Of a stretch of 64,000 nucleotides of DNA, positions 1-64,000 are shown piece after piece. The position numbers were made by a program, and so were the translations under genes. Where the stretch lies: NCBI GenBank assembly GCA_030789695.1, contig CM061142.1:357839486-357903485 (forward strand), in the 5' to 3' direction. The stretch comes from Scilla litardierei. Lineage: Eukaryota; Streptophyta; Magnoliopsida; Asparagales; Asparagaceae. The notes under the pieces were generated by a model that searched no databases, had not been told where the DNA came from, and worked only from the letters and a program-made list of their open reading frames with translations. Numbering within the stretch: the stretch's first letter is position 1; each line of letters starts with the position of its first letter.

Positions 1-861
1 TTGTCTTCCTGACTAACAAAAACATAACCTTTGGAGTTTAATGCGTATCGTTTAAAGATACATTTCCTTCCCCATGGCCCAAGTTTGCCATACTTATGGG
101 AGGAAATATGTGCGTTGAATGCACAAACTCAAGGTAAAATGTTTAAGTTAGGAGACATTTGGTTCCACAACTCATAAGGAGTGGAGCTAACTGATTTCGA
201 GGGTACGCGGTTTAAAATGAAAACGGTTGTCAATAATGCATCACCCCAGAAGGTGATTGGCAAGTTAGCTTGCGCCATCATTGAACAGACCATTTTTCAT
301 TAAAGTCCTATACCTCCTTTCTGCAACACCAATTTGTTGAGGAGTATAAGGCATAGTTACTTGATGTACTATGCCTTTTTCATCACAAAGTTCCTTTAAA
401 CTTGTTGATTGATATTCACCGCCCCTATCGGTTCGCATGACCTTAATCTTGCGATCTAATTGATTCTCCACTAAACTCATATAGTTTTTAAAGCAGGTTT
501 AGTGCTTTCACTTTTGTGGGATATCAAATAGATATTACCGAATCGGGTGAAATCATCAATTAAAAGTGATGAAATAGGACTTCCCGCGTCTTGTCTTGAC
601 ATTCATCGGACCATATATGTCCGAATGGATAAGCGGTAATGGAACCTTGGCCCTTGTGCCGGTTCCAAACGGCTTGCGACAAGATTTCCTTTCAAGGCAA
701 TGTTCGCAGGTCGACATTTCAACCTTTGAAACATTGGATAGAAGGCCACGTTTGGCAAGTCTATCCATACGCGTTAGTCTAATATGACCAAGCCTTGATT
801 GCCAACAAATTATATTAGACTCATTAGTCAAAGAATTTGTCTTAAGGAAATGAGAAATCAT
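1..861 (-). pseudogene. Copia integrase remnant (GAG-pre-integrase, core, C-terminal part)
   Basis: Three blocks in integrase order lie on the minus strand. 861-556 holds the GAG-pre-integrase zinc-binding region, with WQSRLGHI and a following CEHCLERK motif, leading to the DIYGPM start of the core. 480-265 holds the catalytic core, with the RTDRGGEYQS motif and the NGVAER-like IGVAERRYRT. About 240-1 has STPYELW followed by SHKYGKLGPWGRK, the C-terminal part of copia integrases. The blocks are separated by frame changes and stops, for example just below 556 and near 270 and 130. The integrase would join retroelement cDNA to host DNA; this copy cannot encode an active one. Identification is firm from the motifs. 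Confidence 0.85.
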
Positions 862-1014
862 ACATTGTACTTATTACAATGAATCCTTTAAATACATAAC
901 CCAGAACCAATAAAGGAATTATTACAAAAATAGGTCCATATTACAAACATGAAGGAACCAACCATTAACCAAGACCCAATAAATTGACCACAATTTTAAT
1001 ATTCCTTTGAATAT

Positions 1015-1216
1015 ATGGAATGAAGAGAACATCATGAAGTAGGATAGTGCGGCCGTTGTCCAAGACAAGCTTGCGAGTCCCAACGCCTTTCACTTCAACA
1101 CGTGTGTTGTTTCCTACATTGATCCACTTCATTCCTTGAGTATCCGGTGATACTCCACGAAGGACCGTCTGTCCTTTGCTATGTGGTCGGTGGCACCTGA
1201 ATCAATTATCCCAAAA
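1015..1216 (-). pseudogene. Copia aspartic protease remnant
   Basis: Just downstream of gag on the minus strand the frame reads IDSGATDHIAKDRRSF, the copia retropepsin active-site region (D-S-G-A). After one frame change near 1145 it continues with GMKWINVGNNTRVEVKGVGT and LHDVLF, typical of the rest of the domain. The protease frame differs by one from the gag frame, where a stop lies at 1202-1204, and the internal frameshift breaks it again. The enzyme would have cut the Gag-Pol polyprotein. Confidence 0.75.
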
Positions 1217-2128
1217 TGGATTAGATTCCACAAGAAATAGTGAACTAGAAACACATATGTAACTAGTATTACAAGTTACCTCGTCACTTCCACTCGTACA
1301 CGAACGAGCATAGTGACCGAGCTTGTTGCACTTGAAGCACTTGATTCTTTTCAAGTCTTTCTTCTTGTGCCATTTCTTGTGTCCACCCTTATGTTTGGGT
1401 TCCTTGGTAGACTCAGGTTGCTTATTACGTTCATTAGAAGACTTCGAACGATCTTTACGTTTCTTTCCCCCGTGTGAGGAACTAGCAACCATGTGCACTT
1501 CTGCACCTGGCTTGGCAGCCGCAAGCCGCTCTTCCTCTAATTCGAGGTGCTTGGAAACATCGTTGAAGGTCTTGATGCTCTCATTATGAGTGAGATGCAT
1601 CTTCATCTGATCCCACCCATTTGGTAGGGAACGTATGACTGCTTGGATTTGTTGCTCATCTGTGAGCACATGACCTGCGTCCTTTAACTCCGAGATAAGG
1701 TTCGCCATATGTCGCAGATGTTTCCCTATGGAATGATCTGGACGTTTCTTATATGTATCGAACTTTATAGTTAAGGCGCGAAGTTTGGACACCGATGTGC
1801 CACCGAACTTCTCCTCTAGCTTGGACCATATGTCCATAGCTAGGTCATGTTCTCGGAAGATGCACATTATGTCATCAGCCATACTGCTTAATAACGTAAT
1901 GCGCGCTATCTTATTCTTCTGAGACCAAGCATCAAAAGCTTCCTTGTCTCTTCGGTGTTGGGCCGTAGTGCCCAACTCGGGTTCAATCATTACGTTCTTT
2001 AGAGTTTCGAGCACTTCTTGCTCCTCTAAAACGTATTGTATCTTAATGGACCAAAGTTTGTAATTATCGCCGTTGAGTTTTTCACCTTTGTTTAACTCAG
2101 CGACGATATTCTTTGAAGCGGAAGACAT
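1202..2128 (-). pseudogene. Copia gag (UBN2-type) with CCHC zinc knuckle
   Basis: A long open frame on the minus strand. I choose the Met at 2128 (MSSASKNIVAELNKGEKL), because the more upstream Mets lie in AT-rich leader and copia gags start close to this motif. The N-terminal half has GDNYKLWSIKIQYVLEEQEV and the middle has KFGGTSVSKLRAL, both typical of plant copia gag (UBN2/DUF4219 families). A basic stretch of about 50 residues precedes the zinc knuckle CFKCNKLGHYARSC. The product would be the capsid and nucleocapsid protein. The frame ends at 1202, one frame away from the protease. Length, about 308 residues from this Met, is normal for gag alone; I list it as a pseudogene because the element is broken. 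Confidence 0.8.
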
Positions 2129-2283
2129 TTTACTTTTAAAATGCTGCAAAAGACACAAAACCGAAGGTTCGATCAAAAACATTGCATAAAAAATTCTTAA
2201 AATATAACTCCCACTTGAAATGATAATAGAATATTCCATTTGGATAGTTCTAAAATTCAAATCCCACTTGGAATTATATTATA

Positions 2284-2583
2284 TTTGATAAGTTACTTTC
2301 GAAAAATATTGAAGGTGTTGTTCTAGAATCGAAAAGGTCTCTATGATTCCAATCACCATCTAGAACAACTTTCAATATTCCCCCATCACTTATCAAACTA
2401 TAGTACTCTTATAGTACTAGCAGCGGAAAATAAGTATTTGATAAGTTACTTTCGAAAAATATTGAAGATGTTACTCTAGAATCGGAAAGGTCACTATGTT
2501 TCCAATCACCATCTAGAGTAACTTTCAATATTTCTCCCTCACTTTATCAAATGTTAGTACTCTTATAGTACTTAGCAGCGGAA
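2284..2583. repeat. Two tandem foldback units in copia E leader
   Basis: Two units of about 150 bp (2284-2432 and 2434-2583) each form a long imperfect inverted repeat: TTTGATAAGT...ATATTGAA pairs with TTCAATATT...ACTTATCAAA. Each unit ends with a small hairpin, GTACTCTTATAGTAC, followed by GCAGCGGAAAA. The inner stems differ between the units by two paired changes (GTTGTTCTAGA/TCTAGAACAAC versus GTTACTCTAGA/TCTAGAGTAAC), so pairing is kept. They lie between the LTR promoter and gag, which suggests an RNA structure in the leader. Confidence 0.8.
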
Positions 2584-2625
2584 AAGCGTTTTTGAAAACG
2601 TATTTTTCAAAACGAATATAAAATA

Positions 2626-2862
2626 CATTGGCTAATCTCCGTAGAGTAGAGCACAACGTCATAAGTTCATTGGCTAATCTCCGTAGAGTAGAGCACAATG
2701 ACATGGCTAATCTCGCATGAAGTAGAGCATTACGGCTAATCTTCAAGGAGTAGAGCACAATTTCATAAGTACATTGGCTAATCTCCGAAGAGTAGAGCAC
2801 AATGACTTGGCTAATCTCGCATGAAGTAGAGCACTATGGCTAATCTTCAAGGAGTAGAGCCC
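2626..2862. repeat. Minisatellite, GGCTAATCTCCGTAGAGTAG type
   Basis: Seven degenerate copies of a 26-36 bp unit containing GGCTAATCT, then C-rich or CGCATGAAG sequence, then AGTAGAGCAC. Short and long variants alternate. It continues the repeat-rich leader of copia E. A related GGGCTAATCG element recurs near 2926-2940. Confidence 0.8.
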
Positions 2863-3023
2863 AAGTTAAAAAACTTCATTCAAACGTTAGTCCCGTATGA
2901 ACTAGTCGGCACTGTGGTTAGCCCCGTATGGGCTAATCGACACATTCGAGTTTGACCAATGCCTTTTGTCACCCCGTATGGGTCATTTGGCAAGTTTGCA
3001 ATCGACCCAGACCATCTGTCGGA

Positions 3024-3058
3024 TTGGTCGACCAAAAACACAAAATTGGTCGACCAAT
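3024..3058. repeat. Paired palindromes ATTGGTCGACCAA(T)
   Basis: Two copies of the palindrome TTGGTCGACCAA stand about 22 bp apart (3024-3035 and 3045-3058, the second extended to ATTGGTCGACCAAT). They lie in the leader or LTR of copia E, downstream of its TATA box on the minus strand. Confidence 0.8.
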
Positions 3059-3077
3059 ATTCGAACTGCAACTTCTC

Positions 3078-3478
3078 CCGGCCAGGGCCTCTGCCCTGGC
3101 CGGGGCTTGGCCAATGGCCGGCCAGGGCCTCTGCCTTGGCCGGCCAGGGGGCCTCCCCCCCTCGGCCAGGGCCGGCCAGGCCCTGGCCTCTGCCAGGGCC
3201 GGCCGGCCAGGCCACTGGCCGGGGCCAGGGCTCCTGCCCTGGCCTCGGCCAGGCCCTGGCCTCTGCCAGGGCCGGCCGGCCAGGCCACTGGCCGGGGCCA
3301 GGGCTCCTGCCTTGGCCTCGGCCAGGCCCTGGCCTGAGGCCAGGGCGCTGCCCTGGCCTCTTGCCAGGGCGGCCTGGCCGCTGGCCGGGGCCAGGGCTCC
3401 TGCCCTGGCCTCGGCCAGGCCCTGGCCTGAGGCCAGGGCGCCGGCCCTGGCCTCTGCCAGGGCCAGGCCGGCCCTGGC
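3078..3478. repeat. Extremely GC-rich minisatellite of GGCCAGGCCCTGGCC units
   Basis: About 400 bp built almost entirely from permutations of GGCCAGG, CCCTGGCC, CTCTGCCAGGGCC and GGCCGG, with higher-order units near 60 bp (compare 3175-3240 with 3241-3306). It sits in otherwise AT-rich DNA inside the leader or LTR of copia E. Open frames in several registers are a by-product of this composition (Gly, Pro, Ala, Arg repeats), not genes. Confidence 0.9.
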
Positions 3479-3753
3479 AGTACAAAACAGAGTTAGGATC
3501 GATAATATGAAGTGTAGACTTACGCTTGCGTACGCTGCACGGTAGTCTACGAACTTCGCCTTCGGATTCGCCACGACGGATCGAGTCTACTCACGAACGG
3601 AGTAAGGCTACTAATCCCACAATCTAAATCTCTATTTTAGATTAAGAACTTGGATGGAGGGAGAGGAAATATTTCTGCAGAGCTTCGCTATGAAGAAGAT
3701 GCATGCATGAATTTCATGCAAAAATGTGTAAGGAAAATGGCTACCCTTGGGTC

Positions 3754-3763
3754 TTATTTATAG
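3754..3763 (-). promoter_or_regulatory. Candidate TATA box of copia E LTR
   Basis: Minus strand CTATAAATAA, about 315 bp inside the LTR start at 4077. This is the normal place for a U3 promoter. Transcription would start near 3725 and run left through the repeat-rich leader into gag. Confidence 0.55.
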
Positions 3764-4082
3764 CCCCCAAGGTAGTTATTTTAGGGTAAGTTGTTCCTTT
3801 GGAACAACTTAATTAAGGTGTACCATGATACATGGCACATTATAAGCTTAAGTTGTACCATATGCATGGTACAACATAAGCTTAAGATATTCCCCCTTTA
3901 TTAGCCATATGTCGCATGCACTTATGCATATATAATGCGACTTTCCCGCTCATACAGAGATCCTCTCCGCAAGGGAACAGATTCCCTTTGCACATGACTT
4001 CGTGTGCGCGACGTTCGAGGTCCGTATTCCCTCGTACATTCCCCACAAGGGTGTACAAACGTCTTCCATATCCAACATGGAG

Positions 4083-4835
4083 AACCATTAATCATCACAT
4101 AGTAAGTCGGCATTGAAATGCATTCCTTGATCCAACTAATGAAAGTATATCCGAACCCCATCTGATGCAAAATAAAATATACAAACTCCCTATTTACGCT
4201 GTCAAAAGCCATTCTGAGATCTAGTTTCAGACATGCTCTGGCACCCATGGGATTGCTAAAGTCTCTAATCTGCTCATGGGCTAGAAGGGTGCAGTCAGAT
4301 ATAAGTCTACCTTGTAAGAAAGCAGCTTGATTCGGGGAGACTAGATCATGAATAATCATCTTCAGTCTGTTGCAGATAATTTTGCTAATAATCTTGTATA
4401 TAACATTGCAACAGGCAATAGGCCTGTAATCACTAAGGCAGGAAGCATTAGAGTTTTTTGGGACAAGGGTTAAGAAAGTATGATTAACCTGGCGAAGAAG
4501 TGAGCCTGATCTGAAAAAAGATTGTACCGCCTCCACAACGTCAGCTCCAATTAGATTCCAGTTGTGCTGAAAGAAGAACCCATTATACCCTTTTGGGCCC
4601 ACTGCTTTGGAAGGCCCAATTTGGTGGACTGCCACTTTAACCTCTTCTGCAGTGACCCTTCTTTCCAGCCAACTAGCTGCTTCATGTTTCACACTCCTTT
4701 TGGGGACTAGATTAGGAAATACTCTCCAGTATTGAGATTGGTTGTATAGTCCTTCATAAAAATTAGATGCTTCAGATTTTATATCATTGTAGGACTTACT
4801 CTGAATAGCATTTTCATCCACTGCTTTTCTAAAAG
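4083..4835 (-). pseudogene. LINE ORF2 fragment: start of reverse transcriptase
   Basis: An open minus-strand frame from about 4835 to 4085 encodes the segment before and into a plant LINE (RTE/L1-type) reverse transcriptase. Landmarks in order are FYEGLYNQ, the KAVGPKGYNGFFFQ region, LVPKNSNASCLSDYRPIACC, AAFLQGRLISDCTLL and LRMAFDSVNREF. It stops at ...INGSP exactly where the copia E LTR begins (4077). The rest of the RT, including its YADD-box region, must lie beyond copia E, outside the window. The residues upstream of about 4835 on this frame are antisense to the plus-strand LINE, not part of this copy. Confidence 0.85.
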
Positions 4836-6736
4836 ACAGGTTACTTGCAGATTGCACTCTTCTTGCCCATGAACAGATTCGAGATTTTAGCAATCCTATG
4901 GGATCCAGAAGCTGTTTTAAATTGGACATTCGAAAGGCATTTGACAGTGTTAATAGGGAGTTCATACTTTTTCTCCTTCACCAGATGGGCTTCAGATATA
5001 CCTTCATTAATTGGATTTCTCAGTGCATATCCACCCATATGTTCTTAGTTTTAATTGATGGTTCCCCTGAAGGTTACTTTGGCTCCAATAGAGGTTTGCG
5101 CCAGGGCGACCCCCTTTCTCCGTATCTGTTTGTCCTCGTAATGGAAGCCTTCTCCCTCCTCATGTGTATGGCTGACTCTACTGGTGCAATGCATCCATTG
5201 CGTAGAACTGGATCAATATCTCATCTCCTCTTTGTGGATGATCTTTTAGTTTTCTGACGTGCAAATGCACATTCTTTTCGGGGTCTAAAGGATTTACTTG
5301 TGAAGTTTAATCTCATGTCGGGTCTTCATATTAATTGGGATAAGAGTTCTGCAATTTTCAGTAAGGGGGTACGTAATGCGAGAAGCTTATCTGATATGCT
5401 GGGAATTAAAATGGTCTCCTCTTTAACTACCTACTTGGGTCTCCCCCTTTCATCTAACTACCCCAGAGCATCTATGTTCTCTAGACTGGTCGATAAATGT
5501 AAAATGAGGCTTCTTGGGTGGTCTTCTTCACTGCTTTTTGTTGCTGGGAAAATTGAATTGGTCCGCTCTGTCATATACGGTATGGTTGCTTTCTGGATGC
5601 AAGCTTATTGCTTTCCTCCTTCTGTTATTAGAGCAATCAACTTAGTTTGCAGGAAATTTATTTGGGGTTGGAGAAATATTTGGGCCTGGCATGATATGTG
5701 TACTCCTAAACTCGTTGGTGGCGTGGGTCTGAGGCATTTGGCGGACTTGAATGTGTCCTCTGGTGTTCGTTTGACTTGGAGATTGCTTTCTAATAAAGGA
5801 ATTTGGGCAAATTATATGAGAAGGCGAAATTCTGTGGTTGAAAGTGGGTTTTATTCTGCCAAATCAGCCCCAACACACTCTGGAACTTGGACATTCATGC
5901 TTAAAAACCGTCACCTTTCACACCAACTGATCAAACGCACTATCAATGATGGGAAGTCAACTTCATTCTGGTTTGATAACTGGCATCCGAGGGGGCCGCT
6001 TTACCTATTACAAGATCCGAATGCGGGAACTGAAAAAGCTCGGGTTAGGGATTTCTGGAATGGAGATGTATGGATTAATGTGCCGCATATCCCTGGAGTT
6101 GGTAACCCACTACAGAATGTCACTTTGTGTGAAGAAGCTGATGCTTGGACTTGGGCTTCAGGGTGCTGCTCCTCATTGCGGGAGATCTGGGAGAAATCTC
6201 AAGAAAGCCGGCATGTGTTTCCCTATTTTGATTGTGTTTGGTTCAAGCAACATGTGCCGAAGTTCTCTCTTGCTTTGCTAAGGGCTCTGCTAGGGAAACT
6301 ATTAACCAAGGATCGGCTATACAGATGGGGAAGCGTCCCAAATCAATCATGTGTTCTCTGTTCTGGTAATGGGGTGGAGAGTATTGACCATATCTACTTT
6401 GAATGTGATTATACTAAATACATACTTGCTAGGACTCTTCTTAAGCTCGGTATTGCAAATCAGGTGCCATTATCACTTTCAGCAGTATGTGATCTTGTTC
6501 TATCCAGATTTAATAAGAGGGATCCAGTAAGTGTTTTGGCTAAAATTGCCTTATCTTCTATGGTCTGGCATATATGGAAGCAGCGCAACAAGCGTATCTT
6601 TGAGGAGAAGTTCACAACAAAGACTAGTTTGTTCGAGGAAATCACGGCGGATGTCAAAATTGCACTTTGCAGTTTAGAATATGATGATGTGTCTGACACA
6701 ACCCCTTTTGCAAATTGGGGTCTTGTAGCTGACTAG
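4820..6736 (+). pseudogene. LINE ORF2 3' half: reverse transcriptase and zf-RVT region
   Basis: Coding similarity begins near 4820 (AFLKDRLLADCTLLAHEQ) and runs in one frame to the stop at 6734-6736. Landmarks are KLDIRKAFDSVNREF, GLRQGDPLSPYLFVLVMEA, then the catalytic box as FVDD (LLFVDDLLVF), then GLHINWDKS and YLGLPL. The C-terminal zf-RVT domain shows RLYRWG, the cysteine/histidine cluster CVLCSGNGVESIDHIYFEC and VWHIWKQRNKRIF. An in-frame TGA at 5255-5257, where serine is expected, is the only stop after the shared segment. The endonuclease and RT start are missing, the usual 5' truncation of LINEs. The product would copy LINE RNA at a nicked target. Confidence 0.9.
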
Positions 6737-6933
6737 TTTTGAACCTTGTTCTTAGACTGTAGTACTTGTTGTATTATACTTTGATACTCATTCCTAACTA
6801 GTGGGGGTAGTTACTAATATTTGGTAGAGGGTGACGGCACTTGTGCCCTATCCCCTTTCCTTTATTATGATTGCTTCTCACTTGTCTAGGAATGTTGTAT
6901 GTTTTGATATTAATAAAGACTAACCATTACATG

Positions 6934-7016
<83 letters not shown>
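6737..7016 (+). mobile_element. LINE 3' UTR and (AT)n tail
   Basis: About 200 bp of non-coding sequence follow the ORF2 stop, ending in a candidate polyadenylation context (TTAATAAAGAC near 6910). A pure (AT)n tract of about 80 bp (6936-7016) comes next. The tract may have grown from the LINE's A-rich tail or be an unrelated microsatellite. Confidence 0.6.
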
Positions 7017-7021
<5 letters not shown>

Positions 7022-8396
7022 CTAAACAGAAATTAAAAAATCCTAAGCTATAAGATGGAAGGATCTCCTCAAATATTCCTTCAAATAAATCGAAATTATA
7101 GATCGAAGATACCGTGGTTCCTTGCAACAGTACCAAAAACTAACATGCAATACAACAAATTCCAATTATCAAGAGTACGAATTCAATAAGAAAGCTACCA
7201 CCTTTCAAAAGGTGAAGTAATGGTTTTAAAGGTTTTGAATACTAAAAAGTCAACCTAAAATAATTACAAAGAAGTAATGATATGATATCAATCAAAAGAG
7301 AATGTGCCGATTATGATTTCATTAGGGTGTTTGCAATATCTGAATATTAATTTATTTTCGATAACCTAAAGTTTCATCCGGTTAGGGCATGAAAACGTCG
7401 TAAAATATAACAATCAAGCTTAATAAAATAATGTCATATGTAATCAAGTGAAATATTGCTTTCTTGAGGAATCTAAGCAAGGGTGCCCGCTAGGGTCACT
7501 ATACGTCTCCTAGGATCATATCTCAAATAAGCTCACTAAGGTCATATTTGATTTAAGCATGTTCACGTCGACAATGATCACACTCAAATAAATATGTAAA
7601 TATCGATACAAAACTCAATATATCATGAAATTAGGGCAAAAAAGACATAAATAGCAAAGATCACATAACCCTAACTACATCACAACCAACACATAAGAGA
7701 TTTATCCAAACATTGAGAGAAAAGATTCAATCTTTATTAATGAAAACATCATCTTTAATTACTAATATAATGAATAAAACTCAATGCAAAAAGATAGAAA
7801 CTTTATCACCAATTTGCTTCAATTGAACCCGTGATCTCCATCACAAAGTATCTCCTTATTTAGATCCTTCTTCTCCTCCTTGGAATAAGCCATCAATTAT
7901 TCGGGGAGAGAGAAAATTTGCTAGTATCTGATATCTGCATGGGCTGGCCTCTCTTGTGCTTATATAGATTATTTAAAACCCTAGAAATAACGAAACTGCC
8001 CTTATTAAGTCTACCCCATCATGCTTGTATGGATTAGTCGACTACACCATTGGAAGTAGTTGACTGATCAACATATTAGTCCACTACTGGCCAAGGTGTA
8101 GTTGACTACTTCTGACTGGCTTTTTCCCAGAGTTTAGTTTTCTAGTAGACTAGATACATTGCATAATCAACTAATGGCTAGTGTTTGTCCTTTTGCATCG
8201 TTTGTCTTCGTTTTGACATGAAAATCATTAGAAGATAAATATAAGACGTAAAAAATGATATTTTGTACATAAATAAAGGTTCTGATCCAATATTAAATGA
8301 TGTTCTAAAAACACTAGTATTAAAGGTTAAATAATCACACTTTTTGCACAAGATGATGGTATAAATATGCAATATTTACGTCGAATAGCCCCATAT

Positions 8397-8397
<1 letters not shown>
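7017..8397. other. AT-rich DNA with a possible LTR fragment
   Basis: No supported coding region. 7017-7800 shows nothing I recognise. From about 7830 to 8160 the minus strand looks like an LTR: AATCTATATAAG (7960-7970) could be a TATA box. Around 8031-8160 there are repeated GTAGTTGACTAC-like sequences, including the palindrome TAGTCGACTA (8035-8044) and GTTGACTGATCAAC. No TG...CA ends or target duplication were identified. Confidence 0.35.

Positions 8398-8463
<66 letters not shown>
8398..8463. repeat. (CT)33 microsatellite
   Basis: An uninterrupted CT dinucleotide run of 66 bp, followed by further CT-rich sequence to about 8532. Confidence 0.97.
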
Positions 8464-8465
<2 letters not shown>

Positions 8466-9345
8466 CGAAGATCGGCGATCTCTCTTACGACTACCGACGG
8501 CTTTTCTCCTACCGTCTCTCTCTCTCACTCTCATATCCTTTAGGGTTTTGCTTGGGGGAAGTAAAGATGGACGACAGGGTCTCAGGGTTCCTCTCAGGAG
8601 AAAGGGGAGGCTAGGGGAGCTCACGGTGGTCGTGGGGTTGCGTTGTAGAGGGGGAGACAGCCAAGGCTGATGGTGGTGGTTGGTGACCGAGGGGATTGTG
8701 GAGGGGTCTCGGGGGTCTCAGCACATTAGGCATAGGAGAAGGGGAGGTTCGGTGGTTCGTAGGTGCTCTGGGGGGTTGTTGGGGAGAGGAGAGTGCTTGG
8801 GATTGTGGCGGAGCTCGTGCTGCTATAGGTTGAGTTAAGGGGATACTGCAGTGATTGCAGAGGCTGGTTTGGCTAGCATCAGAGCTTGGTTGGGTGATGT
8901 GGGTGGAGGGGAGTACCACAAATTATTGGGAGGCTGTTCAAGCTTAGTGACAGTGCCACAATTTGGGGGTGGGGTATTGGGTTGTGTTAGTGAAGAGAGG
9001 AAGAAGAAGGAAATCATGATGATGATTGATGTTATTGTTATTGGAAGAAGATGAAGAAGGAGATAATGATGATGATGATGGTGATGATGTTATTGTGGTT
9101 GTTGGTGGGTGCTCGGTTGGTGGGGTGTTGTGCATGGGTGGCTTTGGCTGTAGGTTGATGGTAGAAGAAAATGATGAATGTGATGATGTTGTTGTTGAGG
9201 GGGGCAGGGGGGTCAACCCCTACTCTTCCCATATCCTCCTTAGTCTGAGGAGGATATGGGAGGATGGTGTGGCGCCCCCCCTCCATACATATTCCAAAAA
9301 ATTAGGAGGAAGCAGGGGTGACGGTCGAATGATTATGACGTGTCA
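8464..9345. other. G-rich block, no supported gene
   Basis: About 880 bp with many GGGG and GGTGG runs on the plus strand and GAT/GAA trinucleotide repeats at 9014-9100. Open frames on both strands give only Ser/Leu, Pro/Thr or Asp/Val low-complexity peptides. The composition resembles the G-rich part of the element D LTRs (11880-13020), but I see no clear alignment. It may be a fragment of an unrelated LTR. Confidence 0.4.
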
Positions 9346-10107
9346 AATATAACTTCAAACTTTTTGTTTGAAATTTAGAATATGTTATCATACACACACA
9401 TATAGTTTTATTCGAGCCGTAAATTTTTATATTAAATAAATATTACATGTAGTATACACGTATTACATGTGAGCACGAATCAGTTGACTGTATCGAAACC
9501 CTTGTATTCCATTCTAGCACCTGATTTATGGTCGCATATGATTAGAAAATTACATATGAATATTTATTATATCTGTCTAGTATAGAAAGGTCAGATATGG
9601 AAATGTATCGCGTAAAATTGGATCCTAATTTAGCTGTTTGTGTGTTCTTTCATTTCAGAGAGCATCGGTTGCACGTATTCGTTGTTATTCATGTACCAAT
9701 CCTATATGTGTACTCGGAGAACAACATGTATTTGCTACCGAAATTTTCATGAAAGAAAATTCAGACAAACGCATAAATTAGGATACAACATGATACGTTT
9801 GCATATTTAATGGGATATATGTCTTCCCATTTGCAGTTAGTAATGAAATGAAAGTGCATACAAACACACTAGGATACATGTGTTATATCAACTAAACTTA
9901 TATCTCATTCTCAAATATATTGCAGATGCTGTTGGTTCCTGACAAGTCATTTCTGAAAATATCAAATGAAGATAGGCACACCGACTATTAATATTAAGTT
10001 ATGATATAAGCATTTTTAGCATACTGACACTAACCCAACACGCTTGTCAAGTGGCGATATTTATTGTCCTTGCAAGTATTGGCAGAACAATTTTAAAGCT
10101 CATAAGG
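9346..10107. other. AT-rich stretch without recognisable features
   Basis: I see no coding, repeat or transposon end signal here. The five bases next to element D (TAAGG, 10103-10107) would be one half of its target duplication. The matching half is missing because the far end of D is lost. Confidence 0.4.
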
Positions 10108-13100
10108 TGTCACGCCCCGCTTCCCATATACTTGGGAGCGAGGACGCGAGCGAGACTGCATGTGCTTAAAGCAAAGAAGGAGTACTTTTTCCTTTCTTCT
10201 TTGACTTAAGCACAATAAGCGTTTGTGTATTTAAGCTTGGCAGGTTCTAGCTTGCGAATATCAGAACAATATGGAATATCATCATTACATTTCGACATCC
10301 AGATTACATGTACACAAAGGAATTAAGGCCCACCATGGCCTTTACAAACAGTTACACAAAATGGAATAACACCTGAATAAAATACAACAACAATATTAGA
10401 TTTATTGAAGTGCTGCAAAAGCCAGTCGTTCCTCAGAAGTGGATTCCAGCGTCCTTGTACTCCTGGTCAACTATCTCAGCCTCAGGGTTTGTTCCTCTTA
10501 CAAAATCTGTCTCAGAACCTAACGTATATTTCACAAGACAACAACATGGAAATATACGTCAGCGAGGGTCGTTCGGCAAGTTAAAAATGTTAGAAAATGG
10601 ACCCACGACAAGATAGTAATATAGTTTGCAAAGCTTTTGAAGATAAGTGACACAAATGTAATTACGACAAAGTAAAGCATGGGCAGCGTAAGAGCACATA
10701 GCAACATGCAGTGTACAAAGTAGTGAGTGTGGCAAGTGTAGTGTACAAAGTAATGAGCTTGCAAAGTGTAGTGTACAAAGAAGTGAGCATGGCAAGTGTG
10801 GTGTACAGAGTAGTAAGCATGACAAGTGTATATGATCATGGTAAGAAAAGCTAGCAGATTAAATAATTCTCAATAGTATCAGCAGAGATAAGATAGTGCA
10901 TCATTCAATCTCCTAATCTAGTGACAAGCCAAATGTCTGATGGCAGAGGAAACTACAATTACACCCAAACCAACGGGAGCTACCTGTGGCTCTGTACTTA
11001 TCGACCCCATCCCGACGACGGTCGAATTTACCGACGGATGAAATCCAGAATTTTGCACTCTACTACAATTGACTACCCCACCCAAAGTGTCATTGTGTGT
11101 TCTGTATCGTTCAATGTATGCCACAAGGACCCAAAATTATGTAAATACCCCGAGGGCCCAATGTTTTGTATATGCCCCAAGGGCCCAATAATCAAAATTT
11201 ATATGGTTGAACAAACTAGAGAATAGGCAACATAAAACATTTGAAAATTCCCAAGTTAACGACATCAATGGTGAAAGTAAATCAACACGTTTAATTGAAA
11301 AGTATCGCCAGGCATCGAATCGCTTCAACGTTATTTTATCAACCTGATTATAATTAAATGAGGCTCTCATTAACTTGGTAGTTATAGTATTTTTAAAAAT
11401 GATAAATACTTACCTGAAGCGATGCGATTTGGTTGACCAGGTGATCACAGTGAGAGACGTGATTTCATCTGCGTCATTGGATTTTTAACAATTATTTTAA
11501 TCCAAATAAATTTATTAGTTAAACTATACATATATAACACTAATGTTAATTAAATACTATTAAATTAATATATACAATGTTAACTACCAATAGTTTCAGA
11601 GTATGTATACAATTGTTTATATATATATATCCATTACACTGTTCATGTTATATACCGTTTATATTAATAAATAACATATACTATATAACTTTCATAATAT
11701 ATAATCTTACTGTTGTAATACACATATATAGTAATATAACTATCATATATTTATATAAATCTATGCATATAATACTCACAGTTTCGCAAATAGTCCTTCC
11801 GCTGCATACCAAGAAGGTTGATCTATGCATATAATAATCACAGTTTCGCAAATAGTCCTTCCACTGCATACCAAGCAGGTGGGGCCATGTCCTCGTGCGG
11901 CGACAGTGGAGAGCACCGGTGGTGCAAGGTGGTGGCTCGAGTGTCGGTGCGATGGTCAAGTGACTACGGCAGTGGTGTTGGCGGCTGTGTGCAGGGGAGG
12001 CTGCTGGAGATGGTCAGAACGGAGTGGGGGTTTGCGATGGAGATGACCGTCGGGATTTGCTGGCGGGTGAGAGGGAGGTTGCTAGGGTCGGAGGAGGCTA
12101 CGGAGGTGGCACCGTGGGTTGAAGGTGAGGCTGCCGGAGGTTGAAGAGAGGGGGGTAGGTTTGTGGGACAGGTCGTGAGTTGAGGGGAGTGGTTGCCACC
12201 GGAGAAGCGGTGGTGAGTGCATGGTGGTAGTTGAGGGGCACCGGAGTTCGTAGGGGCGACTGTGATATGGAGGCGGATCGGAGGCTGTCAGGAAGAGGTT
12301 AACCCCGGAGTTGAGGGGTAGAGGATTGAAGGTTGGTGAGAGGATGGCGGTGTGGTGGGGCTGGACAGAAGCGAAATGTGGGCGGTTACCGGAGCTTGTG
12401 GAGATGGGGACGGAGTTAAGTGAGGTCGAGGAGGTCTCAAATGAGAATGGTGGAGCTTGGGGTTGCGAGCTCACCGGCGTGAGGTCGAAGAGGGTGGTCG
12501 GGCTATGGTTTGCAGGAGGGGAGTCTGCGGGCTAGCGATGGAAGGCGTTGAAGGGTGGTGAGGTGGTCGGAGGTTATCTGCGGGGGTCGTGGCTGTGAAA
12601 GGGCGAGGCGACGGGAAGGATGGGGGCGCGGCAAGGTTGATGCTAAGGTGATGTGGTTTAAGAGAGGGGCTACTAGGTCGGGGGTTCTGCCTATGGGTTG
12701 GAGTAGCTGAGGCTGAGCGGTGGGCTAGGTGATGGTGGTGGAATTGATGGCTGGGTCAGAGAGTAGGGGCGGTGCGGTGATCGAGGTTCCTGGTGGCCGC
12801 CGCCGGAGTTTGCTGGGGAGGAGTTCGAAGAGGTGGGTGGTGGTGGCTTAGGGTTTTGAAGAGGAGGGGTTTGCATGCGAAGGAAAGAGCTGCATGGCTT
12901 TTTGATGAAGAAGTGCGGGAGAGAGGGAAGGCATTTGCATCCGTAAAGACGTGGGGGGGGGGTCGTTGAGATCCTAAGCGGGGATCGTGGGTGACGTTGA
13001 GCGTTTGTTGGGATCGCATGGGAGAGAACGGGGTTATTGCGTGAGTGGGTTATGGGTGGGTGTTAGGATCTAATATTATTAGGATTTAATTAAGGTTGAA

Positions 13101-13738
13101 TAAAATATAACTAATTAAGATTTTTAGATTATTAGGATTAAGATTAGATATTTTGTTCAGTTAAGATATCTTGATTAGAAAGATAGATTCGGTTAGGATT
13201 TGATTTGCAACCCGATTTGGTTAAGATTTAGGACCCGTTACGATCACAATCTGATTGGGGAAGATCAATTCAGTTGAGAATATTTAGATTTAGCAGTTAA
13301 GAGTTTATTAGGAAGTCGATTGGGCTAACATCTGTGGGTTAAGATTTTGTTTAGGAAATCGTTTGGGGTAAATAAATTCAGATTCATAACATCGAGTAAC
13401 ATTTTCTCGGTTAAGATTTGATTAAGAACTCAGCATTAAGATCTTGATATTGCTGGTTTAGATTTGATCAAGATATTAAAACTTATTAGGATTTAATTTA
13501 GATTGGGGAAATCGATGTAGTGAAGATAATCAAATTATTACGATTTCGCCCCTGTAATCAACATCAACCACACGTTAATAAGAAGGCACCAATGCGATCG
13601 TGAAGTCGCGAGGATCGCGAATAATCCGATCACAAGTTCAAACTATGATAAAGTAATGACATCATGAGAGAATTATTCAAATAATTTAATTAATGGAAAT
13701 ACATTTGAAATACGTATGTACAGAAACATGTCGTTACA
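10108..13738 (-). mobile_element. Element D (Ty3/gypsy, minus strand): 3' LTR
   Basis: On the minus strand the LTR starts TGTAACGACATG at 13738 and ends GGGGCGTGACA at 10108, giving about 3.63 kb. The same sequence in the same order recurs at 36058-38703 plus 45937-46247, which is the other LTR. Internal landmarks are a 30-bp tandem repeat, a TA-rich patch (11560-11780), a G-rich block (11880-13020) and degenerate TTAAGATTTG repeats (13080-13500). Relative to the other copy it carries about 290 extra bases (10988-11277). The Pro/Ser-rich open frames on the minus strand of the G-rich block are not conserved between the two LTRs. Confidence 0.85.
10711..10830. repeat. 30-bp tandem repeat x4 in element D LTR
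   Basis: Four units near GTGTACAAAGTAGTGAG followed by NNTGGCAAGTGTA, each 30 bp. The matching array in the other LTR is at 36661-36780, so the array predates or came with the insertion. Confidence 0.85.
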
Positions 13739-13790
13739 TCTTACCCACCTTATTAGAATTCTGTCCCCGAAAATTCTTTAAGCTAGGTAG
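13739..13790 (-). other. Element D polypurine tract and chromovirus-type 3' end
   Basis: Read on minus, the sequence just before the 3' LTR has TTCGGGGACAGAATTC, then TAATAAGGTGGGTAAGA, then the LTR start TGTAACG. This matches the conserved 3' end of plant chromoviral Gypsy elements: the last pol codons and the purine-rich plus-strand primer. In D it follows gag directly, so protease, RT, RNase H and integrase are absent. Confidence 0.7.
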
Positions 13791-13894
13791 TGATCAAGGA
13801 CACGCCTGATAGACAAAATAGCAATAGAAAAAGATATATCTAAGATGTGACAAAGCAAGGACAAACACATTTATGATATGAATCATCAAATGCG

Positions 13895-14593
13895 ATGGTT
13901 AGGACATGTTCCAGACGTCATCATTCGTCGCTGGCTCATCGTCCCTAACTTTCTTGGTGACCATAGAGTAAGTTTAGTACTGAATATGTTCGGGATTGGC
14001 CTGTTGGGGAACTTGACGCTGAGGAGCCAGAGGTGGTCCCTGTTGGGTTGATCTTGACGCTACCATAGTCTAGGTCACTGGATCATTAGCGTGTCAAGGG
14101 CAGTTCCTTACAATATGGTCAGGTGCCCCATACAATAAACACTAGTTCAACCACACGCGATAATCCTTCTTAACATGCCCCGATCAGTTACAATGGTGTC
14201 ACACCAATGTAGGTCTGGAGTTGACCAGGTTTGCAGGCCTCTTGAAGTTGGTGGTCTGAGTCGGTCGGAGATTACCCCAGGTTGGTTCCATAGGGTGCTT
14301 GCTTCCACCAGTTTGAAGCGCCTTCTTCTGCTTCATAATGAGCTCATGCTTTTTAGCATCATCGAATACGTTGTGGTGTGTAGTCAGATTCACAGAAGAC
14401 ATCAAAGCCTGATATTCCATGTCCAGACCCTGGAGAAACTGATATGTACGGTCTTCGGGTTCTTCCACCAAATGTGGGGAGAAACGACTAAGAATAGAAA
14501 ACTCTGCTTCGAATTCGTCAACATTCCGACTGCCTTGCTCTAGGTTGACGAAATGTTGTTGGAGCTCTCTATTTGCCAATCTGGGGAGGTACT
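13895..14593 (-). pseudogene. Element D gag, C-terminal part (split by element A)
   Basis: Minus-strand frame with FPRLANRELQQHFVNLEQGS, then FSRFSPHLVEEPEDRTYQFL, a retrotrans_gag domain of the chromovirus kind. A damaged CCHC knuckle and a Q/P-rich tail follow, ending near 13895. The frame was cut at 14593 by insertion of element A in the codons for AQYFPR; the first part of the gene is at 35513-35931. Stops lie between the gag domain and the tail. The product would be the capsid protein. Confidence 0.8.
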
Positions 14594-14888
14594 TGATCAC
14601 TCCATATTTTACACCTTTTTTCCGCATGATTGCATGCCATTTAGATCGCTCAAATCACGTTTTTCATGATTTATCGACAATATTACGATACTTTTCACGA
14701 TTTGTTGTTTTTGTCGTATTTCAGGAGATTTGGAGCGATTTGGAGTGATCCCGAGATACACCTACTCCAGAGTGTCACCGACGACATCCCCGAGGGGTAT
14801 TTTGCTATTGGAGAGGAGCGGAAGAAGAAAGAACGTCGTAGGAGCGACGAGGAGGCAAAAACACTCAGAATGGGCATTTCTAGTGTCT

Positions 14889-15269
14889 CACTCGGCCGAG
14901 TGAAGGAGTCACTCGGCCGACCAGAAGACACCGCTCGGCCGGCCAGATCGGACACGCACCAAGTGTGCACTCGGCCGAGCATCGGAAGCCACATCGGCCG
15001 AGTGACGAACCCCGTCCGCCCGAGTGGCACTCAGACGACGCCAATCAAAAACTCCCAACTTACTGTTTTTCGTCAGTCTGAGCATCAGAAGACCCACTCG
15101 GCCGAGTGGCAAATGCCGACCGCCCGAGTGAAGAGAAGCCCATCGGCCGAGTGACGACAACTCACTCGGCCGAGCGACCCCCGAAGTGAAGATCCCCAAG
15201 ACCCCAGACTTACTGGAAATTTTCAGGGTCTCTCACTCGGCCGAGCGACTTTTTTCACTCGGCCGAGTG
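14889..15269. repeat. CTCGGCCGAG palindrome array (left LTR of A)
   Basis: About twelve exact or near copies of the 10-bp palindrome CTCGGCCGAG, mostly as CACTCGGCCGAGTG, in 380 bp with irregular spacing of 10-70 bp. Variants keep the half-sites (ATCGGCCGAG, CCGCCCGAG, CTCGGCCGAC). The position is upstream of the TATA-like sequence, so U3. The right LTR has the same array at about 33981-34360. Confidence 0.9.
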
Positions 15270-15749
15270 AGCCGCGCTGCCTGTAGCGTAAATTGCGATT
15301 TTCAGGCTGCGCAGGGGCAATTTTGTCACAGTTTTTTGGGCGATTTTGGGGGGTATTTAACCCCAGTTTTTAACCTAGGTTATAGGGGGCTTTTTCCTGA
15401 CTTTTTAGCAGCTTTTTAGATTAAACTTTTTAGCTTTGGATTCTTGTGATTGGAGAGGAGAGAAAAGTTTATTTTTGTTGGATTCTTGGAGAACTCTATT
15501 GGTTTGTCTCCCTCTTCATTAAAAATCTCATTTTAATTGTTTATTTGAATATTGTGATGAATTCTATTGCTATTTCAATTGATTATTCTTGCATTTCCAG
15601 TATGATTTGTGAGTAGTCCTAACGTCTTGGGGCGTGGGGATGAACCCTACGAGCCCAATTCCTGATTTGTGATGATTTGGTAGAACTATTGCTAGAATTG
15701 CTATTAGGGTTAGTTTGGGATCGATTTATTACGGATAGCTAGGTGTTCA

Positions 15750-16053
15750 TATCGATTGGGATTTGCAAGAGATTGGATCCCAATTCGATAGGAAACCCTA
15801 GAAATCCGAATTGGGTTGAAATTGAGTTTCCGTAGTATCGGTTTGCAAGAGATTGGACCGATACTAGGGTTCTCGGTTGCAATTTCATACCGATACCCGT
15901 TTGCAAGAGAGTGGACGGGTAGGAACTATCCCAACCTAGGTCGTGGCCCGAGTTTGCACGAGAGTGGACTCGGGACGCGATTGAACGATGATGTTGATCC
16001 TAATGCTAGCTTGCCTAGGCTAGGGTTTGCAAGAGATTGGACCCAAATCTAGG
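15750..16053 (+). repeat. Five hairpins with a constant 16-nt loop (left LTR of A)
   Basis: Five copies of TTTGCAAGAGATTGGA or one- to two-base variants are each flanked by inverted repeats of different sequence. Stems are TATCGATTGGGA/TCCCAATTCGATA (15750-15790), TAGTATCGG/CCGATACTA (15833-15866), TACCCG/CGGGTA (15894-15921), CCCGAG/CTCGGG (15947-15974), and a weaker CCTAG..GGG/CCC..CTAGG (16014-16053). The array lies downstream of the likely promoter, so it would be in the RNA. The right LTR repeats it at 34842-35145. Confidence 0.9.
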
Positions 16054-16418
16054 TTAGCTATAGACCGGCAACAACGCGAGAGCGTGAGCTAGGTTTTACT
16101 TTCAGTTGCAACTAGTTCATCCAAAATTCTACCCTAGCAATTGTGATACCAATGAATCACATTGACGAGATACGGTGAGTAGCGGGGATTCCCTATTCCC
16201 TAGGCGTCTTTATCTGATTTTATATCTCGATACTTTGTCTGACGATTGTGACAAGATCACTGAAAGGCAAATTCCCCCTTTTCTGTTCCTATAGCCAGGT
16301 TGTTCGGAGAAGGCACTGTCATACGTCCTCCCTGTGTTCGATACCCGCTCGCCGCTACACCGTGCGCTTGCGGTAAAACTACACTGTTGGGTGTACGCCC
16401 GGGGCGCGATCAAGTTTT

Positions 16419-16436
16419 TGGCGCCGTTGCCGGGGA
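16419..16436 (+). other. Element A primer binding site (tRNA-Asp type)
   Basis: TGGCGCCGTTGCCGGGGA, six bases after the left LTR (spacer AGTTTT). It is complementary to the 3' end of plant tRNA-Asp(GUC), the primer known for Athila elements. Confidence 0.9.
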
Positions 16437-16553
16437 GGCGATTGTGTTTGATCCTACCACCCTAGTTATTTCTTTCTTTTTGTTTTATTTCTTTATTTTT
16501 ATCTAACCCTTCCATTATGCTAATCACTTCTTTGAAACTTTGTTTTCCCGTGC

Positions 16554-18216
16554 ATGTACACGAGATCCACTGCGGACCCCATTGATTTATTGTTTGATCC
16601 TGAGATCGAGCGTACATTACGGAGAATCAGAGCTGAGAGGAGACCCGATACGGAAGGGAGGTTTATGAACGTCCGGGAGACGCCTGAAGAGTTAACGGCA
16701 AGAATGGCGAGGATTATTTCCATTCGAGATAGGCTCCGGCCTAAGACTTCCTCCACGACCTCGTCCATAGCCATACCGGAGTTAGCGGCCGACAAGAATT
16801 TTGAGTTGAAGACCGGGCTTGTGGTTCTGATGCAGCAGGATCCATTTCATGGGAACGCCCATGAAAATCCCCACTACCACATCTAGCTCTTCCTATCAAA
16901 GTGCGCCACCTTCCAGATGCCGGGCGTTACCCTAGATGCCATCAGACTGCGCCTCTTCCCCTTCACATTAAAGGATAAAGCTCTTTATTGGTTGAGCACG
17001 CAAGCTGAGAGAGTCTTTACCACATGGGATGAGTTGGCGAGCGCGTTTATCGACAAGTTCTATCTGCCCTCCAAGACGGTAAAGATTAGGATTGCTCTCA
17101 TGTCCTTCAAGCAAGGACCTCAAGAGACACTCTACGAGGCTTGAGAGGGCTTCAAAGACCTGCAACATCAGTGCCCCCACCATAGCATTGAAGATTGGGA
17201 GCTAGTCCATAGCTTCTACAATGGTCTCCAACCAGGGACCAAGCAGATTATTGATGCCGCGGCAAATGGGGCCATCCTATTGAAGACTCCCGACGAAGCT
17301 ACGACCTTAATTGAGGAGATGGCCTCGAACAATCAACAATGGGGCGACGAGTGAGGACACTCTTCGTCCTCTTTGAAGCCATCTAGCATCTATGAGGCAA
17401 AGGCCGTAGCGGAGCTGACCAACAAGTTCGATTCTCTCCACAAGGTGGTGGAGAGACTGGAGAAGTATATTACGGAGCCCCAAGGAACCCCTTCCACATC
17501 CGCACCAACAAATCAAATGTGTGATTGGCAAGACCAATCCCAATCTATGTATTTGGGAGGAGAACACGGAGAGGGATCTTTGGAGCAAGTTCAATACGTC
17601 GCGGGGAACCAAGGATATTGGGCCAATCCAGCCACTAGAAACCATCCCGGTTTCTCCTATGCCAACAATGAAGGAGCATTGAACCTGCCGCAACAACTAC
17701 CTCAACAAGCTCGACCACAACAACAACAACAACAACATTATCCACCGAGGGGGCCTCCGCAACAAAATTTCCCACCAAAGTAACAAGTTGGACCCTATAG
17801 GCCGCCCGGATACAATCAAGGGTGGAGAAATCCAAACCCTCCACAAGCTCAACAACGATCTGAATTTGAAGCTAAGGTGGAGGAGTTTATGGTCGAGCAG
17901 AAGAAGATTAATGCTTCCTTGAAGGCGGGCCAAGACTCTCTTACAACTGTCATTGGACAAATTGCGGAGCAACTTGCGTTGCTCAATAGAAACAGTCAAC
18001 AGTTACCGGCTCAACCCGAGCAAAATCCACGGGGCAACACCGGCCATATCAACGCCGTGGTTGCAGTTACTACGAGAGGCGGGAAGGACACCACCCCCGT
18101 CATGATTCCTACCGAGAAGCCCGTGGTGGAGAGAGTAGAGCCAAGTGAGCCGGTCATTGAAGTTGAGACGGAGAAAGAGCCGCAAGGGAAGAAAAGTCCA
18201 GAGCGGAGCAATTGAT
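16554..18216 (+). pseudogene. Athila-type gag of element A
   Basis: One frame from the Met at 16554 to about 18215. After an N-terminal region ending in AADKNFELKTGLVV come the gag domain landmarks DAIRLRLFPFTLKDKALYWL, TTWDELASAFIDKF, PQETLYEA and CPHHSIEDWELVHSFYNGL, then IDAAANGAILLKTPDEA. A Gln/Pro-rich stretch (near 17690-17780) and the terminal segment KINASLKAGQDSL follow. Four stops interrupt it: TAG 16884, TGA 17142 (in the conserved EAW-E motif, W lost), TGA 17352 and TAA 17781. All are explainable by C-to-T or G-to-A changes. Near 18195 the frame shifts into protease. The product would be the capsid protein. Confidence 0.88.
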
Positions 18217-19240
18217 TGAAGAGAGGCGTTTTATGCCACCGATTCCATTCCCTCAGAGGCTTGCTAGAGCAAAGATGGAGAAACGGCTAGCCAAGTTTCT
18301 CGAATATTTAAGAGGGGTAAGCCTCAACATTCCTTTCCTCGACGCTATCATGGAAATCCCGACATACGCCAAGTTCCTAGAAGATTTGATCACGGGAAGA
18401 AAGAGGAAGGAGAAAATCATGCTCGCTGAGGAGGGGACGTGGTTCACCAAGAGAGAGAAGGAGCCCGCCAAATTCAAAGACCCGGGGAGTTTCCGAATTC
18501 CTTGCACCTTAGGCGGCGTCCCTCTACAAAAGGCGTTAGTGGACTTAGGGGCTAGTGTTAGCCTCATGCCTCTCTCTATGTTCCTAAGACTAAACACCGG
18601 CACAAAATTGAAGCCTACCGACATGCGGATACAACTAGCCGATGTTCGGATCACAAGGCCGGTAGGGATCGCAGAGGACATCCCGTTACAAGTCCCGGGG
18701 GAATATGTTTGCCATGTGACTTCGTGATCATGGATGTCAAGGAGGAGGGAGATACGTCGCTAATACTTGGACGCCCGTTCCTTGCCACCGCCGGTGTCAT
18801 TGTCGACGTACGTGAAGGGACTCTAACATTGAATGTCGGCAACATCGAGGTGGAGCTTCATATTCCCAAGGCAATGAAACACATGCCTTATCATGAGGAG
18901 CTGGACTATATGGACCTCCTTGACGAGGTTATTGAGGAGGCGATCCCCCATTCCATCGGCGCTCTATTCGAGGAAGACTTTGAGGAAGGGCCGGACTTAG
19001 GCCAAGAAGAAAAAATGGAGCATTCCCCCGACCCCTCCATGGAAATTGATGAAGGCGACGTTGATGTCGCGAGAATACGAGAGCTCTGCAAGCTCTCAAA
19101 GACGAAGACTCCAAAGAAATCCACACCTATACAAAAATCGGTGTCACCGGTGAAGCCGAGGCCTGGAGCAAGCACTAGCTTGGGGGAGTCACCCCCCAAC
19201 ACTACCCGAGGCAAAGGAGCACCGAGGAAGAACGCCCCGT
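18200..19240 (+). pseudogene. Athila-type gag C-terminus and aspartic protease of element A
   Basis: The frame starting near 18200 gives IEERRFMPPIPFPQRL, then PTYAKFLEDLITGRKRK, FKDPGSFRIPCTLGG and the retropepsin core LVDLGASVSLMPLS. In Athila the active-site triad reads D-L-G or D-S-G at this place. A one-base shift near 18697, in a GGGGG run, moves the frame to LPCDFVIMDVKEEGDTSLIL, then GRPFLATAGVIVDVREG. Acidic sequence follows to about 19240, where LTR-end sequence starts. In an autonomous element reverse transcriptase should come next; here it is replaced by the second PBS region. Confidence 0.85.
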
Positions 19241-19332
19241 CGCTACACCATGCGCTTGCGGTAAAACTAAACGGTTGCTCTTTTGGGTGTACGCCCGGGG
19301 CACGATCAAGTTTTTGGCGCCGTTGCCGGGGA
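19241..19332 (+). repeat. Second copy of the LTR end plus PBS inside element A
   Basis: About 92 bp match the last 72 bp or so of the element A LTR (CGCTACACC...GGGCACGATCA) followed directly by AGTTTT and TGGCGCCGTTGCCGGGGA. It keeps GGTTGCTCTTTTGGG, like the right LTR and unlike the deleted left LTR. The upstream protease frame runs through it without a stop. It marks the join of two element parts. Confidence 0.92.
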
Positions 19333-20420
19333 ACATCAAAATTTAAGCGTTTGATATCTATCATTAGGAGAAAGGGATATCTATCATTAGGAGGATGAAC
19401 AAGGCGACGAGGAGCGCTCCAGGAATGTGCTCGATGCTTAGGAGGAAGATGAAATCGACTGGAGGAAGAAAAACAGAGTTTAGAGCCCAAACGAAGCCAA
19501 ACAGCAGAAAACAGGACTCACTCGGTCGAGTATACTAGTCACTCGGCCGAGCACATAAGTTCGTCCGCCCGAGCGGCTCACGAACGAGGGAAGTCTGCTG
19601 TACCCAACTCTCTATTTCTTTTCTTGATTTCAGTATAATTGCCACTCGACCGAGTATACATATTCACTCGGCCGAGTAAAACTGATACGCTCTTAGGGCG
19701 AGTAGTGTCGAGTAGCTTGAGCCACTCGGCCGAATGGACTTTTTCCACTCGGCCGAGGGTGACAAGGCCACTCGGTCGAATCATAAGCAGGGAGGGATTT
19801 TCAAAAAAATATTTCCGTTACGTCACTCGGCCGAATGACATTGTCACTCGGCCGAATCGTAACTTTCCCTATTTAAGCACGGCGGGCTCGGGCGCGAAAT
19901 ACGAAGCGTCGTTTTCTCTCCAGCACCCGAGCCTGAGCCGTGAACTCACCAGCGCCTCGACCCCCCCTCACTCACCCGACCCCACTCGCCCGCCGTCGGC
20001 GCTCGGCCACCCACCGCCGGCCGAGCCTGCCGCGCCTCCGCCCGAGTCGCCGCCGGCGACCACCTCGCCGGCCGAGCTCTGGTACCCTAATTTTTGCCCA
20101 TTTCCTCCTCTTTTGCGTATTTTCGACGATCCATGTGTTTAACGAGCCCCTAAACCAAATAAAATTTGATTTCTATCTATTATACCCCTAACCCCACATA
20201 CGTTTTGAATATTACTCGCTGATACCTTCGTTTGATGTGCAGGGTATATTGGGGAGCTTAGGGGAGCCCAGGGGAGCTTCCGGGGAGCGATTTTGGCTTC
20301 GTGGAGGCATCCTCTACGCATGCATCCACTTCCTTTCTCTCGCGGCGTGTCGCGGTATACTCGTTCCATTTATTTTTGCACGTCGCATTTTTTACGTTTT
20401 GGTGAGCACCCGGGGCCCAC
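19333..20420 (+). other. Non-coding leader with second CTCGGCCGAG array
   Basis: After the internal PBS comes about 1.1 kb without a supported gene. 19518-19859 holds about eleven CTCGGCCGAG-like motifs (CACTCGGCCGAATG and CTCGACCGAG variants), as in the LTR U3. A Pro/Ala-rich open stretch (19940-20080) has no family features. CTCTG/GTACCC near 20079 and TTTGATGTGCAG/GG near 20242 could bound an intron in the leader of the next gene; this is only a guess from splice consensus. Confidence 0.6.
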
Positions 20421-22484
20421 ATGCCGCCCTGGACACGGCCTCGCACCAGGAGAGCTTCCGCCAAGCGGAAGCGGCCGGATGAGCCCAGCCCCTCCCACAA
20501 GGTGGAGGACTCTCCTCCGCCTGCACCACCACACCCCGTTCATCCCGTACAGCCTGCAGCCCCCGTTCACCACGTACAGCCACTCCCTGCCGACCCACAG
20601 CCACTACCACCACCACCGGCTCCACTTGTCGGGCCGCTGGGGATTACGTTCCGGGACGACGCACACCGCGTCGTTTTTGAGCGCATTTCCCAGCGCTCGA
20701 TCGTACCCTCCAGGTTCGCACACCTTGCAGACCTAGGACACCTGGGGGTACTTGAGGGGATGATCACGTTGTATGACAACGTGGGTTGGCGAGATTTCTT
20801 CCAAGTGTCGGCGGACACCTTCGTCCGTCCAACACTTGAGGTGCTTAGTTCTATCGCCCGGACCGACGAGGGATGCTCGTTTAGGTTCATGGACCGAGAG
20901 TGCCAGGTCACTCTCGGTATGATGAGAGCATTCTTTTCATGGCCCGATGTCCCCAGGGCCGACCGTGGTTATGCCCCCACTCACATTCCCCCACCTTCCT
21001 TCGATTCCGGCACTTTCTGGGCCCGGATCACGGGTTTACCTGCTGCCTTCGACCCTAGTAGGGCCAAGGCCTCGGCCATCGTCCACCCTTGCCTTTGCAT
21101 AGCTCAGCACCTTATGGCGACTACCTTTTTGGCGAGGTATGCGCCTGGGACGATGTCCACGCTGGATCTTTATATGCTCTACGCGATGACACGCCCCAGA
21201 GCTCTAGCTAGGGATAGTGACGAGTTGGTCCCCGCCGTCGTGATTGATATCGCGAGCTGGTTTTTGGACCGCATCATCGTATCGGTGAGCGCTCGCTCAC
21301 CGATATGCTGCGGCGGTCTGATCACCCTGCTCGCCCTGATGACCGGCGAGGATCTTCCTGCTGACCTGCGACGAGCCCCGGGCCCCACTTCACTGTCCAT
21401 AGACGTCATGGCCCGGATGAAGATGCTACGTCTGCACGGTCAGCGGCACTGGGTTTGGTTGCACGGTCCCTACGGTGCGGATTACATGATCCTTCCGAGC
21501 CCAGCTCGGACGTAGATAGCACCAGCACAGGTGGACTGGCTTCCGGCGATGGATCTCCTGATCCCCGCCGCCTACGTGCTTGAGGCTGAGGAGGCCGAGC
21601 AGGCTGAGCAGGCACACGCTGCACCCGCTGACCCCGTGGCCCCTCAGCAGCCTGATATTTCTGCTGCTCCCGACACCTCTGTCCACACTTCTGCCGGTGT
21701 CAGGAGTACACTCGCTGAGACCACCCCCACTACCTCCACGCTCACCACCACTCCCACCACAGCTGGCCCACTGTCTGTTGAGCCCGTTTCCTCCGCCCTA
21801 CCTGAGTGCCCACCGACTATAGTTGAGAGCGGAGAGCCCTCTTTTGCTACTGTCATGGAGACCGTGGTTGCCACCTCTGTCTCCACCGCAGCCGTTTTTT
21901 CTGAGAGTGTCGTGACGTCTGTTCTCACGTCTGTGTCACCGACCTCTCTGGCCACCTTGTCGCCACTTTTATACTCCACTTCCGCTGCTGCTGCTTCCAC
22001 CGCATACCAGCCTGCGCCCCAGCCTCGCCCTGAGGCTAGGCCCACACTTGTGAGCACATCACCCTACCTCCACATGCCTGCTGAGCCCATCCACTACACC
22101 ACCCGAGTCCGCCAGCCCCATCCTGCACTGCACAGACAGGTGCGTCCCTCTGCACCACCTCCCCCCGACACTGTCCTTCAGAGCATTCGTGCTCTCGAGG
22201 GGGCGGTGAGTGCCCTCAGAGGTGACCTCAGGACCATGTCTGCCACAGTCACCGCTATGGCCAGCCGCTTCGACCTACTTCCGGGCATTCACTATTGCCT
22301 CACTCAGATTCTCGAGCGGCTTCCTCGCGTACCCACACCCACCCAGCAGGTACCTACCCCCACTCCTACACACACCCAGCCTGCTTCCACACCCACACCC
22401 ACACCCAGCCAGCAGACTGTTCCCCATCCACCACCTCCTCCACCTCCGCATCGGGACGGAGACGGCGTAGCCCCACCCTCTTAG
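20421..22484 (+). pseudogene. ATHILA ORF-1-like protein (one internal stop)
   Basis: One frame of 688 codons from ATG 20421 to the stop at 22482-22484, interrupted only by TAG at 21513-21515. The N-terminus is basic (RTRRASAKRKR) and then proline-rich. Residues of about 75-360 carry the conserved part: FERISQRSIVPSRFAHLADL, GVLEGMITLYDNVGWRDFF, TFVRPTLEVLSS and MDRECQVTLGMMRAFFSWP. This resembles the plant ATHILA ORF-1 family, whose role is not established. The part after the stop is Ala/Glu- then Ser/Thr/Pro-rich, with a possible short coiled coil (SIRALEGAVSALRGDLRTM) and a Pro/Thr/Gln-rich end. Few mutations compared with gag-pro upstream suggest a different history or weaker decay. Confidence 0.75.
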
Positions 22485-24121
22485 GCACCCTTGATGCCAT
22501 TGATCTTTTCTGCCGTCATGCTTCCCGTCTCTGCTGGGTCCTGATGATTTTTTTTCCCACCCCACCTCCCCTCACTGTTTTGGGTCCACATTTTGTTCAT
22601 ATATTTCTATATCATTTTTGGGAGAGAGTGAGAGTTTTTGGTGTCACACTTTTTATATCTGATTCACTCCTATATCTGCATGCATCATGTCCGCATCATA
22701 TTTTTCGTTTCGTTATTTTTATTTTTTTTCATCATGCATGCATCCTCACCTACCCCTCACATTACACGTCTCTCGGTGTGCCACACTTCGCACATTGAGG
22801 ACACTGTGCACTTTAGCTTGGGGGAGTGAGTTCTCACGTTCTTTTCGATTTACCACCTTTATTTTCAGTTTTTTCACGCCATTTTCCGCATTTGCACTCA
22901 CTTTCATTACTTTTTCCTTTTTTTACCATGCATCACGTTTTTCTTATTTTCTTTGTGTGCTGCATTGTAATTAGCTTCATTTTCCCTTTTCTATCTTTTA
23001 CTTCTTTCATCTCACGCTAGAGATGAATTTTCTGTGATGATGATGACGTGGAGTTAGCTTTCTCTATATGCATGCTATATTTGTCATGTCTTAGATTTTA
23101 TTTCTGATATCATATGATGTGATTTGTCTTGCATTTAGAGATAGTAACCCACACTTTTTCAGCATGAAAATGGATGAAATTTTATTATTAGCTCAGTCTG
23201 AAATATTCATATGTATGTTATCGCAGAAAACACACCAAGATTCACGCATTGAATGCTTATATCTGGAGTACCGTTTTCTTTTCCTATATCACTTCTATTT
23301 GCATGATTTGTACATTTCACTTCAGGATGATTAAATGATGTTAGCTATGATAAATCTGGATTAGTTAGCTTTTTTGTAATCGAAACCAAGTAGATTAGAT
23401 TACCCTGCTGAAGTTGTCGTGCATGTCCTATAGAGTGAACTGAGAGACATACTTACTTCTTTCTCCACATATCTTGAACATCAATTCTCTATTTTAAAAT
23501 CATTGGTGAATCTCCCCTTAGCGATTCTAGTATTTGGCATTTCCCCCGTTATTAAAATCCTAGCTCCAAATTTCACAAAACCAAAGAAAGAAAAAGAAAA
23601 AAATCTTGTATATCCTTATTTCTCTTTGATTTGGGATCATTGTGTATATATGCTATTATTAAAAAAATAAAAAAAAGGAAAAGAGAAAAAGAAAAGAAAA
23701 AGAAAAGAAAAAGAGAAAATAATCTCAATAAACGATCCCATCTCATGTTCTCTCTTTCTTCCCTCTTTTTGTTTTTATTTTTATTACTTTTGGAGCTTCA
23801 TAAAAATGGGGATGTAAATATTGTTTTTTATGCCACCACGCTTATAGATAAGCTTGGGGGAGGGAATCCAATGATGTGTGAGAGAGTGACTACTTGACGG
23901 TGCACGACAACCTAGGCAAAGTAATATTCTATACTCGGTGAGATTCTTTTAGCTTCACGAAATCCAGAAATCTATGCCTAGCACTCATTTCATGATATCC
24001 ACGCTTTTCTATTCTTTCTATTCTATTGCGTGATATTCTTATACACCTCATAAAAAGCATTCAATTGAAAAGTGTGTGATCTGCGATATTGTATACCGCT
24101 TTAAATGATTCAGACGATGTT
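22485..24121 (+). other. Element A 3' non-coding region, first part
   Basis: T-rich sequence without a supported gene. It carries polypurine-tract-like motifs, TTTAGCTTGGGGGAGTGAG at about 22814 and ATAAGCTTGGGGGAGGG at about 23849, similar to the true PPT next to the right LTR. A purine tract of A and G spans 23575-23725. The region is cut at 24121 by element B (duplicated ATGTT) and continues at 33381. Confidence 0.6.
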
Positions 24122-27100
24122 TGTAACGACCAGGTTTTTCGATACGTTTTATTCGCATTCTTTCATTGTGTTTATCTCTTCGTATCCGTAGTTGAGACGT
24201 ATCAGACCCTGTACCCATACCAGCCTCTAGCCTTTTACGTATTAGCTATTAATATCATTAACTTTGACATTATATTTATTACTAGCTTTTATAATTAATA
24301 GTATTTCTCTACTATGAGACATCCTTTTAATAATTTCTTTTTATATAATTCAAACTTTTAAAAATTCGAATGTTTTGAAAGTGTTTCTTAATAAAACCTA
24401 TTTAAACATATAATTAAAGTGATTAGCATTATTGACCCCTAAATAACTCCCCATCAATGTCTTCTTTTCAACTTTCCTTAGAAACTTTTAGTGTTTAATT
24501 TGGCCTAATCAACTCCGTTAACTCTAGAACCCATTTCCTTATTTAACCAACCTATTCACTAAGCCATCCTACGTTTCGGACCCATGGCCGCACCCAACTT
24601 AGCTAAACCTATGCCTAGCTTTCCTCGTGCTACGAATTTCATCCCCCCACACGCACACAGCTTGTGCAATTCTTTTCATTTGGACCTAGGCCTAAGCTTA
24701 TAAATAAACCCTTAGGCTATGTCACCTACTCCCTATAACAATAAGAAATGAACCTAGGCTAAACTAGGACACAGCAACCCTACACTTCCTATGTGAACCT
24801 AGGGTCTCTTTTTCTTCAACCTAAAACCCAAAGGCCTAAAGCCCCACACGAGCACCCCTAGAGAGAACCCTACTGACTTTATAAAAAACCCTAGGTCCCC
24901 TTTTATTTCTTCTCCCATCAGTAGCCTTGTATAAATATATACAACCATATATATTCTAAAAAAAACCCTAGGCCTCTATTATCAGCCGCCCCCAGCCTAC
25001 AAAACTCCTACATACATTTAGACCTAGATATCGACAATACTAAACCCTAGGGCAGGGCTGTGCTCTCATTCGTTTTTCCTCAAACACCAAACCGAGAACC
25101 ACAGCCGCCTTCGACCTCTCCTTCGCAACACCAACCCATGACAGCCCTCCTTCTTCCTCCTCTTCACGCCAACACAGGCCACGCCCTAGAGCTCGCAACG
25201 CCGCAGCCTCCTGTTCGACCCGCAACCCATGCCGACGGCCTCCTCCACTGCCTCCACGCGACGGCGCAGCAAGCATCTCCCCGCCTCAGCAGCCTCCCCT
25301 CATGCACACTCACGTCGAGGGACTACTCCGATGCCAGCCTCCCTCCGTGCGCACGACAGCCCGAGCAGCCTCCTTCCACCTTCGCACAACTCGTCTCCCC
25401 ACAACAGCATCTCCGCCACTCGCCGTCGAACATCGAAACCCGTAAGTTTCCCTTCCGCACGAACAGAAATTTTATAGGGAATAAGGTTTTATATAAGTAA
25501 GTTTCATATGTTATTAAAATATGTTAGGTTCCTTCAGTTTGTTGGTAGACTGCGTATAAGTTGTGTGAGCTGTAAGATATGTTAGTTCATTAGAAATATT
25601 AATGTCAGTACCCCTTTACCCTATGTCGGCTTATTAATAATGGAACTGTGAATTTTCAATGCAACGGTAGATTTATAAACTAGGTATTGGATATCACATA
25701 GACAAATGATGCTAGTAAGTACTGCTAACTTTTGATTACAAAGTGTTGCAACTGACCTCCCAGTACCTATAAATTATAATGCTTATAATACTATTGTGGC
25801 ATGTTATAACAGTACTTATAAATAGCTGTATATGTAATGAGCTATAATAGGTAGTATAGGTTATATATATAAGCGTTTGTTATATAGGTTGGTTATATCA
25901 TGTTGGTATGTATGTTAGTGACCAGTGAGTATGAACGTTAACTTTTAATGACGTGTTAATTCTTTAGCTTGATACCAAATTCCGTTGATACAGATATACC
26001 GTGCCTCCCGTAGCAATCACCTGGGCACCCTAGTCACCGAAAAACAGGCAAGTATGCAATTAAATATGAATTTTCGAAGTTTAATTATTATTACGTCATT
26101 TTTTTACTTTGATCTGCATATCTTGAAAATTGCACGTAAAATGACACATGAAACTGTTTCCATAATGTCCTAGATTAAAAATGTGACATTTTGACATATA
26201 TCTCGATGGGTTTCAATTTTGGACATTAGCAGAAAAAAATTGTTTCCCGTAACCAGTAATTCATCTCGACATCCCTTCAATTTTTGTAAATGTTGTGCAC
26301 TATGAAACATTGACAACTAGAAATGAATGAATATCTTGCTTGGACATTAACGAGAGTGACATCGTGAAATCGTGCGCCTCAAAGGAGAATTCGTGATTCG
26401 TGATGTCGTGTGAGTCGACTAGGCCGGCTCGTGTTCCGGCAAACTTTTGGGTGGGGTTAGGGTTGAGCGGCCACTGGGCGTATGAAAGGTACTCTCCTCA
26501 AGAGCACCACCCGATGCGGTGGGTTAGTGTCAATCATGGGAAGCCCCCGTGATAGGAACGACCTTCTCATCACGACCTAAAGGCGAGAACCCTAGATTAG
26601 AAGTGAATTTTTGACATGGACTTTGAACGCTAACTTGGTCATCGTGGATATTGAAATGCTAACAAACTCGGGAAAACTTACTTAAATTCTTGCAACTGCT
26701 TAGAACTACATGCTAGGGATGTTTACTTTTCGTTTCATCACAATTTGTCTCGTAAATTCTATTATAGTCATCTCTTTTAAATATTTAATGCTTTCTAAAT
26801 TCATATCAATTGCACATTCTTGCCTTGGGATGCTAATGTCTTCTTGCAGACCTTGCTGACATACATTCATGTTTTTGGATGTATGTCAGATCTCGAGTTT
26901 GAGCACTCGGAGGATCCTCCCGAGACACTTGACTTAGAGAGCCAGAGTACGTCGTAGATGCCGAGTCACTTTCTGCAGAAGACTAGAGTCCCTTCCGTCA
27001 CTATTTTGAGTTTTGGTTTCTGTAACTTGTAGTAGGAATAGTGCTCTGTTGTAATTTCCTTAGCCCTGCTGTGGCTTATCTTGTAATTTCGTGTACGCCT

Positions 27101-27279
27101 TATATATCTGGATGTGGTATTTATTTTGAATGTTCTGATTGTTCTGATACGCAAATGCAAGGACCCTTTTTCTGTGTTTTTATCACAGACGCTTATTGAA
27201 CTCGAGCTTTACCGCTCCAGTTCAAGCGGACCGCGTAATGCCCACGCTTCCGGTGTCTTTTGGGAAGCGGGGCGTTACA
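24122..27279 (+). repeat. Element B left LTR
   Basis: Candidate TATA box TATAAATATATA near 24932. A 146-codon open frame (25060-25500), Pro/Ser/Ala-rich, follows in the presumed transcribed part. ACCCGTAAGTTT at 25438 is a good splice-donor consensus. The LTR ends GAAGCGGGGCGTTACA. No protein family is recognised. Confidence 0.92.
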
Positions 27280-30216
27280 GGTTTTAGTGGTGGCCCATGC
27301 AGGTCTTGCAACTGCGAAATTCAGAACAATGAGAACACTTTTCGTTAGCCAAAACATCCAGGATTAGTTCGTACGCAAATTACTCGAATAACTGTCTCAG
27401 CACGATAGGAAGCCCAATGTCAGGATGATAGGAAGAGTTAGTTAGATGCTCGTGCTCATTAGTTAGACACCTTTGCCACAACTTCGTATTATAATCTTAG
27501 GAGTCACCCTAGCTTTTCTCTGATCGTATTAGCTTCATTAGTCGTTAGCTTAAGTTTTATCGAATCTAGGGCCTAACCCACCGTAGCGATCATCGCCAAG
27601 CCAATTGAACCTGAGACGCCAGCAATGAGTAGACTTCGAGACGTAAGACATCCCAGACCCATAAGATCCCGACCTTGACCCTCTATGAACCACCACCTCG
27701 GCTTCCCTATCACAGTCTAGTTCTTTGACGAACCTTAGTGCTAAACCTTAGTCGATCAATGATTATTTTTCCCCTGATTTTACTTTTCCAATCATTACAC
27801 TTCCGTGTTAATGATCGTAGGAAGCCATCGTAGTGTAATCACGGAGTACTTCTTAATCGTACTTACGTTTCAATCGTCGAACCTGATCCTTGTCCTCGAT
27901 TCACATAAACTCTTCAGATCCGCCATCTTTAACTTTGAACCTCTCCTTCTAGAAAGTATTTTCGATATTTCATTTATTGAATTCTTCCTAAGTTTAAAAT
28001 TCCTTCGAAAACTTTTACTTAAATTCCCTACACTTCAGTCGACTTAAACCCAATCTTAATTATGAAACTCTTTTGGTGCGATCTTTAACCACTATCTTAT
28101 AACGATTTCCTTACATCCATCTTTCGCTCTTCTATTTCACCTAACTACTCTATTTTTCTCAGGCAATGAACTTTTTAAAATCTTATTCCTAAGTCGCTAG
28201 TTCCAATGTCACCTCCTTTAATGTATTTCGAAGCGGTCATTGATACATACTTTTAAAATACTTTCCTAAGTTAAATAGAACTTAAAAATCCTGTGTGTTA
28301 GTTTTATTATCATTGTCTTCAAAAATTTTAAGAAAAGAAAATTTTCTGTTTTCTCTTGACAAGCCTATTATTCAGTTGCAAAACGAGCACTACAACACTA
28401 TGTCCATATTACTCTTCACATATTATTGGACTGATCACATTTTACATTTTAATCCCTACCGTATGCTCGCTATTCTACATAAATTATAGCGATGTTATTT
28501 TTCCCTCACATATCCTTATCTTCCTAATTATTTAATTATTCTTAGGTATTTTGTGTCGCCCAACCAAATTACTCGCTTATCCATACCACCTCCGGAGCCG
28601 TCCATCACAGCATTAATTCATTACATCTTTCAACTCTGAATTCAGCACTATTGATTAGTTTTCGCATTGGTGCTTATGAGTGCTTATGTCAGCTTTAATA
28701 TAAGTATAGTGGGACCATTAGCAGTGATTGTAGTTTTGTTGTTGTGCATGTGTATAAATAGTGGGTGTGGGCCCGTGCGTGTGAATCTCTATGTACCACT
28801 TAGGTCTACATGTGTTTTCCCTTAATATATTAGTATAGTGTGATGATCTATTATGTCGTGTGTACATGTACGTACGGTAAATTGTGATAGGTATGTATTC
28901 AGACGAGTGTAGAGTAGTAAGTGTTATATTTATATTTAGGTGAGTGATTAGCTATATCACTATAGGGATACCTGAGCGTGATTGATTTGGTCTTGGCTAG
29001 TTACTAGGCATGTATGTACCTTAACCGTACTTGTTAATGGCTGTATAGTACGCTGATACAGTGATGTGCATGTTAAGTATCATGGTTGTGTGTGCGGATT
29101 TATTGTGTGATTTGTATGTTAGTATGTATGGCGTGTACTTGCGCGTATATATGTACGTGGTTAGTTATAGGTACGTAGGTATATATATATTGTATAAATA
29201 AGTGTGTTGCATGCATAGTAAGATTATAATGTTACCCCTACGGGATGATGTGTGAGCATGTGTTTACCAGGAGGTATGCATGGACGTATGTTTGTGACTA
29301 CGTATATGTGAATGTATGAAATTGTATACTTGCCTATGTGGATTACCATGGTTGTGTATACCGGTGAGTGTATATGTGATCTATATAGATACGAGATAAG
29401 AGTGTGGTAGTGTGAGTATGTATATGAATGTGAAAATGATATATGTATGGGGATTTGGAAGTGTGTGCTATATGATTAAGTATATGTATATGGATGTATA
29501 TGGTTTCATTATAATGTATGTGTGTCTGGGATAGAACGAGCTTAGTGCCTAAGTCCTCTCACCCATAGGTCAACCTATTTAAGGAAGTCTGAAGACGGAC
29601 TTGATCTTAAGGTGGGCAGATTACGTTGACCCTAGTGCTATGGGTAAGGCTTATAAAATCCGTGTAGGGTGTAGGGTAATACGTGCATGTATATATGTGT
29701 AGTGATATGTATTATGCGTTATGTAAAAGTGATCATACGGATGTAGTGTTAATAGACTAAAAATGATTATATTTGTGTGTTAGTGGTGTGTAGAAGTGAT
29801 ATGTGATACTATATCATTATAGATTGTGAGTGTATAAGATATATGGTAGTACATGCATTTGTAATATCGTGAGTGTGCTAAGTGTTGGCACACCTACATC
29901 TAGTAAATTGATGTGGTAGGTGTTAATATTCACCCGAGTATAAATCAGTTGGATTATATTCGTAGGATGATATTATATTGGACGTATTATGTTAATTTAT
30001 AACTGGTAACGTATGTGTGTGTGTTGTTACTACTATTAGCATGGACGTTGATTAATGGTATCGGTAGTAGTACTTTTGGTGTTGATGTTAATATGAGATA
30101 TACTATATAGATATGACATGAAGATTATTTATGGTGTGTATAGAGTTACCATTATGTTTTCCGGTGCCTTAGCCGATAAGATTCCGAGGACGGAATCGTC
30201 TTTAAGGTGGGTAGAA
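27280..30216 (+). other. Element B interior, non-coding
   Basis: It begins GGTTTTAGTGGTGGCCC then ATGCAGGTC, the probable primer binding region. 27500-28700 is AT-rich with no gene. 28700-30100 is strongly T/G-rich on the plus strand, full of GTATATGTG-type words. Two PPT-like sites are present: CTTAAGGTGGGCAGATTACG (about 29608) and the terminal TTTAAGGTGGGTAGAA (30201-30216). Confidence 0.8.
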
Positions 30217-33200
30217 TGTAACGACCAGGTTTTTCGATACGTTTTATTCGCATTCTTTCATTGTGTTTATCTCTTCGTATCCGTAGTTGAGACGTATCAG
30301 ACCCCGTACCCATACCAGCCTCTAGCCTTTTACGTATTAGCTATTAATATCATTAACTTTGACATTATATTTATTACTAGCTTTTATAATTAATAGTATT
30401 TCTCTACTAAGAGACATCCTTTTAATAATTTCTTTTTATATAATTCAAACTTTTAAAAATTCGAATGTTTTGAAAGTGTTTCTTAATAAAACCTATTTAA
30501 ACATATAATTAAAGTGATTAGCATTATTGACCCCTAAATAACTCCCCATCAATGTCTTCTTTTCAACTTTCCTTAGAAACTTTTAGTGTTTAATTTGGCC
30601 TAATCAACTCCGTTAACTCTAGAACCCATTTCCTTATTTAACCAACCTATTCACTAAGCCATCCTACGTTTCGGACCCATGGCCGCACCCAACTTAGCTA
30701 AACCTATGCCTAGCTTTCCTCGTGCTGCGAATTTCATCCCCCCACACGCACACAGCTTGTGCAATTCTTTTCATTTGGACCTAGGCCTAAGCTTATAAAT
30801 AAACCCTTAGGCTATGTCACCTACTCCCTATAACAATAAGAAATGAACCTAGGCTAAACTAGGACACAGCAACCCTACACTTCCTATGTGAACCTAGGGT
30901 CTCTTTTTCTTCAACCTAAAACCCAAAGGCCTAAAGCCCCACACGAGCACCCCTAGAGAGAACCCTACTGACTTTATAAAAAACCCTAGGTCCCCTTTTA
31001 TTTCTTCTCCCATCAGTAGCCTTGTATAAATATATACAACCATATATATTCTAAAAAAAACCCTAGGCCTCTATTATCAGCCGCCCCCAGCCTACAAAAC
31101 TCCTACATACATTTAGACCTAGATATCGACAATACTAAACCCTAGGGCAGGGCTGTGCTCTCATTCGTTTTTCCTCAAACACCAAACCGAGAACCACAGC
31201 CGCCTTCGACCTCTCCTTCGCAACACCAACCCATGACAGCCCTCCTTCTTCCTCCTCTTCACGCCAACACAGGCCACGCCCTAGAGCTCGCAACGCCGCA
31301 GCCTCCTGTTCGACCCGCAACCCATGCCGGCGGCCTCCTCCACTGCCTCCACGCGACGGCGCAGCAAGCATCTCCCCGCCTCAGCAGCCTCCCCTCATGC
31401 ACACTCACGTCGAGGGACTACTCCAATGCCAGCCTCCCTCCGTGCGCACGACAGCCCAAGCAGCCTCCTTCCACCTTCGCACAACTCGTCTCCCCACAAC
31501 AGCATCTCCGCCACTCGCCGTCGAACATCGAAACCCGTAAGTTTCCCTTCCGCACGAACAGAAATTTTATAGGGAATAAGGTTTTATATAAGTAAGTTTC
31601 ATATGTTATTAAAATATGTTAGGTTCCTTCAGTTTGTTGGTAGACTGCGTATAAGTTGTGTGAGCTGTAAGATATGTTAGTTCATTAGAAATATTAATGT
31701 CAGTACCCCTTTACCCTATGTCAGCTTATTAATAATGGAACTGTGAATTTTCAATGCAACGGTAGATTTATAAACTAGGTATTGGATATCACATAGACAA
31801 ATGATGCTAGTAAGTACTGCTAACTTTCGATTACAAAGTGTTGCAACTGACCTCCCAGTACCTATAAATTATAATGCTTATAATACTATTGTGGCATGTT
31901 ATAACAGTACTTATAAATAGCTGTATATGTAATGAGCTATAATAGGTAGTATAGGTTATATATATAAGCGTTTGTTATATAGGTTGGTTATATCATGTTG
32001 GTATGTATGTTAGTGACCAGTGAGTATGAACGTTAACTTTTAATGACGTGTTAATTCTTTAGCTTGATACCAAATTCCGTTGATACAGATATACCGTGCC
32101 TCCCGTAGCAATCACCTGGGCACCCTAGTCACCGAAAAACAGGCAAGTATGCAATTAAATATGAATTTTCGAAGTTTAATTATTATTACGTCATTTTTTT
32201 TACTTTGATTTGCATATCTTGAAAATTGCACGTAAAATGACACATGAAACTGTTTCCATAATGTCCTAGATTAAAAATGTGACATTTTGACATATATCTC
32301 GATGGGTTTCAATTTTGGACATTAGCAGAAAAAAATTGTTTCCCGTAACCAGTAATTCATCTCGACATCCCTTCAATTTTTGTAAATGTTGTGCACTATG
32401 AAACATTGACAACTAGAAATGAATGAATATCTTGCTTGGACATTAACGAGAGTGACATCGTGAAATCGTGCGCCTCAAAGGCGAATTCGTGATTCGTGAT
32501 GTCGTGTGAGTCGACTAGGCCGGCTCGTGTTCCGGCAAACTTTTGGGTGGGGTTAGGGTTGAGCGGCCACTGGGCGTATGAAAGGTACTCTCCTCAAGAG
32601 CACCACCCGATGCGGTGGGTTAGTGTCAATCACGGTAAGCCCCCGTGAGAGGAACGACCTTCTCATCACGACCTAAAGGCGAGAACCCTAGATTAGAAGT
32701 GAATTTTTGACATGGACTTTGAACGCTAACTTGGTCATCGTGGATATTGAAATGCTAACAAACTCGGGAAAACTTACTTAAATTCTTGCAACTGCTTAGT
32801 ACTACATGCTAGGGATGTTTACTTTTCATTTCATCACAATTTGTCTCGTAAATTCTATTGTAGTCGTCTCTTTTAAATATTTAATATTTTCTAAATTCAT
32901 ATCAATTGCACATTCTTGCCTTGGGATGCTAATGTCTTCTTGCAGTCCTTGCTGACATACATTCATGTTTTTGGATGTATGTCAGATCTCGAGTTTGAGC
33001 ACTCAGAGGATCCTCCCAAGACACTTGACTTAGAGAGCCAGAGTACGTCGTAGATGCCGAGTCACTTTCTGCAGAAGACTAGAGTCCCTTCCATCACTAT
33101 TTTGAGTTTTGGTTTCTGTAACTTGTAGTAGGAATAGTGCTCTGTTGTAATTTCCTTAGCCCTGCTGTGGCTTATCTTGTAATTTCGTGTACGCCTTATA

Positions 33201-33375
33201 TATCTGGATGTGGTATTTATTTTGAATGTTCTGATTTTTCTGATACGCAAATGCAAGGACCCTTTTTCTGTGTTTTTATCACAGACGCTTATTGAACTCG
33301 AGCTTCACCGCTCCAGTTCAAGCGGACCGTGTAACGCCCACGCTTCCGGTGTCTTTTGGGAAGCGGGGCGTTACA
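30217..33375 (+). repeat. Element B right LTR
   Basis: 3159 bp, a near-copy of 24122-27279; most differences are transitions. The 146-codon open frame recurs at 31155-31595 with amino-acid-changing differences. Confidence 0.93.
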
Positions 33376-33380
33376 ATGTT

Positions 33381-33685
33381 AATTTTACAATTATTCCGTT
33401 TTTCATGCTATATCAATATTCTTGGGTTTTCCATTTCTATTTGCACCATTATACTATGATATCGAAATAAAAGTCTTTGACATGTGTTTTACATTCGGTG
33501 CATGCTATATGAATAAGCAAAACCCACGTCCTGAGAAAAATGATCTAGCAGCTTCCCTCTTCGCTTTCTTCTTTCTTCTTCGTTTTTCATTTTCCGTTTT
33601 TCGTCGTTTTCGTTTTCTGAATCCACCGGGTTCGCCTTTTACTTATCTTCCTCGAGGACGAGTAAGAGGTAAGCTTGGGGGATTT
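33381..33685 (+). other. Element A 3' region end and polypurine tract
   Basis: The remainder of A after element B. It has TTCCTCGAGGACGAGTAAGA then GGTAAGCTTGGGGGATTT directly before the right LTR at 33686. The purine run AAGCTTGGGGGA is the likely plus-strand primer, the same word that occurs internally at 22814 and 23849. Confidence 0.75.
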
Positions 33686-35512
33686 TGATCACTCCATATT
33701 TTACAACTTTTTTCCGCATGATTGCATGCCATTTAGATCGCTCAAATCATGTTTTTCACGATTTATCGACAATATTGCGATACTTTTCACGATTTGTTGT
33801 TTTTGTCGTATTTCAGGAGATTTGGAGCGCTTTGGAGTGATCCCGAGATACACCTACTCCAGAGTGTCACCGACGACATTCCCGAGGGGTATTTTTCTAT
33901 TGGAGAGGAGCGGAAGAAGAAAGAACATCGTAGGAGCGACGAGGAGGCAAAAACACTCAAAATGGTCATTTCTAGTGTCTCACTCAGCCGAGTGAAGGAG
34001 TCACTCGGCCGACCAGAAGACCCCGCTCGGCCGGCCAGATCGGACACGCACCAAGTGTGCACTCGGCCGAGCATCGGAAGCCACATCGGCCGAGTGACGA
34101 ACCCCGTCCGCCCGAGTGGCACTCAGACGACGCCAATCAAAAACTCCCAACTTACTGTTTTTCGTCAGTCTGAGCATCAGAAGACCCACTCGGCCGAGTG
34201 GCAATTGCCGACCGCCCGAGTGAAGAGAAGCCCATCAGCCGAGTGACGACAACTCACTCGGCCGAGCGACCCCCGAAGTGAAGATCCCCAAGACCCCAGA
34301 CTTACTGGAAATTCTCAGGGTCTCTCACTCGGCCGAGCGACTTTTGTCACTCGGCCGAGTGAGCCGCGCTGCCTGTAGCGTAAATTGCGATTTTCAGGCT
34401 GCGCAGGGGCAATTTTGTCACAGTTTTTTGGGCGATTTTGGGGGGTATTTAACCCCAGTTTTTAACCTAGGTTATAGGGGGCTTTTTCCTGACTTTTTAG
34501 CAGCTTTTTAGATTAAACTTTTTAGCTTTGGATTCTTGTGATTGGAGAGGAGAGAAAAGTTTATTTTTGTTGGATTCTTGGAGAACTCTATTGGTTTGTC
34601 TCCCTCTTCATTAAAAATCTCATTTTTATTGTTTATTTGAATATTGTGATGAATTCTATTGCTAATTCAATTGATTATTCTTGCATTTGCGGTATGATTT
34701 GTGAGTAGTCCTAACGTCTTGGGGCGTGGGGATGAACTCTACGAGCCCAATTCCTGATTTGTGATGATTTGGTAGAACTATTGCTAGAATTGCTATTAGG
34801 GTTAGTTTGGGATCGATTTATTTTGGATAGTTAGTTGTTCATATCGATTGGGATTTGCAAGAGATTGGATCCCAATTCGATAGGAAACCCTAGAAATCCG
34901 AATTGGGTTGAAATTGAGTTACCGTAGTATCGGTTTGCAAGAGATTGGACCGATACTAGGGTTCTCGGTTGCAATTTCATACTGATACCCGTTTGCAAGA
35001 GATTGGACGGGTAGGAACTATCCCAACCTAGGTCGTGGCCCGAGTTTGCACAAGAGTGGACTCGGGACGCGATTGAATGATGATGTTGATCCTAATGCTA
35101 GCTTGCCTATGCTAGGGTTTGCAAGAGATTGGACCCAAACCTAGGTTAGATGTAGACCGGCAACAGCGCGAGAGCGTGAGCTAGGTTTTACATTCAGTTG
35201 CAACTAGTTCATTCGAAATTCTACCCTAGCAATTGTGAGACCAATGAATCACATTGACGAGATACGGTGAGTAGCGGGGATTCCCTATTCCCTAGGCGTC
35301 TTTATCTGATTTTATATCTCCATACTTTGTCTGACGATTGTGACAGGATCGCCGAAAGGCAAATTCCCCCTTTTCTGTTCCTATAGCCAGGTTGTTCGGA
35401 GAAGGCACTGTCATACGTCCTCCCTGTGTTCGATACCCGCTCGCCGCTACACCGTGCGCTTGCGGTAAAACTACACGGTCGCTCTTTTGGGTGTACGCCC
35501 GGGGCGCGATCA
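33686..35512 (+). repeat. Element A right LTR
   Basis: 1827 bp. It repeats the left LTR, including the CTCGGCCGAG array (about 33981-34360) and the constant-loop hairpins (34842-35145), and lacks the 8-bp deletion seen in the left copy. It is followed by the duplicated GTACT. Confidence 0.92.
34842..35145 (+). repeat. Five constant-loop hairpins (right LTR of A)
   Basis: Same five units as at 15750-16053, with identical arms in units 1-4. The third loop reads TTTGCAAGAGATTGGA here (one base different on the left) and the fourth TTTGCACAAGAGTGGA. Confidence 0.9.
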
Positions 35513-35931
35513 GTACTGAGCATCGAATCTCTCTCAAAAGATGGTCCAGTTAATAAGCACCAGACGTGCTTCCTCAGTATCCCACCAGCTCCGAGCATTA
35601 CCAGTCAGCTGTTTCTTGGCAACTTCTACCCAGCCAGACTGGTCGATGCGGGAAAGACTCAAGTCACCTTCAGTGCTTCGGGCCCATTCTTCAGCTTCCA
35701 GTGGGCCTTCCTATCCAAAGAAGCTCTTTGGGTTTAACTCCCAAAATTTCTTGGCTCCAGGTTAGCTCGAGGGGGCGATGGTGGTACATGTAGTATAGCT
35801 TGTTGTCCTTGCTGGATCAGTTGGCGTTGAATGTCCAACATCCCTTACATAACACCCATGAGTTCATGGATGTCGGAATCACCACTTCTATTGGCTCCAT
35901 TTATGTTTCGAGTGTGGGGTCTACCTGCCAT
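35513..35931 (-). pseudogene. Element D gag, N-terminal part
   Basis: Minus strand from the Met at 35931 (MAGRPHTRNINGANRSGDSD) through QRQLIQQGQQAIL and, after frame changes, KKQLTGNARSWWDTEEARLV and INWTIF, which join the part at 14593. GNARSWWD is typical of chromoviral gag. A TAG/TAA-type stop early (after GVM) and at least two frameshifts break it. A stop codon replaces the conserved residue after TIF. Confidence 0.75.
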
Positions 35932-36019
35932 GCTGAAAAACAAAACAAAATAAACATTTGCGTACAAGATTTATCTAGACAGTCTAGTTAATAATGACAT
36001 CCATGTTGTTCCGAGTATT

Positions 36020-36057
36020 TCACAGAATGCAGACCTACATATGCCACCACTAAAACC
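36020..36057 (-). other. Element D putative primer binding region
   Basis: Directly inside the 5' LTR on the minus strand: GGTTTTAGTGGTGGCATATG then TAGGTCTGC. Element B has the same sequence at this place with CCC instead of ATA, and a third relative is at 48753. The primer tRNA is not identified; it is not the initiator-Met or Asp type. Confidence 0.5.
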
Positions 36058-38703
36058 TGTCACGCCCCGCTTCCCATTATACTTGGGAGTGAAGACGCAA
36101 CCGGGTCCGCATGTACTTAAAGCAAAGAAGAAGTACGTATTTTGTTTCTTCATTGACTTAAGCACAATAAGCGTCTGTGTATTTAAGCTTGGCAGGGTCT
36201 AGCATGCGAATATCAGAACAATACAGAATATCATCATTATATTTCGATATCCAGATTACATGTACACAAAGGAATTAAGGCCGAGTATGGCCATTAAAAA
36301 CAGTTACAAAAAATGGAATAACACCCGAATAAAATACAACAACAATATTAGATTTATTGCAGTGTTGCGAAAGCTCGTCGTTCCTCAGCAGTGGATTCCA
36401 GCGTCCTGGTACTCCTGGTCAACTATCTCAGCCTCATGGTTTGTTCATCTTGCAAAATTGTCTCAGAACATGACGTATATTTCACAAGATAACAACAGGG
36501 AAATATACGTCAGTGAGGGTCGCTCGGCAAGTTAAAAATGTTAGAAAATGAACCCTCGGCAAGATGGTAATATAGTTTGCAAAGATTTTGAAGATAAGTG
36601 ACACAAATGTAATTACGACAAATTAAAGCATGGGCAGCGTAAGAGCACATAGCAACGTGTAGTGTACAAAGTAGTGAGTGTTGGAAGTGTAGTGTGCAAA
36701 GTAATGAGCAGGCAAAGTGTAGTGCACAAAGCAGTGAGCGTGACAAGTGTGGTGTACAGAGTAGTAAGAATTGCAAGTGCATATGAGCATGGTAAGAAAA
36801 GCTATCATATTACACAATTCTCAATAGTATCAGCAGAGATAAGATACTGCATCTTTCAATCTCCTAATCTAGGGACAAGCCAAATGTTTGAGGACGGAAG
36901 AAACTATAATTACACCTAAACCAACGGGAGCTACCTGTTTATCAACACATTTAATTGAAAAGTATCGCAAGGCATCGAATCGCTTCAACGTTATTTTATC
37001 AACCTGTTTATAATTATACGAGGCTCTCATTAACTTGGTCGTTATAGTATTTTTAAAAATGATAAATACTTGCCTGAAGCGATGCGATTTGGTTGACTAG
37101 GTGATCGAGGTGAGAGACGTGATTTCATCTGCATCATTGGATTTTAAACAATTAGCTTAATCCTAATCAATTTATTATTTAAACTATACATATATAACAC
37201 TACTGTTAATTAAATACTATAAGACTAATATATACACTGTTAAATACCAACAGTTTCAGAGTATGTATGCAATTGTTTATATATATCCATTACATTGTTC
37301 ATGTTATATATCGTTTATATATAATAAATAACATATACTATATAACTTTCATAATATATAAACTTACTGTTGTAATACACATATATAATAATATAACTAT
37401 CGTATATTTATATAAATCTATGCCTATAATAGTCACAGTTTTGCAAATAGTCCTTCTGCTGCATGCCAAGTAGGTGGGGCCACGCCTCGTGCAGCGATAG
37501 CGGAGAGCACCGGTGGTGCAAGGTGGCGGTTCGAGTGCAGTGCGGTGGTCCAGTGACTACGGTAGCGGTGTGGGCGGCTGCACGCAGAGGAGGCTGCTAG
37601 AGATGGTCGGAGCGGAGTGGGGGTTTGCGGTGGAGATGACCGTCGAAATTTGCTGGCGGGGGAGAGGGAGGTTGGATGGGTCAGAGGAGGCTACGGAGGT
37701 GGCACCGTGGGTTGAGAGTGAGGCTGTCAGAGGTTGAAGAGAGAGGGGGATCTTTATGGGACTAGTCGTGAGTTGAGGGGAGGGGTTGTCGCCGGAGAAG
37801 CGGCGGTGGGTGCGTGGTGGGAGTTGAGGGGCACCGGAGTTCGTAGGGGTGGATGTGATAGGGAGACGGATGGAGGCTGTCGAGAGGAGGTTGATGCCGA
37901 AGTTGAGGGGTGGAGGCTTGAAGGTTGGGGAGCGGATGGCGGTGCGGTGGGGCTGGACAGAGGTGACGTGCAGTGGGGCTGGACAGAGGTGACGTGCGGG
38001 CAGTTACCAAAGCTTATGAAGATGACGTCGGAGTTGAGTGAGGTCAAGGAGGTCTCGAAGGAGGATGAAGGAGCTTGGGGTTGAGAGCTCTCCATCATGA
38101 GATCGAAGAGGGTGGTCGGGTTGTGGTTTGTAGGAGGGGAGTCTGCGGGCTGGCGATGGAAGGCGTTGAAGGGTGGTGAGGTGGTTGGAGGTTGTCTGCG
38201 AGGGTCGTGGCTGGGAAAGGGTGATGCGACGAGAAGGACGGGGGCGTAACGAGGTTGACAATAAGGCACTGGGGTTTAAGAGAGAGGGGCTGTGAGGTCG
38301 GGGGTTCTGCCTGTGGGTTGGAGGAGCGAAGGCTGAGCGGTGGGCTAGATGATGGTAGTAGCCTTGGTGGCTGGGTCGGAGAGTGGGGGAGGTGCGGTGA
38401 TCGGGGCTGTTGGTGGTGGCCGCCGGAGTTCACTGGGGGAGGAGTTCGAAGAGGTGGGTGGTTGTGGCTTTTGGTTTTGAAGAGGAGGGGTTTGCATGGG
38501 AAGGAGGCAGCTAAGAAGAAGTGCGGGAGAGAGGGAAGGTGTATGCATGCGTAAGACATCGAGGGTTCATTGAGATGTTAAGCGGGGATCATGGGTGACG
38601 TTGAGTGTTTGTTGGGATCGCATGGGAGAGAGCGGGGTCGTTGCATGAGTGGGTTATGGGTGAGTGTTAGGATCTAATATTATTAGGATTTAATTAAGGT
38701 TAA
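36058..38703 (-). mobile_element. Element D 5' LTR, first part (interrupted by element C)
   Basis: Aligns with 10108-13080 of the other LTR from TGTCACGCCCCGC onward. Divergence is clearly higher than for A, B or C, and there are several indels, including absence of the 10988-11277 segment. The 30-bp repeat recurs at 36661-36780. Interrupted at 38703 by element C. Confidence 0.85.
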
Positions 38704-40623
38704 TGACGCGAGTTCATATTTCACCTTTCGCACACGCTCTTTATCGTATTTTCATATGCATTTCATCTCATTCCATGTTGTATATATCACTTTTTTGGTT
38801 CATATTTACTATTGGGTGTATTGTTTTTATTTCAGGTAAATGTCATCATTTCGGTGTCTCCTGGAGTCAACCTTGCATGTAGGGACCAAAGCACGCATAT
38901 ACGGCAAAGATCTGATGGCCAACGATGAGGATTTGAAGATTTGGAGCTTCAACCGATCGGGTGGACAGACCCACCCGATCGGTTCGTGCACGTGTATCCG
39001 ACCCGATCAGGAAGCAGCAGTGAAGAAGACCCCACTCGATCGGTTCAGTAATCGGGTGGTCATGACAGTGCTCTCTATTTTTGAGAGAGCTTTCCAACCG
39101 ATCGGTTCGTCTCCCCGGGTCATCTTAGGGAAGAACCCACCCGATCGGTTGACACTTAAACCGATCGGGTGGCCCTTTCTTCCCCTTTTGTGTACTGCTG
39201 CTCATTCATTGAAGATCTGCTATCATTTCAGTGGAATTTTGGGTGATCTCTTATTTTTCTAGCGTCGGCATCGTCATTAGCTTTCCAACGATAGGTCGCA
39301 GGCCCAAATCTGATTTTTCTACATTTTTCTGGAATTTTCTGAGCACAACGGGTTGCTGAAATTGGCTGATGTCTGAAATTTAACTTCAACCGATCGGTTG
39401 GGAGTCCAACGGATCGGTCCTGGTCAATTTTAGAAGTTGTACATCTCTGTTTGCTTCCACCCGATCGGTTGACACTCCAACCGATCGGGTGGCCCTGTTT
39501 TAGTAGTTTTATTGGGTTTTTGGACCCGAACCGTTAGGGTTTTGATGGGGCTTATAAATATAAGTGTGGGCACAACTTGGAGCTTCTTCTTCCCTATTTT
39601 TTCAGCAGCTTTTGCCCCTTTTATGGAGCCTTAGAATAGGTTAGATTAGGTTTCTATTGGAATAAGTCCTGTAATGGATTGATGGATTCAAATGCAAGAT
39701 AAGTATTTCTTTCTTGTATTTCCATTGTTTGTGTTATTTTCATTTTGCTTCATGATGAATGTTTGTTTGGATTTATTGATTGCTATCATGTTCTTCATAA
39801 TTGAGTAGTTCTTGATGAACCCTAATATGGGTTAGATTAGGATTGTTGCTTGGAATTTTACATTTGACTTGATTGCATGGCAAGTGTTTGATGAAATGTG
39901 TCAATGGGGATTTCTAGCAATCTGAGTCCAATTCGTATGGCAACACACTAGATGTGTTGGGGTTTGGGGTCCGGATGCTTGTCCTGTCAAGATCCGCTTT
40001 GATGTATTGCAAGAAATCACATTCGACCTATTTGGCCATTAGGGTTGCGCGGGGGTGTTTTATTGTCATTGGCGGGAGAAAGATGCCACTGACCGTCGGG
40101 CCAAGGGGAAATAAAACTGGCATTTGTTCCCTAGCCACAGCTCACACCCCTAGCATTGACATCGAGTCTTCGTGTGTGGGAACGGATTGGACGAAATGTT
40201 AGGAGTTAACATTGCGGCCTTAATGCTCCTGGTTGCGGTCGGTGTTAATGGACATGGGAATGCCCACCGTCCAAAACCGGGTAGACCTGGCGTATCATCC
40301 TGGGCATCGACCGAAATATCGGTCCCATGGGGCACTAGGTACCACCTTTTGGGACAATGTCTCACCCTGGGTCAAGTCGAATGCCAAGTGTCATAAGTGC
40401 TCTAGCCCATGTTAGCGGAGATTCGTTTCTTGTGTTTTTCATTTCTTTCTTTTATTTCTATAGTTCCACTCATATAATCCGTGTAGCTCTCATACAACCT
40501 AGGCAAGGCTAGTATCCATTCAAGCCATCTACCTCACTGAGTTCGATATACCTGCACCCTACACTAACTGTGCACTTGCGGTAAAACGACACCGCGCCCA
40601 AACCGTAAACGGGGCGCCGGTCA
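38704..40623 (+). repeat. Element C left LTR with ACCGATCGGT palindrome array
   Basis: From 38950 to 39493 there are about eleven copies of ACCGATCGGT or CCCGATCGG-type palindromes (best copy AACCGATCGGTT near 39094). Several are arranged as facing pairs, CACCCGATCGGTTGACACT then AACCGATCGGGTGG. TTATAAATATAAG near 39551 is the likely TATA box. Further down are short perfect hairpins such as CAACACACTAGATGTGTTG (39943) and ACCGAAATATCGGT (40310). Confidence 0.9.
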
Positions 40624-40629
40624 AGTTTT

Positions 40630-40647
40630 TGGCGCCGTTCCTGGGGA
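40630..40647 (+). other. Element C primer binding site
   Basis: TGGCGCCGTTCCTGGGGA, six bases after the left LTR with the same AGTTTT spacer as element A. It differs from the tRNA-Asp match TGGCGCCGTTGCCGGGGA at two positions. Confidence 0.85.
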
Positions 40648-40826
40648 GGCGTTCGGTTTGATATTAGCTTAGCTTGGGTTTGTTAGACTACACATATAAA
40701 AAAACAAATAGAATAACCAAGAAAATTTTCCCCCACCATTATATTATTATTATTTGTTATTCTCTTGTATTATTGACGCTCCTTTCTAGTTTTCTTATTT
40801 TTTTGTCAAATATCTTTGGTATAACC

Positions 40827-42185
40827 ATGTGGGGATCAAATTTTGATGCTCAGATGGGAAGCTATGATCCTTATTTATTTGTGGTTTGTGAGATTTATGG
40901 CATGGCAGGGCACGTGCATAATGATTGCATATTTACACCTGAGAGCCTCATTCTAAACCAAGGCCAAACATTTTCCCACAACCTTAGACCAAACACCTCC
41001 CATCCATTTTCTTAACCTTATATCCCTCTATAAACACAAGAAAAATCAAGTATTGAGTCTCTCCTTGAAAGTGACATGTTTAACCAAGGCCAAATATTGC
41101 AGAACTTTATGGTACCAATCACCGAGCCTACACCGAGGAGAGAGGATGGAGGAGAGGATGTACCCACTTTCATGGTTGAGACCACCAGCGCATCAGCCAC
41201 CATAGACACATCTCATGTCGATGTCCCATTTTTCCAACACTACCACTTGGATGACAATGCATTTTTTGATGATGATTGGGAGGATGGGGTGACTTCTCCA
41301 GGATCTGAGGGAGAGACTTCTTATCTTGATTTGGATACCCCACATGAGTCCTACAAGAGCACCGAGGATACTACAGAGCTTATGCATACCGACGAGGATG
41401 ATGTTCGTGAGGACGAGGACACCAAGACCACATACGAGTGGTCCGCTCCACATCCACCTCCACAGCCATCTCTGTCAATGCTTCTTCCTTGGCCTGTGGT
41501 CAACCATGATGATGTCATTTAGGACATCGAGCAGATGGTGAAGCATGAGCATATCGTCGAGGAGAATGTGCATGAGGGCTTGAACACGATGGTCTACTTC
41601 ATGGAGCCCGAGTCACATCTACCTCTACCGTCACTCTCCACTTCTTATGCGGCTGAGCATCTACTTGAGCATATTGCCCCTATTCAGGGAGATTTTCATA
41701 ATCACTCTCACTCCACATTTAAGTCACGCTTTTCACGTCCTGTTTCTTTAGACTTCAATGTTTTTGACACACCATATCCCTCGCAGGACACAGGATCAAC
41801 TTCTCCTGAGGTATGCTGCGGTGTGTCACCACCTGGAGAGCCACTTCTCTTGGAGAGCGAGGATTTGGTCGTCACTAGTACAGAGGATCGCTACCCATTC
41901 TCAGGGAGTATTCGTCACCCCTTTATTATTTTTCCATCTTATTTTGACGATTATCTCTGGGATACATTTATTTTAGGAAATAATTTTTTTCCATGGACTA
42001 ATGCACCTCGTCCTTTGCAGGTCACAGGTGGACACCTACTAAGGATGCTTGGAGGTGCATTGCTTGGGTCCATTGGCATACATGTCACAGCGCTTCTGGC
42101 GGAGCCACAGCAGGAGCAGTTAGAGCAGCTACCTGCCCCACTCCAGATTTTGGATCTGACAATGCTCAGGTGTATCCTCATCTAG
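40827..42185 (+). pseudogene. Element C acidic ORF of unknown function (three stops)
   Basis: One frame from ATG 40827 to 42185 is interrupted by stops at 41013, 41031 and 41520. Near the start CEIYGMAGHVHNDC looks like a CCHC zinc knuckle whose second Cys has become Tyr. The rest is Asp/Glu-rich (FFDDDWEDGVTSPGSEGE, DEDDVREDEDTKTTYEW), then Pro/Ser/His-rich, with a hydrophobic segment MLGGALLGSIGIHVTALLAE near the end. I recognise no family. The knuckle would fit a gag relic, but no capsid motif is visible. Confidence 0.5.
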
Positions 42186-44016
42186 TAGTGTAGAAATTTA
42201 CCCCTTTCTAGTTTAGATTAGAATAATCTCGTCTCCTCTCATTAGCGAGGGGAGCGTATCTAGGGTTTGCTTTTGCATCATAATAACCCATCATATTGGG
42301 CCCTTCTATCATTTCACCCCCAATCACCCTATCGTTGGTCTTTTGGCATTTTTCTTGGCCCCGTTATCATTTTTCTCCATGAGACCCCTACCACCTCCAA
42401 AGGGTGGTGGTGCCTGTTCTGCCTATTGTTCACTCTCCCCTTTATCTTTTATGCCCGGTATCGGATTTTCATATCTTTGGGGGATAGCTTATATTAGCTT
42501 GGGGGAGAGGATTGCCCATAGTCATTTTTGTTATTTTTGATGCATTTCCCCTCCCATTTTATCTTTGCTCTCTCATGAGTAATTTTATTGTATTGAGGGC
42601 AATGCAAGATTTAGCTTGGGGAGTTGCATTTCATGCATGTTTCCTTTATTTTATTCCATTTTTCACCTTTTTCATGCATCAAAAATTTTTCTTTTCATTT
42701 TTATGCATCATTCCCATCATGCATTTTTCTTTCCCCATTCCGTTCTTGCCTCTTTCTAGAGATGAACCCTCAATGATATTTTGCCACTCATGCTTCACTT
42801 TTCGCATTTGAGCACCTTTTTCCATCACGCTATTTCTTTGATTATTCAATGCTCATAAATGTGTTTTGCCATCTTTTGGGTGTATTTGCTATATTCCGAG
42901 ATTGTTGGTTGTGATTGTGTTTAAGGCATACTTCTAACTATATATCGTATTTTAATATTCCCCTCTATTTGAAGTTCCTAGATTTTCACGCTTCACTTCT
43001 AAGAAATGCTTATTTTACCATCCTACCCATGTGCTTCTAACTCTTGCATGAAATACTATATGTGTACTCTTATCACATGTGTTAGCTACCTTTCTACGGG
43101 ATTAGGATAACCACACCCTTGTTCCGTGCTTTAATTCATGAAGGATTTTCTTGCCATGCTTGGATTTCTCAAAATTTCTCTTTTATTTTACTTTGTACAT
43201 TCCCCCTCGTCGTGCATCGTTCTCCCATTTGGTGGAGTGCACACCTTTGTACATATTTTTGTATAATGGTCCTTCGGTGTTCTTCGTAACCCGACGCCCT
43301 AAAGCCATCTGGCTTGGGATGCTTAAGCCGCCCTTGCATTCCATTGCGATCCCGCAAGTTTGCAAGACAAAAATATTAAAATCAAAACAAAACCAACAAA
43401 AAACGAATAAACAAAAAAATATAAACAACTGTATATAGGGAAGGCGAGAGTTTGTACAAAGTGATCTTTCCACATTTTCTCCATCTCCTTTTGAAAATAA
43501 AAGCAATGTAAGAAAGTGTTTCAAATATCAAAAACGACAAGTGTGCGTGGTGATTCCTTACATCCTAGAGATTGATAGCTATTCACATGATTCATATCTA
43601 TTCTTTCTTACTTCTTCATGAATGTATGGGTATCTCATATTCACCGTTTGGAAGATTTGATAAGAATTTTGAGCTTCCTCATATTTGGGCATATTATTTA
43701 CTATAACATGCTATGATATCATTGCCTTTGCCAATGTCACGCTTCTATCTCTTTTGTGCTCTATTAATATTAACCCATGATGCTTTATTATGAGATTGAA
43801 TTCTTGATTTAGATTGTGCCATGATGCTTTATTATGAGATTGAATTCTTGATTTAGATTGTGATATGCTTTTCCCTTGTGCTTGATTGTGTTGGTGATTA
43901 CATTTGTGGTTTGGAGAGGGCGATCAAGTATTCTTCGCTTTCCCTTCTTGCTCTCGCACCCGAACTTCATTCCAACTCGTCTTCCTCGGGACGAGGAAGA
44001 GTTTAGCTTGGGGGCT
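42186..44016 (+). other. Element C 3' non-coding region
   Basis: T-rich, no gene. PPT-like motifs ATTAGCTTGGGGGAGAGG (42495) and TTTAGCTTGGGGAGTTG (42611) precede the terminal one at 44003-44016. A direct repeat of about 55 bp is present (43760-43815 and 43816-43870, CCATGATGCTTTATTATGAG). Confidence 0.7.
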
Positions 44017-45936
44017 TGATGAGTGTTCATATTTCACCTTTTGCACATGCTCTTTATCGTGTTTTCGTATGCATTTCATCTCATTCCATGTTGTATATAT
44101 CACTTTTTTGGTTCATATTGACTATTGGGTGTATTGTTTGTATTTCAGGTAAATGTCGGCATTTCGGTGTCTCCTGGAGTCAACCTTGCATGTAGGGACC
44201 AAAGCACGAGTATACGGCAAAGATCCGATGGCCAAAGATGAGGATTTGAAGATTTGGAGCTTCAACCGATCGGGTGGATAGACCCACCGGATCGGTTCAT
44301 GCACGCGTATCCGACCCGATCAAGAAGCAGCAGTGAAGAAGACCCCATCCGATCGATTCAGTGATAGGGTGGTCATGACAGTGCTCTATGTTTTTGAGAG
44401 AGCTTCCAAACCGATCGGTTTGTCCCCCCGGGTCATCTTGGGGAAGAACCCACCCGATCGGTTGACACTTCAACCGATCGGGTGGCCCTTTCTTCCCCTT
44501 TCGTGTACTGCTGCTCATTCATTGAAGATCTGCTATCATTTCAGTGGAATTTTGGGTGATCTCTTATTTTTCTATCATCGACATCGTCGTTAGCTTTCCA
44601 ACGATAGGTCGCAGGCCCAAATCCAATTTTTCTACATTTTTCTGGAATTTTCTGAGCACAGCGGAGTGCTGAAATTGGCTGATGTCTGAAATTTAACTTC
44701 AACCGATCGGTTGGGAGTCCAACGGATCGGTTCTGGTCAATTTCAGAAGTTGTGCATCTCTGTTTGCTTCCACCCGATCGGTTGACACTCCAACCGATCG
44801 GGTGGCCCTGTTTTAGCAGTTTTATTGGGTTTTTGGACCCGAACCGTTAGGGTTTTGATGGGGCTTATATATATAAGTGTGGGCACGACTTGGAGCTTCT
44901 TCTTCCCTATTTTTTAGCAGCTTTTGCCCCTTTTATGGGAGCCTTAGATTAGGTTAGATTAGGTTTCTATTGAAATAAGTCTTGTAATGGATTGATGGAT
45001 TCAAATGCAAGATAAGTATTTCTTTCTTTTATTTCCATTGTTTGTGTTATTATCATTTTTCTTGATGATGAATATTTGTTTGGATTTATTGATTGCTATC
45101 ATGTTCTTCATCATTGAGTAGTTCTTGATGAACCCTAATATGGGTTAGAGTATGATTGATGCTTGGAATTTTACATTTGACTTGATTGCATGGCAAGTGT
45201 TTAATGAAATGTGTCAATGGGCATTTCTAGCAATCTGAGTCCAATTCATATGGCAACACACTAGATGTGTTGGGGTTTGGGGTCCGGATGCTTGTCCTAT
45301 TAAGATCCTCTTTGATGTATTGCTAGAAATCACATTCAACCTATTTGGCCATTAGGGTTACGCGGGGGTGTTTTATTGTCATTGGCGGGAGAAAGACCGC
45401 CCTGACCGTCGGGCCAAGGGGAAATAAAACTGGCATTTGTTCCCTAGCCACAGCTCACACCCCTAGCATTGACATCGAGTCTTCGCGTGTGGGAACGGAT
45501 TGGACGAAATGTTAGGAGTTATCATTGTGGCCTTAATGCTCCTGGTTGCGGTCGGTGTTAATGGACATAGGAATGCCCACCGTCCAAAACCGGGTAGACC
45601 TGGCGTATCATCCTGGGCATCGACCGAAATATCGGTCCCATGGGGCACTAGGTACCACCTTTTGGGACAATGTCTCACCCTGGGTTAAGTCGAATGCCAA
45701 GTGTCATGAGTGCTCTAGCCCATGTTAGCGGAGATTCGTTTCTTGGCTTTTTCATTTCTTTCTTTTATTTCTGTACTTCCACTCATATAATCCGTGTAGC
45801 TCTCACACAACCTAGGCGAGGCTAATAGCCATTCAAGCCATCCACCTCCCTGAGTTCGATATACTTGCACTCTACACTAACCATGCACATGCGGTAAAAC
45901 AACACCGCGCCCAAACCGTAAATGGGGCGCCGGTCA
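44017..45936 (+). repeat. Element C right LTR
   Basis: 1920 bp, a diverged copy of the left LTR (a few percent by eye). The palindrome array is at 44262-44806 and the TATA-like TTATATATATAAG is near 44864. Confidence 0.92.
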
Positions 45937-46247
45937 GTTAAATAAAATCTAACTAATTAAGATTTTTAGATTATTATGATTAAGATTAGATATTTTGTTC
46001 AGTTAAGATATCTTGATTAGAAAGATCGATTTGGTTAGGATTTGATTTGCAACTCGATTTGGTTAAGTTTTTTGGACCCGTTACGATCACAATCTGATTG
46101 GGAAAGATCAATTCGGTTGATAATAATTAGATTTAGCAATTAAGATTTTATTAGGAAGTCGATTCGGCTAACATCTTTGGGTTAAGATTTGGTTTCAGAA
46201 ATTGATTGGGGTAAATAAATTCAGATTCATAACATCGAGTAATATTT
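45937..46247 (-). mobile_element. Element D 5' LTR, second part (truncated)
   Basis: Continues the alignment with 13070-13400 of the other LTR (AAATCTAACTAATTAAGATT...ATTCATAACATCGAGTAA). It stops at about 46247 in the middle of that sequence, so roughly 340 bp of LTR and the outer end are missing or displaced. Confidence 0.8.
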
Positions 46248-46514
46248 TGAAAGTCATTGAATGTGCTTGGGTTACCAAGACCGTCTCTTTGAGTCCCGAG
46301 CTTGTGTTGCTTCGTTTCCCGAGCTCATCTTGTATAAATAAGAGATGTATATTGTAGAAACGTAATTAACTAATTCAATACAATTTATTCCTTCTTCTCT
46401 TTTAATAATATCCTTTATTTTAACCGATGTAGGACTAAATTCAAACTATTTTTAACCATACCACCACTTTAATTACATGAAAAGATACGAGACACAAACC
46501 TTAACAAATAAAAA
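46248..46514 (+). other. LTR-like fragment
   Basis: CTTGTATAAATAAGAGATG near 46330, followed by an AT-rich stretch with AATTCAATACAA, looks like the promoter part of a copia LTR. No ends were found. Confidence 0.35.
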
Positions 46515-46934
46515 TGTTGGGATTTGACTTAAAATCTAATTTGAGTCTCAATTGAATTAGGCTTTCTTTTTAATAAAAATTATATATTATTTAGGATTCT
46601 AATTTAGACCACATTTATAGGTATTAGTTTAATTTGGTTTATAAGTTTATAGATTGCTATAAATAAGGGGTATTGTGTTCAATTATGCTAATGCGTTTTT
46701 GATATTTGTGAGAGTATTTTCAATTATGCTAATGTGTTTTTGATAAGAGTTTATCTTGAGAGAAATCTTGAGAGTTCGTGTGGAAATTTAGTTTGTTGAG
46801 TATAAAATAAAATATTAAAAATTTTCTTTAATTTTTTGTTTTTGTCGTAACAAACTGGTATATGAGCTAAGGACAATTCAAGCGGGCTATTATGACAACA
46901 GGAAAAAAACAATTACAACTACAACGATATAATT

Positions 46935-47480
46935 TAAGGTGAAGAGATTCGATGGAAGAAACAATTCAACCTTTGTAATTTTCTTATCCAAGTTTTGCAC
47001 AAAGCATTGAAATGCAAATCTATGAAAGCTTTGTTAATGACAGATGATGATTGGATAAAGTTTGATTTGAAGCCGTAAGTAAAAAAATCAATTGCTCTTA
47101 ATGAGGTCTTATATAATATTTTGATGTGTGATTCAATAACATTATAAAAAAATTTGCATCTCTTTACATGCAAAACCTCTAACAGATAGATTATTCTTGA
47201 AATAACAATTATATAAGTTATTAATAAAAGAGCATACATTCGTGGGCACATCAACTCATTTAATGGATTAATTCATCAATTGCTAATTATTGATGTTAAA
47301 ATTGAAGAATATCATACATCTTTAATATTTTACTTGCTTTTTACCATCTTTTTGAGTATTTTATCAAAACTTTATTTTATGGAAGGGATTCTATAAAATT
47401 AGACGATGTCATTTTTGTGTTTCTTTCAAAAAAGATAAAAATAAAATTTGTTGATGAAAAAGTAGAAAAAAAGAGAGAGG
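46935..47480 (+). pseudogene. Copia F gag remnant
   Basis: Broken frames show VKRFDGRNNFN, then LHKALKCKSMKALLMTDDDW, and later, after stops, SNRLF-K-QL-like, HINSFNGLIHQLL and KTLFYGRDSIKLDDV. These are, in order, the landmarks of Tnt1-type copia gag. At least five stops or shifts. A CCHC knuckle was not found. Confidence 0.7.
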
Positions 47481-47699
47481 TGGTCAAAATTTATAAGAAG
47501 AGATCTTTCAAGTATTGGATGCTACTTTTATAAAGAAAGATTATATACGATACGACTATTTTGACCGGGCTCGGAGGAGCCAAGTCAACTACGACCAGTC
47601 AACCGGCCTACTGCGGCTTTGGGCTCCAGCCCAAGCATCTCACGGGCAGGTCGCGCTTGTCCACCCAAGACGAAGGCCCAAAAGACTCCCACTTCAATA

Positions 47700-48344
47700 G
47701 TGGAGGAAAATGTGGGTCAACTATACAATATAGGCTTTAAGGTGCATTTCGAAAAAGACGAGGTACATATTTTGAAAGGTGATGATATTCTTTTCAAAGC
47801 CACATCATATAATAACATCTACACTATCAAACTTAGTGATTCAAATAATCTAAAATGTTTAATTGCATCACATGAGACTAGTTAGCTGTGGCATCAAAGG
47901 TCAGGCCATGCTGGTATGGACATAATCTCAAAGCTTGCTTGTAAGAAACTTGTGAGAGGTTTCCCTCAAATTAGCATTGATAGAGACAAGCTTTGCCATG
48001 CATGTCATGTCAACTAGGTAAGCAACACAAGAGTAGTTTCAACCCAAAAAACGTTGTCCTGTCTACTAAGCCATTGCAACTAATATATCTGGATTTATTT
48101 GGACCCACAAAGGTTGCTAATTTAGGTGGTGTACATCATTGATTCGTCATTATTGATTATTTTTCACGATTCACTTAGGTTTATTTCTTGACACACAAAC
48201 ATGAGACTTTTAACATTTTCAAAATGTTTTGTAAAAAGGTTGAAAAATGAAAAAGGTGTTTCCATAGTCAAAGTTAGGAGTGATCATGGTGGTAAGTTTG
48301 TAAATACTAGCTTTGAGGATTGTTGTGCTTCAAAATGTTTGAGG
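47700..48344 (+). pseudogene. Copia F GAG-pre-integrase and integrase start
   Basis: VHILKGDDILFKAT and YTIKLSDSNNLKCLIASHET precede a stop at 47883, then LWHQRSGHAGMDIISKLACK, LCHACHVN and, in broken frames, LDLFGPTKVANLGG and VKVRSDHGG. The H-H-C-C zinc site and the RSDHGG core motif identify copia integrase. A GC-rich stretch at about 47562-47695 (GGGCTCGGAGGAGCC...) just upstream differs in composition and may be an insertion. Confidence 0.8.
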
Positions 48345-48920
48345 TAGAATCAGAGTCCACCACTGGCGATCTTGTTCAGTTGGACTCCCCTGGGTTAGAC
48401 TAGGGAGTGGGTTGTATAGTATGTGTGGATACTTTTTGCCTTTCTTTTGTGGGTTGGGAGTTCTTTTTTGTTATTCCCACTTTTGTATTCGGTACATGTA
48501 TAATGTAAGTAGAAGATGTACTTTTATATTAATAAATAATATATTGGACTTTTTACATTATTGTCTTCTGTTCTCGATGTTATTCTGTGTTGGAGCATTA
48601 CGTGTACATCCCAGCACGTGCACAGTGGTCTGCTAGTATCTGATATACTTCTTTCCTCCATTTCTTCTCTTTCTTCTTCTTCACCCTCGTCTATTCGGGA
48701 ATACTTGGGACGGATTCGTACTTTTCGAGTATTCTGAGGAACGGGACGTGACAGGTGGTGCCCCATGCAGGTCACCGCACTGTAATGTGTGTAAGGATAG
48801 TACAAGTAAAGCTCCAGTCAGTGATTAGGGGTAGATGAGTCCTAAGGTGGGTAGATTATCACCTCTTGGGTGATACTCTACAGTGTATTATCCTATAAAT
48901 ATATGTGTCGATATATATAT
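48345..48920 (+). mobile_element. Gypsy LTR end with primer-region and PPT-like sites
   Basis: 48345-48752 looks like the end of a Gypsy LTR (ATATTGTCTTCTGTTC..., ending GAACGGGACGTGACA). It is followed by GGTGGTGCCCCATGCAGGTC, the same primer-region motif as in B and D. About 65 bp later comes TCCTAAGGTGGGTAGATTA, a PPT-like motif. This may be a third, heavily deleted member of the B/D group. Confidence 0.55.
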
Positions 48921-48923
48921 ATA

Positions 48924-48952
48924 CTAGTCATGACCCGTGCCCGCGGGCACGG
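48924..48952 (-). mobile_element. Helitron 3' terminus
   Basis: Read on minus: hairpin CCGTGCCCGCGGGCACGG (48952-48935, 18-bp perfect palindrome), then 7 nt, then CTAG (48927-48924), then T. A hairpin shortly before CTRR with insertion before T is the diagnostic Helitron 3' end. The element would extend rightward from here; its 5' TC end was not found in the window. Confidence 0.65.
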
Positions 48953-49054
48953 TGCATTTAAGGTTTTCTCCCACGAAATATTTGTTACCCAAAAAATTAT
49001 TTTCACAACCAAAATTTAAAAGAACAACAAATTAGCTTAAAAATATTTAGCGAT

Positions 49055-49475
49055 ACAGGCACCTTCGGCGCAGAACAACAAATACAGCGCGGGCGTCTGC
49101 GGCGCAGAACAACGCGCGACCGCCTTCGGTGCAGAACAACAAATTCGACACTGTCGCCTTCGACGCAGAACAACAAATTCAGCGCGAAACAACGCGCAAG
49201 CATATTCGGCGTGGAACAATAAATTCGGCACAGAGGCCTTTGGCGCGGAACAACTAATTACCGTAATAAAATTTAGCTGGCGCCTTCGACGCGGAACAAA
49301 CAATTAGCGCGGCGCAGGTGCCTTTGGCACGGAACAAATAATTAGCGCGGCGCGAAACAACAATTTCGATGCGGATGCCTTCAGTGCAAAACAACCAATT
49401 AGCGCGACGTGGGCACCTTCGGCGTGGGCACCTTCGGCGCGGGCGCCTTCAGCACCGACGCCTTCCTCAAGGTAT
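49055..49475 (-). repeat. GC-rich minisatellite near the Helitron end
   Basis: About fifteen degenerate units of 25-40 bp built from GCCTTCGGCGCAGAACAAC plus AAATTAGCGCGG, ending in tight GGCACCTTCGGCGTG copies (49416-49465). Tandem arrays next to the 3' end are common in plant Helitrons. Confidence 0.85.
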
Positions 49476-49899
49476 TTTTCGATGACGTTTTTAATTTAAT
49501 TTTTTTACGCTAGTTTGTTGTTCTGCTGAATTTTTTTACGCTAATTTTTTAACCTTGTTTAATTTACTGGATCATGTTTCTCCACATTCTTTTCCAAGAC
49601 ACTTTTAATTTCAAAATTTTAGTTCTCAAGACACTTTTCCACCTAAAATTTAATCTTCACAATATTTCCCAATACACTTTTAATTTCAAATTAGCAAAGA
49701 TAAGGCACCCGCTAACCATTAGCAAAGATAAGGTTAAATGAAGAATATAAATTGAAAACTATGTACTACTTCAAGGATTTAGTTTTCACAAAAGATCTCA
49801 ACAAATATTATGCTTTTAATTGTTGATACTCATGGACTTCAATTTTTGAGGCCAACTAATCAAGATGAAATAGAATAATCCACAGTTGGTTACTGAATT

Positions 49900-50285
49900 G
49901 CAAACAAATTGGTTCATATGAAAGAAAAGTATGTTACAAACAAACAAAAGAATTGCAAACAAACAAATAGTGTTACAAACAAAAGAATTGCAAACAAAAC
50001 AATTTTGAGACTGAATAGTGTTATAAACAAAACAAACAAACAAAATAATATCCAGTAATTGGTGCATATGAAGTGCAAACAAAAGAAACTTGCAAACAAA
50101 AGAAGTGCAAACAAAACAAATGAATAGTGTTACAAAACAAAAGAATAATTGGTTCATATGAAGTGTGTTACAAACAAAATGGCAAACAAAATGGCAAATA
50201 TGATATAGGAAGTGTGTTACAAACAAACTGGTAAATCGTGCATGTTTACTGAATAATACATATGAAGTGTGTTACAAACAAACTG
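49900..50285. repeat. Low-complexity repeat of (TTACAAACAAA) words
   Basis: Irregular copies of GTGTTACAAACAAAAGAATTGCAAAC-like sequence, with GGTTCATATGAAGTG spacers. The minus-strand open frames here are Phe/Cys-rich artefacts. Confidence 0.8.
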
Positions 50286-50289
50286 GCAA

Positions 50290-52440
50290 ATATGACCATA
50301 GCGGCAAAGCGGCTCTCCGACGGCCTCTTCAACAACGAATAGCGTGAGGCAGGTGGAAGGATACCAATGGTGCTCAAGCTGAAACAACAAAAACAACAGT
50401 TGAATGCAAAGAATTTTGACTGCCTCATGGAAAATAGATTCAAGTGATCACTTTTGAGTCAACATTGAGGGAAGTAATCTGTCTATAAGGAAGTCCACTC
50501 CCACACTAAACAATTTGTGGCCGCCAATGTGTAAGCCGGTTCTTTTAAGATTAGCGACTGCCAATTTCTACTCCCTCATTGTAGGCATGCATACAGAGGA
50601 CATGGTAAGAAAAATACCCAACGTACCACATGCTTCTTCGTATCTGAGTCGTAAGATTGTACAACACCCTCATAAATCCAGACATGCTTGAGTACTATGA
50701 CAATCTGCATAACCCATACTCGTCAGGGCTTACATCAGGTGGTTTGAGTATGTATCATAGATGTAAATATATGGTGCCATATGGACTACAGGTAGTTCAA
50801 AACAACCAAAGGCTATAAAGATGATACATTGTTGATATCATAATTTCTGTATGGAAAAAGCCCTTGACTGTGCTGGGTAGAGAAAAAGGATTCATTTATC
50901 TGACTACAAAGATTTTGCGTAGATTGATTTCTTCAATTTCTTGTATCTATGTACCCTTTGCATGAGTTGTCCTGTCAAAACTGTAGAGTATGACATGTCA
51001 AGAATAGTACCATAGATGGGAAAATTGTGGTGTAGATCGCAATCTTGGATAACCCATTTTTTTGAAAAAAGCTATATATGGAAATAGACCTGATTATTGT
51101 ACTTTTGCCAATACTGTCTGATCCATGCATTTGAATTCCTCCAAAGTTTGATATTTGCAATTGGATTTGAAGCATTATTACACTTTAAACTTTATCTACA
51201 TGTCATTTTAGATTTAAAGTGATAATATCATTGATTGGGTAAATGGTCTGCAAAGTGTCATATTTACACCTTCAACTTTAAACAGGCATTCTCGAAATAT
51301 TGTTGCCATCATTTCACAAATATTAAACATGCTTACAATTACTAATATCCTTGCTTTAAGTAGATCGATAATGTTCTATTTCAAGCTCCAGTGAATGTGT
51401 TTAGCCTTTCAGTGACTTAATTCCATGTAACCGTGTTGGTTTGCTTCTGTACTACCATCTTTTGTTGAAATCTATATAACTTGATTCTTTTCTCCAAATG
51501 TTCAAGAGTCTTCGCTGGAGAAGAGTTTTGGTGCCACTACATTCTGAATTAGAGGGGTGCCACATCCATGAGGGCAGTTGCTGCCCATGCCAAGCTTTTG
51601 GCGGACCATGAGACGATGGAACTGAAGCTTTTGATGGCATCTATATCGAAACACATGTTTTCTTCTATTTTTTTTCATTTCAAACATCTGTATCATATGC
51701 CTTTGCACTCTCACCAAACGGTGTTTATAATTAGAAAGCAATTGTCCATCAATTATACAAAACACAGATCAAAGCTGAAGCAACCAAAATCAAACCAATT
51801 TCAAAACCCAAGTGGCACACATACCCCTTTCATAATGGCAAGCTTATACACAATCTAATTTGATGGGCAGCTTAGAAGTCAAATCTTTAGAAGAATTATA
51901 GAGTGAGGAGAAGATAACGCACCAAGCCATGAGAAGAAAAACAAAAGGAAAACTGATGCATCGAATCCCCAAAATTATTTTTGTTTTTAATTTAAGAATT
52001 CCATTAAGAATTCCATCTAGCAAAATATCTAGTATTTTCATTAATTAAAAGTTTTTGGCAAATTGCAAATGAAAATAAATCATTACGATCAGCAAAATAG
52101 GAACAATAGCAATTGGAATTCAAAATAACAAAAGTGAGCATGGAAACTAATGACAGTATATAACTTTAATCTTGAAACATGACATCTTATTCTTCGGCAA
52201 CACTTATCTATTATACATTATCCTAAAACACGACATATACACATGACAATTATATTATAAAAAAAATATGCAAACACACATAAACATAACACAATACCAA
52301 ACGCGATAATGAAGTGAATCTTTAAGGAACAATACAGTACAGATCTCAGTCACAACCCCAATTAATTCAGAGAGAGCTCCTAATAGATGAACTATAACCA
52401 GTCTGATCATCATAAAATTTCGACCAAAACATTACACCCC
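50290..52440. other. AT-rich DNA, no supported gene
   Basis: Unique-looking sequence. 51450-51620 has a somewhat GC-richer minus-strand open patch (PSWMWHPSNSECSG in one frame, NCPHGCGTPLIQNVV in another), but no splice-consistent frame or family could be fixed. Confidence 0.3.
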
Positions 52441-52457
52441 CATACTTCTCCGAGCTC

Positions 52458-52790
52458 CTAGCGACCGGAATCACCTGAAGCAAGCTCGCCAGAATAAACC
52501 CGCTTCTGACAGCATGAAGCATTGCCCTTCCTCTTCAGCTTGCAAGCTTTTCCCCACGTTTGAACGCCACTGTTCCTCTTCAGCTTCTCCCTCTCAGCTC
52601 TTTGTAGATGGCAAAAACAGACACCGATGATTACAAAATTTGTAAGTTGGGATGAAAAACACTACAATGAAATCAAATAATCGACTTACCAGCTCAATGA
52701 AAGACGAATTGTCCACTTTCTTTATCTCGACAACTTGCTTCCATGATACCTTGCGATTTGGTGGGTTTTTCCACTCTTGCGTTCTTCAGT
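52458..52790 (-). pseudogene. Two exon-like pieces of an unrecognised gene
   Basis: Minus strand. An upstream piece ending at 52690 reads WKNPPNRKVSWKQVVEIKKV then DNSSFIEL before a consensus donor GTAAGTCG. After about 90 bp an acceptor CTACAAAG near 52600 opens a second piece, AEREKLKRNSGVQTWGKAC and KLKRKGNASCC, ending in TAG at 52458. Splicing keeps the frame. No family recognised; it may be the 3' end of a captured or resident gene. Confidence 0.4.
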
Positions 52791-54299
52791 TTCTCTTCAA
52801 ACGTTGTTTTCTCAGTTTCTCTCAAGTTTCAGCTTCTCCCTGTCATCTTCTGGTACAACATCAAATTGATATACTCTCAAGTTTGATCACCATTATATTT
52901 GAGAACTAATACAGTTTCGTCGAGGGAATATCATGTTAACTTGGATGTTTTAGAAATAAATCCATAGTATCATGAAAAGTATTAGAAATACAGAATTGTA
53001 TCATGAAATGCCAAGTATCATCCAAGAAAAAAAGAATAAACATGTTGTGTTTCAAGGCACAGAAATCGGCATTACCAACTTTTCAAGACATAGAATTATA
53101 GAATTTGTTCATCAAGCCAAGTTTTGTTTCAAGCCACAGAAATCATAGCTGGACGATTTGAAAAATCAGTATATAGCCAAGTTGTGTTTCACGACACAGA
53201 AATCAGTATTCGCAATTTGATTTTTTGATGATACTGGATGATTTGATGAACCAACTTGGCTTGATATTCAAATTAGTATTACTAATTTGAAAAATCAGTA
53301 TCAGTAACTTTTCACAACACAGAAAATAGTTGGTGAAGAGAACTTTCCATTGATCCATATATCTCGATTTCCAGTTTATGCTGTTGATACTATGCAAAAA
53401 GTTGGATGAGGAAACAACACAAACAATGAACTTCGTTCTGACAGGATTTAGACTGTAATACCTCTTTGGAATCTCCAACTTATTGGCACATGATTGAACT
53501 CGATCAGACATGATTTAAACAATAATTATTTCAATTAAATATTTCAAACTTTGAGAGATGCTTTGAGATATTCAAATTCAAAATTCTATATACATAATTC
53601 AAGCTTTGAAGTTTTGAGAGATATTTCTAAATACAGATCAAAACTAAATACATTCTATTTTTAGAGATGCTAATGCTAAATATTGAGAGATGCTAATGGT
53701 TTTGAGAGATGCTAATGTTCTGATTAGTCCATTAGTTTTGAGAGATGCTAATGCTGCATATTGAGAGATGCTAATGGTTCTGATCGAGTTCTGTATACAT
53801 TATTTATACATAATTCATAATTCAAGCTTTGAGAGATGCTAAATTCTATATACATAATTCAAAACTGTAAACAAAACTAAATATTTCAAAACCCAAGTTG
53901 TGTATACATAATGCTATGCATATGTATCAGTAAGTCACATAGCAGTATGTCATACAGGAGTCCTGCCCACTTCACATAATGTCACATAGGTTGCTAAAAT
54001 TAATACCTCTTCGAAATTTCTGCACACTGCACATTTCAATATGTCACACCGGGAATTTAGACTGTAATTCATATGTAATGCTATGTGTGTGTATGTAACA
54101 CATATGTATGTAATCAAAACTCAGATAGAAGATGCTATAGCAAATTTCCATGAAACCCAGATAATAAAAGCCAAACAAAGTTCTATCGGTACATGTTTTA
54201 AAAAAATCCTAAAATGAAAGAATTACCGAATAACAGCATAAGATTCATCCAGCCATGTTTAAATTTAAACAGTTCCTAGATGCTCTTTCTTCCTCCAGT

Positions 54300-55250
54300 T
54301 TAATATTCAAGATGCACACTTCCATTATTCAACATGCATAGGGTACCCAGCCTTGTGCTTTTCTTGCTTCCAGCAACCACATTTCCAGGGGGTATAACAT
54401 TCTTAGTAGCTTTTGTATCCTGCTTCTTATCATGGCCTGCCAGCTCCTCCTCCCATTCTGGATTTTCATAGGTTAGTATGGCAGGGTGTGCAAGGCGTGT
54501 CTGATATAGAGCTTGAGTAAGGTTATGTGTCCTGGCAACCAGCTTGTAAGTCGATAACCTCAGCACTCATATCATCAATCACAGTTTGGGACAATTCCAG
54601 TTTAATTGGCCCATTTGGTATTGTTCCCACATCCATTTCACAGTTTAAACCTGCCAATATACTGCTGCTAGCATTTCCTGCCGCCATACTCCTATCATCA
54701 GTCATAATTTGGGACAATTCCAGGTTAATTGGCCCATTTATTATTGTTCCCACATCCATTTCATAGTTTAAATCTGCCAATATACTGCTGCTAGCATTTC
54801 CTGCCGCCATACTCCTATCATTAGTCACAATTTGGGACAATTCCAGGTTAATTGGCCCATTTGGCATTGTTCCCACATCCATGTCACATTTCAATTCAAA
54901 AGCCGTGCAGACTATGCCATCATCCCCCAGTATTGGACTTTCACCTTTATTTGTGCCTTCCCCAAAAATAGCATCCACAGTTGTACTACTTTCCCTATGT
55001 TGGATTGCAAACTTCACCCAAATAATGGAATTTTGTACCTCTGCAGTATGTACAGGCCCGCAGGTATTCTACACTGCATCCAACCCCTCATCAAAGGCAT
55101 TTGGGGCCTTTATTGCGCAACTTGTATTTCTGCAACCAGTTTCAGAAATCACCTGCTGAATCTCTCCAATATCCTCAACTCTTCCTATCCCCTTCTCAAT
55201 CTCCTACTGAAATCTCCTGCTCAATCTCCTGCAAAGGACATCAATTAGTC
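54300..55250 (-). pseudogene. Degenerate reading frame with a threefold internal repeat
   Basis: Minus-strand frame from about 55235, beginning after a CAG acceptor-like site (IEKGIGRVEDIGEIQQVISE). It has a TAG near 55068 and then runs open to 54523. Three tandem copies of a roughly 40-residue unit containing MDVGTIPNGPINLELSQ and SMAAGNASSSILA lie at about 54560-54900. A second frame, 54566-54300, gives NPEWEEELAGHDKKQDTKAT and GSKKSTRLG. No family recognised. Confidence 0.4.
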
Positions 55251-56130
55251 TAAATGCCAAATATCATAGCATTACTTTTTTTCCAGTTAACCCTATGCAT
55301 ATTCTATGATATTGTTAACCCTATGCATATGCATTGAGTTCATAATGAGTTAACCCTATGCATATGCATATGTCATTGATGAGTTAACAATATCATAGCA
55401 TGCCATGAACTAACAATGCATTTTTTAGTTTAACCCAGTGCAAAGCATCAATTTTTTTTGTTCCAAATAACATAGGATGGAATAGCATCACCATTTCATA
55501 TTTAGTGTATAGCGTTAACCTGCCATACCAGGATGCAGAGCTAAATGGTTAACATACACTAAATGATTTACATGTGACAATGAAACAAATTCTTTGCCTC
55601 TTTCGGCTAGGTGTAGCTCTGCATCTCTATAGTCAATCTTTTAGTTTGCACCTTGGGAGAAAACAACATTAGGCAAAGAAAACATCAGGCAGTAATGAAA
55701 TACGACAGGGAGCAACGACAAATGCCTCGAACAACTGAAATGAAGTTAGAAATGAACTATATAATGAACTCGGTTTAAAATTTGCATCAGTGTGTGAGTT
55801 GACATGGTTATGTGAACAAAATACCTGCAAGTATATCCAAGTTGAATAATTTCCTTGTTTGATCTTATGATTGCCATGGACCACATGTCTGTCCAAAGTA
55901 TCCAGGTCAAACAATGAAATGGAGCATCCCTCTAAATCCTTACATGTAAAAAATGGTTCCAAGAACAATCAGACTATTAGAGCCAAATTTAAACCATATG
56001 CGAATCAAATCTGAGGTCTAACTGTTTCAAGGGATTGAGATAACCATCAAGGTCAAAAATTTCACAATGTTGATATCTTGCAAGACAAAACAAACACAAT
56101 TTTAAGTTTTAGCTGCAGGGCTGTGCTCAC
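55251..56130. other. AT-rich spacer with one weak open stretch
   Basis: 55640-55968 has a minus-strand open frame with no recognised motifs. Several direct repeats of AACCCTATGCATATGCAT occur at 55290-55375. If the neighbouring pieces are exons, this is intronic. Confidence 0.3.
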
Positions 56131-56131
56131 C

Positions 56132-56310
56132 AAATAAAGCTTGCTGCAATCCAAGCAATGCTTGAGGAGAATCTTGGCCTTATCAAGAGCTACATGCAAT
56201 GAACACAATGCCTGTATCACAGACTTTCTCCTTGGCCTCGAAGCTTCTATAAAAGGAAAGATCTCTAGTGCATCACCACCATTCTCTTTATCAATCACCC
56301 AGGGCAATGT
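56132..56310 (-). pseudogene. Exon of a plant U-box E3 ligase (PUB45/PUB6-like), isolated
   Basis: Minus strand, reading ...ALEIFPFIEASRPRRKSVIQ, ALCSLHVALDKAKILLKHCL, then DCSKLYL, and ending at a splice-donor consensus TTG/GTGAGC at 56131. In plant PUB4/6/45-type proteins this segment is the N-terminal helical (UND) domain, and an intron follows SKLYL in relatives as far as I recall. No U-box, ARM repeats or preceding start exon were found nearby. It is therefore either a captured fragment, consistent with the Helitron terminus at 48.9 kb, or a decayed copy. The intact protein ubiquitinates targets; this piece cannot. Confidence 0.7.
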
Positions 56311-56339
56311 GGGTTTTTAGCAGCAATTTGACATGAATA

Positions 56340-57530
56340 GTTTCTTTTTACAGTTTGCTTTTTACAGTCTCAGTTAGTGTTATTGAAAATACATCATTCT
56401 CAAAATGAATATCCATTATCAGTTAGTGTTATTGAAATGAATAACACTAACTGTGTTAACTTTGACAGGATATTCATTTTTGACAGGATATTCATTCAAA
56501 ATTAGTCCATGTCAACTTTCAAAATATGAACTTAGTGTTATTTATCCTGTCAACTTTCAAAAATATGAATAACACTAACTTTAAGTCCATTATCCTGTCA
56601 AAAACACTAAGATGAATAACACTAACTTTATTGAAATGAATAACACTAAGATTGTGTTATTCATTCAAAAGATTGAAATGAATAACACTAACTTTCAGTC
56701 CATGACAGGATATTCATTTTTGAAAGGATATCCTGTTTTGGTTATTCAAATGGAGTGATAATGGAGTGATAATTGACAGGATAATGGATATCAAAAACAA
56801 ATGAATATCCTGTCAATTGTTTCAAAAAATTTCAGTACAGTTGCAAAACACTTCAAACTTGTTTTCACTATTTCAAAATTTCAACAATTCAAACTATACT
56901 TGAAATTGGAAGTTGGAATTTCAGTATAGCTTTCAGTATACTTGGAAAACAATTGCAACTTCCAATTGCAACCAAGCTTGGAAAACAATTGAAACCATTC
57001 CAAACTATTCCAAAAATTCCAACCAATTGGTTGCAATTTCAATTCAAAAATTGTTTTCAGTCCATTATCACTACATTTGAATATCAAAAACAATTGACAG
57101 GATATTCATTATCACTCCATTGTTTTTCATAATGGATATCAAAAACAATTGACAGGATATTCATTATCACTCCATTGTTTTTGACAGAATATCAAAAACA
57201 ATTGACAGGATATCCATTTGAATATCAAAAACAATTTTCAGTCCATTATCACTCATTTGACTATCAAAAACAATTGAATTTCAATTGCAATTTCAATTCA
57301 AAATTATACTGAAATTGTTGAATCCAAAAATGAATATCCTGTCAAAGTTTGAAATTATACTAATTTTGAATGGACTAATTATGAATAAACTGTCAAAAAT
57401 TGAATGGACTAATTATGATAATGGACTAAGTACGATGTACTAATTATGAATAATGAATATCCATTATCAAAATTTTTGACAGGATAATTTTGAGAATGAT
57501 GTGATAATGGACTAATTATGAATAAAGCAA
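56340..57530. repeat. Dispersed TTGACAGGATATTCATT repeats
   Basis: The phrases TTGACAGGATATTCATT, AATAACACTAACTTT, ATTATCACTCCATTG and ATCAAAAACAATTGACAGGA are reshuffled many times in both orientations over about 1.2 kb. No single unit length. Scattered copies (TTGACAGGACCC) recur at 59460-59650. Confidence 0.75.
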
Positions 57531-57830
57531 GCTTGTAAATTCAATTTGAGTACAAATTTGTAAATTCAATTTGTAAATTCAATTTGTACTCAAATTTGTA
57601 CTCAAGTTTGTAAATTGAATTTGTACTCAAATTTGTACTCAAATTTGTAAATTTGTAAACTCAATTACTGAGTTTGAGTACAAATTTATAAATTTGTAAA
57701 TTGAATTTGTAAATTTACAAAACTCAAAGTTTGTAAATTGAATTTGTAAATTTACAAAATTTGTACTCAAAAAAATTTGCACTCAAAATTGACTTTGTAA
57801 ATTGAATTTGTAGATATCTGAGAAATTGAA
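57531..57830. repeat. AATTTGTACTCAAATTTGTAAA tandem region
   Basis: About 300 bp of alternating TTTGTAAATTGAATTTGTA and TTTGTACTCAAA words. Confidence 0.85.
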
Positions 57831-60480
57831 TTCAGTATCTTACTTTATGTTATCAAATGAAAATCATGTTTGGGATATTTACAAATTGGATATTTCATAA
57901 GTTAATTTGCACTCTCAAGCTCAGTTTTTTGCACTCTCAAGCTTAGTTGCTATCCCAAACAGGATATTAACAAAACTGGTTTATATTAACAATTTCTCAG
58001 CATCTAGAGTTCATATTGAGTGATAGTGCAAATTGGATATGAATTTTTGATATAAGCAGCTTGAATTTTCCAACTTAAATGGCAGTGTGGAACATTCATT
58101 TCATATCAGTTGCTCATTTCAGTTTGCAAAAAAAAACATGGAGAAATCAGTTTGGGATAGCTAATTGATATCCTGATTGGGTTAATAAAAAATGAATTGA
58201 AGTTCACATATAGTTTAAATTGGGATATCAAGATCAGGATATAAGCATCTTGAGTTCACATAAAGTTAAATGAATTCATTTGCTCATTTCAGTTTGCAAA
58301 AAAAACATGGAGAAATCAGTTTGGTATATCTACAAATATACTCCCTAGCATTATCAGGATATAATGTACTCACCCAGTACAAAATCCACAAAGTACACGT
58401 AGTTCAAACAGTTGATGAACACTGGAATATTGAGTTAATATTAAGTGATAGTGCAAAATCCTCAACATTTGATGAACACTGGAATTTTCAAACTAAACCA
58501 AACTAAACCTTAAAGTACACATATTTCAAACTAAACCAAACTGAAATAAGATTGTGCAAAATGAAAAAGCATGATTTTCAACAAAGACAAAAATATTTCA
58601 GTACATCAATAATCTCTACACATGACACATTTGCATTCCCCCTGCAAAATCTCACCTCTGAGGGTTTCAAACTTAATTAAGTCAGATAATCCTATAACTA
58701 AAATCATATCAATGTTTTCAAACTTAAGTTGAGAGATATAGATGAAATGCTCATTTAGTATTCATTATAATGAGGTGAGAGATATTAAAATTTCACTAAA
58801 CTATAGCCTTCAATTCATGTTGCATTTCAGTGTCATGCAAAAATGATATTTAACAACCAATCTCACCTATCTTTAGCATATCATCAAATACAATATCTTT
58901 AGCATATCATCAAATACAATATCTTTAGCATATCTTTAGCATATCATGGACAATAAAAACATGGACAATAAAAAAATTTATTGTATTCTCACCTATCTTT
59001 AGCATATCATCAAATACCATATCAACATTGACAAAAATTTTAAATATTCTCACTGAAATATTATTCAACTTGCAATATAGAAAAAAACCTCATTTTTCAG
59101 TTGGTTTAAACAAAGCTGCCTTGAAAAACCCTCATTATTCAACTTGCAATAAACAGAGAAATGATTCATAACAATAAAAGCAAGCTCATTCTTAAGCAAT
59201 ATAAATGATTCATAACCACCAATTCTCTTATCCAAGCAACTTGCTTTTATGGTTATCCATTATATAAGCAAATTCATCATGTATAAGCAACTTCAGGTTA
59301 TCCATTATATTTATGTAAGAATGATCTATTATCCAATTACACATAACACCCAATTACACATAAACATAACACCCAATTTATATGTGTAATTACACATAAA
59401 TTCAGCCCTAAAATGAGTGAAGCAAATATTAGAAGCATGTCAATTACATATGGCAATGACAGGATTAGTGGTGTGACAGGATTTTGGAAATTTGCATGAA
59501 AGTGTCCTGTTAAAAAAATAACCAAAATGAAGCAAATCAGCAAGCTCTCATCCAACATTAAAATTTTCATTAACAAATTAAAAAAATGCATTTTTGGTTA
59601 TCCTTGACAGGACCCAAAATAATTTTTTCATATGCAATTCATTGACAGGACCCAAAATTACACATATTGAATGAAAATCATTTCAGGATAGTCAATTGGT
59701 TATTGTTTATTGATAAGAGCTTATCAGGAATGAAGCTTATCAGGAATTGGATAGTCAATTGGTCAATTGGTAATTGGTTATTGGTTATTCGTTAAAATTT
59801 TCATTAAAAAAATCATCAAGCTCTGATCAAGCTCTTATTGGTTATTGGTTATTGGTTATTGAAATAAAATTAACAAATTCACATATGAGATATTGGTTAT
59901 TGACATTCCTTATATCATTTTTGAAAACCCAATTTTGCAATACATAGAGAAGTGATAAACATATGAGAAAGTAGAGAATTTTGCATATAAAAAAACAATT
60001 TTTTGGGTCCTGTCAATGAGAATTATAACAACAGAATAATTGAATAAATAATTTGCTGACAATTTTTTGTATATACATGATTTGTTCACAAATTTGTATA
60101 TACATGCCTAAATCCCAAAGGAGAACCAATAAAAATGCCACAGTAATAGTGCCTATATGCGTAAGGCAATTAGCTCTCAAACAACACTTGATTAGATCTC
60201 AAACAACAGTAATAGTGCCTACATGGAACCGGGAATTGCTCTCACTAATAGAGATGAAACCCTAGAAACCACATAGAGAGAGAGAGAGGAGAGAGAGAGA
60301 CTCACACATCAAGAAAAAAGGCATGTGATGCCCAAAGGGTAAATTACAGTAATAATAATGCTAATTCATGCGAGATGAGATTACTGGACTAAATTGCAGA
60401 AATAAATTTCTATGGTTACAATTAAAATGTAAATGTAACATTTGTACAACAAAGAAAAGAAAGGCATGTGTCAAAGTGTT
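57831..60480. other. AT-rich DNA with short local repeats, no gene
   Basis: Notable are a duplicated block (TTTGCTCATTTCAGTTTGCA with AAACATGGAGAAATCAGTTTG at 58108-58155 and 58277-58325), ATCTTTAGCATATC repeats (58870-59010), TTGGTTATTGG repeats (59755-59905) and a (GA)n-rich tract (60278-60301). Confidence 0.5.
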
Positions 60481-60489
60481 CATAAAATA

Positions 60490-61030
60490 ATTTACCTCAG
60501 TGTTTCTTTCATCATCACTTCCAGAAGTCTATATTTCTTTGATGCTTGAATCATCAATAACCTCCTCGCTATCATGTGATCCTTCCATTTCTATATCTTT
60601 GCCGAACTTCTCATGCTCCTTTTCTTGTACATCATCACCCTCCTTTGCATGCATGTCCCTAATTCCATGCATGTTATATTCCACATATTATCCCATTCTG
60701 CAATCCTTGAGTTTCCCTTTCCCCGAGTTAAGTAAACGTTGCATTTCCACTTCTTCCTCACACTTTTCACACTTCTTTTTCTATATATCATCAACCTCCT
60801 CTTTATGATCCTCGGTAAATGCACACATGCCAACTTTTGCACGAATTTATGTCATTTTGCATGCTACAGGTAAATTTTTTTCCCTTAATTGGTTTTCCTT
60901 TAGTACTATGACTTGAATGGTTCAGTTGATTTCTTTCAATCTTCATCCATCTGTCTATCCTTGTATTTAGACCAATCTCTTTTCCTTTATTTCCACTTTT
61001 TAAAAATTTCATACATCTCAAAGCTCCCTG
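60490..61030 (-). pseudogene. Exon-like region of an unrecognised gene
   Basis: Minus strand. 61021-60803 is open and Lys/Arg-rich (MRCMKFLKSGNKGKEIGLNT). Downstream one frame gives KEGDDVQEKEHEKFGKDIEM and GSHDSEEVIDDSSIKEI, then TSGSDDERNTE before a GTAAAT donor-like site near 60498, with three in-frame stops. Acidic/basic alternation resembles nuclear proteins, but nothing specific is recognised. Confidence 0.35.
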
Positions 61031-61784
61031 CAGTGTAATGAAAATTCAAATCATAATAACAATAATTAATGATGGCTACATGCAAGACTCAAAAGAATTA
61101 TGGGACATGTTGTATTGAATTAGAGCTACATTGGAAACAAAAAATATAATGATAAATCTTTGAATTACTAAATCACATTATGATATTCAAGGGATTTAAA
61201 TTGCTACTTTTTATTCACAGTTATGATCTTATATTCGAATGGAAACTTGCAAAATGGTATGAATATGCAACACTTCATTGTTGCCAAATAGGATAGAAAT
61301 TTACAATAGAATGTCTGCTATTTTTTTCATTGACTGTTAGAAAAGATTTATAAATGTGTTTTAATAGGTTATTATAAACCTTAGTATTGAGTTCATGTGC
61401 CCAAACTAATAGATGGTCAAACCTAAAATTTACAACAGATTTTTAGCAAGTACAAACTTTCAGAAATACAAAATTCTTCAAAAATCTCCGAGCTCATAAG
61501 TTTTTTGTTTTAAGAATCAGATATAGATTCAAGAATAGAGTTTGCAAAAAAGAAAATGAAAAGTACTCTTACCATTCATTTGGCAATGAATCTTAAAAGA
61601 AATGCTATAGTTCATAGCAGCCCTATCAACTTCCTCACTTTTGTATTCTCACTCCTGGGTCACTTCCTCACATTCTTGTTTTGGCTTAACACCTGCAATT
61701 GTTACATATGACTCGCATGTTGTAAAAATGTACATGATTCATTTTGAAATGGGCAATATTCATTTTGTCCAGCAGCAGAAATTA

Positions 61785-61979
61785 TTAGTACTTAAAAAAA
61801 TGTTCAGCTTCATGTCGAATATCGAAGACACCCTCTTCATCAGTTTTTCCTCCTCTTATCGGGAAGATACATCGCATACTAACCCTATGACATGAAAATT
61901 CAAGTTTTTCTACTCTTTCAGGCATTTCTATAGCTCTCATCCATTCCTTACACATGTATGAACTGATGCCCCAAGCCAT
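61785..61979 (-). pseudogene. Exon-like open frame, unrecognised
   Basis: Minus strand, 64 codons: ISSYMCKEWMRAIEMPERVE, then FSCHRVSMRCIFPIRGG. The composition is coding-like compared with the AT-rich surroundings. No family recognised. Confidence 0.3.
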
Positions 61980-62260
61980 ACTAATGCTTTGAATATGGTA
62001 TGCCTATAATGCAATTGATTAAGCGGTTAGTCACACTGCCTTCTCTTTCAGATGCATGCAAAGGCACATTAGTATCAAGAATTTAAAGAATCAATAAGAA
62101 TAGTCATTATTTGTGCATATTTTAATAACAGGTAAGATCCAAGAATTACACATTTTTGGATTTGCAATTTAAAAAATACATGTAATTGTTTTGCAAAGTC
62201 AAAACATTCCATTTAACAAAGAAATCAAAGATATGTATAGAAGATGGAGAAGTTTATACC

Positions 62261-62382
62261 TGAGTACTTTAGTTTCTCTGGTGGCTAAAGCATTAGTGCC
62301 CGAGAGTGACCAAGACTTTTTTCTTTCTTTCATGCAAACACAGCTCGATCCATGGCCATGTATCGGCTTCAGTTTATCTTAA
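62261..62382 (-). pseudogene. Exon-like piece with consensus donor
   Basis: Minus strand, after ATTTTTAAG: LKPIHGHGSSCVCMKERKKS then WSLSGTNALATRETKVL, ending CTCAG/GTATAA. Splice-consistent but short; function unknown. Confidence 0.3.
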
Positions 62383-62399
62383 AAATGAGAGATTAGTTT

Positions 62400-63590
62400 T
62401 ATCAGAAGATTACACCAACAATAGAGATTAGGTGTAAAGAGTTTGAATTGGATTGCATTGCAAGTAAAAATGAGCACATACACAAATCACAAATCATAAA
62501 TACTTTTTCCAACAATCTTTGTCACATAACAAAACTAAATACTTCTTCCAACAGAATTTTTGTCAAGAGTACTATTCTTCATGAATGAGCATGTATCAAG
62601 TTAATTGAGTGATTACTATTCTTTTTTTGTCAGAATTACTATTCTTCATGAAATTTTCTTGTTCATTGAATATATGAATGATTATTAACTTTTTCTTTGT
62701 AAATAAATGCCTCTAGACTTAAAATGCTATTCAAACTGGAAAAGAAAGCATCTCAAACTGGAAAAGAAAGAATATCAATATAACTTCACTGTTTTTAACT
62801 TAAAACATCCAAGTTTGATATGTTAGAAATCACATTTAGAGTTTTGCATGTCAAATTGGAAGAGTTCCAAGACCTCAAAAAAGTATGAGTTCTCAAATAT
62901 ACTGGGGATAAAATTGGAGAGTATATTAGGTTGATATTTTAACTTTTGTAGAATATTATATTTAAACTGAAAATATTTGAGACCTTTTCATTTTTTTAAA
63001 AAAAATTCATCCTAAAAAATTAATAATTTGTTCCAGGATAGATCAAGTTATTAATTTGTTCTAATTTTTTCCAGGACATCAAGTTAAAGGAAATCCTGAA
63101 ACTTAAAGTTTGATCAAGTTTCAAGACATTTAACAAACTAATTTTCTACATTATGTAACAAAACCCGATATTAATCGATACACATGCACATAATGAAGCA
63201 AATTCAAAAACACCCCAAATATATATATTGAGAAATTTGAGAGCAGTGATATAGAAATTTTCTCTATAAACTTAAAACACGTATACTATATAGGAATTTG
63301 ATATTTGAATATTTTTTGATATTTCAGGAATTGGATTTGAGAGATGAGAAACTGGAATTGGAAATCAATTTTGGGAATACCCCATACTTTGTTGTGTTCT
63401 TCAAAAAGATTCCAGTTCAAATACCCAATTGGTGCATATCAGTTTGAATAAGAGATGAGAAACTGGAATTAATTTCAGAGATGAGAAGCTATTTGAAGAA
63501 CACAACAAAGCTTGGATGAGAAATTGGAATTTGAACTCAAATAGCTATTTGAAAAAGTTCAATATCAATTGGAATTTGGTCCAATGTTAT
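62400..63590. other. AT-rich DNA, no supported gene
   Basis: No coding, repeat-array or transposon-end signal beyond short duplicated phrases such as TCAAACTGGAAAAGAAAG (62734, 62752) and AGAGATGAGAAACTGGAATT (63339, 63447). Confidence 0.4.
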
Positions 63591-63718
63591 CTATATATAT
63601 CAGGCAATGGTCCAAAATGCACAATCAACTGATTGAATGCAAGAAGAGAGGTGAAGAACATGAGAAAATAAACTGATAATAACAGAAAATAAACTGAAAA
63701 CAAATTGAGAATTATAAC

Positions 63719-63877
63719 CTGGTTGTTGCAAACGTAACAGAAGAGTGTGTCGCTTGGATTGTTGCAGACGAATTTCTCCAACTCTGAAGATGAGGGGTGA
63801 AGACGATGGGTGAAGTTGGACTTGCCATTGGGCCTCCCTGACTGCTTCACGGTGAGCAAAAGCACGACAGCTGCCAT
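63719..63877 (-). CDS. Possible first exon, Cys-containing unknown protein
   Basis: Minus strand ATG at 63877 in a good context (GCCATGGCAGC), then 53 codons: MAAVVLLLTVKQSGRPNGKS...ELEKFVCNN..., ending DTLFCYVCNNQ and CAG/GTTATA at 63718. FCYVC recalls the CYCYVCD motif of RPM1-interacting protein 13-like plant proteins, but the match is too short to trust. The next exon was not located with confidence. If the Helitron reading is right this could be its promoter-proximal captured piece; otherwise it is the start of a host gene. Confidence 0.35.
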
Positions 63878-64000
63878 GGCATGCGTTCGATCACAATGAA
63901 GCAGATCAGGGAGGCCTAATGAAAACTCAAATGAGATCGAGGAAACCCTAACCCAAAGTTACCAATCTGCTTCCGAGATGCTAGAGTTAGAACTCATGCT

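What the first reader, a model, noticed from the sequence alone, without database searches (positions are those of the whole stretch)
15750..16053. Array of hairpins with one invariant loop and five different stems in the element A LTR
Five consecutive units keep the 16-nt sequence TTTGCAAGAGATTGGA (or 1-2 changes) while the flanks differ completely between units. In each unit the flanks are self-complementary: 12 bp with one bulge, 9 bp perfect, 6 bp perfect, 6 bp perfect, and a weaker fifth. Constant loop with freely varying but always pairing stems is what selection on RNA (or single-stranded DNA) structure would leave. Both LTRs carry it, so it was in the mobile RNA. Serial hairpins with a shared loop recall packaging or dimerisation signals of retroelements, but I know of no description of this one. 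Function is inference; the pairing is read directly.
Basis: partly seen in the sequence, partly recalled or inferred. Interest (0 to 1): 0.88.

Follow-up and report, generated by a model that had tools for sequence, protein, structure and literature searches.

The report
Covarying GAGA-tipped hairpin leader of Athila
A very abundant plant jumping gene carries five hairpins that share one conserved tip while their stems change in matched pairs; together with a short reading frame in front of them they likely form an RNA leader that ribosomes are predicted to jump over and that the element's own coat protein would recognise for packaging.

Summary
The 16-nt "loop" is itself folded: U-A/U·G, U·G, a UG bulge, three pairs, and a GAGA (GNRA) tetraloop. 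The host genome (3.68 Gb) holds 139,488 exact copies of the 16-mer. All 38 loci fetched by it carry five-unit arrays, as do 22 of 40 loci fetched only by the primer-binding site (36 of 54 counting sites already covered). Stems change by compensatory pairs. From strictly Watson-Crick reference pairs, one-sided changes give 152 G·U against 36 A·C, so the sense RNA is kept.

The hairpins crown a ~580-nt closed domain with the anatomy of a plant-pararetrovirus ribosome-shunt leader. In 59 of 62 array entries a short uORF stops 9-14 nt before the basal helix, 55 of them at GAG-UAG, a conserved unpaired spot in a diverged leader. AUGs are common inside the domain and rare after it. Four of seven other leader types show this by a strict rule, six by a looser one. 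One related family has hairpins sharing a CAAAA loop. Elements with and without gag share the array, which fits a trans-recognised packaging tag.

Structure is shown; shunting and Gag binding are inferred. Family-A copies come from one genome.

The parts
14593..16412 (+). 5' LTR of element A (Athila type)
   Evidence: 97.2% identical to 33685-35512
33685..35512 (+). 3' LTR of element A, carrying the same domain (offset +19092)
15557..15616 (+). upstream ORF (19 codons from 15557, 4 codons from 15602), ending GAG-UAG-UCC 9-12 nt before the basal helix; proposed shunt take-off
   Evidence: stem-proximal uORF in 59 of 62 array entries; GAGUAG columns 0.79-1.0 identical and mostly unpaired
15626..16204 (+). 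closed RNA domain; basal helices 15626-15632/16198-16204 and 15635-15640/16190-16195, inner closing helices 15668-15671/16158-16161 and 15677-15682/16147-16152
   Evidence: RNAalifold on 27 non-redundant copies, whole leader and domain alone; pairing controls
15732..15808 (+). hairpin 1, apex 15762-15777
15812..15887 (+). hairpin 2, apex 15842-15857
15894..15921 (+). hairpin 3, apex 15900-15915
15939..15982 (+). hairpin 4, apex 15953-15968 (CAC-GAGA-GUG form)
16007..16060 (+). hairpin 5, apex 16026-16041
16205..16516 (+). AUG-free stretch after the domain, UA-rich at its start; proposed landing and scanning region
   Evidence: AUG list
16419..16436 (+). primer-binding site
   Evidence: sequence; 22-mer around it used; which tRNA it binds was not tested
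16554..16886 (+). start of a gag-like frame (interrupted in this copy)
   Evidence: tblastn with a family-A gag
18167..18727 (+). open frame with a weak aspartyl-protease match (E 0.00055, below the curated cut-off)
20421..21515 (+). ATHILA ORF-1 family (PF03078) frame
34718..35296 (+). the same domain in the 3' LTR
   Evidence: offset; fold z of its inner part

Best explanation
Five hairpins with one conserved GAGA-capped tip, kept by matched base changes across copies, crown a domain predicted to fold in what is likely the 5' leader of Athila-type RNA; ribosomes are predicted to shunt around this domain and the element's Gag would bind the tips as a packaging tag. Proposed steps: (1) a capped RNA starts upstream of the uORF; (2) ribosomes translate the short uORF (3-4 codons, or up to about 19 from an upstream AUG in the same frame) and terminate, mostly at GAG-UAG, a few nt before the basal helix; (3) the released 40S passes over the domain, with its many AUGs, to the AUG-poor stretch after it and scans to the gag AUG; (4) because ribosomes do not melt the domain, its five near-identical tips stay folded; (5) Gag made from the same RNA, or from a relative's RNA, binds the repeated tips and diverts the RNA to particle assembly and reverse transcription from the PBS just downstream. 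Shown: conserved pairing, the tip motif, sense-strand preference, conservation, uORF position, AUG distribution, and sharing between gag-bearing and gag-less elements. Inferred: the transcript start, shunting, and Gag binding.
For: Structure: 27 non-redundant arrays (<=97% identical, from 40) pair at 95.3% of cells over 187 pairs; permuted partners reach at most 92.3%, partners slid by 1-3 columns 29-46%; 244 double-change cells against a permuted maximum of 127. Strand: 152 G·U against 36 A·C among one-sided changes of strictly Watson-Crick reference pairs; 127 two-sided changes keep a Watson-Crick pair. Tip: tetraloop GNRA in 128 of 135 units; closing pair A-U in 102, C-G in 27, U·G in 3. 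PBS-selected sample: 22 of 40 loci carry arrays, GNRA in 109 of 109 units scored. Conservation: tips 0.94, domain stems 0.82, unpaired domain 0.75, upstream leader 0.56. Shunt layout in family A: uORF stop 9-14 nt before the base in 59 of 62 entries; fold of the whole aligned leader puts the outermost long-range helix at 15626-15632/16198-16204 (P 0.91), with the stop codon and spacer largely unpaired and the GAGUAG columns 0.79-1.0 identical amid columns mostly below 0.6. Other leader types: 4 of 7 have a 2-10 codon uORF just before their outermost long helix (single-anchor background 0.04-0.12). Known shunt leaders RTBV and RTSV have a 7- and 6-codon uORF ending GAG UAG UCG 7-8 nt before the basal helix, and the CaMV leader carries a coat-protein-binding packaging signal at the top of its stem-loop (PMC5902531, passages). 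Packaging: of the 22 PBS-selected arrays, 11 have a gag match within 2.5 kb and 11 do not. Precedent: gag-less BARE2 is packaged into BARE1 particles (PMC3735527, passages including the abstract).
Against: No RNA, translation or binding data. The transcription start is assumed from a TATA-like sequence. A single-sequence fold of the whole window leader does not show the basal helix and pairs the uORF stop region with 15581-15588 (P 0.85); only the alignment folds and the shorter 631-nt fold close the domain there. Spacing in copies was measured by a fixed offset from tip 1, not by folding each copy. By the strict outermost-helix rule c1, c5 and c6 fail; by the looser any-long-helix rule 6 of 7 pass, but shifted controls pass at 0.21-0.61 each, about 2.6 of 7. 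Folds of c3-c6 rest on 1-3 sequences, and the uORF is probably inherited between types. c1, c1b, c4 and c6 do not use GAG-UAG. Isolated CAC...GUG tips are predicted to prefer a shifted hexaloop. Unit 5 flanks show no copy-specific matching. c2, c3 and c6 have the uORF without a detected shared-loop array, so the two features are separable. Gag-less copies may share the leader by descent alone, and a gag displaced by an insertion beyond 2.5 kb would be missed.
Confidence: 0.52

Rival explanations
1. Packaging only: the hairpin array is a multivalent Gag-binding signal, and the uORF layout is incidental or merely lowers translation.
For: Repeated near-identical tips suit protein recognition; array shared by gag-bearing and gag-less elements; a related family has a different shared loop, CAAAA.
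Against: The conserved unpaired GAGUAG stop before the basal helix in family A, the AUG-poor stretch after the domain, and the same layout in part of the other leader types.
Confidence: 0.2
2. Shunting or translation control only: the domain is a stable obstacle and its tips are tertiary-structure parts, for example GNRA-receptor contacts, without Gag recognition.
For: uORF before a long-range helix also in c2, c3 and c6, which have no detected shared loop; GNRA loops are common tertiary contacts (recalled).
Against: Stability alone does not explain five copies of the same bulge, wobble and tetraloop at 0.94 identity.
Confidence: 0.15
3. The domain is a decoy or source for Dicer-made small RNAs, protecting the rest of the element from silencing.
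For: A decoy strategy is discussed for CaMV and RTBV (PMC5902531, passage); hairpin-like folding is one proposed trigger of Athila siRNAs (PMC3276544, passage).
Against: Helices are short and interrupted; the tip sequence is conserved more than the stems, opposite to what dicing alone would need.
Confidence: 0.05
4. DNA-level palindromes (protein binding sites or cruciforms).
For: The U3 of this LTR does hold DNA palindromes (window z down to about -8 on either strand); the domain also folds on the minus strand (z -8.4).
Against: 152 G·U against 36 A·C; conserved U·G wobble and UG bulge; stems vary between units and copies.
Confidence: 0.03
5. Kissing-loop dimerisation signal.
For: UUGCAA in most tips is self-complementary (sequence).
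Against: It lies in the bulge and stem of the covarying fold; exposed loops GAGA, CAAAA and ACUU are not self-complementary.
Confidence: 0.05

Closest known systems
Pregenomic RNA leader of plant pararetroviruses (CaMV, RTBV; also RTSV)
   Same: Short uORF (ending GAG-UAG in RTBV and RTSV) just before the basal helix of a large structured leader, UA-rich stretch after it; in CaMV a coat-protein-binding packaging signal at the top and a primer-binding site downstream of the landing sequence (PMC5902531, passages)
   Different: Here an LTR retrotransposon; the top is an array of five hairpins with one tip; spacing 9-14 nt rather than 7-8; shunting untested
BARE1/BARE2 packaging system (barley LTR retrotransposons)
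   Same: Gag-less elements packaged by a relative's Gag, with conserved packaging signals (PMC3735527, passages including the abstract)
   Different: Different kind of LTR element (copia type, recalled); no serial shared-tip hairpins in the passages seen
MS2-type coat-protein hairpins and retroviral multi-hairpin psi signals (recalled)
   Same: Variable stem, bulge, short stem, conserved tetraloop, several copies
   Different: No sign of common descent; the binding protein here is unknown
Sirevirus palindromic repeated motifs (PMC2829016, passages)
   Same: Repeated palindromes in plant LTR elements
   Different: Those lie upstream of the TATA box or near env and are discussed as DNA cis-elements
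Rfam release 15
   Same: Searched as the public set of known RNA families
   Different: No match in the window at gathering scores

Membership tests
Athila lineage of Ty3/gypsy elements | ATHILA ORF-1 domain | tested here: met
   PF03078, E 2.4e-08, above cut-off; also in another family-A copy, L130
Athila lineage of Ty3/gypsy elements | RT/IN phylogeny | not testable with these tools
   the 4 family-A gag-bearing copies examined match a relative's polyprotein only in its gag-protease part, so there is no RT to place
Plant-pararetrovirus-type shunt configuration | short uORF terminating just in front of the basal helix | tested here: met
   family A: 59 of 62 entries, 9-14 nt by fixed offset; 9 nt to the outermost helix of the whole-leader alignment fold. 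Other leader types: 4 of 7 by the outermost-helix rule, 6 of 7 by any long helix
Plant-pararetrovirus-type shunt configuration | stop context GAG UAG UCG (reported for RTBV and RTSV; not defining for all) | tested here: met
   GAG-UAG in 55 of 59; GAGTAGTC in 26 of 62; GAGTAGTCG in 5 of 62; c1, c4, c6 and c1b use other codons
Plant-pararetrovirus-type shunt configuration | UA-rich landing sequence after the stem | tested here: inconclusive
   best 40-nt window at percentile 66-100 of its leader in 8 types, but the maximum over 25 windows was taken
Plant-pararetrovirus-type shunt configuration | ribosomes actually shunt | not testable with these tools
   needs translation assays
Retroelement packaging signal | present in elements that lack gag | tested here: met
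   11 of 22 PBS-selected arrays have no gag match within 2.5 kb; mobilisation itself not shown
Retroelement packaging signal | bound by Gag and needed for packaging | not testable with these tools
   no binding data
Kissing-loop dimerisation site | exposed self-complementary loop | tested here: not met
   covarying fold exposes GAGA
Known Rfam RNA family | match above gathering score | tested here: not met
   0 matches in 64 kb

The most novel reading that the evidence does not exclude
Athila-type LTR retrotransposons translate Gag by ribosome shunting over a leader domain whose repeated, family-specific hairpin tips (GAGA, CAAAA, ACUU) are an address code read by each family's Gag, a code that gag-less elements copy in order to ride along.
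Probability: 0.35. Interest if true: 0.9.

Novelty: new variant of a known kind. Interest (0 to 1): 0.82.

Why it matters
Athila elements are abundant in plant genomes, and how their RNA is translated past long AUG-filled leaders and then chosen for packaging did not appear in the papers I found. A covarying, uORF-fronted domain with five near-identical tips gives both questions a concrete, mutable target. It would extend the shunt layout of plant pararetroviruses to LTR retrotransposons, and it could explain how gag-less elements stay mobile.

Tried and rejected
Rejected or weakened: kissing-loop dimerisation (exposed loops not self-complementary); DNA palindrome or cruciform (G·U over A·C); open 16-nt loop (folds and covaries); chance repeat. 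A rough binomial for the shunt layout in 7 of 8 leader types was dropped on re-checking: in c1 and c6 the helix I had used is not the outermost, and several helices per leader were eligible. One search replaces it with a strict rule (4 of 7 other types) and a shift control. I left the two odds as they were, because the same call strengthened family A (whole-leader fold, unpaired conserved stop) as much as it weakened the other types.

Led nowhere: the exact 16-mer in viral contigs gave 29 stretches, each with a single match; an array pattern gave 0 in genome contigs and 0 in viral contigs; the PBS in viral contigs gave 4 hits, by eye not plant LTRs; the ORF-1 protein search gave 5001 candidates, none at E <= 0.001; a gag search of viral contigs gave 14 pattern hits, none confirmed, and of plasmids no match. 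A strict automatic scan found nothing even in the window and was loosened. A seed-based scan of other leader types found no shared-loop family. A shared-loop scan with 60 shuffles per sequence found 4 units in the window array, but reached only 3 in 2 of 7 members of cluster c1 (their shuffles reached 3 once in 420) and 1 in L035 (shuffles reached 3 in 3 of 60); the CAAAA and ACUU arrays were then read by pattern and fold, so they are weaker than family A. Two of the 7 c1-cluster members (L116, L117) lack the CAAAA array. In one search one of 22 arrays (L103) was scored with four of five units. In one search the first-apex anchor was wrong for some loci; one search repeats the count with a chained anchor.

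Ten paper searches (listings seen) showed no title or abstract start that describes these hairpins or shunting in an LTR retrotransposon; five papers were seen by passages only.

Full report
OBSERVATION. The array is real. A blind scan for hairpins that share a loop but differ in stem finds, in 64 kb and both strands, only the two LTRs of this element; 20 shuffled windows give none. The stretch 15668-16161 folds at z = -9.9 on the + strand and -8.4 on the - strand; its 3' LTR copy at -6.8 (60 shuffles each).

WHAT CARRIES IT. LTRs 14593-16412 and 33685-35512, 97.2% identical, flank an interior with a primer-binding site at 16419-16436, a gag-like start at 16554, a weak protease match and an ATHILA ORF-1 domain. 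A second element with its own 3.16-kb repeats (24122-33375) appears nested inside. The host genome has 3.68 Gb and holds 70,207 + 69,281 exact copies of the 16-mer; the reversed control gives 0.

THE TIP. Each 16-mer folds as U1-A16 (or U·G), U2·G15, bulge U3G4, C5-G14, A6-U13, A7-U12, loop GAGA. Across 27 non-redundant arrays, 135 units: GNRA in 128; all three inner pairs standard in 127; pair 7-12 is A-U in 102, C-G in 27, U·G in 3, and A·G, A·C and G·U in 1 each; bulge UG in 132; U2·G15 in 129. The double change A-U to C-G occurs in units 4 and 5 of different copies. The 38 loci of this sample were fetched by an exact tip in at least one unit, so they are selected for tips. A second sample was fetched by the primer-binding site: the first 55 listed sites on contig C1, less 14 that already lay in the first sample (all array carriers) and one 88 nt from another, leaving 40. 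Of the 40, 22 carry arrays, which makes 36 of 54 with those left out; one of the 22 (L091) is the array of L067 again. GNRA in 109 of 109 units scored, inner pairs standard in 103; flanking 6-nt arms pair at 5.46 of 6 against 3.37 for random partners, and at 5 or 6 positions in 91 of 109 against 24%. Tips were found with up to 4 mismatches, which favours but does not impose these values. For isolated hairpins, ViennaRNA prefers a shifted hexaloop for the CAC...GUG form and for window unit 3; the covariation of 7 with 12 speaks for the GNRA register.

THE STEMS AND STRAND. 40 arrays, 69-99% identical, median 80%. RNAalifold on 27 gives 187 pairs in helices of 3 or more; cells: 4092 Watson-Crick, 728 G·U, 82 A·C, 131 other of 5033. 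Because that structure was predicted on the sense strand, a strand-neutral test used only strictly Watson-Crick pairs of the window copy (80 pairs, 26 other copies): 1652 cells unchanged, 127 two-sided Watson-Crick, 152 one-sided G·U, 36 one-sided A·C, 61 one-sided other, 16 two-sided G·U, 33 two-sided other, 3 gaps. Neutral decay should make G·U and A·C alike (reasoning, not a call); the 4:1 excess says the + strand RNA is under selection. Cells count sequences, not events. Controls: 95.3% paired against a permuted mean of 91.8 (max 92.3); pairs with a double change 37 against a mean of 26.0 (max 35); double-change cells 244 against 94.3 (max 127) in 200 permutations; slid partners 28.7-46.2%. 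Unit 5 shows no copy-specific arm matching (0.56 own against 0.72 other copies with 5 or more pairs); units 2, 3 and 4 do, unit 1 hardly (1.00 against 0.94).

CONSERVATION. Mean pairwise identity: tips 0.940, domain stems 0.824, domain unpaired 0.745, upstream leader 15385-15620 0.559, downstream LTR 16210-16412 0.684; one short island in the bin from 16335 reaches 0.886.

THE ENCLOSING DOMAIN AND THE uORF. Folding the whole aligned leader (15385-16412, 27 copies) puts the outermost long-range helix at 15626-15632/16198-16204 (P 0.91), followed by 15635-15640/16190-16195 (P 0.98); 15600-15622 is largely unpaired (P paired at most 0.19), and the six columns of GAGUAG (15611-15616) are 0.79-1.0 identical while most neighbours lie at 0.25-0.6. 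The domain-only fold gives a base at 15629 (P 0.96). A single-sequence fold of the whole window leader does not show this base and pairs the stop region with 15581-15588. The uORF (4 or 19 codons, one stop) ends at 15616. In 62 array entries (61 distinct), 59 have a uORF stop 9-14 nt before the equivalent of 15629, placed by a fixed offset from tip 1; last codon plus stop is GAG-UAG in 55 of 59, GGU-UGA in 3, CGU-UGA in 1; in those 59, 156 of 221 AUGs in the 245 nt upstream end at that same stop. The other three: L045 and L076 lack it, and the L091 stretch is cut too short to show it (its array is L067's). AUGs inside the domain average 9.2 per copy; between domain and PBS they average 0.55 and are absent in 26 of the 40 entries whose stretch reaches the PBS, against about 3 expected from composition in the window copy.

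Other leader types from the PBS sample were folded apart: c1 (5 sequences), c1b (2, split from the c1 cluster), c2 (5, with window element B), c3 (3), c4 (2), c5 (1), c6 (1). Outermost long helix (span over 300 nt) with a 2-10 codon uORF ending 4-13 nt before it: c1b, c2, c3 and c4 yes; c1, c5 and c6 no; single-anchor background 0.037-0.121. If any long helix counts, 6 of 7 pass, against about 2.6 expected from shifted controls. AUGs after the domain total 4 over the eight leaders against about 27 expected; inside, 85 against about 68 (domain ends for c1 and c6 are those of the helix next to the uORF). Stretches after the domain are UA-rich in part (percentile 66-100).

KNOWN PARALLEL. A review (PMC5902531; passages) describes the shunt layout of plant pararetroviruses: a 5'-proximal short uORF ending in front of the basal helix of a large stem-loop, a UA-rich landing sequence, and in CaMV a coat-protein-binding packaging signal on the top that shunting ribosomes leave unmelted; in RTBV and RTSV the uORF ends GAG UAG UCG, 7 and 8 nt before the helix. 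The match in parts is close; membership in function is untested.

OTHER FAMILIES. The 18 PBS loci without the family-A array fall in 6 clusters. Cluster c1: 5 of 7 members (L083, L093, L095, L097, L119) carry five to seven hairpins with loop CAAAA (one unit CACAA in three of them) and different stems, with paired changes between copies (for example CUCUC/GAGAG against CUCCC/GGGAG). An element of this cluster has gag, RT, RNase H and integrase domains. L035, a low-GC contig in a Blastococcus assembly that by its content (gag, PBS) is most likely plant contamination (inference), carries five CC-ACUU-GG hairpins before the PBS. c4 has two CC-GCGA-GG hairpins. In c2, c3, c5 and c6 no shared-loop array was detected.

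GAG-BEARING AND GAG-LESS CARRIERS. Within 2.5 kb after the PBS, 11 of the 22 PBS-selected arrays match a family-A gag and 11 do not; of the latter, six match another open frame (from L131) well and five weakly. Domain identity between gag-bearing carriers (13, with L054 and the window) and the two gag-less groups averages 0.81 and 0.83, with the same tips and stems differing in part by paired changes. The four gag-bearing family-A copies examined match a related polyprotein only up to its protease part, so both kinds would seem to need pol from elsewhere. This fits a signal read in trans, as for BARE2 and BARE1 (PMC3735527; passages including the abstract), but common descent of the LTR is not excluded.

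LIMITS. One genome for family A; loci from the first 7.2 Mb of one contig plus the window; no transcript, probing, translation or binding data; transcription start inferred from a TATA-like site near 15354 (sequence).

Noticed in passing
window 14890-15275 (U3 of element A): Three exact and several near copies of the DNA palindrome CACTCGGCCGAGTG (counted by eye); window element B has CCGATCGG-centred repeats in its U3 (about 38940-39510). They resemble the CGG-CCG motifs reported for Sireviruses.
   Followed up: no
window 38712-45939: A second element with a related PBS (family c2) and 1.9-kb LTRs, a uORF ending GAG-UAG before a large structured leader, but no detected shared-tip array; its leader fold z is -2.6.
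   Followed up: partly
L034 and L035: Low-GC contigs in Streptomyces clavifer and Blastococcus endophyticus assemblies hold LTR-retrotransposon PBS sequence (L035 also gag), probably plant contamination.
   Followed up: partly
window 24122-33375: Element with 3.16-kb terminal repeats 99.1% identical, apparently nested in element A.
   Followed up: no
L083, L093, L095, L097, L119: Arrays of 5-7 hairpins with loop CAAAA and different stems before the PBS.
   Followed up: partly
L127, L129, L131: Gag-less elements with the family-A leader and an open frame of 278-496 aa without Pfam match; parts resemble family c2 interiors, suggesting chimeric origin.
   Followed up: partly
window 1202-2260 (-), 3922-4965 (-), 5300-6736 (+): Copia-type gag, a reverse transcriptase domain and a zf-RVT domain of other retroelements.
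   Followed up: no
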